Shown piece after piece: positions 1 to 58,286 of a stretch of DNA of 58,286 nt. The notes beneath the pieces were generated by a model. The model saw nothing but the letters and a program-made list of their open reading frames with translations. It had not been told where the DNA came from and searched no databases. Source of the stretch: Xylona heveae TC161 (Eukaryota; Ascomycota; Xylonomycetes; Xylonales; Xylonaceae); contig NW_017264206.1 in NCBI RefSeq assembly GCF_001619985.1, positions 603,315 to 661,600 of the forward strand. The letters are read 5' to 3'. How positions within the stretch are numbered: position 1 is the first letter of the stretch; the number at the start of each line of letters is the position of its first letter. The position numbers were made by a program, and so were the translations under genes.

Positions 1-108
1 GTGTCGTCGGTATCATCGGTGTCGTCGGTGTCATCTGTGTCGTCGGTGTCATCTGTGTCGTCGGTGTCATCGGTGTCATCGGTGTCGTCGGTGTCATCGG
101 TGTCATCC
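1..108 (+). repeat. 9-bp minisatellite encoding Ser-Ser-Val
   Basis: About twelve tandem copies of a 9-bp unit alternating between gtgtcgtcg and gtgtcatcg. They encode the Ser-Ser-Val tract of the partial gene and probably extend left of the window. Unit count is likely to vary between strains. Confidence 0.9.
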
Positions 109-1451
109 GCAAGCAGCACTCCAAGTGGCATGGTTGTGATCAATGCGACACCGGCGCAGCCTTCTGGAGTCGTGCGGCGGCAAGCAGTTCAAGGTTCTTA
201 TATCAGCGCCAATGGCTCAACGGTTTCCAATTGCCAGGACGGGGTATCTTTCCAAATTGTTGACGGCCAATTGTTTGGTGCGAACGGCCTGATTACCACT
301 ACCGCTGGGACTGCCTCACAACCTTTGGTTGGGGTAGCTGAGGGCGGGGAAATCTCGCGAACGTGGAAATATGCTGGAACTTCGCTTGTGTGGTCCAATC
401 CACTCTTCGAAAATGGCGTTGCTCGATTTTGTTCCCAGTCGGATGGGCTTGTCATTGTTGTTCTCCAGGGTGATTTCCCATCTGGTTGTAACGCGGTGAC
501 ATTGAGCGGTTTGGAAGGTAGGATATCCCGTCAATCTTTGCAGACATTTTACTGACCCAGTTAAAGTATCAAACTGTCCTGGCTATTCAAGCTCGAGCTT
601 GCCTATTAGCTCGACCTCCGTGCCCCCTACATCTAGCGTTCCGTCTAGCTTGAGCATCTCCACTAGTCTTTCGAGCAAGAGCTTCCCCAGCAGCCATTCA
701 ATCAGCATCTCGAGCAAAAGCTTCCCGAGCAGCCATTCAATCAGCATCTCGAGCAAAAGCTTCCCCAGCAGCCATTCAATCAGTATCTCGAGCAAGAACA
801 TACCCTCGAGTGTATCGTCCCTGCCGGTCTCTTCACCTTCAACTTCGGCCCTACCAACTTTTGCGATCCAAGGGACGGGTGGTGTAGGCGGAATACCTTA
901 ATATATGTTTGTAATTTTAGCTAATTAATCTGTCTCAGACAATAAATGAGCCTCTTTACCTTGGCACTGATGGAGTTCTCCATGCAGATGTAGCTTCAGC
1001 AGCCCCATATTCCATTATTGACGGCCAGATGGTGCATATCAACGGGACCGGGGGTATTATATGTGTCCAACATGGTGAAGCCGGATATGGCTACACGGAT
1101 ATGTCACCCTCCCCAGACACTGACCCCGACATTAGTCGAACATGGGCGTTGGATGCAGCCAACCATATCGCTTGGACTAATTCGACCTTCTACCAGGGTA
1201 CCGCTGTATATTGGCGCGGTACCGATCAGTCAGAGTACAGTTACAACTTCATCTATGTTATTTTCGAAAACTATGACCCAGGCAGCTCTTATGAGATGAT
1301 TAATATTACTGCCGTGCAATGTGAGGCAGCCTCTCCCCCTCTGGTCTGGCTTTTGATGCTAACACCGACGCAGACCCTCCCTCCTAGTTATTTCGGCTCT
1401 CATTCTGGTCAAGTTACGCGGTTAGGTATACGTTTAGTTAGCTGTAGTTAG
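1..1451 (+). CDS. Secreted serine-rich protein with two DUF7908-like domains (5' partial)
   Basis: The reading frame is open at the left window edge, so the start and any signal peptide are missing. Three exons fit: 1-517, 561-883 and 939-1451. Both introns (518-560, 884-938) have GT/AG ends and preserve frame. The protein has a Ser-Val repeat (about residues 1-36), a domain of about 130 aa, a Ser-rich linker with three 13-residue repeats, and a second related domain. The domains share the pattern ISRTW followed by a W[ST]N motif, an aromatic/VxF segment and a late Cys. From memory this matches DUF7908 of uncharacterised fungal extracellular proteins. The 3' end is uncertain: 1321-1373 could be a further intron (GTGAGG donor, GCTAAC branch site), but splicing it would remove the conserved late Cys, so I left it unspliced. 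Function is unknown; a wall or secreted role is inferred from composition. Confidence 0.7.
671..801 (+). repeat. 39-bp coding tandem repeat (Ser-rich linker)
   Basis: Three near-identical 39-bp units start at 671, 710 and 749, and a partial fourth starts at 788. Each encodes a 13-residue Ser-rich unit containing KSFPSSHSI. The repeat lies between the two DUF7908-like domains and makes a spacer typical of extracellular fungal proteins. Confidence 0.9.
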
Positions 1452-2319
1452 CACTCTACTACGCCGCGCGCAAATATGCTTTCCTCACTCTGAAGGCTTT
1501 TATTACGTCCGCGTGACCACTTGTCACCTGTCTTTTGTCTTTATTGGGAAGAAACAGGATAATTATAAGTTTAATATGAGTCCTTCTCTTGCTCAATTTC
1601 AATTGTATTTGATGAAGGGTCGCCATTGCCATTTTAGTTGGCCAATGAGAGTCGCCATCTTGACCCAACCCCATATTTATCTACATGTTGCCTCTGCATT
1701 TTCATATCGTGGAGACTGATTTTCTCAAGTTTATTCTGATGCTCAAAGATGGTGCCACAAACCACGAACGATGAAAAGGCCACCATAATCATTTAACGTA
1801 GACATTTTCGAAAAAATCGTCAGCCGCCTTGGTTGGTCTCATCTTCATTCCTTGTTGCCGTCTAAGTTACGCTTTGCATGTCTCCTCTCCCTTGATCCAG
1901 ACGCATGCCTTATTGGCGGAGGAAGCTGGATTGGATATCGTGGTGGCACATCCACGCTTTGACCACGTGGAGAATCCGAAATTTCTGTAGGAGCCGCCTA
2001 GTCATGGTGGCATGTGACAAAAAAAATTTTTGAGAACAATTGAAGAGAATTTTCATTCAAGATCCTTTCGTTAAAAAAATAAAAATAAAAATTTAGACCG
2101 TATGGTAATACTCTGTTTGCAAGCTGTTGACAGCGTCTTGATGCTTGACAGCGGATGAATTAGGACAGCTTAGTCATCTATCCAACTTCTCTCGGAGCAT
2201 CTCAGGCGACGCATATCCATGGATCAGGAGTCAATTAATTGCCGGAAAGACTATTCCTATTGAAACATCTCACTGCCTTTGGGTCTTTAAAAAGTTTCAA
2301 TCGCTCTAATTCGTCCACC
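1452..2319. other. Intergenic, no gene seen
   Basis: Only short frames without recognisable content. It holds the 3' flank of the DUF7908-like gene and the promoter of the uS14m gene, with an A/T-rich patch around 2,020-2,095. Confidence 0.6.
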
Positions 2320-2881
2320 ATGTCACAGTTTCGGGCCAAGAAGCTCGATCTGAGCTGCTTCATCAATGTCCGCGTACTACGGGATCACACCAAGCGCAAA
2401 GTCTTTGCAGAGCACGAACCTGAAAGGTGAGAAGCAAAATCTGGTTTTGAAAAATTGACATCGCTCCTCATTTTGACCCTGATAACCCGCGCGTCATCAA
2501 TTGGCTGGTGTGCATATGGAGGGAGCAGGATGGCGAAATAGCAACGTCAAGCTAATTTACTACCCACAGACAAGCGCTCCGTTACATTATTCGCAACACG
2601 GCTCTTCCCCAGCGCGCTCGCGCCCAGGCTCAGCTTGAGCTTTCGCAGATGCATGCCTATACAAGGAGCACGCAGATCAAGAATCGATGCATAGAAGGAG
2701 GAAAGGCAAAGGGTGTTTTCAGTGATTTCAGAATGGCAAGGGTATGAGCAAATCCGGACCTTGGGGGCTTGTTCGCTTTCTTTTTCATCGGACGATTAAT
2801 GCTGATATTGGTTCTTAGTTCCCATTCCGGATGAACGCCCTTGCTGGAAACCTCCCCGGTGTCAAGAAAGCCAGCTGGTAG
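2320..2881 (+). CDS. MRP2: Mitochondrial small-subunit ribosomal protein uS14m
   Basis: Three exons, 2320-2426, 2570-2741 and 2819-2881, give a 113-aa protein. Introns 2427-2569 and 2742-2818 have GT/AG ends and the phases agree. The product is recognised as uS14m (yeast Mrp2), part of the 37S mitochondrial ribosomal subunit head. Family signatures are present in order: RYIIRNTALPQRARAQAQL, then TRSTQIKNRC, then FRMARFPFRMNALAG, ending in the conserved GVKKASW terminus. The chosen ATG sits at the head of a basic N-terminus; no long targeting peptide is obvious, as is usual for this small protein. It is a single complete gene with no oddities. Confidence 0.95.
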
Positions 2882-3620
2882 AGCTATGGAAAAGCGTCAG
2901 CGGCTGTACTCTTATGCCGAGTAGACGGTCTTTGAAGAAAATCTGGCGTATTGGTCTTTCTTGTATATTCCTACGATCAGCGGCGTTCTGGTGTGTCATG
3001 CCATTTCAAAAGAATGATATAGAAAGAGGCAGAAAGGGATATTAGTTGCCTTTGAATGCGATAAACCTCCTGATAGCAGAAAATTAATGCTGCGTCAAAA
3101 TCATAATTGTCGAAATAGTAACGACCATGACTGTGAGAAAATGTTGTCCTTGTGATTAGTATTTGACATAAATCGGCCACTCGATTTAAATTTGACAATG
3201 GGCCTTTTGAGTGTAGCTGTATGTTGCACCGGCTGCTTCCGCTGCTCATGGCGGCGTCAAACGAACGACTTGAGAGCAAACATACGTAACGCCAATAGCG
3301 ATGAAACTGTCATCCATCCATCGTAATGAATACACTACTGCATTTTCTTTTAGACTCTCCCTTTCATTTTTTTGCCGGATTCACATCCGTTGACGCAGCA
3401 CCTGCGAATTAATTGAATTGTTGCCCGCTCGAACATTCACAATTGCATACTACTATCGTACTTAACGCCTTCTTCCTTCTCACTCTTTGCGCTTAAAACC
3501 CTCTTCAGCGATTACGTTTTCTGAAACTTTCATTGCATGTTCTCTGCTCTTTCTCTTCACATTGTTCGCTTTGATCGTTGCATTTTCGGCTGCGAAAGAT
3601 CATTCTTCTTGTGACGCAGC
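2882..3620. other. Intergenic, promoter side of the Arb2-like gene
   Basis: No supported gene. The last 250 bp are C/T-rich (many ctt and ttc tracts), which is typical of fungal core promoters and 5' leaders before the start at 3621. Confidence 0.6.
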
Positions 3621-5293
3621 ATGTTTCGACGCCTGAGCAGCAGTCTTCCAAAAGACCCCGAATTCCCTTTGGATCTGAAGGGGCTTGGGTATGTTGATAA
3701 TTAGGTTGATATCAGTCATCGCCGATTCATCATTGCCAGTTGCCGTGCAAGAAAGCCCGAAGGGAAAATCCTAGCCTTTATTTAAGACACGGATACTTAC
3801 AATCTTATGATACAGTTACTTTATCAATGACAAGGACGAGATACGCCAGATCGCCAATCCGGAAAAGGAATTCGAGTTCTTTATCACCAAGAATGAGCGG
3901 TACAATGAGAGACACCGCGAGGCAATGCACAGTGTGTTTCTCCCGTCCCTATTCCTTTCGCCACTCCTCGCCCCCCTTTCCCGCCTTTCCACTTCTATAT
4001 CGCAGCTGCTCTTTTCAATCCATAGAACCGTCTACTCACAAAGCTGCGGTAGTTTGTCTTCGACGCATCATCTTTGAACGTCTTTCCGCCCTAGGTCTCA
4101 CTCAGCTTCGGCTTCCACGCACTGCTGGGCCAAAAGAAAAACATATCCCAATCCTAGCCAGTAACGACCTCGAAGCACGAGAACGCATCATTCTTGTGTT
4201 GAATGAAGCAAGTCAAGATCTAGGTATCTTTGCATGGAGAGACACCCGATCCGAGCGGGGCGGTCTTGCCGTCGGCAGTGCCATCGACTTTGTCAAAGAA
4301 GTCATGTGTCACGCCTCGAACCCTTGTCCCAAGGGCAAAGCCACGGCAGACATCGTCAAGGACGAGCTCCAAGAAGTAGAAGAAGTTGTGCAGAGCGCTG
4401 AAACAGCTGCTCGCATAGTCTATCAGGACGTCAGCGACTCTCCGGGCATCGTCATCGCTAATCCAGGCCAATTGATCTGGCATCGGCGTGGGAAGCAAGC
4501 CATGACGCTGACAAGCTGGTTTTCGTTACCTCGCAAGTCCGCTGTCCACGGACCAATGCTCGTACATGAAGTGCACAACCGCGTCCCGGGCCATGAGGAC
4601 TATGCTGCGCATCTGGGAAGTGTCTTTAAAGATGTTGTCGATCCTTTGATCTTTGGCAGGCCGGATGGTGGAAAACTTCCTGCAATCGACATTATTGCTC
4701 TGACAGACGGCGCTCTAGAGCTTGTGAGATTTCTCGATGACCACTGTAAGTTCTACTGAGTTGCTCACATGTTGGAATTTTTAACTATTTCACAGCTCCG
4801 CTGCCACCCCGTCTCCGTCCCCGTCCCCGTCCCCGCTTCACTACTCCGCCACTTCATTGCACTCTCGACCCCGCGCTATAAACACACATGATATGCTCCT
4901 GCTCCTACATGTTTGCGGGAGACTCTTGTAAAGCAGCAGAGTGTATTGACGCGAATCCATCATCATCTAGGGAGCCGCTACGAATCGTTTATCAGCGCTA
5001 TCGCTCTAGGCGGGCCATTGCATAACAGCAACACTATCACCAACTCAGCATTCAGGAAATTTCTCTCCCGCAGAGCCCGAGCTTATGTAATATCTCATTT
5101 ACCCGCAGGTACTCCAATTGACGGGGCATTTTACGGCTGCAACACGTATTCGTCCGGCGAGGCAGAAATCGCAGAGTGTGTCATGGGTAAATCATATCCG
5201 ATGATGCTCGATTTCTTTGACGAAGTCGCCATGAACCCAGAAGGGTACGCTAATCCAGAGGTTCTAATTTTTGAGAATGAGAATGAAGAATGA
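3621..5293 (+). CDS. Arb2-domain protein
   Basis: Four exons, 3621-3688, 3816-3931, 4053-4745 and 4971-5293, join in frame to a 399-aa protein. All introns have GT/AG ends. The last, 4746-4970, restores the motif DDHWSRYESF and contains a ccgtcc-type tandem tract. The N-terminus MFRRLSSSLPKDPEFPLDL and the following GYFINDKDEIRQIANP are typical of ascomycete Arb2-domain proteins. Later landmarks are RLSALGL, PILAS, VIANPGQL, LTDGALELV and YSSGEAEIAECVM. The fold is alpha/beta-hydrolase-like. In fission yeast Arb2 belongs to the Argonaute siRNA chaperone complex used in heterochromatin formation, but the fungal family is broader and a role in silencing here is only inference. Confidence 0.8.
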
Positions 5294-5949
5294 AGGACGA
5301 AGGATAAAGGATAAAGGATGAAATGAGTCTGACGCTCAGACTGTAGGTGGAGGTCAGGCGAAGGAACCCCGTCCGTGATGGCAGCGTGTTGAGCGCTACC
5401 GCATTTCTGTATTTCGCCCCCAAAATCGTTGCATAGTGCCTTCATGGCATCATACTTGCCCTTTCATTGCAAATCAGCAGCAATTTTACTGAGAGCGTGT
5501 TCTCCATTCCGTTCAAACAAAACTTTTGTTCTCACACAATACTTTGCTGGATCATCCCTTGAGACTTTGAACACAAGTAATATTACACGTCTTCCAACTG
5601 AAAAAGAAACCAGTAGTTCGTAATCATGCAAGGCCTGTGCAGGCAGCCAAAATTTAGCTACTTGTATACAATAACCCACCTGCTCGCGCCCATCCATTTC
5701 CGGTATGAAAGAGCCACTGTTGTAGTCGAAAAGAGAGTTTCTGATCGTGCCATGTATCGAATGAATTTGCTCGCATTGCCCGAAATGGTCTCACCAGGAA
5801 AGAATATAAGGTTATACGATAATATTATGCAAAAGGTATGGAAAAAAGGATGACCTTGTCAAATTTCTCATTGGACCTTCGGACATGCGTACAACGCGAA
5901 GCGCCCATTATGTGCAAGCATTTTATAAAAGCTGGCTTCTTCCGCTTTA
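5294..5949. other. Intergenic between convergent genes
   Basis: 3' flanks of the Arb2-like gene and of the EGF-domain gene on the other strand. A short ggataaagg-type repeat lies at about 5,298-5,322. No gene seen. Confidence 0.6.
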
Positions 5950-8197
5950 TCAGGCCCCTCGTCCAAACAGAGTGCCATTTCCAAGTCTTAATTGAAAATT
6001 TATAAAGTCAATCATGATAGAACCAGTGACAACGACTCCATTGGTCGAGACAGAAGTATCTCCGAGAAAACTCTGGATATTATCCTGAGCAATAACAGCA
6101 ACATTAAGCTGCATAGACTGCTGTAAAACAAACAGAACGCTAACTCGAGCAAAATCTAGTACTGTATTGTTGATTGCTAATGTTGAGAGTGCCGGCGTAG
6201 CTGACGTGGAGGGAGTGGTAGCAGTAGGAGCAGCTAATATTATGCCATTCGACGTGACGGCGGTTGGTGCAACAAGAGTAGACGACACGACAGTATAAGT
6301 TCGCGCTCTTCGGTGACGCAGGTGGTTGGAGATATGGGCGGAAACTAGGCTGGCTGGTGGTAACGGCATAGAAGCGTTGCACGGATATTGCAGTTCGGAT
6401 CGAGCGAAACGTGTGGATTTCCCATTGAATGCAACCAGTGCATTCTCTGCCGCACATGACAGGTTTGTAGCGGAGAAAACCTGAAGAAGGGCAGACGAAT
6501 TCAGATATATACCAAAACGATCTCCGGCGTCCCGAAGAATCTGAGGTATTGATGAGCCAAAAGTCACATTTCGAACAATATTGGAGTCCTGAGCAATTTC
6601 TGCCGTTGAACAAAATCCAGCATCTGCAATCTCGCATCGTTCTCCCGAGAACCCGTCCAGGCAGAGACAGCGGCAAAGATTGGAATTCAGCCAATTTAAA
6701 CCTCCGTTTTGACAGATCAAGGAATTTTGGCACTGTTTCATTGTAGTAATAGAATGGCTCACAGCATCTTCATGCCTAAGCTTAGTGAAGAGAAGAGGAA
6801 CGATAATTGCCGCTGCGATTACAATGATTAGGACCCCAATGACAATGGACAAAGAACCGGGTGATGAGCCGCAGTACTTTCCCCGTCCTCTTTCAGTGTC
6901 TTTCTGGATCTGAAACGAACTGCGTGGCTGCTTAAATGTACGACCTCTTAGGGACGACGGCCAGTGAGTCGCATATAGGTCTCGCTCAGTCGGTGTCGAA
7001 ACACAAGGCGGCGGAAAAGATGCAAGCATATCCGATAATGAATTTGATCGTTTTTCGAAACCTTCGAAGGTTAGTACGCACGCGTACAATAAACCATGGC
7101 GGATTACAAATCTTACTACATGTTCCTGGCACTGAGCCTTTTTCACTCTCGCTTGTCGGTCTTGAAGAAACTGGTTCTCTATCCAAGAATGCGGCCAACC
7201 TTGTTGCTCTTTGAATTAGTGCTGGCAAACTGGCCAATCTGGTATCAGCTCCCGCCTGGTTTCTGGAAGCGTCTTTGAACATAGAAGGTCTCTGAGTGGG
7301 CATTTCTTCCTCCCCAATAGATATGATAAGAGCAACTTGATGGATATTCTGCTGGAGATGATTCGAGACTCCTGCACTGGAACGGTTGATATGGCCTGAC
7401 AAAGATAAAGAACGTCTGTGCTTTGAATTCGGAGAAGATTCAATGATTAATGCTTGCTCCTCTTCGGCTTCCTTTTGGAATGTAGTCTTTCCGCCATCAT
7501 TCATCAACTGTCGCGCCTTTGCTTGACATTGACCGGCACGTTCTTGGCGACTATATTGGAGCTCGGATATATCAGCATCAGAATATTCAGAAGGGGAACT
7601 CGATGCAATGATAAGCTCCGAACTCTCTTCGATAATGGTGCTCACAGCCGGTCTGTGTGTATAGAATGACGGGAGCGATCGTCGACTACTATTGGAAGAG
7701 CCTGGCAGCATGTTATTCTGACCGATTGAAGAAGTCTGGTTGCATTTGAAGGAATTTGTACGTTCCCGGAGCGGCACTTCAGTTTGCAGCGAGTCAATAG
7801 TTCCTGGACCCCCTTGGTTTTGCATACTCCTCTGCTTCACCTCACGAGTTCTATGTCGAAATGTATATGGCCCCTGAGAGGACGGTCCGGCTACAGCAGC
7901 CCCTATATCCCGAAGATCAACTCTAGGTTTGGAGCCGCCATGTCTACTTTCGGAAACAGGCACGCAGAAAACGGCACTTTGAGTATTCGTCTCGGAGCAA
8001 TGAGTCGTAGGTGAAGAAGACTGGCTGATCAAGCCATTAAGAACGGACTCCCTCCTCTCTTGCGTTCCCTGACAACGTTCTTTGCCAATGCAAGCTGTGC
8101 ATTCCGGCCACAGTAAGACAGCACAATGACTATCGTCCTTCGAATCTCCTCCCTGATTGCGTGTCTTTGCTGATGACATCATATGTTTTGGTGACAA
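5950..8197 (-). CDS. EGF-like domain single-pass membrane protein
   Basis: Two exons on the minus strand, 8197-7117 and 7061-5950, with intron 7116-7062 (GTAAGA donor, TACTAAC branch site). The split codon agrees and gives 730 aa. The first half or so is a long disordered cytoplasmic region rich in Ser, Arg and Gln with acidic patches. Near its end is a conserved ASLPALIQRATRLAAFLDR helix. A transmembrane segment follows (SIVIGVLIIVIAAAIIVPLL), then an EGF-like module starting CQNSLICQNGG with six spaced cysteines ending at RCEIADAGFC. After that come an ectodomain and a Ser/Thr/Ala-rich stretch. This order matches EGF-domain proteins widespread in Aspergillus-like fungi, whose function is not established. 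A type II topology is inferred. No lesions seen. Confidence 0.85.
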
Positions 8198-10243
8198 GTA
8201 TTCAGACCTTTACGGGAAACTTTGTTGCTAGAATCTGCAAATTCCCGGACAGTAGCCCAATACTCCGGCTCCGACGAAGCCACCGAGGCTAATTGCTTAG
8301 ACTGACGCTTCTATAGAGGGGGTTGAATGGGACCGCAAATACAATCAGCAGCTAGTCGCTGCTAAAATTCCTCATATCAACGCGAGATGTGCAATGATTT
8401 AAGGGAGTTACCCCAACCGTTGTCAGGACCGTGCAAGAGAGTCCAAGCAAATTAAGATGTGGGTGCTGGTCGATGACCTTTCACAAACCGGATATATATA
8501 GTAGACAGCTAGCGACACCTTGGCCGAGATGCCGCGTAGCTGACAGGCCGTAATATGAAGTTAAAAGTAATCTATTTTGTACTGTCTTTTGCAACTCCCG
8601 GATATTTATGACTGAAAGAGAGCAACTGGGTAACAGATTCGTAGAGGCCAAAACTGGTGGTCCTTGCTCAATTTTTCCGATATCGAGCCAGTCGTACGCC
8701 GATGGTATTTCAAATTGTGGGATTGACGGTATATACCCCAGCTTTGATCAGGAACATGCAGGTAGGGAAGAGATACCGCAAACAATTTGATAGCACGTGC
8801 TTACGGAGTATTGCAACGTGTTGAACCTTCAACAAGTTCAAAGCCTGATGAGAAATAAAAGCAAAATGTCGGAGAGATGGCTAGAACATGACTTCTGCCA
8901 TGCAGATCTTCAAGTGATCACCACTAGTCAAGCTCAGCAACGAGCGGGCTGTCTTTAGATTTTGGGCAGGTCTGGCCATGTTGGAGTGTGGGGTGAGGCG
9001 CCACAGCTCGCCGTGGGGAAAGCTTTGGAGTTGACCGGATTTCGAAGCCATTTCCGCCTCGAAAGCAGACTGGAACAAATGGAATTGATTTTGACCAGGA
9101 TCGTAAGGCCACAGCAGCATCGATTGAAGGCTAATGCATTTCCAGAGTAGTTAGAGGCGGTTTCTTTTCCGTGTCGCACGAAGAGCGCAGAACGACTAAT
9201 TTCCAGCCGGTTAAATGTAGCCCATACGTCGTTACCATATGACTTATCGGAAGTCGCCTGAAAAGAACACAGCTATGCCGGTTGTCCCTTCCGACAGCCT
9301 TTGGCCACAAAACCCCTGCCAGTGGCGTTGCTGTTAAATTGCTCTTTGCCTGGTGGAAATTGAACAGTCACGGAAATCCCACCAGTCAGAGCCAGAAACA
9401 GCGGATCTCTCACTCGTGCTGCGTTGCACTGCTGCAAGCCACCATGCTCTCTTGCCCATGCGCTTATATAACCTCTGCCATCGCTCGACCCTCGTTCTCC
9501 TGAAACGTGCCAAGAGGCACAGCAATGAGGCAGCATGCGCCCCCTGAGGCACAAAAAAACCCCCTCCTGATTGCATTAGCTTGGCAGTCGTGATATTTTT
9601 GCACTCAGCAGGAATCGAAATTTCCATATCCATACTTTCATATGGCTTGAAATATGATGCGTCTCGATTGTTGTGTCCCAAGAAGTATATCATCGCGATT
9701 GACTTCCTGCACAGATTCCGGTCCTCGACTCAAGTCTCGAGGTTGACACTGATTTTAACAGACAAGTCTCATCATTTTCTTCCAAAAAACTAATATTGGC
9801 ATCCGACCAGTTGATGATGCTGATTCGTATACTAGAAAGCAATCTGCTCGACTTGTCCACAACGTTGAGGACGTGGACACCTAAGTGTTTATGATGGTAG
9901 CTCCTTACGTTTTTGTAATTTTTCAGCTCTTCGCTCGTTGTGCCTCTGCAAGAACATATTGACGTGCGGGTTTAATGTCAAGTTGCCCTTACATGATATA
10001 CATGCCACCGCGCGTGATTCGCATGCTCAATGCGCTCTAAAAGGACATCCTGACCGACAGATATGATAGTTTGACCAGGCAGTGAGGAAATGAATGATAC
10101 CCGGAATAAGGTACCTCATCATCCCCGACGCCAGCCGGCAAGGAAGCGGATCGTGATTAATCTTTCTCCGCCAGTCAAAATCAACGAGGCTCCTCTCGTT
10201 TGATTCCGACGTCTCTCTAAAAACCAAGCAACGAACATTTTTC
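8198..10243. other. Gene-poor intergenic stretch
   Basis: Several frames of 60-120 aa occur on both strands, overlap one another and show no family features. The part near 8,198-8,600 is the likely promoter of the EGF-domain gene. I see nothing else. Confidence 0.5.
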
Positions 10244-11327
10244 TTGAAGCGTCAGTTGAGAAGTCCCGGCCATCGTACAAAGATATTGCAATTGTTCCAA
10301 GCTTCATCCCTCAAGTTGCAATGGGGTATTCATCCAGCTCAGAAACATCCCCAACATGTAACCCGGGCTGATAGATCGTTAATTTCACCTTCAAGCCGAC
10401 AAGTATCAACGCATAAACATGTTTCCGGGATTTCGGAACACAAGAGTCATCCTCAGGAACAACCGACTGTTATATCTAGTAGAATCTCTACAGCTGGACA
10501 AACTGCGGAACGTTCAAATTCGAGTGAAACGTCGCTACATGAATTGTCACTATCAGGGCCGCCTTTCAAAGATCTTCCTGTTCTGCCAACGCTTTCACCC
10601 TGTCCTAGAGATCAACGGACTCAATGCTTTGTACTTTCCATTCAAGGTAGTATTTCTGGAAGACTCAGCGCCTGTTACTACCGCAACTTGTGAAATTGAT
10701 AAATTAGTATATGCCAGCAAGATTCCCTCCAAAGACATCATATTTGATCACACTGCTCTGACAAGCATAGCCGAAGATGAAGATCGAGACGACATAGAAC
10801 AAATTTGAAGGGGCCATCTGCATCGACAAAGGACCATAGAGCGGCAGAAGCTCTCTTTGTCAAGGAATCTTTAACTGCTCCTATGGAGAACGTTTCCTTA
10901 TTCTAGTCTAATGCTGAACTGAGGCCAAAATGGATATTTTTACGCACGGAAAATTCCAAGACAGCATGGCATCAGAAGGAATTGGATGCAGATCCGCACA
11001 CCTTCTCAGCCACTGGAGCGGACAACGGAAGTCTTCAAAGCAAAGCCCAGGAATGTTGAAAATGACGATCTGTCGGAGCCTCGTCCCCATGTTGAGATCT
11101 ATCGGAAGGAAAGTCGGCCAAAAATGTTACGATGCACGCCTTATGACCACAACATAGTCTTATTTAGCAAGGATATTTCCATGAGTCTCCTCACAAAGGC
11201 GAATGGAAACGAAAGTCATAGCAAACATTGTTGCCACTGCATATATTTGGTATTTCATGGCCAGATTGCACGCTGTGTTAATGTGCTGATGAATAACGTT
11301 CTTTGGAAATTGGGACTTGCCTACTAG
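10244..11327 (+). pseudogene. Possible remnant of a disordered-protein gene
   Basis: Consecutive plus-strand segments have protein-like composition but lie in different frames. The first (about 10,244-10,640) is rich in Ser, Pro and Thr and includes SNSSETSLHELSLSGPPF and PVLPTLSP. A second (about 10,986-11,110) includes TPSQPLERTTEVF and EPRPHVEIYRKE. No family was recognised and no start or intron set joins them cleanly. It may be a decayed gene for a low-complexity cytosolic protein, or chance frames. Confidence 0.25.
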
Positions 11328-11920
11328 GTAGGTAACTACTTCCCTTCGATTTCAAAATGTTAAAAATAGTTATCCATTCAAGTCTCCTGAATTTCAATTT
11401 TAATTGCCATTGGACAGCGTGAAGAAGCATTGTTCCGGGGTCTGAATTGGTGCTTCTCATTTCTGTCTTTGTAGTACAATTTGCGGCTCAGGCTCCTTTA
11501 TCTTCCTTTGACTTGGTGCCCTTCCAAGTGTTGCGATGCCGCTGAGGTCCCTTTCCCTTGCTATGCCTTGTCTGCAAATCTCAAGTCGTGAGAACGATAT
11601 TCCAGGCCGATCTCGCCTTCAGCTGACCCTATGCTGTCGGCTCTATCACATTAAATTGCGGCTTTTGCATCGGTCTAGATGATGTGCGGTATATTTTAAA
11701 CTCTGGCAATCACTATATTGTATCATTCAACCCCTTTCACATATAAATATCGCTCTCTTTTGGCGACGTAGCTTTGCACCTCATAATGCTTTAATTTATT
11801 CGTCTATTCGTCAAATATTCAAAATTACAATGTAGTATCGCGGCTAGTTTCTATTAAGTGTAGATAGTAACTAGCTTGACCGAGCCGATGATAGATCAAT
11901 TGAGTCTTCAAATAGCAAGA
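11328..11920. other. Intergenic, 3' flank of the phosphatase gene
   Basis: No gene features. Moderately AT-rich. Confidence 0.6.
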
Positions 11921-13547
11921 CTACGACACCTCCAGCAGTGCTTGTTGTTCAGAAATGCTGAATCCAAGCAGATATAGTATATCTTGGAGGGATGATGAAT
12001 TGACCCGAGTAGGAGCCTGAGAAAAAGTCAGAAGTAGTCCATGAATCCTTAAATCAGCACCTTACGGTGCTCCTCTGCCAAAAAGCTTACCTCGAATTGA
12101 ACTCTGGGCTTCGCGTTGAAGGCCACTCCCAAGCCTGCAGTCTTCATCATCGGCAAATCGTTGGCGCCGTCACCAACGGCCATAACCTGCGCTAACGGAA
12201 TGCCGTTTTCTGCGGCAATCTGTTTCAGGAGGAAGGCCTTGCGGTGTGAATCGACGATATTGCCAGTCAATTCTCCAGTGAGCTTGCCGGTTTCAGGACA
12301 CGCCACAAGCTGTTAGGGGCATCGAGTCAGCCGTGTCACTCTGAAGGAAGAATGCGACAGCTACAAAATTAAATAGGAAGTAGGCGTTCTGAGACACATA
12401 CATTGTTTGCGAAGGCATAATCCAAACCAAGTTCCCCCGCAAGCCACTCAGCAAGCGGCGTAAAGCCGCCACTGAGAACGGCCATTTTGAATCCGAGGCG
12501 CTTTAATGCTAAGCAGAGCTCTCGAGCACCAGGGGTGACTCTGATAACAGTTTTGAGCTTCTCGAAAACATCCCCCGGCACGCCTTTGAGAAGAGCCACG
12601 CGGGCATTAAGTGAAGCAGTAAAATCGAGTTCACCATTCATGGCACGCTCGGTAATCTCCTAGAGTTTTCACTTTGTTAGTAGAATTGAAAAAAACGAAA
12701 GGAGAGATATACATGCCGAAACTTGCTTCTCAACACCAATCGCCCGGGCAATTTCATCGATGACTTCCTGCTGGATCAATGTGCTGTCCATGTCGAACAC
12801 GGCAAGGCGTTTGTGCTTTCTGAAGACGCTCTCCCTCTGAAAGACAACCTCGACATTCCACTGCCTTTCAAATCTCCAAATGCTCTCATGCTTTCGCAAG
12901 TCTTCGAACGTGAGATACTCCGGGTTTGGTGGAGGAGAGAATGTGATCTCCATGACTCTGGGGTAGACCTGCGAGTCAAGGCAGCGATGAGAAGTCGTGA
13001 GCCGCTGATACGGATGCTGTAGCTCTTCCAGGATTTGGAGGAAGTAGGTTAAACAAATCTGGCTGATATAAAATCCATAGAGGTGATCAAGCGGCTCGGG
13101 CTCAGAGGTTTCTGCACCAAGCGATAAGTGCTCGATGGAAGTCGAGGGGGCTCCGGTTTCAGTGGACAACTGAGCATGTCGCTGCCGCACTCTATCGGCT
13201 CTGTAGAAGATAGTCGCGACGATCTTCTCGCCTTCATTTGGCCCCGGCTGACAGTTGTTGTGGGACATGGTGTGAATAATACCCGCATTCTTGATACGTG
13301 CTGCGCTTGCGCCAGCAGGGTTTCCTTGGAATTGTTCATAATCATCGTCGTCGGGCTCGGACGAGCTTTCGCTGCCTGGCGTGGCACCCCGCAATTGATG
13401 CTCATCAAGTCTGTCATTGACGAGGTCACTGAAAGGGCGGCGATATTGTTGATGATCTTGGAGGATCGAACCCCCGCTCAAGGAGCTATGTCTCAGCATT
13501 GGTCTTTCGGCGCGTGTCGCTTTATCGATATTCCCGTCTGCAGCCAT
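11921..13547 (-). CDS. SER2: Phosphoserine phosphatase (SerB type)
   Basis: Four exons on the minus strand, 13547-12717, 12659-12402, 12309-12091 and 12016-11921, all joined in phase 0, give 467 aa. The enzyme removes phosphate from phosphoserine in the last step of serine synthesis. HAD motifs are clear: LAVFDMDSTLIQQEVIDEIA (motif I, catalytic DxDST), AVLSGGFTPLAEWLA (motif II), the conserved Lys in the HRKAFLL helix (motif III), and AVGDGANDLPMM (motif IV). The N-terminal part of about 250 aa is the fungal extension with the ISQICLTYFLQIL and WRFERQWNVEVV segments. The start at 13547 is the first in-frame ATG with A at -3. Intron 12716-12660 appears to use a GC donor (GCATGT) because no GT site keeps the QVS-EIT junction. 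Introns 2 and 3 have ordinary GT/AG ends. Confidence 0.92.
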
Positions 13548-15131
13548 ATTGTTGGTGGGCGCGGTCGGATATGTATACACGCCAGGTGCAGCAGCCTTCT
13601 CACCGAAGCGGTCAAGCAATTAACGATAGGTACGTCTTACACCGATATGTACAAGTGGAAAAGTCTTGATTGCGACTGCGTGCAGAACGTCGAGGAAAAT
13701 CCGGCCAAGGTGCTTAGCAAGCAAAAACGAGTTCCGTGATTAGGATGCGGGTAATGTTTCGCAGGCAAATATCATAAACCCGTTCAATGCGTTCTGCACG
13801 GAATGTGAGCTAAGCAGACAACGGCGCCGGGAAGGATACGCTAGGAGGGATTTCCTAAGGAGCTTGCAGTCAAAATCCAGGGTCTCAAACTAGTCGTTGA
13901 ATGAATGCAAGCGTCCGCTGCAGGTAGCCGGTCAGTTAATTGAAACAGCTTGACTTGTCGGGGAACGGAATCGCGCGTTACTTGGCCGCAGGAAAAACAT
14001 ACCGGGTCCAGGGGTTTGATGTGATCAGAGCGAATAGAGATGAGGAACAAGAAGCTTACCACAGCGCGGTCTGACGGGTCGTACGACGAAGTAGACGGTA
14101 GAGGTTGTACTATATCGTATGTCGACTCGAGAAGGTGACGCTTGTGGAGGCAGAGCAGAAGGAAACGACGTCGGAGGGACAGGCGGGCATGAGCCGATTA
14201 CCGGCTTCTACGATCGTTCTGTCTAGTTACTCTCTTTCTCCGGCAGCAAAAAGAGCCTTTTTTTTCTTGTCCCGCAAAATTTAAGTTGACAAGCTAAGAG
14301 TAGTACGCTGTGCTGTCCTACGCGTAGCCTGGTAGCTAATTTAGCAGAAACTCCACGCGAGAGCCGCGGGGGAGGACGAGCCGATTCCTTGGGACCCTGG
14401 AATATCTTTGCTTGTCTGGATCCCTTAACTAAGGCAAACGCCTCGACCGTACGTTACGTGGGGCGCTCGTTTACGGAGTAGTACTTCGCTAGTTGGGAGT
14501 TCTAATCCCGACGGTACTGCATACGACTGCTTGTATCATCAACATCAAAGTCCCTTGAACGTGCAGCGACATTCGAATGCCAACCGAGCAAGGGCCTTTG
14601 AAGGCAACGCTTGAACCAGTATCATTCTGCCTAAGGTACCTAACCTACCTTAGGTCCTGCCCAAGAAACAGTACATATCCGCTAAATATCGTTAAACTGC
14701 TAGCTTAATCAGGATTCAGCGCGGCCCTTCACCTTCCTTTTTCCCCCACCTAACTGCACAGTTGAGCAAAGTAAACAGCCGGACAAGTTTGTCTCGGCAT
14801 CTGGCAGCTTCGGACAGGCATATACTCATTATCCAATTATCTAGCCTCGACACCTGTTTGATATGCGATTGGACTAATGCGTCAAATACCTGTTTAAGCC
14901 GTTTGATAGCGCTGTTTGTACGGGTCGGCGCATATACTGGCGCTTTGTCTATCAATAAAGCTCCTCTCTGTCAGGCTGCGTCCTGTCCCCTGCTAGTTCA
15001 GTCAAATAGAGGCGTGTTGCTGATGCAGCTTCTGTTTTCATACCGGAGTATCTGAACATTTCCATCCGAAACACAGATCCTGCTTTAGCTCGGCCACATC
15101 ATTGATGAGCCAATGACCCCGGCCTTCCCCC
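13548..15131. other. Divergent intergenic region
   Basis: This 1.6-kb region separates the phosphatase gene (left) from the UFL1-like gene (right) and must hold both promoters. CT-rich patches lie near 14,220-14,260. No supported gene or tRNA. Confidence 0.6.
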
Positions 15132-17529
15132 ATGGCATCTCTTCTCCACTCCTTGTTTCACAGCATTTTCTCAACTCGAGACACCACAGAGCCTGATCGG
15201 CCTGTCTTTGGCGAAGAGGATATGAAAGTTCTGCTGGGACACTTCCCTCCAAGTCAAGTCTGCACAACCTCTGAAGGCTCGCTTTTACTTCCACTGCGTT
15301 CAGGAGTAGGTTTGCTAAAAACTGAGGATGTTAGAGAAAAATTGAGGGTGACCATTGACTCCGGTACGTTGCCGCATCTTCTCTTGCGTGTTGTTGTGCT
15401 TTAAACCTAATCAAGCGTAACTTGAGAATAGGATCGCGGAGTTTTGCAGTTTTTGATATTGCAGAGGCGCTTGACCTAAGTGAGGAGGAGATTCGAAGCT
15501 GCCTACCTGCTGAAGAAGACCTGTCCGATTGGACGCTTGATCGCGGCTCTGCCGTCATCACGAGGTATGTATGAATCACTACTTTCCGCCACCATGTCGA
15601 AGCCTTTCTTTATTGCTGCCTGTTTGTCAGGCGACATTATGTTCCTTCATGTCTGCACTACCTTTTGTGGGCCCACACAACATCACATGCCCAATGTCAA
15701 AGCTGCAGATGCTAACTGTGGAGAGTAGACCTGCGTACCAAGAAATTGCACAGTGTTTGCTGCATGCCTCTCAGACTGCACCCATACAGATTGCGCAATT
15801 CACCGACGAAAATGGGCTTTCTGCTGCGTGCCTTCGGACACTCGTACGGCGCCTGAATGCTGGTTTGAGCGACCCTGAGGGACCGCTTCTACGTGATGAT
15901 AACACCCTTTTTTATGCCGGATATTCGGAAGAATGGCTCTGCAGCCTAAGCTTCCAAGAAGCACTGCAACAAGAATTGACCAACCGGCTGCGATCTGCGA
16001 CCGGGTCAGTATTCTTTTGGCATGGCATGTCTCTAGCATCTAGCTAACTAATTTTAGACCTTATTCGCCCAATTCCAATGAATTCACTGGCGCTCCATCC
16101 CAAGCCTTCCTTTTATGGTGTATGGACTCTATCAGTCGGGATCCCAGAGTGACGTTTGATGGGTACTTCCACACCGAGGCTGACCATGTCATCTTCTTTC
16201 CCCTATGCTACTTGCACCAGCTGAGGGAAACTCTTATACGCCGACTCGAGGCAGGGGCCATCAAATCTGTATCTGTCGACGAGCTGCAGAGACGTTTGCC
16301 AAATCGAGTCTCCGTGTCGGACTATTTGGTGAAAGAAGGAGATAGTCGTGTCGTCATTTTATCGGAAAGAGCGATAGCGAAATTAGACTATGACAGCCTC
16401 GTCCGTTCGGTCATCAAATCAGTTGCGGATGATGGATTCGCTGCATTGGACGTGAGTTTTGTTCTTTTGTTTTTGGGATGCTCTGGGGCTGCAAGCTAGT
16501 TCTGACGTTTGTTAGGTCTCTGATTTTGAATTATCTGTCACGGATACCAAAAGGCTGAACGAGAAGATATATGCATCTTTAAGGTCTCAACTTCGTCAAG
16601 GGGTAAATCTTGGCGATGTACATCTCATATCCGGTGTCTTCTTCCACAAAACGTTTCTCGAAAGCCTCAAGGAGGATGCTCGCGTCCAGGCCGAATTGCA
16701 GGGAAGAATATGCTCCGAAAATGGCACGGATGATAAATTTTCCATTCGACAAGTCCAGCAGAAGCAGGTTCGACAATTTCCAGCAGTAAGCATTCAGGTC
16801 CTTTCCGATATCTACGACAAAGAAACCAAACTTGGGCTGGAGACTGCATTCAATTCTCAGAAAAAGAAGGTGAAAGACGAAGCGGTGTGTCGTTTTGTGA
16901 CTTTATGGCGCGAGAAAGTTATGGTGAGATTTCAGCTTCATTACTCTGCAATTGAAACCTTGGACGATGCAAAATTATGTGCAGAACTTCAAGGCGCCCT
17001 TTGTGGATATATGACGACTTCCGTCCTTAGGGAGACAGTACAGACAGCCCGAGCAGAATCTTTCTTGCGGGGGAAATCCGCCACTCGTCATATAGAAGAA
17101 CTTCAACGATCTCTTAATTCCAATGACCTTGAGGACGATCCCGGAAGAAAATTGACTGGCTTATTGCAGAGCTTGCAAACGTTTGCGACGAAAGAGAAGA
17201 TACAATGGTGCGACGAAGAGCTTTTGAGAACGCGCAAATTATCTATTCTTCGAGACATGGTCAGGACACTTCGTGGGTCGATAGATGATGCACGGCTCTT
17301 TCTGACACTGGTTGTGGTTCTTCTTGCAAGTCGACGACAAGGAATTATTTACGCCAGCGGTCGCTTCGCTCCTAGATTGCTGAGACAGCTGTGCACCGAG
17401 ATTGAGGCCGACCAGTATAACTGGCTGCAGAAGATAAAGGAGGCTGCCAAAGGTAGTAGCATGACATCTCAAGATCGAGCCTTGGCGCTTAATATCGCCG
17501 AACAGGCTCTTTCTTCGATCCTGGCATAG
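15132..17529 (+). CDS. UFL1-like E3 UFM1-protein ligase (tentative)
   Basis: Five exons, 15132-15363, 15432-15564, 15729-16004, 16058-16451 and 16516-17529, give 682 aa. All four introns have GT/AG ends and consistent phases. The N-terminal two thirds alternates short helices and strands with winged-helix-like segments (VDELQRRLPNRVSVSDYLVK is one), and the rest is mostly helical. The C-terminal signature LFLTLVVVLLASRRQG, then YASGRFAPRLLRQL, then EADQYNWL resembles the animal and plant UFL1 pattern LxLTxVLL...APGRxVPxII...DQ. UFL1 is the scaffold-type E3 that attaches UFM1 at the ER. The assignment comes from this remembered pattern and the overall architecture, so it is moderate; the fallback is a conserved hypothetical protein. 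Confidence 0.55.
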
Positions 17530-20681
<3,152 letters not shown>

Positions 20682-21234
20682 ATTACATTTTGCCTATGAA
20701 GCTTCTAAAAAGTGCGGTTACGAATATTGTATGATAGCAAATAAAATACAAATTTAGACTAATGTCTTCTAATTTTCTTCAATGCGCTCAAGTCTTTAGG
20801 AGATTCTAAATATATTTCGTAGAGAGCGACGGTGCGTATCTGGTATCTAAGCCCGAAGTGCCCAAGAAATTTATTTCGGGGCCCATGGTGGTTATCAGTG
20901 ATCGGGTTCCCTATAAGTGTTATTAATCTGGGGTTTAGCGAAAATTGTTCTAAAGAAGATCGTCATACAAGACAGGTCCCCTCGGCCCGGTAGGTTTCTG
21001 CTCGAGCTTCATTTTGTCACCTTGAGACCTTTCGTAACACCTGGAGTGTTAGTCTTGCTTTCGAACTTCGGATTGCGCTCGACTACGCAGATTGGACGTG
21101 AGGCAAGTGGGCCAAAGTACCAACTCCTCCGTGGCGGATTGACGACAATTTCCGACTTAAACCCGTCTCTCAACTCGGGACGCTGCTTATTATTCATATC
21201 CCATCATCGCATTTCCCTTCAGAGAACTTTTGTA
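20682..21234. other. Intergenic between ATP sulfurylase and ISD11 genes
   Basis: Terminator side of ATP sulfurylase and promoter of the ISD11 gene, in tandem. No gene content seen. Confidence 0.6.
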
Positions 21235-22014
21235 ATGTCGGTGGCAGCAGTTGGAAGTGAAACGGCATTTCAAGCCCGTTCTCTTGTAGGTTAACTTGAG
21301 GCGAATTTCAGAATCTTATCGCGGCAATAAGCATATATAAATCATCACTGCTCTCGTGGACTCCAGTCTGGTCAATAAGACGAAACTAATGTATCCTCTA
21401 ACTCTTCTAGTACCGTTCACTGCTAAGACAGTCCAAGCAATTTGCCGCTTACAACTTTCGAGAATATGCGAAGCGGAGAGCAATCGATGCCTTTCATGAA
21501 CACCGTGCTGAGACCGATCCGAGACGGGTGCAGGAGCTGATTCAAAAGGGACTGAAGGATCTGCAAGTTTTGAAGGTAAATTTTACCAATCTGTGGCTTC
21601 TGCAATCTCCAGGTAGTTGGATTTGGTTTGCTCGCGGCTTTTCTTAGGGTCTGGGGTTCAGATCTATTCGGGGCGGAACGTGTGCGCATTTCATGTGAAG
21701 GGGATACATCTTCCAGCCGAGTGCTTGACGCTGTGCTAATCAACATACTTAATATTTGCAGAGACAAACCATTATTAGTCAGTTCTTTCAGCTTGATCGC
21801 TTGGTGGTGGAAGGACAGAAGACGGTATGTTCCCATCTTTACGCATTTGGGCGGTGAGCAGCCATTGACACTTGGGATTAGGGAAAGCAGACAGGCAGTG
21901 AAGGTGGTATTGTTCGCCAGAAGGATACTGGGTAAGTTTCGATATCTGTTCTTATTCTCTCTCGTTATCCTCGGGTCTTTGGTGTCAGTGCTGACTTTGA
22001 GCAGCTGGGACTAG
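21235..22014 (+). CDS. ISD11: LYR-motif Fe-S cluster assembly protein ISD11
   Basis: Five exons, 21235-21285, 21411-21575, 21762-21824, 21882-21931 and 22005-22014, give 112 aa. All introns have GT/AG ends, and the last exon has only 10 nt (GWD plus stop). ISD11 (LYRM4) binds and stabilises the mitochondrial cysteine desulfurase Nfs1. The LYR tripeptide is split by intron 1 (SLYRSLLRQ). It is followed by [37 protein letters not shown] and [13 protein letters not shown], all typical of the family. The conserved end [13 protein letters not shown] supports the tiny final exon. The N-terminus is short, as in other fungi. Confidence 0.93.
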
Positions 22015-22352
22015 ATTGAGATGAGCAAAATATCTTTATGGATGGATCTCAATTTCAAATATTCTTCTTTACTATAGCGACTTAAATCATTAATTCAGCT
22101 TTCTCTTGCATGCCTTTTGCATGACTATGATCCTTTGCCTATATGAAATTTTTATTTGTTTTTTTAATGGCAACGCAACCTTTGGACAAAAGACATCTAC
22201 CATCACCCGGTATCTTGACAAACATACGGACCAGAGTATAACCTCAGCTCTGTACTTATCGAGATCAAAACGAACCCGCATTGTCTTCGCCAAATAACAC
22301 CTTATATAAGCAGGTGTTGGAAAGTGGCCAAAGTATTGAGGCTTTCACACAT
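22015..22352. other. Intergenic between ISD11 and the MFS remnant
   Basis: AT-rich, no gene content. It marks the change from intact genes on the left to decayed genes on the right. Confidence 0.6.
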
Positions 22353-24093
22353 CTACTGCCTTCCTGGAGTTTTCTCAATATTTTCCACGGTGCCGTCAGC
22401 CGCGCGAGCGTCATCAGCAGTGCTATTAATTACTTGCAGCTTGGTCTTCCGCTCGAGAAGTGAACGACCGCTCCGAGGCTAACCATCATGGCAATAGCGT
22501 TGACAATCCCGGCAATGCTGCCAATGTGCCATTCAGGAACTTGTGCAGCGTTGTAGAAAATTAATGACCACCAAATATAAAACGCAATAACTTCACGAAA
22601 ATAGTTGGCTGGAAAGGAGCGCGACAGAAATTATAGCACACTTACTCAGGGCGTTCATTATTCCAATCACGATGGCTCGTTTCGCATCAAATCATTCGCC
22701 CAGGCATAAAGAACGCCGCGGTATCCGAGCTCCACTTTGAGAAACAATGCAAAGAACTTTGCGGTCCGGAGGCTTGAGCATGATCGCTCTGCTAATTACG
22801 GCCATCCTTGCTAAGAAAACCCCCGTATGCCGTCTTCCTCCAGAATGTCTGAACCAGTCTGAGTACCAGGTGCAGCACAAAATTGAAACGATGCCAATAC
22901 CGTAAACAGCTGTGGGAATATACTTGACTTGTTTGATGGAATATGTGCCCAGATATTTGAGATATAGCGCCAGGCAAGCATTATCCGCAAATATTTCGGT
23001 GTCGCCCTGAATAGCAGCGAAAATGGGCAAGACCCAAAACTCCCAGCTCAGGAACACACGGCGGAAGAGAGTTCGACCCAAGACGCCCCTCGTGGTAATC
23101 ACTTCCGGTAGACGCTCCAGCGTTAGCTATTTCTCCTCGGAGATGAGAATCTTACTCTTCGTGGTGGCTGGGTGACCTGGGGAAACAGGAAATCTGCTTT
23201 TCAACAAGCTCGCACGGTTATATTTGAAATATTTTGCCTACCCCAGTAGTGCGACGGGCATAGTGATCGGTAAATTAATGATATGAACCAACACCAACCG
23301 GCTAGTCCACGAAGCCCATCCGTTGGCAGGACGTCAGCTCGTTTGTTTGCAGAAGGCAAGTATGGGTGGTAACCCTATTCAGGTTTGTGTGTATGGCTCC
23401 TTGCAATATGCCAGAAAACATATTCCCCGCAACACCAGAAGCAGCGAAGATGACTGTGCGCTTTCCAATCTCCTCATAATTGTACCAGCTGCCGAGGACA
23501 TAGTGGGTTCCAACGAACGTTGCAAATTCAAATATTGCTTCGAAGATACGGATCATCCTTATCTGGTGCCAGTTCGTGACAAAGGCAGTTGCAAATGTTA
23601 AAATGCCCCAAATTGCCATTGCAATTGTCATTCATAAGTGAGGTGAGACTCTTTGCAGGGCTACTTTATTTGAAATTTACGCCATAGTATATCCCACATT
23701 AAAAACTGACTGTTCCAATCAACAAGTTATTCAAATGTAAATCCAGAAACAACATTGCTTACCGGAGTTTATCTGATTGAGCTCTGTTCCATGCATGCGT
23801 AGATCTTTTTTGAGCCCTGATACATAGGCATTGCTGAGATTTTTTTTACAAAAATCAGGATAAGATTTCATTGAAGATCGACGAGTTTGTGCTCACCGAG
23901 CGGTCAAGACTGTTCTCAATCTCCTTAGCATCTTTGAAATGGAATTATCAGGACTCGTAACGAACTAATTTATCCAATACATTAAGCAGACAAATATTAT
24001 AATACACCAATCGAGCTTGATAACAAGCCGCCTCTCAGCTTTGGTAATGGGTGGCTCGGCCCAGAGGACTTCACCCAAACTGGAGGACATCAT
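22353..24093 (-). pseudogene. Dal5-type MFS transporter, decayed
   Basis: Minus-strand remnant of an allantoate/vitamin-type permease of the anion:cation symporter family. Recognisable pieces, N to C, are a start at 24093 with EPPITKAERRLVIKLDW and a first transmembrane segment, YLDRS, NAYVSGLKKDLRMHGTELN, ATAFVTNWHQIRMIRIFEA, GTHYVLGSWYNYEEIGKRT, VLGRTLFRRVFLSWEFWVLP, NYFREVIAFYIWWSLIFYN, and a C-terminal LERKTKL tail ending near 22353. Some junctions are plausible introns (donor GTTCGT after YWIN, donor GTAAGC after LNQIN). Others are lesions: about 25 residues after the second transmembrane helix are missing before MTIAMAIWG; the frame changes near 23,100-23,160, near 22,690 and again near 22,460; and an in-frame stop lies just before the LERLPEV segment. 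A working product is unlikely. Confidence 0.8.
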
Positions 24094-24666
24094 GATTCAT
24101 GATCTCAAACTTGAAGTACGGAACATAAAAACATAAAATGACCTGGAAACCGAAGGCACTTCAAAATTATTAATATATAACCCTCAATAGGAGCTGGATC
24201 AGCAGCAATGCAGTGCTGTTTAAAACAATTTTCCGATTCTATTCAAGAATACTACAATTTAGACCTTCTTAGTGGGCAATGGGGTTTTTGTTCTGACAAA
24301 ATATGTGGTTTCTCCTCTTGCGAATTATTGCTCCTTTTGGCATAGATAAGCTGGCCGAATAGTCTGTTTATCGTATATATGTTGAGCAAAATATATCTTC
24401 AGCCACTGCCCGTTGCAGGCCAAGGCCTCGATTCAAGGATGTGACAGGCTGGTCAATGCGTATCAAATAATGAAGGTTCAGGGGGGGCCAGGGGGCCGAG
24501 CAGCTGCTCAACCCGTAATAAAATTTGTGAGATGGCTGAAACGTCAATGCATGATATTTATCTGATAAACAATCGAACGATCATTGCCGTAATATGATTT
24601 GAAACTGAGTCTTACTGTTACTCGAGCGATGCAAAATGTGCAAGTGAAAAGCCCTGTTTGCACATA
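24094..24666. other. Intergenic, AT-rich
   Basis: No gene content seen. Two G-rich runs of six to seven bases lie near 24,481-24,499. Confidence 0.5.
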
Positions 24667-25762
24667 TTAATACCGACAATGCTGGGGGCCCTGAATAACC
24701 AAAGGACTTGTGCATAGGAAAGGCAATGTTACAAACTGGAGGAGCGTCGTGGTCGACTCATCGTTATTCAGGCCAAAGAAAAAAGGGAGCGAATAACGAG
24801 GCTTCCCCGTCTTATTTATAACTCGATGAACAGTGGCGAGAAACTGGTGATTGGTGAGACGTCCCATCATGTCTCCAAGGTTAAATACGAATGTTTCGGG
24901 TTCAAGGTTTGGAGAGATCCACCGGCCCGCAGCATTAAGAACCTCCGGACCTGGAGAATCGAATGGCTTTTGTGCAATCATAGTCACCACTGTTCAAGAT
25001 CAGTGCGTGATAGAGCAGTCTCCGATGAAGTGCATTTTCACCTACATTGAACATCAGTATGCGCACCTAGACCGGTCGTCTCGTCGTCCGATGGTTCCTG
25101 CGGGGGATAGTACAAGGCGCGAATTGAGACGATTGGATATGCGGGGGGTTTTTTTTTTTTTTTTTTTTTTTCAAGGAAGTCTTCTTTCTCGCCAAGAGCG
25201 ACGGCAACCACTCCAGCCAGCCTTCTCATCAAGACAAGCAGCTCTATGTGCTTCTATAACAGGCCTGGATTTGGGCGCGTCTCTGGGATTCGGCCATAGG
25301 TTAGTTCGTCTCAGAACTTCAGGCATCATATCTCCCACCCCCTTCTCGTCGGCATTCCGGTCATGCCTGACAGTCATGGCTTCCTTCAAACCTATTAAAC
25401 ACTTGAATATCAGCGACGAAATTTTTTTGTAAATTGATCTGTTGACGTACCGCCTTTGCCAAGTCTGTCGACGTTCGTATAGTAATGTTGCTCGTAGCCT
25501 TGATACGAAGGTGACTTTGATTGGTGAACTTCCATTTTCTTCTCCATGGGTAAACCAAAAATTCTTCGAGGGCGAGGAACGAGTTTTCAGTGATACCCCA
25601 ATCGATTCCATCATTTTTAATCAAGAAGAATACAAACCGCTCGCAAGCATCTCGCACCTCAGAAATGAGATCGTCCATGTCTGCTAGTGTAGCCGAAGTA
25701 GATGTCATCGGTGAAAGGTCAATGATTGGTATTTCATTGAATTGACCTCTTTTCCTCCCCAA
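24667..25762 (-). pseudogene. 2-oxoglutarate/Fe(II) oxygenase (IPNS-like), decayed
   Basis: Minus-strand remnant of an isopenicillin-N-synthase-like dioxygenase. The N-terminal domain begins GQFNEIPIIDLSPM but no ATG precedes it in frame. Further pieces are PEVLRRTNLWPNPRDAP, then LAGVVAVALGEKEDF, then ALYYPPQEPSDDETTGLG, the metal ligands H and D in GAHTDVQ, an apparently intact intron (about 24,997-25,044), then NLEPETFVFNLGDMMGRLTN, the third ligand in TVHRVINK, and the 2OG-binding R in RYSLPFFFG. Lesions: frame changes in the N-terminal half; a small deletion between AACLD and MRRLAG; and an in-frame A-run encoding seven lysines where homologs have about two. The catalytic residues survive, the frame does not. 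Confidence 0.8.
25149..25171. repeat. 23-bp poly-T tract inside the oxygenase remnant
   Basis: An uninterrupted T run (A on the coding strand), preceded by seven G or so. It encodes the extra lysines in the oxygenase remnant and looks like replication slippage. Confidence 0.95.
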
Positions 25763-26766
25763 AGTCTTCAGCTGATTCCTTAGGAAAGCATCAATTTACC
25801 CCCGAGAACCCCCGTTGTGCCTTCCATGATTGCGGTTTATGCAGCGGTAGTCATCTTTTCGAGACTTTTAATTTACTCCACTGTACAATGTCTCGTCAAA
25901 CAGTTGTATGATATCAAAAGCAAAATGCAAAATAATAGGAGGCTTTGTGTTAAAAAAAAACTCTGAATCTTGAAAGGAACGGGTTCAGCGTCTCTTAGGT
26001 CTCTTAAATATAGAAACTTAAAAATGGAAGCTACGTTCAACAGCGACTCCAATGTGGTCGTCTTTCTTCTCTAAATAAACATAGATTGACTTGTTTTAGA
26101 TAATCTTTTTTTCGGTCAACTAATGATTACATCACGTATCAGTATTCAGACTTTGTCTCAATCTGTTTTGGACCACCGCTTTTCAATAATTGATACTTGA
26201 TATTGCATCACTAAGGTATATACGGGAAACCGCTAATCCAGACATGCATCATCATTATTGGCGAGATAAATTTGGCCGCGATTAACACCCGTTAGTTCGG
26301 CCGTCGTTGCCGTCCCGCTGGATAACCAGCCCCAGCGATGCTTATCAATCACATCGCTTGGGCGAGATTTGCCTTATTACAACCCTCTGAACAGGTGAAG
26401 CATGTCTGCAAAAGGAATTTGACTATCAATTACTTGCTTTCAACTCTCTAAATCATAGTCGTAGAACCAGCAAAAGAAAATTATTTTGGAAGTAAGTGCT
26501 ACTCAGCATTTTTTAGCCCTTGTCAGTCTCTACGGGAAACCACAGGGGCAAATTGAAAAGTTGCTGTCCATCATATCTTAAACTCGAAAAAATCCGTTCT
26601 CTTCTATCTTTTCTCTTTCACGACATCTAGTCAGACGACTATGGATAGATGCCCATAAGCTTACCATTAACCTTGCCCGCGCCTTGATATGTTTCTCCTG
26701 TAAATGCATTGTCACTTGATCCAGATTTTGGCCCGCGGATGGTAACACATGTTATTCCATGTGCCG
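25763..26766. other. Intergenic, AT-rich
   Basis: No gene content seen on either strand. Confidence 0.5.
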
Positions 26767-27958
26767 TCAATGTCGACGTGGCGACGAACAACCGACACCG
26801 AAGTCCTTGCAAACTTCCCTCCCTTGGGCCTTGATATTCTCAACCACCCATAGTCGTTTGTTGCTAAATACGAACACCTTGCCAGGAGCAAATGCAAAAT
26901 TATTGCTTGTCTCGCCAACGAAGATCTTTCCCAGCAAGATGCCCTCGGGATTCCATATGTGTACCCCGTCACCACAGCTCGCCCAAACATTTCCATCGGT
27001 ATCGGTATGGATGCCATCTGGAATGCCGCTATCAACGAAGGCGAATACACGTCGATTCACAAGACGCTTCTCATCAGGGGTGACGTCAAAGGCGTATATG
27101 GTACTTGGCCCGGTTAAATTTAGGTTATATTGCACAGCACCAGTGTCCGTGATGTAGACCGTTTTATAGTCCGGTGAAAACTCCTAGTGATTGCAAAGAT
27201 GTCAGCTTCTGTCAAGCCGAAAGGTTTGATATTGGAAAGCTATCTGAACAGCCGGAGTGCATGATGTGCCATACCAAACCATTCGGCTTCACAAAGCCGT
27301 CTGCTACAACTTGAATTACCCCGGTGCCGGGCTCGAATCGGTACACCTGTCCCGGCAAGACGGGCAAAGGACGGAGACCCTGGACATGACCGTAGTCAGG
27401 ATCTGTTATCCAGAGATCACCTGTATATGGGTGCTGGCGGACGTCATTGAGAGAAGAGAAATTGCGCCCAAGAAAATTTGTCAGGATGACTTTAGATATG
27501 TTTGTTGAAGGATCGACAGCAACAAGGCTGGAATAATGATTCAAGTCTCCTTGATCACAGTAGATCTGTTGAGGAGGAGTCTGGCTCATGTCGGAGCCAG
27601 GCGGGTAGTATGACGTGCCGCCATTTGCTTCCCACAGGTCCGGAAATTGCGTCGATGTAATTGAATAGTCCTCGAGGGAGACTACTGTAATGTTGATGTT
27701 GTCCTCAATCGACTCAAAATTGGAGGTCACATAAAGTGAGTTTGAAGCCTTATGATAAATGCCAGCTTCATGGAAAGCTTGCCAGGGTAGGTCAGCAATG
27801 TTCCTTGCCGTTGCATTCTGGCCAATAACCTGTGCCTCGAAAGCTGAATTGTACGAGAGAAGTGAAATTGCTGGCTGTGTGATATTAGTTGCTGTTAAGG
27901 TAGAGAAATAGTTTGGATTGCCCGCTAGTGCGAGCATGTCAATCTGGACTATGCTCAT
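26767..27958 (-). CDS. SMP-30/gluconolactonase-like protein
   Basis: Two exons on the minus strand, 27958-27275 and 27183-26767, with intron 27274-27184 (GTATGG donor, phase 0), give 366 aa. Landmarks of the SMP-30/gluconolaconase/LRE-like beta-propeller are FHEAGIYHKASNSLYVTSN near the start, SLNDVRQHPYTGDLWITDPD, PGQVYRFEPGTGVIQVVADG, KPNGL before the splice, EFSPDYKTVYITDTG after it, GIPDGIHTDTDGNVWASCGD, and VFSNKRLWVVEN. These residues form the divalent-metal site of the family. The usual role is lactone hydrolysis in sugar or aromatic catabolism. The N-terminus is uncertain: family members often have a signal peptide and an upstream exon could lie in the AT-rich DNA to the right. It is the only gene of the block that still looks open. 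Confidence 0.8.
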
Positions 27959-28042
27959 GTTGAAACGTAAACGCAGTAAATAGATCCACTGATACTTACA
28001 ATAGTATTGGTTTGCAATCACACAAATTTTCCTACACCATGC

Positions 28043-28074
<32 letters not shown>

Positions 28075-28076
28075 AT
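28043..28076. repeat. TA-type microsatellite
   Basis: A run of alternating T and A with one interruption, upstream of the lactonase-like gene. Confidence 0.85.
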
Positions 28077-28120
28077 GATTGCTTCGCCAAAAAAAGAAAA
28101 AGACAAAGAAAGAAAAAACC

Positions 28121-28400
28121 TCAATTTTCGTTGACGTGGACATCTGCTTCCTTGGCATTACGGTAGCGATTGCTTGGCAGCTTCGCTACATGGTATGTTA
28201 TCGTCAGGTTGAGCATATTTTTGCTAATAGCACTGATCCTGAGACTCTGGGCAGAGATAAGCAGCCAATAATCCATTGCATGGTCCAGGATGACGGCGAA
28301 TAACTGACCTTTAGGCCGCCAACAAAACATCGCGGGAGCGATAGCGACATCGGATGGAACGCTCCTAATAAGCTCCAGTACCTTCACTAGCCGGGCTCTG
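28121..28400 (-). other. Unrecognised short open frame between decayed genes
   Basis: A minus-strand frame of about 90 codons with protein-like content (for example KVLELIRSVPSDVAIAPAMF and YHVAKLPSNRYRNAKEA). No family recognised. It may be a fragment of another lost gene of this block, or chance. Confidence 0.25.
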
Positions 28401-28576
28401 GCTTGAGAAAAGTCAGTCAGGTAAGAAAAATTTGTCCACTATCCGGTTGGATACAATGGGACACCATGAGCCTTCCAAGTTGGGGGGCGTTCTTGTATTG
28501 AATAAGGTAATAGGCATATGGATTGCCCCCGTTTTCTTTTTCAGAATGCAACTAATTTCGACATAATCTTTGGAGC

Positions 28577-29810
28577 TTATGTCCATGGGTCTCGTTCTCC
28601 TTTGAGTGTTCCCACAGCTTGCGTATCTGTCCTTCCTACGGTTATACTTGATGGACCACGTTTCAAGTATTGCCCAAATCCCTTTTCGCCAGTTACGCCA
28701 CTGTAATCACGATCCAAGACAAGCTTTCCTCTCAAAAAAACCCACCGTGGCCAATTCTTGACCCGGATTCCTTCAAACGGAGTGTAGTCGATTCGATGAT
28801 GGAGATTTATTTGCTGAATAGTAAACCCTATTTTATTATCCGAGCCGGACTGGTTGTCAGGGTACCAAATCACAACATCAGCATCAAATCCAGGAAGCAG
28901 GCTACCCTTGCGGTGTCCAAAGCCGTATAGTTTGCGGGATTGGTGGGACAAGTTTCCGCGTAAACGGGAAGTAATCGTCTCTGCGCTTTGGCAACATGCT
29001 TCGCTGCTGCGCGCAACGACATATGTAGGATGAGAATAGGCGTATTTGTACGCTCCGAGAGGTTTATGACACGATATGTAGCCTCGTTCTCGGCGATTTG
29101 AGGTCGCGCGACCGAGTGAAAGAATGGATCTGTGTGTCCATGCTCTTCAAGTCGTCTGTATCCAGAAAGATTAACACTATCCAAATATGACAAGGATTTA
29201 ATAGTTACATGGACGGACCTTAATATTAGATCAATCATATCAATATTCTCTGCATGTACCATAGTTGTCATCCCAAGCTTTCTTGTCTGCATCGTTATAC
29301 CCAAGATATCCCTGTCACCGAGCTTCATTGGTTCGTACATCATATAAAGTTTCACACTTAAATTCTTCCGGCAGAATTTTGTCCGTCCGGTTTGTGTGAG
29401 AATGGAATGAAACCCATAGTTGCAATAGGCATTGTTGCTGGCGCGTCGATGATATTCCATCAAAGCTGACCAAGGCTATCCACGTAACGCTTTCGTGTTA
29501 CCAATGCTATGATGGTCGTGTTTCCACCTGTAACTGCGGACTGCAAGCCCGTTTTCCAGGTGTCACCGGTCGGAGCATTGTCTTGCTCTACATGCACATG
29601 CAAATCGACTCTACTTTGTCCGGGGGTCAGCTAAAGCCTATGGGGTGAGGAAATTGAGACCAAGGATTTACCCAGGTGCAATATATGTGCCTTCAGCGTC
29701 TATGACATTTGTATCATCGGAGCCTACCAGATCCATTCAATGCATGAGATCTTCCCATTCTTGATGTTAATTTCCAGTCTAGAGGGTAGAACCTCTACAG
29801 CTGTTACCTA
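28577..29810 (-). pseudogene. Hydantoinase/dihydropyrimidinase, decayed
   Basis: Minus-strand remnant of a cyclic amidohydrolase. N-terminal pieces: VTAVEVLPSRLEINIKNGKI, then IDAEGTYIAPG in another frame, a probable intron, VDLHVHVEQDNAPTGDTWKT (the HxH metal motif reads HVH), and TGGNTTIIALVT. The middle has LYMMYEP and MVHAEN. C-terminal pieces: LPVYAETCP, then KLYGFGHRKGSLLPGFDADV, then VTGEKGFGQYLKRG. Between AETCP and KLYG about 150-200 residues expected of the family are missing, including part of the metal site, and the frame shifts at that junction. The 5' end has in-frame stops and fades into the AT-rich region at about 29,810. The enzyme family opens hydantoin or dihydropyrimidine rings. 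Not functional as read. Confidence 0.85.
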
Positions 29811-29829
29811 AATTACCTTTTAGTCAGTG

Positions 29830-30204
29830 TTATAGTATGGAATTCTCATACAAGAAGGCTGAGCAACCACTATCTTTTATGATCAAGTCAAATATCCTGC
29901 CAGAAAAGAATGTTCAATCTGTCTAGGGTACTGTTAAGTACTAAAAAGTTATATTGAAAGTAAAATAAGTTTATATAAGTATAAGATAAATTAAAATAGA
30001 TTTATATGTACTTGAAAGTAGAATATAATATATAAAAAGCTAAGACTAAAAGTTGACTAACCTTGATTTTTTCTAGTATCTTATATTAAGAGTTTTTAGT
30101 ATTAGTACAATTATTTAAAATTAAAATTTTTCTTTTACTTGACTAAATAAATAGTCTACTATAGAATATATTAATGCAAAAATATTAAATAGAATAAAAA
30201 ACTA
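29830..30204. other. AT-rich border stretch
   Basis: No recognisable element. It lies between the hydantoinase remnant and the first TIR-type unit. Confidence 0.5.
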
Positions 30205-30507
30205 CTTACATGTAGATAGTATAAATTTTTAAATTATTTAAAAATATTAAAAAATTATATAAATTATATAAATTTATTATTAATAAATAAAGATTAATAT
30301 ATATTTATTTTAAATATATATATATATATATAATTTATTTAACTTAAATATAAATATTTAAAAATTAATATAATTTATACTTAATTTTTAAAATTAAATA
30401 CTCTAATTATTTTGAAATTTTTTAAATATATTTTATAATTATATAAAATATATTTATATATTAAAATTAAAATAAAATTATTTAAAATTATTAAATATAA
30501 TTTTTAT
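30205..30507. repeat. TIR-family repeat unit D (left part, interrupted)
   Basis: Starts with CTTACATGTAGATAGTATAA, the same end sequence found at both ends of the units at 35,425 and 49,854. The inner AT-rich part resembles the right end of the 49,854 unit read backwards. The unit is cut at 30,507 by the Mutator-like transposon and may resume after 32,654. Confidence 0.6.
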
Positions 30508-30615
30508 TAACTTTTTACTTGGGTATACTTCTAAATTCAATACTTTACAAAAATGTACCTACTAAATGCACTATTTACTATAGTATACCTCATCTTTAAC
30601 AATTACTATAGTATA
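30508..30615 (+). repeat. MULE terminal inverted repeat, left
   Basis: Pairs with 32,545-32,654 read on the other strand. Similarity is near complete for about 80 bp, apart from transitions, then weakens. Confidence 0.8.
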
Positions 30616-30749
30616 CCCTTACATTCTATATTATAAATTGAGGCTAATTTTATAGTAATACAGGATCTATATAGTCTATTTAGCTATCTAATAGAATTTT
30701 CTACTAGTTAGTAAGGGTCTATCATTTAATAATAGCTTTACATGTCTTT

Positions 30750-32300
30750 TAATTATAGTATATATCCCTATAGTATATACAATGCCTCTGCTAAGCACCT
30801 GGCTACTCTCTCTAATAGTACCTTGTTCTAGGACACTCTTTAAGACAATAAGTTATAGGTAGGAGAATTTGTATATCCTTCTACAGGTTTTTCAATTAGA
30901 TGGCCTTTATAGGCCTGCTATAAGTAGTTTCTATATATATTAATTATATATACAGAACTAACAAATGACTATGAGTTCAGGTGTTAATGATAGCATATTG
31001 TCAATACATGTTGACAGAATATATCTATATTCTAAAATCTACTACAGGTACAAGTAGATTCTGCCCTATTTAGACTAACTATATAACTGTTTTTGTTAGA
31101 TAAAACAACTATTTCTTCCTCAGTATCTAAGCATATGACATACATTTGCTAAGCTCTCTTATTTTTATGATTCAAGTATGTTATAGTATAGTCTATATAG
31201 TATTGATTTTCTTGCTAACTATGTGCTTGTTAATAGATATATATTATGGTAATTGTCTAGACATCTTGCAATAGCTAAAGCATAGATTTTTTACATGATT
31301 TAGATAGCTTATTGTTTATAAATTCAATTATGTTAGAGGTTATATAGTTATACTAGAGTCATGAAAATGTGTAATTGAACTACTTTTCAAGTAGTATATT
31401 ATACTAATAAGTAGTATATTCTAGCTTTTCTTGTATAATCTTTTGCATTACATCATTAAATGCTAACTGCAAGTAGACTTTTGTAGTACCTCAAAAGAGA
31501 TTGTAGCATGCCAGCCTATATTGCTGCTGAACATTATTAACTATATGCTAGTAGTAATAATTATAATAAGAATATAAGAAGTAAGTTTCAACTCCTTTTA
31601 CAATTTCCTTGTCTCTGTTGCTAATAAATATCAAAGAAAAGAAATTAATGACATTGAAATAGTCAAAAGCAGCCTTGAGATACTGCATAAACCATTGCTA
31701 GTTTTCAAGTGTTTTGACTCTAACCAAAGCTTATGTCAAGGGTAGCATATTGTTGTCTCTATCAATGGTAATAGCTAACATGAGTATTATGAAATACTAA
31801 TTATAAGTATAAGTTCCATCTAGTGCAATGAACTCTTGACATGTTTAAAAGTCTTCAATTGCTAATTTAAAAGCAATAAAGGCTCTTGCAAATCAAGTAG
31901 AAGTTAGTAGTACATATTTTATAGTACAATAGTACTCATTACTGTTCTTTTTTCCCTTTATCAATACAAATAGTAAAGGAATATAGTGGTAAGTTGCTCA
32001 CTCATCTCCTTCAAGAGTATGATAGATTCTCTCTCTAGTCTATCATGTCTACATATATGATATATAGTTTCCTGCCTGTCTTTTTTCAAGACTAACAATG
32101 GTTTAAAGTCTAGTCTCCTAATCATTTACAATTGTTTTGCAATATTGCTATACTAAATATAATTGTCTATAGATCATTTAGAAGTTAAAATGAGTCTCTA
32201 GTAGACAGGTATAGTCAATTCTTTTTGAGATTCTTAATTATCCATTGTAAATATTAATTTTAATGCAAAAAGGACAGGAATCATCATAATAAATCATTAG
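30750..32300 (-). pseudogene. MULE-type transposase remnant
   Basis: On the minus strand a segment around 31,700-31,850 reads as the core of the MULE transposase domain: FIALDGTYT, then LAITIDRDNNMLPL, then AL.RV...ENW.WF. It is followed by ISNRDKEIVKGV and further downstream by NLF.GTTKVYLQLAFNDVM. Stops fall at former Gln and Trp positions. The ends of the gene are not defined. Confidence 0.7.
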
Positions 32301-32544
32301 CCAGATAGTAGATAATACTTTTTTGATCTTGAATAATTTATCATAGTATATAGTCTATGCTAAAACAGCATTTTTAGTATTTAGGATTGTAGAAAATTTT
32401 ATATTAACTTTAATATAAGGGTACATAGTTGGAGATAGTTAACCCAGATAAAGCTCTACTGTAGATAAGATTATACTAGAAATTAAAACTTTATTTACAC
32501 AATCCATAAAGATATATCATAGTAATTATGTGAAAAATGTTAAG

Positions 32545-32654
32545 GTATATAATAGTAATTTATTATTTAGTAGATATATCATAGTAAATAGTACATTTAA
32601 TAGGTATATTTTTATAAAGTATTGAATTTAGGGGTATATTCAAGTAAAAAGTTG
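32545..32654 (-). repeat. MULE terminal inverted repeat, right
   Basis: Reverse complement of the left terminal repeat, with the 9-bp target duplication directly outside it. Confidence 0.8.
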
Positions 32655-32990
32655 AATTTTTATTTATAATATCATATTTAATTTAAAGTTTTTAATAGCT
32701 TGATAATAATATTAAATTATATTAAATAATATAAAATACTTTTAGAATATTTTAAAACTATATAAATATTTAAAAGTATTTTTTAAATCTATCATAATTT
32801 AATTTAAAATGTAAATTTTATATTTATAAAGGCTTAAAATTAATTTTTGGAATTATATTTAAACTTAATAATTAAAATTTAGCTATTATTTCTATATAAA
32901 ATATAGATGAAAAATCTAGTACAAAATATAAATTCTATCTATAGTTAAATAATATATTCTAATAATATTAAGTATTGTTTATTTAGTTAT
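32655..32990. other. AT-rich stretch after the MULE
   Basis: Possibly the rest of the interrupted unit D. No coding content. Confidence 0.4.
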
Positions 32991-33607
32991 TTATATTGCA
33001 TGTAGCTTTAAAGCTATAATAAAATTTATAGTTAAAATATATAAAATGTATATTAAGTTTTTAAAAGTTACTCTAAAATTAATCAAGCTAATATTAGATA
33101 TTATTTATTAAAATAAAAGAAAAAAGATAATAATAGTGTAATACAAAGAAAATAATAAAAATAGATAGAATGAAAATAATAAAAGTAATAAAAAAAATTA
33201 AAGTTTGGGTTTTTTTAGTTTTTTTACAAACCAGAGTCTGGTTTTTTTGATTTTGAAGATTTTAAAAAGTATTTTTTTTAAAAAATTATTCTAGTCTTAT
33301 AGTATTTTTTATTAATATTATTTTTCTTAATGTAGTAACTATATTTTTAATATTACCTTAATAGTATTTAAATATTCTAGTAAGTGGTTTTAGTTTTTTC
33401 TAGTATATAATAACTTTAAAGTAAAAAATTTTTTCTTTACTTTTTGTAATAAAACTTTTCTATTTTTTTTGTTTAAGAGCAGGATAGTAATAAATAGACT
33501 AGACTTTGAGTAAAATTATAGATAGAATTATATTTTTTAGACTTATATATAGATAGCCTATACAAGTAAAATTTAAAGTAACTATATTCTATCTTAAATT
33601 AAATAAT
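32990..33607 (-). mobile_element. 3' end fragment of a Tad1-like LINE, heavily mutated
   Basis: Collinear with 41,660-42,240 of the left LINE copy: GCATG(T/C)AGC at the 3' end, a G/T-rich tract around 33,200-33,250, then the block with TTATATATAGATAGCCT. Where they differ this copy mostly has A or T and the 41.6-kb copy has G or C. The fragment stops abruptly at 33,607, where a TIR-type unit begins. Confidence 0.75.
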
Positions 33608-34210
33608 ACTTATATATAAATAATATAAATTTTTAAATTATTTTAAAATATTAAAAATAGTATTAATTTATAATTAATAGATATAAATTCATTTTATATT
33701 ATTTTAATTATATATATATATATTTAGTTATTTTATATTTATATTAAATAATTAGAATTTAATTTAATTTATATTTAATAATTAAAAATAATATTATTAA
33801 AATATTATTAAATGTTTATAAAATATTTTTAAAATAATTTAAAAATTTTAAAACTTTTTTTTAAAAATAATTTTTAATTAATTTAAAATAGTATAAAATT
33901 ATTTTAAAAATAAAAAAAATAAAAACAAAAAGATATATAAAAAAATAAAAAATTTTTATTTTAAACAATATACCATTTGAAAAGCTATTATTCAATTAAA
34001 AAATATATAAATATTATAAGTATTTAAGTACCTGAGTTCAATCCCTAGCTGAAAAATTTTTTTTTTAATTTTTTTTAATTTTTTTTATTATATAAATTTT
34101 TTATCTTAAACTATTTTTAAAAAAAAATACTTCTAGCTTAATAGTATAATATTAAACTTTGAAGTTAGATTAGTTTGAAAAGTAAGCTAGTTCCAAATAG
34201 GAAATAGCCT
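33608..34210 (-). repeat. TIR-family repeat unit C (inverted relative to A and B)
   Basis: Begins CTTATATATAAATAATATAA at 33,609, the reverse complement of the right end of unit A. Further on it carries the same two tRNA-like segments as units A and B, read in the opposite direction: a box B-like segment near 34,030-34,055 and a box A-like one near 34,134-34,145. The far end was not found; recognisable similarity fades after about 34,210. It abuts the LINE fragment and probably inserted into it. Confidence 0.65.
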
Positions 34211-35424
34211 TCTAAAAATAATTTTATAATTTTATAATTTTATAATTTTAATTTTTTTAAATTAAAATTAACTAAATTAAAATAATTTTTAAATCTCTGC
34301 TATAATACTTTTTAAGCTAAATTTAATTCAATATAATTATTTTAAATAATTATAAACTATTAATTTTAATAATTAAAAAGTTTTAAATTTTAAATTTTAT
34401 TTTATTTTTCAAGTATTATATTTAATTAAATTTAGTTTTTTATTTTTATAAAAAGATATCTAAGTAATTTTTATTTTTATTTAATTTCTCTTGCTTTTGT
34501 ATATAATTCCTAAAAAATCATTAAACAAGACTTTGTATTAGAAATATAAAAATTTTAATATATAGATCTACTTATAGTTAAACTTTAGATTGATTTTAAC
34601 TTTAGAATAGATAAAAATTTTAATATCTAGTAGTTTAATACTTTTTAGTATAAATTATTTATACTATAATTTGTATTTTTATCAAGTTATTTAAAATACA
34701 ACTGTTTTATAGATATTAAAATATCATTGTCATTACCTATAATTACTTTAATAGTATTTAAATTATAATAAACATCTAGAAAATACTTGTATTTAATTAA
34801 AAAATTAATACTAGCTTTTGTAAATACTTGTAATAATAAAATATTAAGCATTCTAGAGTTTCAAAAGATAATTAATAGAATTAAATAGACTTTAACCATA
34901 CTGCTCAAGCTATTAAATTTTAGTATAGCTAGAAAATTAATTCTAGAATTTATATTTTCTAGTAGTTTCTAGCCTAAACTAGTTATAAAACAATTTAAAA
35001 TACTTAAATTATATCTATATTCTTGTATTATTAGTATATTTTAAGATACTATATTTATAATTTTTGAGTTTTTTAATATATTTAGAGCTATGACTACTAA
35101 TATTACTAGAGTATTAATTGTAGAAAAACAGGTAAAAAACACTAATATTTCTTTACTAACTTTAGCCTATAGTATAGTATTACTTGTTAATAGACTATAA
35201 ATAAAGTTAACAATATAGTTCTTGTTAAAGTTTTTATACTAAATTAAGTAGTAATTACTATAAATATATATTTACTAGTATAAAGTAAATATATAATTAA
35301 TGGCTAAAAGTTTTATTATATAAAGTAAAATGCTTGTTACTAGCAAGATATTTTTCCTATAATCTATATACTAGAGCTATAAATAAATCTTTTATTTATT
35401 TAGCTAAGTAAAAGTAATATACTT
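34211..35424. other. AT-rich stretch, unassigned
   Basis: Strongly mutated sequence. No frame or repeat relation that I could identify. Confidence 0.4.
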
Positions 35425-36117
35425 CTTATATATAAATAGTATAAATTTTTAATTTATTTAAAATTATTTTTTATTTAAGAAATATTTTTTAATTAAAATA
35501 CTTAATATTTTATATTATATAAATAAATTTAAATTATTAATCTAATATTAATAATTTTAAATAATTTAAATATAATGAAAAATAAAAAATTTAAAAAAAT
35601 AAAAAAATAATTATAATAATTTATTTCCTTTTTGGGACTAGCTTACTTTATAAACTAGTTTAATTTTAAAGCTTAATATTATACCATTGACTTAGAAGTA
35701 CCTTTTTTCTAAAAATAGTTTAAGATAAAAAATATATATAGTAAAAAAAAATAAAAAAAATAAAAAAAAAGATTTCTCAGCTGGAAATTAAACTCAGGTA
35801 CTTAAATACTTACAATATTTATATATTTCCTAATTAGAAAATAGCTTCTTAAATGGTATATTTTTAAAAATAAAATTTTTATTACATATCTTTTTATTTT
35901 TGTTTTTTTATTTTTAAAATAATTTTATACTATTTTAAATTAATTAAAAATTATTTTTAAAAAGTTTTAAATTTTTTAATTATTTTAGAAATATACAATA
36001 ACTAATTATATATATATAATTAAAATAATTAAAATTAATTTATATCTATTAATTATAAATTAATACTATTTTTAATATTTTAAAATAATTTAAAAATTTA
36101 TATTATCTGTATGTAAG
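35425..36117 (+). repeat. TIR-family repeat unit A (693 bp)
   Basis: Ends in the inverted sequences CTTATATATAAATAGTATAA (left) and, on the other strand at the right, CTTACATACAGATAATATAA. The interior matches unit B closely around two tRNA-like segments (about 35,630-35,700 and 35,775-35,800). No coding frame, so non-autonomous. No clear target duplication found. Confidence 0.75.
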
Positions 36118-36640
36118 TAGTAGTAAAACTTTGTACAAGAAATGCCTTAGAGGTAGAAGATACAGTTTGGATGATGGTTGCTTTTGAGATTCTAGATGTA
36201 ATTTAATAATTAGATAGTACTAAAAATTGACTACTAAGTTTTTGTACTACAAGATGTTAAAATAATTTATTAATAAAAATAATATACTTAAGTGCTTTTC
36301 TAATAATTATTTAAACTATAATAAACTAAAAATTTTTATTAAAAATTTAATAAAATTTTTTCAATAAAAAACTATTTCTACAAGTTGCAACCAATAATAT
36401 TACAAGATTAAAACTAGTTTTTTATTGTTACTAGATTTTAATAGTATATAATTTTTAATATTTAATTAAAAAAATAATTATTTATTAAATATTAAAATAT
36501 TTAAAAATAAATATAAAAATTAATTATTTAATCTATCAAAATAATTTAATTAAATAAAATATATTATTATATAAAATATTATATATATTTATATATATTT
36601 TTAATATAAAAACTAGTAACTGTTTAAAGAAAATTAATAG
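36118..36640. other. AT-rich stretch, unassigned
   Basis: May be the terminal part of the tnp2-like element to its right. Nothing definite. Confidence 0.4.
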
Positions 36641-36644
36641 TTCA

Positions 36645-39600
36645 TTAATATTTAAATAGAAAATTACTATTTAAAACTATATCAGTATTAATCTTCTCTA
36701 GTATTCTATTAAATAGTATAAAAACAAGATATAAATGAGAATAATTAGCTACAAGAAGGTCAATGATTATTAAGTCTGCTAATAGATAATAAACTAGTAG
36801 TTGTAACAAGTTATTAATTAATAGTTTGCCTAATGATCTATACACAGAGTAGATCAATGAACTAGTCAAAAAGTAGCATATTTTTGATTGATAATAGTAT
36901 ATAAATATCTATTGCAGTCAATAATTAAAGCCTGCAAGCAAGAAGTTATCTCCTGCATTTATTATATATTATTAATTTGTTATAAGATTAGTATAATTTA
37001 ACTGGCTGTACTACTTTAGTAGCCATTCATTATGTTTTATAATGTTTTAGATACCATAGTCTTAGGTAAAAGCTTTAGTAAGTTGCTGCATGAATAGACT
37101 CATGTAAGAAAGATATGATAACCTAGTTTGACTTGTAAAGTTCAATGCATTGTTATAATCTATAGCAAACTCTTGGTAGGTCAAATTGATAGATATATAA
37201 TATATATCATCTAGTACAAGAGAGAAAAAACTTGTAGACTCATCTCTAGATATATGCTCTACTCTAGAAAGAAAGCTATTCAAGAGTGATAGACACTATT
37301 CATTTAGTGATTCAAATGCTTCAATTAGTTCTAGATGCAAAAAATTCTATATGCTAGCCAGGTCAAGATAGAGAGACTGCTTGAGAATATTTTTAGCAAA
37401 TAAATATCCTATTAGATTTGATGGAAAAGCTTTATTAGTAAGTTGTTTAAAGTACATATGCTTGAATTTTCTAGCAAGTACATTGATGTTTATTAGAGTA
37501 CTATACTCATTAGCAAAGGCTGCTAGATGGACTCTAATATAAATATTTAATAGGTTAATTAAGTACAAGAATTTAGAACTTCCTTATATATATGCTTTAA
37601 CTGCTTGTTTTTCATAAGTATCATCTTTTATAGCCTTATCAATGACTGTTTTTAGACCCCTGTGCCAGCTTTTGTTGTCTTTAATATCATTAACATTGAG
37701 GTAATAATAGTCAAATCTTGTAGCATTATATATATATCTAACTAGTGCTTAAAACATACAACAAGCATATAGAATATATTAATAGAAGTGATCAAGATCA
37801 GTGTATTGTTGTAAGCTTGTCAAGCTTATGCTTTTGACAATAATAGTATAAGTAGTAATAATCTCTGCTGCAGAAGATAGGTATGTATAGAAGAATAAAT
37901 CCTGTTCTACTGCTTGCAAGTAATTGTATCTAAACCAACTAGGAAATGTGTAGGTATATAGAATTAAAAGAGTTAGTATTATAGCCCATGCTATCTTAAA
38001 GAGTAACCAGGAGTTTAGATAGAGCAATGGGCTTTAAATGCAGGGCTATCCTGCTAGAAAAGGAAATGACTAAAAAGTCTAGTTGTAAGCCAGCCTATTT
38101 TGCTTTATAAATAATGCTAAAAAGAGCAGCTCCTGTAACAGCCTTCCTACTCCTTGCTATTTAGAATGTAGTACATTATAAGGTCACTTTATTATAAGGT
38201 CCAAGGCTGGAGCAAGCTTTGCTACTGCTAGTAGGTCAAGATATAAACCAAGATTTCAAAAATGATACTGTTGGACTGTCTTTTCCATTGATACAGCTAA
38301 GTCTCTTTTCTTAATCATAGCATAGTAGTAGCATCTATTATCTACTATATTATAATTTATATTCTGGTAATTCTTGTTAGTACATAGGTAGCTTCTATAT
38401 CCTTGCTTAGTCATTTGATATAAAAAACCTTTATTGTCTGTCTGCTAAGACATGTTACTAATAAAGACTAATGTAAATGTAGATATAAATTTTTCTTTGC
38501 CAGTAATAGTCATAACCATTCTATAGTCAAGGCCTATAGCAGCTTTTATAAAGGCTACTACAAAGATTTCTATAGATATGCTATATAGACCTAGACAGAG
38601 GGTATATACATTAGCTATATTATAATATTCAAAATATAGAAGATTGACTAAAATCTAGTAGAATGCTTTGAAAGCATGATACATGTTGTGGTAAATGCCA
38701 AAATTGTTAATGAAGGTTAACAATAGTAGATTTAGCTATAATAATTATTGTAATCAATTAAACTAGCTGTGGTCAAAGGTTTCTAGTTCTAGCTCTACTT
38801 ATGTTAAGTACATTTTGAACAGTGATTGAATCTTGTCTCTTGTACTATTATATATATGGTACACAAAATCTCCATCCCTATCTGTTTCAGTGTTAGCAAC
38901 CTCAGAGTCATAGGCCTAGTCCAAAAATATAGACAGTATACTGTGTATAGATTGTAGTAGAACCTCAAGAATCCAATCCTCAAGTATTAGAAGTTTGTGC
39001 TTGTCAAATTTGTCTAGGTCAAAAATATGGCCCAGGTAACACTTTAACTTCTGGTAGTATAGCTAAATAATAGCTTGCAGCTGTATAATAATACTCCCAG
39101 GAGATTTTGTAGCATTTTGAAAGTTTTAGCCAAAGAAAATAACATGTCTCTTTGTATATCTATTTACTAGATCTATCTGTACAATGCTACCTGGAATTAT
39201 GATCTTGCTACCATTATCATAAGCATAGTTTCCAGAACATGCCCTTAAGGAAAAGCCCTAGTAGGGTGTATTCTATAGCTCTGTTAGAGAATCTAATAGC
39301 TTAGCCATGCTAAAATGCATCTTATGCACTATAGAGGTAGAAGAAAGTATAAAATGTATCAAATCTACTAGATCATACTAGTAGATCCATGAGTAACATT
39401 TGATTTGATATAGCTGTTTTGAATTGGATGGTAAAGACACCTCCTTCTTTTTAGTTACTAGTATCATTTTTCTTCTCAAGCAAAGCAATAGCAAATGACA
39501 ATAAAGTTATAGCTTTAATGTATTCAAGTATTTGGGCAGTTTGGTATGCTCAACTATTAGAGACCTTAGCATACTAAAGACTTCTCAAAGTCTTGTATAC

Positions 39601-41640
39601 TACTTTTTAAAGTAGTTATAGTATTTTGCCTAGAGACCCAAAGCCATCTGAAATTGTAGTAGTTTATTATCTTGACTTGATATATAATTTTCTTCATGTA
39701 CAATTTCATTTATATTCTTGTCAATATCATCTTGTATATTCTCATTACTATCCTTGCCTGCTTCTAAATTGTATACATAGTTGGTAAATAATATATTTTG
39801 CTTAGTTTTAGTCATGAGACCTGAAGAATTAATAAAGTCAACTATATATAGAGAATGCTCTAAATTGTCTTTGTACTACATAGCATTACTAGATTTTAAA
39901 TCCTTGTCTATCTTCTTACTACTAAGTGTTATATATTAATGTAGAGTAGAATAGTAAAACTAGGACTGTTGTGCTCTAGAAATAGATTAAACCACAAGTT
40001 AATCTCAATCTATGTTTTGAAGAGCCATGTTTGAGGTGTTTCAAGAAATGAAAATAAGGAAATGAACTATTTATTGTCAATGCCTTTTAACTTTTTTCCT
40101 GGAGGGTATATATACCATGTATTACATAAGCACTACTTTTACTTTTATTTAACTCAATTAGTGTCTTGAACAATGAGCTCAGAGTCATAATAACTAATGA
40201 ATTTACTATTGATTTAACTAAAAACCTGTTAAATACATTTACTAAACCTAAATTCTTTAAATTGTGTAGGTTGTAAGATTATCCATTCCTTTTAATCCAA
40301 TCTTGACTACAAAATAAAACAAAAAAAAATAGTACTAGATCAACTTTTCTGCAAATACACTTACCTCTCTAGTATAGAGTACCTTCTGTAACAGATTTTG
40401 CTTAAGATCAAAAGCAAAGTCTGTTACAAAATAAATATTCAAACAAGTCATTTTGAAATACTATCTTCATTTATATAAGCTACTAAATCCTCCTTAGATT
40501 TTCTTTCTTCAAGTTCCTCTTTTTTAGGTTCTTTTTCTTTAGGTTCTCCTTCATTAAATTTTCCTTCATTAGATTTTCCTTCATTAGATTCCCTTTCTAC
40601 TACTTCCTTACCCTCATTATAGTTTAACAAGTTTTCCAGGTCTAATCTCCTCTTGTGATTTAATTTGGTACCATGGTTGGCAGTAATGATATGCTGGATG
40701 AGCTTCTCTACAGTTAGTAGCCTGTGAACATTTGCTAGAGCATTAATACTACTATTCTACCTCTGTAGTTTACTATTTCTCCTAACAAACCACTTATTAA
40801 TATTGATTTTAGTATTCTTGTCTAGATTCTCAACTAGTTTGAGCTGGTTGCCATAAAAGTACTCTAGGTTTAACTTGGCCATGACTGACAGAATTGCTTT
40901 GATTAGATTCTTTATCATGACTTCATCATTGAAGGTATCTTTGATATAGAGTTTAGTAACTTCAACTAGGAATTCTTGTCCAATGTGTTGAACACAGTCA
41001 ATTGCTTGTACACCAAGATAATAAGAGAGTGGTAGGTTGAATAAAACTATAGTATAACAGAAGTAATATAGGTTTAGTCTGCAGCTGTTTATCATATAGG
41101 AGCATATTAGAATTTTGGCTTTCTTATAAATTCATTGATTAGTTTGTCCTGCTTAATATAATTAAGATAAGACCTAAAAATTCAGGCATCTATCTTGAGT
41201 AATTCTAACACCTCAAAGATCAAGAGTTGCTGGGCCAGATATGCAACCTAAATGATCATTTTGTACTGCTTCTGAATTATGATCTTGCTAACTAATTTTA
41301 GCAGGCACTTTATCTTTGGTGACTTTCTACAAATTTGTGCTAGGATTTTTATCTAGTCTGACTCCTCTAGAACTTCATACTTAGTATATTTCTGCTTTAC
41401 TACTTTCATCTACTGCTACAAGAAATTGAGTTTCTCCAACTACTTGAGTACTGATTTAGCTTTGATTAAGCTACAAATGTAAAAAAATCTGATCCAAGTT
41501 GTGGTTAGCATGAGCCTTTGTAGAATCTCTATGTTGATTTTAATTTTTTGCTCTTTACTACCCTCTACTTGTTCTATGCTAGCTCTTGCCTCATCCTTAT
41601 CTTTTTTGTATAATTTTCTAATAAACCATGTATAAAAATC
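36645..41640 (-). mobile_element. Large tnp2/CACTA-like DNA transposon remnant (tentative family)
   Basis: Many minus-strand frame pieces have coherent order. N-terminal part: LNLYYFCYTIVLFNLPLSYY (about 41,080) and an acidic/basic Glu-Lys-rich repeat region (40,450-40,630). Middle: FSMAKLLDSLTEL, then GSIVQIDLVN, then INNFGIYHNMYHAFKAFY (about 38,680), IANVYTLCLGLY, and TDNKGFLYQMTKQGYRSYLC. C-terminal part: AKLAPALDLIIK, then NINVLARKFKHMYFKQLTN (37,460). The IDDFGxxRNMYRAxxAFY...NVxxLTLGPHG...NxGFxxxxxxxGCR pattern is, as I recall, that of large fungal tnp2/Plavaka-type CACTA-like transposases. Stops interrupt it at former Gln and Trp codons. Terminal repeats were not found. The piece right of 41,100 may belong to a separate gene of the same element. 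Confidence 0.5.
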
Positions 41641-41869
41641 ATTATACTATTGATTGATTGTTTATTCTGCATGCAGCCCTAAAGCTATGGCAAGATCTAT
41701 AGTTTAAATATATAAAATGTGTATTGAACTTTTGGAAATCCCTCTAGAATCAGTGAAGCTGATACTAGATGTTATTTATCAATATAAAACAAAAGAAAAT
41801 TAGGAAAATAATAAAAATAGACAAAGTAAGAGTAATAAAAGTAATAAAAGAGAGTTAAAGTTTGGTTTT

Positions 41870-44800
41870 TTTTTTTGGTTTTGGTTTTTTGATTTTGGAA
41901 ATTTCAAGGAGTATTTTCATCTTAAAGCCTACCCCAGTCTCATAATGTTTCTTGTTGATGTTGTTTTTTTTGATGTAGTAATCATGTTCTTGATGCTATT
42001 TTAGTAGTATCTAGATATTCTAGTAAGTGGTTCCAGTTTTTTCCAGTATATAATATTTTCAAAGTAAGAACTTTTTCCTTTACTTTTTGTAGTAAAACTT
42101 TTTTAGCTTCTTTTGTTTGAGAGCAAGACAGTAATAGATAAGCTGGACTCTGAATAAAGTTACAGATAGAGCTACATTTTTTTAACTTATATATAGATAG
42201 CCTGTATAAGTAGAATTTGAAGTAACCATGTCCTATCTTGAGTTAAATGGTAGTTGTAACTAGTTTTCTTCTAAGGTCTTGGTATTCCTCAAATAGCTTC
42301 TAGTGTAGAAGGGTTTAAAACTGTTTATAATGTTTTTTTTAGAAGTAGATTGCCATTGGTAAATCTATTGCTCAAGAATAAGTTTTTTCAACTTTTTTTC
42401 AAGTAGCTGTATGAAGTATATGCATTCTTGTATGATTTATTGGTATATATTATTTTATGTTTGGCTACTTTATCTGCTTTTTTATTTCCTAGTATTCTTT
42501 GATGTCCTGGAACCTATTGAAGATAGATTTAAATATTATTGTCTTTGAAGACTTGAATAGCAGAAAAGATTTGTAGTAGTAGTTGTTGTCCAGATCCAGC
42601 TATAGGGTATTGTATTGTATCTAAGATACTTTAATTGTCTATAAATATCCAGATAGCTTTAAGGTTTATAATTGATCTATATGCTATCCATTCTATTGCT
42701 TTAGTTAAAGCAAAAAGTTCTACATCATAGATTTTTATATATGAGCCCAGATGCCAAGAAAAAGTATATGTGTCTTGACAGTATATAATATAACATCCTG
42801 CTTCTGCTATTGTTTATAGTGATTTATCTATATATACTATACAATTTTCTTCTGGAATTTGCCTTTAAAGAGTGTTTAGTATTGTTTGATGTTTTTCTAT
42901 CATATCAAACTTGGAGTGCTTGTTTTTGATGATAGATATAGCTGGAAATTGTTTCCATGGAGGTCATTCAGTTATTGTATAAGATTCTAGCTCTAGTGTA
43001 ATAGATAAAATAGTAGCTAACTTAGCTAGTATTTTTATATATTGAGTAGAATATGCTTTTGATTTTGACTGAGTAGGTTGTTGATTCCAGTCTAGGTACT
43101 TGGTAGTATCTATATCTTGTCTTATTTGTGATATTGAAGGAAATTCTTTGGGAGTTTTTTGTCTAAGTAGATATAACAAGCATAGTATAGTTATTCTCAA
43201 TGTATATTTATAGCTGTGAAGTTCTAGCCTGAGGTTGACAGGTAATAAACATGCTTTTATCTCTATAGCTTGTATAGGACTTGTTTTAAAGCATCTAAGA
43301 ATCTTTCTTAAGGCTTGATTTTGAAGTTTTTGAAAGAAGTTCTTGTAGTTTATTTGTTGTTTCTACCAGATTGGAAATCTAAAGTCACTAATAAATGTAG
43401 TACAAGCTTTGTATAAGGTAATTCCAGCTAGAACAGACATTTTTTTTTTGATCCAAGTAGTCTACTTAGGCTGTGAAAGGCTCTTGTAGCTGCTGTTACT
43501 TTTCTAGTAATATATTCTTTAAAAGATAGTTTGAAATCAAACCAAATTCCTAACTATTTAACACAGGTACTAGGAACTATTATAGTTCCATTTGGTAGTG
43601 TACATGTAGCTTGGCTTAGTGTTTTTATTCTTTGAAAGTAAATAAACTCTGTTTTTGTATCATCAAATACAATAGCATTTTCTTCTCTCTAGATAAAGGC
43701 TAGTTTAGTAATTTCCTTAAGAATTAAATAGTTAGCTATAGGTATAGCTCCTTGAACTACTATAGCTATATTATCAATATAGCTAGGTAGTTTAACTATA
43801 GGGAATCTATCTTGGATATAGTTAAATAGAAATCTTAAGTATAATAAAAATAAGATAGGTAATAGAGGTGAGCCTTGTGGAATTCCAGTATTGATAGCTG
43901 TCATAGATTGTTATTATCCATCAAAAGCTAAACTAATTTGTTTTTGTATCATAAAGCATTTTGTCTAGTTAAATACTACTTTTGGTAGTTAAAATTGTTG
44001 TAGAACTTGTAGTAGTTGTATAGTTGAAACATGGTCAAATGCTCCTTTTATACCTAAGAATAAGTAGAATAAAACTTGTTTTTAATTCCAAGCTTCTTGA
44101 ATATCATGGGTAAGCATTATAGCTATATCTATAGCTAATCTTTGTTTTCTACCTTTCATTTACTTTTGATATAATAAATCTTGACTATCTCCTAGATAGG
44201 ATAATCTGATAGCTATAATCTTTTCTAAAATCTTGCCTAAGCAGTTAAGGAGTGTAATTATTCTATATACTTTTGGTTAAGTATAGTCAGGCTTTGATGG
44301 TTTCTTTAGTACTGCTCCTATGCCTTGTCTCCAGCTAATAGAATAATATTCTTGGTTTAATAGTAGTTGATATACTAGAGTAAACTATCTTAGAATGTAT
44401 TGGAATGCTCTTTGAATGATTGCAAAAGATAATTGATCAGGTTCTGGAGCCTTTTTTAGAGCAAAAGTTTAAATAGCATGCTTGATTTCTTGTTGAGTAA
44501 TCTTTGGCCAAGAGTATGTTTAAGCCTTATATTGAACTTCTATAGTTCCTTGACTTGTAGATAGTGTAGAAAATAAAGTAGTTAAGAAAGCTGAACATTT
44601 TCCTTCAAAAGTAGTTTTTAAAGTAGCTGGTTCTTGAATAAGAGAAAGTTTTTCTACTTTTCTTGAGTTAATATAGTGATATGCTTTGAAAACATCAGTT
44701 TTTTTAGCATTTGTTAGAAAGTTTGTTTAGAATATTTCTTTAGCTTGTCTAATACTTCTAAAAAAACTGTTTCTTTTGGTAGTATATTTTTTCCATAAAA

Positions 44801-45827
44801 CTTGACTTTTGTTTTACTTTTATTATCTCTTTGCTTGAGCTACTTTAGTTTTTTGAAATGATAGTTGATCATTCCACCATGGTTTAGATCTTGAAGATAG
44901 TTTAAATTGAGGAATAGATCTTTAGCATGCTATTTTAATAGTATGTTGTAATGTATATGCTATTTCTTCTAGCTTAGTAGTTGAAATTGTATCTTTTAGT
45001 AAATCTTTTTGTAGTTGATCTAAATAATACTTTTCTTGCTCCTGGATTATATTTTAAAAGATTTTCTAGTTAGTCTTATTAACATTGAAAGAAGTATGTA
45101 TAAGATAAATAACTTCTTTTAATTTTGCTCTTTTTAATATAAATTTAATTGCTTCATGATCTAATACTGTTGCCTAGTCTTCAAGTATTTGTCAATCTTG
45201 TATATAAAGATATAGATTGAGTGTAGAAAATGCTAGATCCAATACTGAAAAAGTATTTCTTTGATTTCCAAGATAAGTTATTAAATCAAAAGTATTTATC
45301 AAGAGAAATTAATATTGTGTAAGCTATATAACTAGTACATCTGCTCTAATAGAAGTAGTTTTTATAGAGTTCTATCATATATAGTATGCATTCAAATCTC
45401 TACAGATAAGTATTCTAGATCATGGTTGTATATTGTATAATAGTCTTTTTATTATCTATAGAGAAGGTGTTGTGTTTTGTTAAGCTTCATTATAGATATT
45501 AATAATAAATATTAGTAAAATAGTAGTGCTTTGTACTTGTAAAATAAAACAATCTTTATCTTGAATCATTGTTTCAATAGTACATTGTAGGTCTGGTTTA
45601 AGCTTTATAATAAAAGCTAATACTCTAGATTTTTTTGATAATGATAAAGGAAATATTGTTGTAAATGAAGGATATAATATAGTAGTATTGTTTGGTTCAA
45701 TCCAGGATTTTTATAGTAAAAGAATGTTTGTTGAAGATGTTGCTAGATCTAGACATATATACATAACATTAATAGATCTAATACAATTGTATTAGACTAT
45801 TTGAATATCTGTTGAATTTCTATTCAT
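41870..45827 (-). pseudogene. LINE ORF2 (endonuclease, RT, RNase H), left copy
   Basis: Mirror of the right-hand ORF2. The longest open piece is the RT fingers/palm segment at 43,904-43,689 (TGIPQGSPLLPILFLLYLRF, then SYIDNIAIVV; the YxDD box reads YIDN). The 3' part, absent from the right copy because of the window edge, continues to about 41,870. Confidence 0.8.
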
Positions 45828-47308
45828 TAATATTTTATGGCAAAATAGTCTGTAGTTGATGTAGTTAGTAATAAGACTTGGTATATAGAGCATTCTTTTA
45901 CATTGGCCTTGTGACTTTCTAAACAGTTACTACATTTAATAATGCTATAAAAACAGGTCTTGCCTATAGTTGGTGGAGAACATATTGTACATATATGTTG
46001 TTTTGTATTATGTAGTTCTGCACAGATTTAACATTTTGCTTCTTTGGTACATCTAGTATGTTAATGTCCAAATTGTTGACATTTAAAGCATTGGTTTGTT
46101 GGTTTATTGTCTTCATATTTAACTATTCTAGCTAATAGTCTAGCTATAAAAAGTCTGTTTCTTAAGGCTTGCTTAGCTTCTTGTTCTGTTTTGAAAGCTA
46201 GTACCAGAGAAGAATGTTCCTTGTATTGTCTTGTTTTTATAGATATAATCCAAGTAGGTAAACATGCAAGTTTTAGACCTTTGTTATATATTTCAAGTTC
46301 TTCTTGAATTGCTTATAATTCTTGAGGTTCTTGAAATACTTTGTAGAAATTCCATGAGCAACTATTTTGTGCTACTTCTCATCTTTTGCAATTTGTGTTA
46401 CTTCTAGTTCAGAGGCCCAGATAGCTTTATATTATAATAGTTAATAAGTTGTATTGTTTTGATGGGTTATTAAGACAATATTTGTCTTTGACTGAGATTG
46501 AATAATACTTGCTACTGGTAAATCATTGATTTTTACTTTTTTAAGTTTTTTGTTAATCTAGTTCCTGATTTTCATAGCATTGAAAGGATTTGGCATCTGT
46601 TTAAGAATAACAATTACTCTCCTATCTCTAAAAGTAATAATTGGTTTAATTACTTCTTTAGTTTTAGTCTTAGCTTTTGAGACTGTAGTCCATGAATTGT
46701 CCTTTGTGCTAGGTCTTTTAGCTATAAAAGCATATGTTGTAGATGGCTTTGATTTTTGATTGACAGGCTGGAATTGAAAAGTAGTTGGTAATGTAGTTTG
46801 TTTAATTGCTTGTTGTTCAGTAGTTGTTTAAAGTATTTGATCAAGCTTTGTAGTAATTTCAGTTTTAAATTATTGAAATTCTACTTTTGAAACTTGCTCT
46901 TGACTTTTTATTAATAAAATATCTTGTTCCATGACTTGAAAACTTTTTTTTTCTTGAATAGCTTGTAGTAGCTGGTTAATGTTTTGAATATCTTGAGTTG
47001 TTTGTTGTTAAAAGTTTTTGGAAATAGTTAGTGTAGTTAAGCTTTGAAGTAGTTGTTGGTTTTGTTTAACTACCATTTGGATTTTTTCCTTTATAGTAGT
47101 GTTGATAGCTTGATATTTTTTTCTTTTTTAAGTGTAGCTGTCTTGGTTTTAGAGTTGAAGATTCTTGTAGTACTTGGACTAAAAAATCTATATCTAGCTC
47201 TTTCTCAATTGATTTGATAGTTAAAGCCATCTTGACTAAAGTATTTTCAATCAAAGCAATAGAAGATAGTGGTGAAGATAGAAAGTTTATTGTAGGTGTC
47301 CAACTCAT
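45827..47308 (-). pseudogene. LINE ORF1 (gag-like, zinc knuckles), left copy
   Basis: Mirror of 52,983-54,464. Begins MSWTPTINFLSS, runs through a Gln-rich coiled-coil-like region, a DNSWTTVSKA segment and an RNA-binding-like segment (FRDRRVIVILKQ), and ends with CCHC-type knuckles. One frame change after about 80 codons and repeated stops break it. Confidence 0.8.
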
Positions 47309-48055
47309 ACCCTTTCAAAGAACAAGTCCTGCCTTCAGACTTACTCTTTGCTACCTCCCTGAATTACTTTCTCAAGAAGTAAGACTTTACTTACAGGTAT
47401 TCTCCAAGCCTTACTCCTTGCTACCAAGGTTATACTTACTCTTCTTTACTAAATTATGGTATAAACCAAGCCTAGTCTATACTTAATCTAGTGGAAATCC
47501 AGTCTAGGTTTTGGTCTACAATCTATCTTTTATAACTAGGTATAGCTCTCTCAAGTCTTGATTGTCAAGGTTGCCAAGAGTTTACTATTCTAGATGTAAA
47601 AGAGTCCAGCCAAGATTAATATTTTTCTTTCTCTAAAAGCAAGAAAACTTGGCTCTTACTTCTAGAGTTTTACCTAGCTAGTAGGGATTAAAAAAGTTTC
47701 TTTAAACAGTAGTTTAAGGAGTACTAAATTAATTTTGTAGCTACTAGTTGTACTTTATAAAGGCTTCTGCTTTTTACAAAGTACTAGGTGTATTAGATCT
47801 TTAAGGAAAGAGGCCTCTAATACAGCTAAAAGCTAGGATAAAATACTAGAATATAGTGTTTTAGAGCCTAACTTTGTATTTTTGGTTCTTGGTATATATA
47901 TTTTTTTTTTAAAAATAAAGCAAATAATTAATAGCAGAAATAAATGAAAAACTTACTCTTTCCAGAATCTACAAAGGCAGTTTGTTCCAGGTCCTAGAAG
48001 GTACAAAATTAAATACAAAAATAGTTCAAAAACAAAAGAAAATCCAGGTCCAGGT

Positions 48056-48511
48056 CCAGGTCCAGAAAGGTAATACAAAACCAAATACAAATTTTTATCA
48101 AAACTTAATAATGTAATTTATACAAATGAAATTGACAAAGAATTAATGGTGTTATGAGGGGAAATTACCTAACTTCTAGTATAAAGCACTCTGAAGAGAA
48201 TGTCTTATAACTAGGCAACCAGGAGGTCTACCTACACAAATAATAATGGAAAATAGAGTGTAAAGCAAATAAAATCAGAAACAACTTGCAGAAATAGAAT
48301 TGAAAAAGGATTGATAGTATTATAAAGGGGAAGGTATTTTGTAATACAAAAAGTATAAAAACTTCAACACTTAATAACTCAACAACAAACAATGATAATA
48401 ATAAAATTCAAAATGAAATACAATATTCTTGCATATAAAAAACAGTAAACAAGTTTTAAAAAAGATTCAACAAGGATTGGTAGAGTTGCAGAGAGGGTAA
48501 AAATTTTTCAC
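48056..48511 (-). repeat. Tandem monomers in the LINE 5' region, left copy
   Basis: Mirror image of 51,780-52,235. Three diverged direct copies, about 160-170 bp apart, of a block with CCCTCTNTG/CCCCTTTATAA followed by an AATC(C/T)TT core. Confidence 0.55.
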
Positions 48512-48840
48512 TTAGTAGTATAGTACTTAGCATCTAGAATTTAGGATGCAAAAGAACTATAACCACTAGTGATTTTTTTTGTGAATTTGGATAAATTAAA
48601 TAAAATAAGTAGATAAATATATAAAACAAGTTTGGAGTAAATAAAATAAGATTTAGTTGAGTAGTAAGGAAAGAAATTTTTTTTTTCTTGTTTTCAAAAT
48701 AAAGAAAATTTCAAACTCTTATAATTCCATTAGTTTTAACTTAAATAAAGTCAATCAAGATGGAATTAAGAGCCTAAAAAGTTCTCTTTAATTTAAATCA
48801 ATTTGTACTTGATTTAAAGTTCTATTGGTAGAGATAGAGG

Positions 48841-49189
48841 AGGATTTGCTCTTGAGCTTTCTATATCTATTTGAGGTCCAGGTCTAGTTGATTTTTGCAT
48901 CTTTGTATTAATTATAAGGCATTAAACAATATAACAATTAAAAATTACTACCTGTTACTACTAGTTAAAGAAATTTTTAATTGCCTTAGTAGCATGAAAA
49001 TATTTATTAAACTAAACTTACAAAATACATACTACTATATATATATCAAGAAAAATAACAAGTAGAAAACTATATTTTATACTCATTATAACTTATTTAA
49101 ATATATAGTAATACTATTTAAACTTACAAATATACTAGTAATATTCTAAATATATATAAATGAAGCTTTGGCAGGCCTCTTAAATAATA
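48841..49189. other. Left part of the palindrome spacer
   Basis: AT-rich, no recognised coding content. It may belong to the gypsy element that follows. Confidence 0.4.
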
Positions 49190-49853
49190 TTTATATTATA
49201 TATATAGATAACATTCTTTTATATAGTAAAACAAAAGAAAAGCATGAGTAGTATATACAAGTAGTATTTAAAAGACTATATAAATATAAACTATTTATAA
49301 AACTATTAAAATATAAATTCTTTAAGACTTTTATATCATTTCTTAGATTTACTATTATTACTACTAGAGTAGAGATAGACAAAAGCAGGCTAAAAGTCAT
49401 AAAAAATTAGCTAATTCTTAAAAGTTTTTATAATATCTAAGTCTTCTTGAGATTTATAAACTTTTATTAATAATTCATTACTCTATAGTTAAAAATTATA
49501 CTACTACTAATAAAATACTTGAAAGGCATAAAAAATAGAAAAAAACTAGGAAAATTAGAATGGTCTATTATAGTAAACTAGGCATTTAATAAGCTAAAAG
49601 CATGCTTTACAACAATATTAATTTTATAATATTTCAATTCTAAACTACTAATTTATCTAGAAACAAATACTTTAGGAAAAAAAATAAGAGTAATTTTGTC
49701 CTAGTAAAGTAATAAAATAATTAAGAGTATAGGAAGTACATGGTACCTTATAGTATTTTGGTTAAGAAAACTAAATCAAGTAGAACAAAACTATAATATA
49801 TATAATCTAAAACTTTTAGCAATCATAAATGCCTTCAAAAAATGATAACACTA
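49190..49853 (+). mobile_element. Ty3/gypsy LTR retrotransposon fragment (fossil)
   Basis: Plus-strand similarity to the end of the reverse transcriptase and the start of the RNase H region of Ty3/gypsy elements. It is broken, with about ten or more breaks, and lacks gag, protease, integrase and identifiable LTRs. It is cut at 49,853 by a TIR-type unit. Heavy C-to-T style mutation suggests an insertion that is old relative to the mutation process. Confidence 0.75.
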
Positions 49854-50093
49854 CTTACATACAAATAGTATAAATTTTTAAATTATTTAAAATTATTTTT
49901 TATTTAAAAAATATTTTTTAATTAAAACATTTAATATTTTATATTATATAAATAAATTTCAATTATTAATCTAATACTAATAATTTTAAATAATTTTAAA
50001 TTTTTTTAAAATTTTTGTAAATTAATTTAAATAATTTAAATATAATAAAAAATAAAAAATTTAAAAAAATAAAAAAATAATTAATTTTCTATT

Positions 50094-50163
50094 TGGGACT
50101 AGCTTACTTTATAAACTAGTCTAATTTTAGAGCTCAATATTATACCATTGAGCTAGAAGTACC
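50094..50163 (-). repeat. tRNA-like segment 2 in unit B (box A)
   Basis: On the minus strand it starts GGTACTTCTAGCTCAATGGT. TAGCTCAATGGT (50,144-50,155) fits the RNA polymerase III box A consensus. AGCTCAA pairs with TTGAGCT in a D-arm-like hairpin. Matching segments lie in unit A (box A at 35,683-35,694, mutated) and unit C (34,134-34,145). Confidence 0.55.
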
Positions 50164-50235
50164 TTTTTTCTAAAAATAGTTTAAGATAAAAAATATATAT
50201 AGTAGAAAAAAATAAAAAAAATAAAAAAAAAAATT

Positions 50236-50310
50236 TCTCAGCTGGGAATTAAACTCAGGTATTTAAATACTTATAATATTTATATATTTCCTAATTAGAA
50301 AATAGTTTTT
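50236..50310 (-). repeat. tRNA-like segment 1 in unit B (T-arm, box B)
   Basis: On the minus strand CTGAG-TTTAATT-CCCAG (about 50,242-50,258) forms a T-arm with a 5-bp stem (one mismatch) and a 7-nt loop. The loop is TTCRATT after a C-to-T change. About 48 nt upstream is a D-arm-like CTAATTAGGA. Unit C keeps the less mutated form GAGTTCAATCCC. Confidence 0.55.
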
Positions 50311-50844
50311 CAAATAGTATATTTTTTTAAAATAATTTTTTTTATTTTTTTATATGTCTTTTTATTTTTATATTTTTATTTTTAAAATAGTTTTATACTA
50401 TTTTAAATTAATTAAAAACTATTTTCAAAAATTTTTAAATTTTAAATTATTTTAGAAATATTTTATAACATTTAATAAAATTTAATATTATTATAAAATT
50501 TTTAAAAATTTTAAATTAAATATAAATAATTAAAATATATTTAAAATTATTAAATATAAAACTTTATATAAAAAATTATATTTAATTATTTTAAATAAAA
50601 TCAATACAATTATTAAATTAATATAAATTAGTTTAAATATATAAATATTTAAAATATTTTAAATTTAATTTTAATATAGAAATATATTTTATATAATTTA
50701 AAAATATTTTTAAAATTTTTAAAAAATTGAAAAAATTGTTTTTATATATTAAAAATAAATAAAATTAATTTATATCTATTAATTATAAATTAATATTAAA
50801 ATTAAATTTAAAATAATTTAAAAATTTATACTATCTATATGTAA

Positions 50845-51450
50845 GTAATAAATGATTTATTATAGAGTAATATTACTAAATAATAAACTTCAAGAACTAT
50901 ATAGAACAAATCTAGCTATATAAAAAAACCATCTTCTTTATATAGACAATTTATTCTATGCTAATTACTCTTGATTACTTTGATCATTTTGATTACCTTA
51001 TAATTATTTGTAATCATAGTAATTTTTTTTTCTACTACTACTTTCTACTTTTCTTATCTTATCATTATATGATTTTTCCTCCATAATGTCTAGTAGCATG
51101 CTATACCTCTATACTCCTTATAGTAGGTCTTGTACTATCTATTACTAACTCTTGTAATCATTGTTACATTGTCATTGGTTAATATTATATAAATGTTTTT
51201 AATTAATTCTTTAACTACAAGTTAAATAATATAAAAAAGGTAAGATAAATAACTAAAAAATACTTGAAATAACTATTCTAGGAACAATATCTCTAAGTTC
51301 TAAACAAGTATAGTATTATTACTTGCATTATCTAAGATGACTACAAATAGTCTATTTTTAAGCTTGTGCTTCTGTATTACCCTTGTAACCAGGACTACTA
51401 TATTTTGTCTAATATGTCTTCTCTTGACTTTAATAAATTAGAGACCCCTC
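50845..51450. other. Right part of the palindrome spacer
   Basis: AT-rich, no recognised frame. It may be a terminal part of the gypsy element. Confidence 0.4.
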
Positions 51451-51779
51451 CCTCTATCTCTACCAATAGAACTTTAAATCAAGTACAAATTGATTTAAAT
51501 TAAAGAGAACTTTTTAGGCTCTTAATTCCATCTTGATTGACTTTATTTAAGTTAAAACTAATGGAATTATAAGAGTTTGAAATTTTCTTTATTTTGAAAA
51601 CAAGAAAAAAAAAATTTCTTTCCTTACTACTCAACTAAATCTTATTTTATTTACTCCAAACTTGTTTTATATATTTATCTACTTATTTTATTTAATTTAT
51701 CCAAATTCACAAAAAAAATCACTAGTGGTTATAGTTCTTTTGCATCCTAAATTCTAGATGCTAAGTACTATACTACTAA

Positions 51780-52235
51780 GTGAAAAATTTTTACCCTCTC
51801 TGCAACTCTACCAATCCTTGTTGAATCTTTTTTAAAACTTGTTTACTGTTTTTTATATGCAAGAATATTGTATTTCATTTTGAATTTTATTATTATCATT
51901 GTTTGTTGTTGAGTTATTAAGTGTTGAAGTTTTTATACTTTTTGTATTACAAAATACCTTCCCCTTTATAATACTATCAATCCTTTTTCAATTCTATTTC
52001 TGCAAGTTGTTTCTGATTTTATTTGCTTTACACTCTATTTTCCATTATTATTTGTGTAGGTAGACCTCCTGGTTGCCTAGTTATAAGACATTCTCTTCAG
52101 AGTGCTTTATACTAGAAGTTAGGTAATTTCCCCTCATAACACCATTAATTCTTTGTCAATTTCATTTGTATAAATTACATTATTAAGTTTTGATAAAAAT
52201 TTGTATTTGGTTTTGTATTACCTTTCTGGACCTGG
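51780..52235 (+). repeat. Tandem monomers in the LINE 5' region, right copy
   Basis: Three diverged direct repeats, with cores near 51,812 (accaatccttgttgaatc), 51,984 (atcaatcctttttcaattc) and 52,143 (attaattctttgtcaattt). Each is preceded by a C-rich CCCTCT/CCCCTT/CCCCTC block. The spacing of 160-170 bp resembles 5' UTR monomers of some LINEs. A separate short ggacct triplication lies at 52,228-52,250. Confidence 0.55.
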
Positions 52236-52982
52236 ACCTGGACCTGGATTTTCTTTTGTTTTTGAACTATTTTTGTATTTAATTTTGTACCTTCTAGGAC
52301 CTGGAACAAACTGCCTTTGTAGATTCTGGAAAGAGTAAGTTTTTCATTTATTTCTGCTATTAATTATTTGCTTTATTTTTAAAAAAAAAATATATATACC
52401 AAGAACCAAAAATACAAAGTTAGGCTCTAAAACACTATATTCTAGTATTTTATCCTAGCTTTTAGCTGTATTAGAGGCCTCTTTCCTTAAAGATCTAATA
52501 CACCTAGTACTTTGTAAAAAGCAGAAGCCTTTATAAAGTACAACTAGTAGCTACAAAATTAATTTAGTACTCCTTAAACTACTGTTTAAAGAAACTTTTT
52601 TAATCCCTACTAGCTAGGTAAAACTCTAGAAGTAAGAGCCAAGTTTTCTTGCTTTTAGAGAAAGAAAAATATTAATCTTGGCTGGACTCTTTTACATCTA
52701 GAATAGTAAACTCTTGGCAACCTTGACAATCAAGACTTGAGAGAGCTATACCTAGTTATAAAAGATAGATTGTAGACCAAAACCTAGACTGGATTTCCAC
52801 TAGATTAAGTATAGACTAGGCTTGGTTTATACCATAATTTAGTAAAGAAGAGTAAGTATAACCTTGGTAGCAAGGAGTAAGGCTTGGAGAATACCTGTAA
52901 GTAAAGTCTTACTTCTTGAGAAAGTAATTCAGGGAGGTAGCAAAGAGTAAGTCTGAAGGCAGGACTTGTTCTTTGAAAGGGT

Positions 52983-54464
52983 ATGAGTTGGACACCTACA
53001 ATAAACTTTCTATCTTCACCACTATCTTCTATTGCTTTGATTGAAAATACTTTAGTCAAGATGGCTTTAACTATCAAATCAATTGAGAAAGAGCTAGATA
53101 TAGATTTTTTAGTCCAAGTACTACAAGAATCTTCAACTCTAAAACCAAGACAGCTACACTTAAAAAAGAAAAAAATATCAAGCTATCAACACTACTATAA
53201 AGGAAAAAATCCAAATGGTAGTTAAACAAAACCAACAACTACTTCAAAGCTTAACTACACTAACTATTTCCAAAAACTTTTAACAACAAACAACTCAAGA
53301 TATTCAAAACATTAACCAGCTACTACAAGCTATTCAAGAAAAAAAAAGTTTTCAAGTCATGGAACAAGATATTTTATTAATAAAAAGTCAAGAGCAAGTT
53401 TCAAAAGTAGAATTTCAATAATTTAAAACTGAAATTACTACAAAGCTTGATCAAATACTTTAAACAACTACTGAACAACAAGCAATTAAACAAACTACAT
53501 TACCAACTACTTTTCAATTCCAGCCTGTCAATCAAAAATCAAAGCCATCTACAACATATGCTTTTATAGCTAAAAGACCTAGCACAAAGGACAATTCATG
53601 GACTACAGTCTCAAAAGCTAAGACTAAAACTAAAGAAGTAATTAAACCAATTATTACTTTTAGAGATAGGAGAGTAATTGTTATTCTTAAACAGATGCCA
53701 AATCCTTTCAATGCTATGAAAATCAGGAACTAGATTAACAAAAAACTTAAAAAAGCAAAAATCAATGATTTACCAGTAGCAAGTATTATTCAATCTCAGT
53801 CAAAGACAAATATTGTCTTAATAACCCATCAAAACAATACAACTTATTAACTATTATAATATAAAGCTATCTGGGCCTCTGAACTAGAAGTAACACAAAT
53901 TGCAAAAGATGAGAAGTAGCACAAAATAGTTGCTCATGGAATTTCTACAAAGTATTTCAAGAACCTCAAGAATTATAAGCAATTCAAGAAGAACTTGAAA
54001 TATATAACAAAGGTCTAAAACTTGCATGTTTACCTACTTGGATTATATCTATAAAAACAAGACAATACAAGGAACATTCTTCTCTGGTACTAGCTTTCAA
54101 AACAGAACAAGAAGCTAAGCAAGCCTTAAGAAACAGACTTTTTATAGCTAGACTATTAGCTAGAATAGTTAAATATGAAGACAATAAACCAACAAACCAA
54201 TGCTTTAAATGTCAACAATTTGGACATTAACATACTAGATGTACCAAAGAAGCAAAATGTTAAATCTGTGCAGAACTACATAATACAAAACAACATATAT
54301 GTACAATATGTTCTCCACCAACTATAGGCAAGACCTGTTTTTATAGCATTATTAAATGTAGTAACTATTTAGAAAGTCACAAGGCCAATGTAAAAGAATG
54401 CTCTATATACCAAGTCTTATTACTAACTACATCAACTACAGACTATTTTGCCATAAAATATTAA
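52983..54464 (+). pseudogene. LINE ORF1 (gag-like, zinc knuckles), right copy
   Basis: Starts MSWTPTINFLSSPLSS. After about 80 codons the recognisable frame changes. It continues with a Gln/Lys-rich coiled-coil-like stretch, DNSWTTVSKA, FRDRRVIVILKQMPNPF, KIVAHGIST, VLAFKTEQEAKQALRNRLF and knuckles CFKCQQFGH..TRC, C.ICAELH and CSNYLESHKANVKEC. In the last one the second Cys codon TGT has become TAT (Tyr), a C-to-T change on the other strand. TAA and TAG stops lie within it. Its final TAA overlaps the ORF2 ATG. Confidence 0.8.
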
Positions 54465-57400
54465 TGAATAGAAATTCAACAGATATTCAAATAGTCTAAT
54501 ACAATTGTATTAGATCTATTAATGTTATGTATATATGTCTAGATCTAGCAACATCTTCAACAAACATTCTTTTACTATAAAAATCCTGGATTGAACCAAA
54601 CAATACTACTATATTATATCCTTCATTTACAACAATATTTCCTTTATCATTATCAAAAAAATCTAGAGTATTAGCTTTTATTATAAAGCTTAAACCAGAC
54701 CTACAATGTACTATTGAAACAATGATTCAAGATAAAGATTGTTTTATTTTACAAGTACAAAGCACTACTATTTTACTAATATTTATTATTAATATCTATA
54801 ATGAAGCTTAACAAAACACAACACCTTCTCTATAGATAATAAAAAGACTATTATACAATATACAACCATGATCTAGAATACTTATCTGTAGAGATTTGAA
54901 TGCATACTATATATGATAGAACTCTATAAAAACTACTTCTATTAGAGCAGATGTACTAGTTATATAGCTTACACAATATTAATTTCTCTTGATAAATACT
55001 TTTGATTTAATAACTTATCTTGGAAATCAAAGAAATACTTTTTCAGTATTGGATCTAGCATTTTCTACACTCAATCTATATCTTTATATACAAGATTGAC
55101 AAATACTTGAAGACTAGGCAACAGTATTAGATCATGAAGCAATTAAATTTATATTAAAAAGAGCAAAATTAAAAGAAGTTATTTATCTTATACATACTTC
55201 TTTCAATGTTAATAAGACTAACTAGAAAATCTTTTAAAATATAATCCAGGAGCAAGAAAAGTATTATTTAGATCAACTACAAAAAGATTTACTAAAAGAT
55301 ACAATTTCAACTACTAAGCTAGAAGAAATAGCATATACATTACAACATACTATTAAAATAGCATGCTAAAGATCTATTCCTCAATTTAAACTATCTTCAA
55401 GATCTAAACCATGGTGGAATGATCAACTATCATTTCAAAAAACTAAAGTAGCTCAAGCAAAGAGATAATAAAAGTAAAACAAAAGTCAAGTTTTATGGAA
55501 AAAATATACTACCAAAAGAAACAGTTTTTTTAGAAGTATTAGACAAGCTAAAGAAATATTCTAAACAAACTTTCTAACAAATGCTAAAAAAACTGATGTT
55601 TTCAAAGCATATCACTATATTAACTCAAGAAAAGTAGAAAAACTTTCTCTTATTCAAGAACCAGCTACTTTAAAAACTACTTTTGAAGGAAAATGTTCAG
55701 CTTTCTTAACTACTTTATTTTCTACACTATCTACAAGTCAAGGAACTATAGAAGTTCAATATAAGGCTTAAACATACTCTTGGCCAAAGATTACTCAACA
55801 AGAAATCAAGCATGCTATTTAAACTTTTGCTCTAAAAAAGGCTCCAGAACCTGATCAATTATCTTTTGCAATCATTCAAAGAGCATTCCAATACATTCTA
55901 AGATAGTTTACTCTAGTATATCAACTACTATTAAACCAAGAATATTATTCTATTAGCTGGAGACAAGGCATAGGAGCAGTACTAAAGAAACCATCAAAGC
56001 CTGACTATACTTAACCAAAAGTATATAGAATAATTACACTCCTTAACTGCTTAGGCAAGATTTTAGAAAAGATTATAGCTATCAGATTATCCTATCTAGG
56101 AGATAGTCAAGATTTATTATATCAAAAGTAAATGAAAGGTAGAAAACAAAGATTAGCTATAGATATAGCTATAATGCTTACCCATGATATTCAAGAAGCT
56201 TGGAATTAAAAACAAGTTTTATTCTACTTATTCTTAGGTATAAAAGGAGCATTTGACCATGTTTCAACTATACAACTACTACAAGTTCTACAACAATTTT
56301 AACTACCAAAAGTAGTATTTAACTAGACAAAATGCTTTATGATACAAAAACAAATTAGTTTAGCTTTTGATGGATAATAACAATCTATGACAGCTATCAA
56401 TACTGGAATTCCACAAGGCTCACCTCTATTACCTATCTTATTTTTATTATACTTAAGATTTCTATTTAACTATATCCAAGATAGATTCCCTATAGTTAAA
56501 CTACCTAGCTATATTGATAATATAGCTATAGTAGTTCAAGGAGCTATACCTATAGCTAACTATTTAATTCTTAAGGAAATTACTAAACTAGCCTTTATCT
56601 AGAGAGAAGAAAATGCTATTGTATTTGATGATACAAAAACAGAGTTTATTTACTTTCAAAGAATAAAAACACTAAGCCAAGCTACATGTACACTACCAAA
56701 TGGAACTATAATAGTTCCTAGTACCTGTGTTAAATAGTTAGGAATTTGGTTTGATTTCAAACTATCTTTTAAAGAATATATTACTAGAAAAGTAACAGCA
56801 GCTACAAGAGCCTTTCACAGCCTAAGTAGACTACTTGGATCAAAAAAAAAATGTCTGTTCTAGCTGGAATTACCTTATACAAAGCTTGTACTACATTTAT
56901 TAGTGACTTTAGATTTCCAATCTGGTAGAAACAACAAACAAACTACAAGAACCTCTTTCAAAAACTTCAAAATCAAGCCTTAAGAAAGATTCTTAGATGC
57001 TTTAAAACAAGTCCTATACAAGCTATAGAGATAAAAGCATGTTTATTACCTGTCAACCTCAGGCTAGAACTTCACAGCTATAAATATACATTGAGAATAA
57101 CTATACTATGCTTGTTATATCTACTTAGACAAAAAACTCCCAAAGAATTTCCTTCAATATCACAAATAAGACAAGATATAGATACTACCAAGTACCTAGA
57201 CTGGAATCAACAACCTACTCAGTCAAAATCAAAAGCATATTCTACTCAATATATAAAAATACTAGCTAAGTTAGCTACTATTTTATCTATTACACTAGAG
57301 CTAGAATCTTATACAATAACTGAATGACCTCCATGGAAACAATTTCCAGCTATATCTATCATCAAAAACAAGCACTCCAAGTTTGATATGATAGAAAAAC

Positions 57401-58286
57401 ATCAAACAATACTAAACACTCTTTAAAGGCAAATTCCAGAAGAAAATTGTATAGTATATATAGATAAATCACTATAAACAATAGCAGAAGCAGGATGTTA
57501 TATTATATACTGTCAAGACACATATACTTTTTCTTGGCATCTGGGCTCATATATAAAAATCTATGATGTAGAACTTTTTGCTTTAACTAAAGCAATAGAA
57601 TGGATAGCATATAGATCAATTATAAACCTTAAAGCTATCTGGATATTTATAGACAATTAAAGTATCTTAGATACAATACAATACCCTATAGCTGGATCTG
57701 GACAACAACTACTACTACAAATCTTTTCTGCTATTCAAGTCTTCAAAGACAATAATATTTAAATCTATCTTCAATAGGTTCCAGGACATCAAAGAATACT
57801 AGGAAATAAAAAAGCAGATAAAGTAGCCAAACATAAAATAATATATACCAATAAATCATACAAGAATGCATATACTTCATACAGCTACTTGAAAAAAAGT
57901 TGAAAAAACTTATTCTTGAGCAATAGATTTACCAATGGCAATCTACTTCTAAAAAAAACATTATAAACAGTTTTAAACCCTTCTACACTAGAAGCTATTT
58001 GAGGAATACCAAGACCTTAGAAGAAAACTAGTTACAACTACCATTTAACTCAAGATAGGACATGGTTACTTCAAATTCTACTTATACAGGCTATCTATAT
58101 ATAAGTTAAAAAAATGTAGCTCTATCTGTAACTTTACTCAGAGTCCAGCTTATCTATTACTGTCCTGCTCTCAAACAAAAGAAGCTAAAAAAGTTTTACT
58201 ACAAAAAGTAAAGGAAAAAGTTCTTACTTTGAAAATATTATATACTGGAAAAAACTGGAACCACTTACTAGAATATCTAGATACTA
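54464..58286 (+). pseudogene. LINE ORF2 (endonuclease, RT, RNase H), right copy, partial
   Basis: Starts MNRNSTDIQIV. The AP-type endonuclease region shows CRDLNAYYI (normally GDFNAHH) and VLDHEAIKF (normally SDHE). The reverse transcriptase region has KAPEPDQLSF, AFDHVS, TGIPQGSPLLPILFLLYLRF and SYIDNIAI. RNase H has YIDKS, DVELFALTKAIEWIA, IFIDN and GNKKADKVAKH. Stops fall mainly at Gln (CAA to TAA) and Trp (TGG to TAG) positions. The frame runs off the window. Confidence 0.82.

What the first reader, a model, noticed from the sequence alone, without database searches (positions are those of the whole stretch)
42005..58286. Perfect inverted repeat of at least 6.8 kb made of two LINE copies with the same mutation scars
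Seen: the arms 42,005-48,840 and 51,451-58,286 pair at a constant coordinate sum (100,291), without any length difference and without a mismatch in every stretch I compared, including all shared stops. Known: RIP hits each repeat copy at different sites, so two separately mutated copies should differ. Inference: one arm was copied from the other after mutation (inverted duplication or gene conversion), mutation had already ceased, or the assembly is a fold-back artefact. Each has different consequences, and a real 16-kb palindrome would be unusual for fungal DNA.
Basis: partly seen in the sequence, partly recalled or inferred. Interest (0 to 1): 0.85.

Follow-up and report, generated by a model that had tools for sequence, protein, structure and literature searches.

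The report
Two near-identical dead LINEs, inverted
In what looks like fungal DNA, two dead copies of one jumping gene face each other and share almost every mutation, so one was probably copied from the other after it was disabled, although an assembly mistake cannot be ruled out from the sequence alone.

Summary
The inverted repeat is really in the sequence, but it is not perfect. Arms 42,005-48,839 and 51,452-58,286 pair over 6,835 columns with six differences and no indel. All six are C:G/T:A transitions in CpA or CpT context. All 50 stops in four hand-chosen frames are shared. A 2.6-kb spacer separates the arms. The outer edge is only the window end: a third relative shows the left LINE running on to about 41,658.

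The left arm is a LINE on the minus strand (RT), so both copies have their 5' sides inward. Two independently mutated copies are strongly disfavoured. The third relative differs at 129 of 589 columns, and a rough model expects 67-507 CpA differences where three are seen.

Best reading: sequence was copied between the arms after mutation, most likely by ectopic gene conversion; local inverted duplication is the main rival. Assembly error is possible but weakened by the six RIP-type differences. Reading 350-1,000 bases beyond the window end would separate the first two. The whole tail 29,720-58,286 has no CpG (444 expected). A modest new case of known processes.

The parts
41658..48843 (-). Left LINE copy, about 7.19 kb; 5' side at 48,843, 3' end about 41,658 (the outer 347 bases have no partner because the window ends)
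   Evidence: self-BLAST and third-copy alignment; RT and weak endonuclease match on the minus strand
51447..58286 (+). Right LINE copy, same 5' edge, cut off by the window end about 350 bases before the expected 3' end
   Evidence: 99.9% inverted match to the left copy; its domains were not searched apart from those of the left copy
43381..45710 (-). Left copy, frame with endonuclease and reverse transcriptase similarity; 29 in-frame stops, all shared with the right copy
   Evidence: Pfam RVT_1 E 1.5e-19, Exo_endo_phos_2 E 6.7e-05 below cut-off; stops
45824..46312 (-). Left copy, likely ORF1 part with a zinc-knuckle-like stretch seen by eye
   Evidence: open stretches; Pfam zf-CCHC only E 0.12 for 46064-46312, no match for the whole stretch
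48844..49860 (+). Spacer, left part: broken Ty3/Gypsy-type RT and RNase H fragment next to the left LINE 5' edge
   Evidence: Pfam RT_RNaseH_2 E 6.2e-13, RVT_1 E 1.1e-09 from residue 21 at profile position 16
49847..50848 (.). Spacer, middle: about 90% A+T element with inverted ends (by eye), related to stretches near 30.2-30.5, 33.6-34.3 and 35.4-36.1 kb
   Evidence: self-BLAST, sequence, composition
50849..51446 (.). Spacer, right part: unassigned A+T-rich sequence next to the right LINE 5' edge
   Evidence: no significant Pfam match in the three minus frames (best E 0.048); plus frames were not scanned
32987..33604 (-). Third, short relative of the LINE 3' end, more heavily C-to-T mutated
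   Evidence: 589 aligned columns, 129 substitutions, 109 transitions
29720..58286 (.). CpG-free A+T-rich tract that holds all the parts above
   Evidence: 0 CpG in 28,567 bases at 24.9% G+C against 444.5 expected from base counts

Best explanation
Two copies of one Tad-like LINE lie head to head, 2.6 kb apart, in a CpG-free, RIP-like mutated block of what is probably an ascomycete genome. After at least one copy had been wrecked by C-to-T mutation, the sequence of one was copied onto the other by ectopic gene conversion between the inverted copies. A few later C-to-T changes then fell mainly on the left copy. Shown: near-identity, shared stops, kind of mutation, direction at two of six sites. 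Inferred: that the route was gene conversion, and that the inner edge is the LINE's true 5' end. Post-mutation copying by any route I put at about 0.75; the value below is for gene conversion in particular.
For: 6 differences in 6,835 columns, no indel. 50 of 50 in-frame stops shared. 14 of the 50 are TAG, which C-to-T can make only from CAG or TGG by CpA changes, so exhaustion of CpG alone cannot make two copies alike (reasoning; assumes the frames were once open). Separate hits at CpA should leave 67-507 differences for hit rates 0.05-0.38; three are seen (from 667 remaining CpA). The third relative shows what separate mutation gives: 129 of 589 columns differ. The left copy's length of about 7.19 kb is what I recall for a complete Tad-type element, so the shared inner edge could be the LINE end, where conversion between two insertions must stop. 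The two inner flanks are unlike each other. In Zymoseptoria tritici meiotic conversion is highest in H3K9me3 heterochromatin (PMC10294615, passages), but as far as the passages show that is conversion of allelic markers, not between repeats.
Against: No target-site duplication is detectable for the left copy (null 0.61). Its 5' neighbour is Gypsy, while its 3' neighbour shows no Pfam match up to E 0.1 in three minus frames (36,600-41,657) and three plus frames (37,000-41,657), so a clean insertion into Gypsy is not shown and a rearrangement joint at 48,843 is possible. No other copy of the LINE 5' end was found in 29,701-42,000, so the inner edge is not proven to be the LINE start. One conversion would have to cover at least 6.8 kb, or several would have to add up.
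Confidence: 0.4

Rival explanations
1. Local inverted duplication after mutation: a segment holding the mutated LINE was copied in reverse nearby, for example by template switching, and one of the two inner joints (48,843 or 51,447) is the new one.
For: Explains the shared scars equally well. The left copy shows no target-site duplication and has unlike neighbours on its two sides. A short CCTC is shared at the two joints.
Against: The arm's inner edge lies within about 60 bases of recognisable Gypsy RT, and the element length looks complete (recalled), which would be a coincidence for a random breakpoint.
Confidence: 0.27
2. Assembly error: the contig runs into a repeat, and the right arm is built from reads of the left copy or of other near-identical copies.
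For: The window ends inside the right arm without reaching an outer flank. No reads are available and no whole genome is held.
Against: The six differences are 6 of 6 C:G/T:A transitions in CpA/CpT context, about 0.0014 if all substitution errors were equally likely (my arithmetic), and there are no indels; six is a small number. A fold-back read would not carry a 2.6-kb unlike spacer.
Confidence: 0.18
3. Retrotransposition of an already mutated LINE: RNA of a dead copy was mobilised in trans and inserted nearby.
For: Would give long copies with shared stops and different flanks.
Against: Needs a working helper element and transcription of a mutated, probably silenced copy (general knowledge). 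No target-site duplication seen at the left copy.
Confidence: 0.09
4. Separate but convergent mutation: two fresh identical copies were driven to the same end state by exhaustive mutation.
For: CpG is fully exhausted. In the third-copy comparison there are 0 TG/CA conflicts, so loss of CpG may be close to deterministic.
Against: 667 CpA and 1,002 CpT remain in the arm, while the third copy is changed at 39 of 55 CpA and 37 of 81 CpT sites, so these contexts are mutable, not exhausted, and should differ between separate histories. The 14 TAG stops need CpA changes.
Confidence: 0.03

Closest known systems
A+T-rich, repeat-filled isochore-like tracts of filamentous ascomycetes (Blastomyces, Leptosphaeria maculans)
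   Same: Sharp border to a gene-rich side and broken Gypsy and LINE relics. The Blastomyces paper reports often sharply demarcated GC-poor tracts of about 30% GC, rich in gypsy with some Tad1-like elements (PMC4595289, passages).
   Different: No CpG at all over 28.6 kb, and a near-identical pair of relics beside more diverged ones. I have no data on CpG in those tracts.
Tad1-type LINEs of filamentous fungi
   Same: Endonuclease (weak) then RT on one strand, zinc-knuckle-like ORF1 by eye, length about 7.2 kb; the family traits are recalled.
   Different: No tree was built, so clade membership is untested; no RNase H match in Pfam; both copies are dead.
Inverted repeats homogenised by gene conversion (for example primate Y palindromes, recalled)
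   Same: Long inverted arms with over 99.9% identity and an unlike spacer.
   Different: The arms are transposon relics, not genes, and only one pair in one unnamed sequence is seen.

Membership tests
LINE (non-LTR retrotransposon) | Reverse transcriptase with endonuclease upstream, no LTRs | tested here: met
   RVT_1 E 1.5e-19; Exo_endo_phos_2 E 6.7e-05 but 23.2 bits against a cut-off of 27.4; no direct terminal repeats of it among the 120 best self-BLAST rows listed
LINE (non-LTR retrotransposon) | Target-site duplication | tested here: inconclusive
   None better than the null for the left copy (0.61); heavy mutation may hide it, and the right copy's 3' side is outside the window
Tad1 clade | RT phylogeny within the clade | not tested
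   No tree built; the name rests on recall and length
RIP-mutated repeat | C:G to T:A bias between copies with dinucleotide preference | tested here: met
   109 of 129 substitutions are transitions: 88 arm C:G to third-copy T:A (CpA 39/55, CpT 37/81, CpC 11/24, one at a gap) and 21 the other way (CpT 17, CpA 3, CpC 1); six of six arm differences
RIP-mutated repeat | Acts in the sexual phase on duplicated DNA and depends on RID | not testable with these tools
   No genome held
True palindrome or fold-back read | Arms meet at the centre with little or no spacer | tested here: not met
   840 of 1,305 mirrored positions between 48,841 and the centre 50,145 do not pair
Gene-converted inverted repeat | Homology ends at the ends of the shared element on both sides, with independent flanks | tested here: inconclusive
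   Inner side fits if 48,843 is the LINE start; outer side of the right copy lies beyond the window

The most novel reading that the evidence does not exclude
In this species mutation exhausts CpG first, and DNA without CpG is then a poor target, so mutated repeats can again be copied and kept near-identical. Long inverted pairs of dead LINEs would then persist in heterochromatin and, if read through, could supply double-stranded RNA against live relatives. Against it: the third copy shows that CpA and CpT are still hit.
Probability: 0.07. Interest if true: 0.55.

Novelty: new member of a known kind. Interest (0 to 1): 0.27.

Why it matters
If the pair is real, it records copying between repeats after RIP-like mutation. 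The six later changes, all C-to-T in kind, are of the order that one weak RIP passage makes: in Z. tritici a 14-kb duplication gained a median of 11 per ascospore, range 0 to 57, in 24 ascospores (PMC10294615, passages), though that is another species. Such pairs also warn that near-identity of mutated repeats need not mean recent transposition, and they are places where assemblies break.

Tried and rejected
Tried without result: whole-genome search (no genome held); relatives of one 73-residue RT piece in viral contigs (115 pattern matches, none confirmed); tRNA scan (0); target-site duplication, in the simple form and in a form that assumes inversion of the spacer (null 0.61 and 0.45). An earlier 9-base match, TTTGCTCTT at 48,845 and 41,547, was dropped because a second 9-base match turned up in the same small search and because the outer site lies inside an open stretch about 100 bases beyond the LINE's 3' end. 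A search for the LINE's 5' region (46,900-48,843) in 29,701-42,000 gave only short hits of 17-146 columns at 60-94% identity, best E 8.4e-04, which I take as chance matches in A+T-rich DNA.

Rejected: fold-back read and true palindrome (spacer); separate convergent mutation (TAG stops, remaining CpA/CpT). A resemblance of the minus strand near 51,446-51,250 to hAT transposase motifs is recalled only; Pfam gave nothing significant there. I first thought the unlike inner flanks excluded an inverted duplication; they do not, because the LINE 5' end is not shown independently.

Papers: passages only, from PMC10294615, PMC4352252 and PMC4595289, which are used; and from PMC6141143, PMC3248453 and PMC12543289, which gave nothing used here. 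Search listings only. A 2009 Coccidioides comparison that I recall as reporting CpG-poor repeats is not held; that comparison is recall, and I do not name an order or species for this window.

Full report
Observation. A self-comparison gives one dominant inverted match, 42,005-48,843 with 58,286-51,447, at 99.898% over 6,840 columns with 6 mismatches and 1 gap. In register (sum 100,291) I compared 6,835 columns, 42,005-48,839: six differences, no indel, longest identical run 2,571 bases. The outer limit is just the window end: a third relative at 32,987-33,604 aligns to the left copy from about 41,658 on, so the left element is about 7.19 kb and the right one is cut off about 350 bases short of its expected end.

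What the arms are. Open stretches and Pfam place a LINE on the minus strand of the left arm: RVT_1 at E 1.5e-19 and Exo_endo_phos_2 at E 6.7e-05, the latter below Pfam's own cut-off. A zinc-knuckle-like stretch upstream is seen by eye; Pfam's score for it is not significant (E 0.12). Pfam found nothing in the downstream frame 42,009-43,362, so no RNase H is shown. The right copy was identified by its identity to the left. The 5' sides of both copies face the spacer. 'Tad-like' rests on recall; no tree was built.

The mutations. In four frames chosen by eye (207, 163, 777 and 404 codons) there are 50 stops: 29 TAA, 14 TAG and 7 TGA. All 50 are present in both copies. TAG can arise by C-to-T only from CAG or TGG, in CpA contexts on one strand or the other, so these changes, if the frames were once open, are not CpG changes. 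The arm still holds 667 CpA and 1,002 CpT, both strands counted. If each copy had been hit separately at CpA with rates of 0.05 to 0.38 (0.38 being 14 TAG against 7 CAG and 16 TGG left), 67 to 507 CpA differences would be expected; three are seen. The model is rough, but the gap is very large.

The six differences. All are C:G/T:A; three are CpA and three CpT. In the LINE's own orientation the left copy has T against C at five, and the right copy has A against G at one. At 42,126 and 42,154 the third relative agrees with the right copy, so the left copy changed; the other four sites are not covered by it. Six of six transitions would have a chance of about 0.0014 if substitution errors of all kinds were equally likely (my arithmetic). 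This favours two real DNA copies over reuse of the same reads, but six is a small number.

The third relative. Against the left copy it shows 129 substitutions in 589 columns, 109 of them transitions: 88 arm C:G to third-copy T:A (39 of 55 CpA, 37 of 81 CpT, 11 of 24 CpC, one beside a gap) and 21 the other way, 17 of these CpT. That is what separately mutated relatives look like here. One result cuts the other way for CpG alone: there is no TG/CA conflict (0), so loss of CpG may be nearly deterministic.

The inner edges. After the last shared bases the left copy meets a broken Gypsy RT/RNase H frame (RT_RNaseH_2 E 6.2e-13; RVT_1 E 1.1e-09 from residue 21, profile position 16). The right copy meets A+T-rich sequence without a significant Pfam match in three minus frames. 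A short CCTC is common to both joints, with a one-base gap. If the edge is the LINE's true 5' end, copying by conversion or by insertion is favoured. But no other copy covers that end, no target-site duplication is found, and the left copy's other neighbour shows no Pfam match in three minus and three plus frames, so a rearrangement joint is a fair alternative.

Setting. The last CpG in the window is at 29,718. The following 28,567 bases have none, at 24.9% G+C, against 444.5 expected from base counts. The other side is gene-rich DNA of 42-52% G+C per kilobase with ATP sulfurylase, APS kinase and other genes. A filamentous ascomycete is my inference from this make-up; the species is unknown to me. 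Parallels in print: isochore-like GC-poor tracts in Blastomyces and L. maculans (PMC4595289, passages); CpG as well as CpA/CpT signatures of C-to-T change in some fungal genomes (PMC4352252, passages); meiotic gene conversion, of polymorphic markers, more frequent in H3K9me3 heterochromatin of Z. tritici (PMC10294615, passages).

Verdict. Post-mutation copying of one arm from the other is well supported by the sequence if the assembly is right (about 0.75 overall). Gene conversion is my preferred route (0.4), inverted duplication next (0.27), assembly error 0.18, trans-mobilisation of a dead copy 0.09. The kind of thing is known; the case is neat and easily tested by reading a little beyond the window and mapping reads.

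Noticed in passing
29,720-58,286: Complete absence of CpG over 28.6 kb with an abrupt border to gene-rich DNA; TpG and CpA are not in excess (0.91 and 0.88 of expectation), so lost CpG seems to have gone on to TpA.
   Followed up: partly
30,198-30,517; 33,577-34,293; 35,411-36,122; 49,847-50,848: Related, very A+T-rich (about 86-90%) stretches in both orientations; the one at 49,847-50,848 has inverted ends by eye (TACTTACATA...) and interrupts the Gypsy RNase H frame near 49,850.
   Followed up: no
36,648-41,646, minus strand: Long open stretches (for example 124 residues at 40,760-41,131) in CpG-free DNA with no significant Pfam family; best E 0.0075 for that piece, below the cut-off.
   Followed up: partly
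46,535; 43,352; 43,338; 42,154; 42,126: The five T-against-C differences in the left copy all lie on the LINE sense strand, as if made in one strand-coherent event.
   Followed up: no
1-107: The window begins inside a 9-base tandem repeat (GTGTCATCG, 11.9 copies) within an open frame, so both window ends lie in repeats.
   Followed up: no
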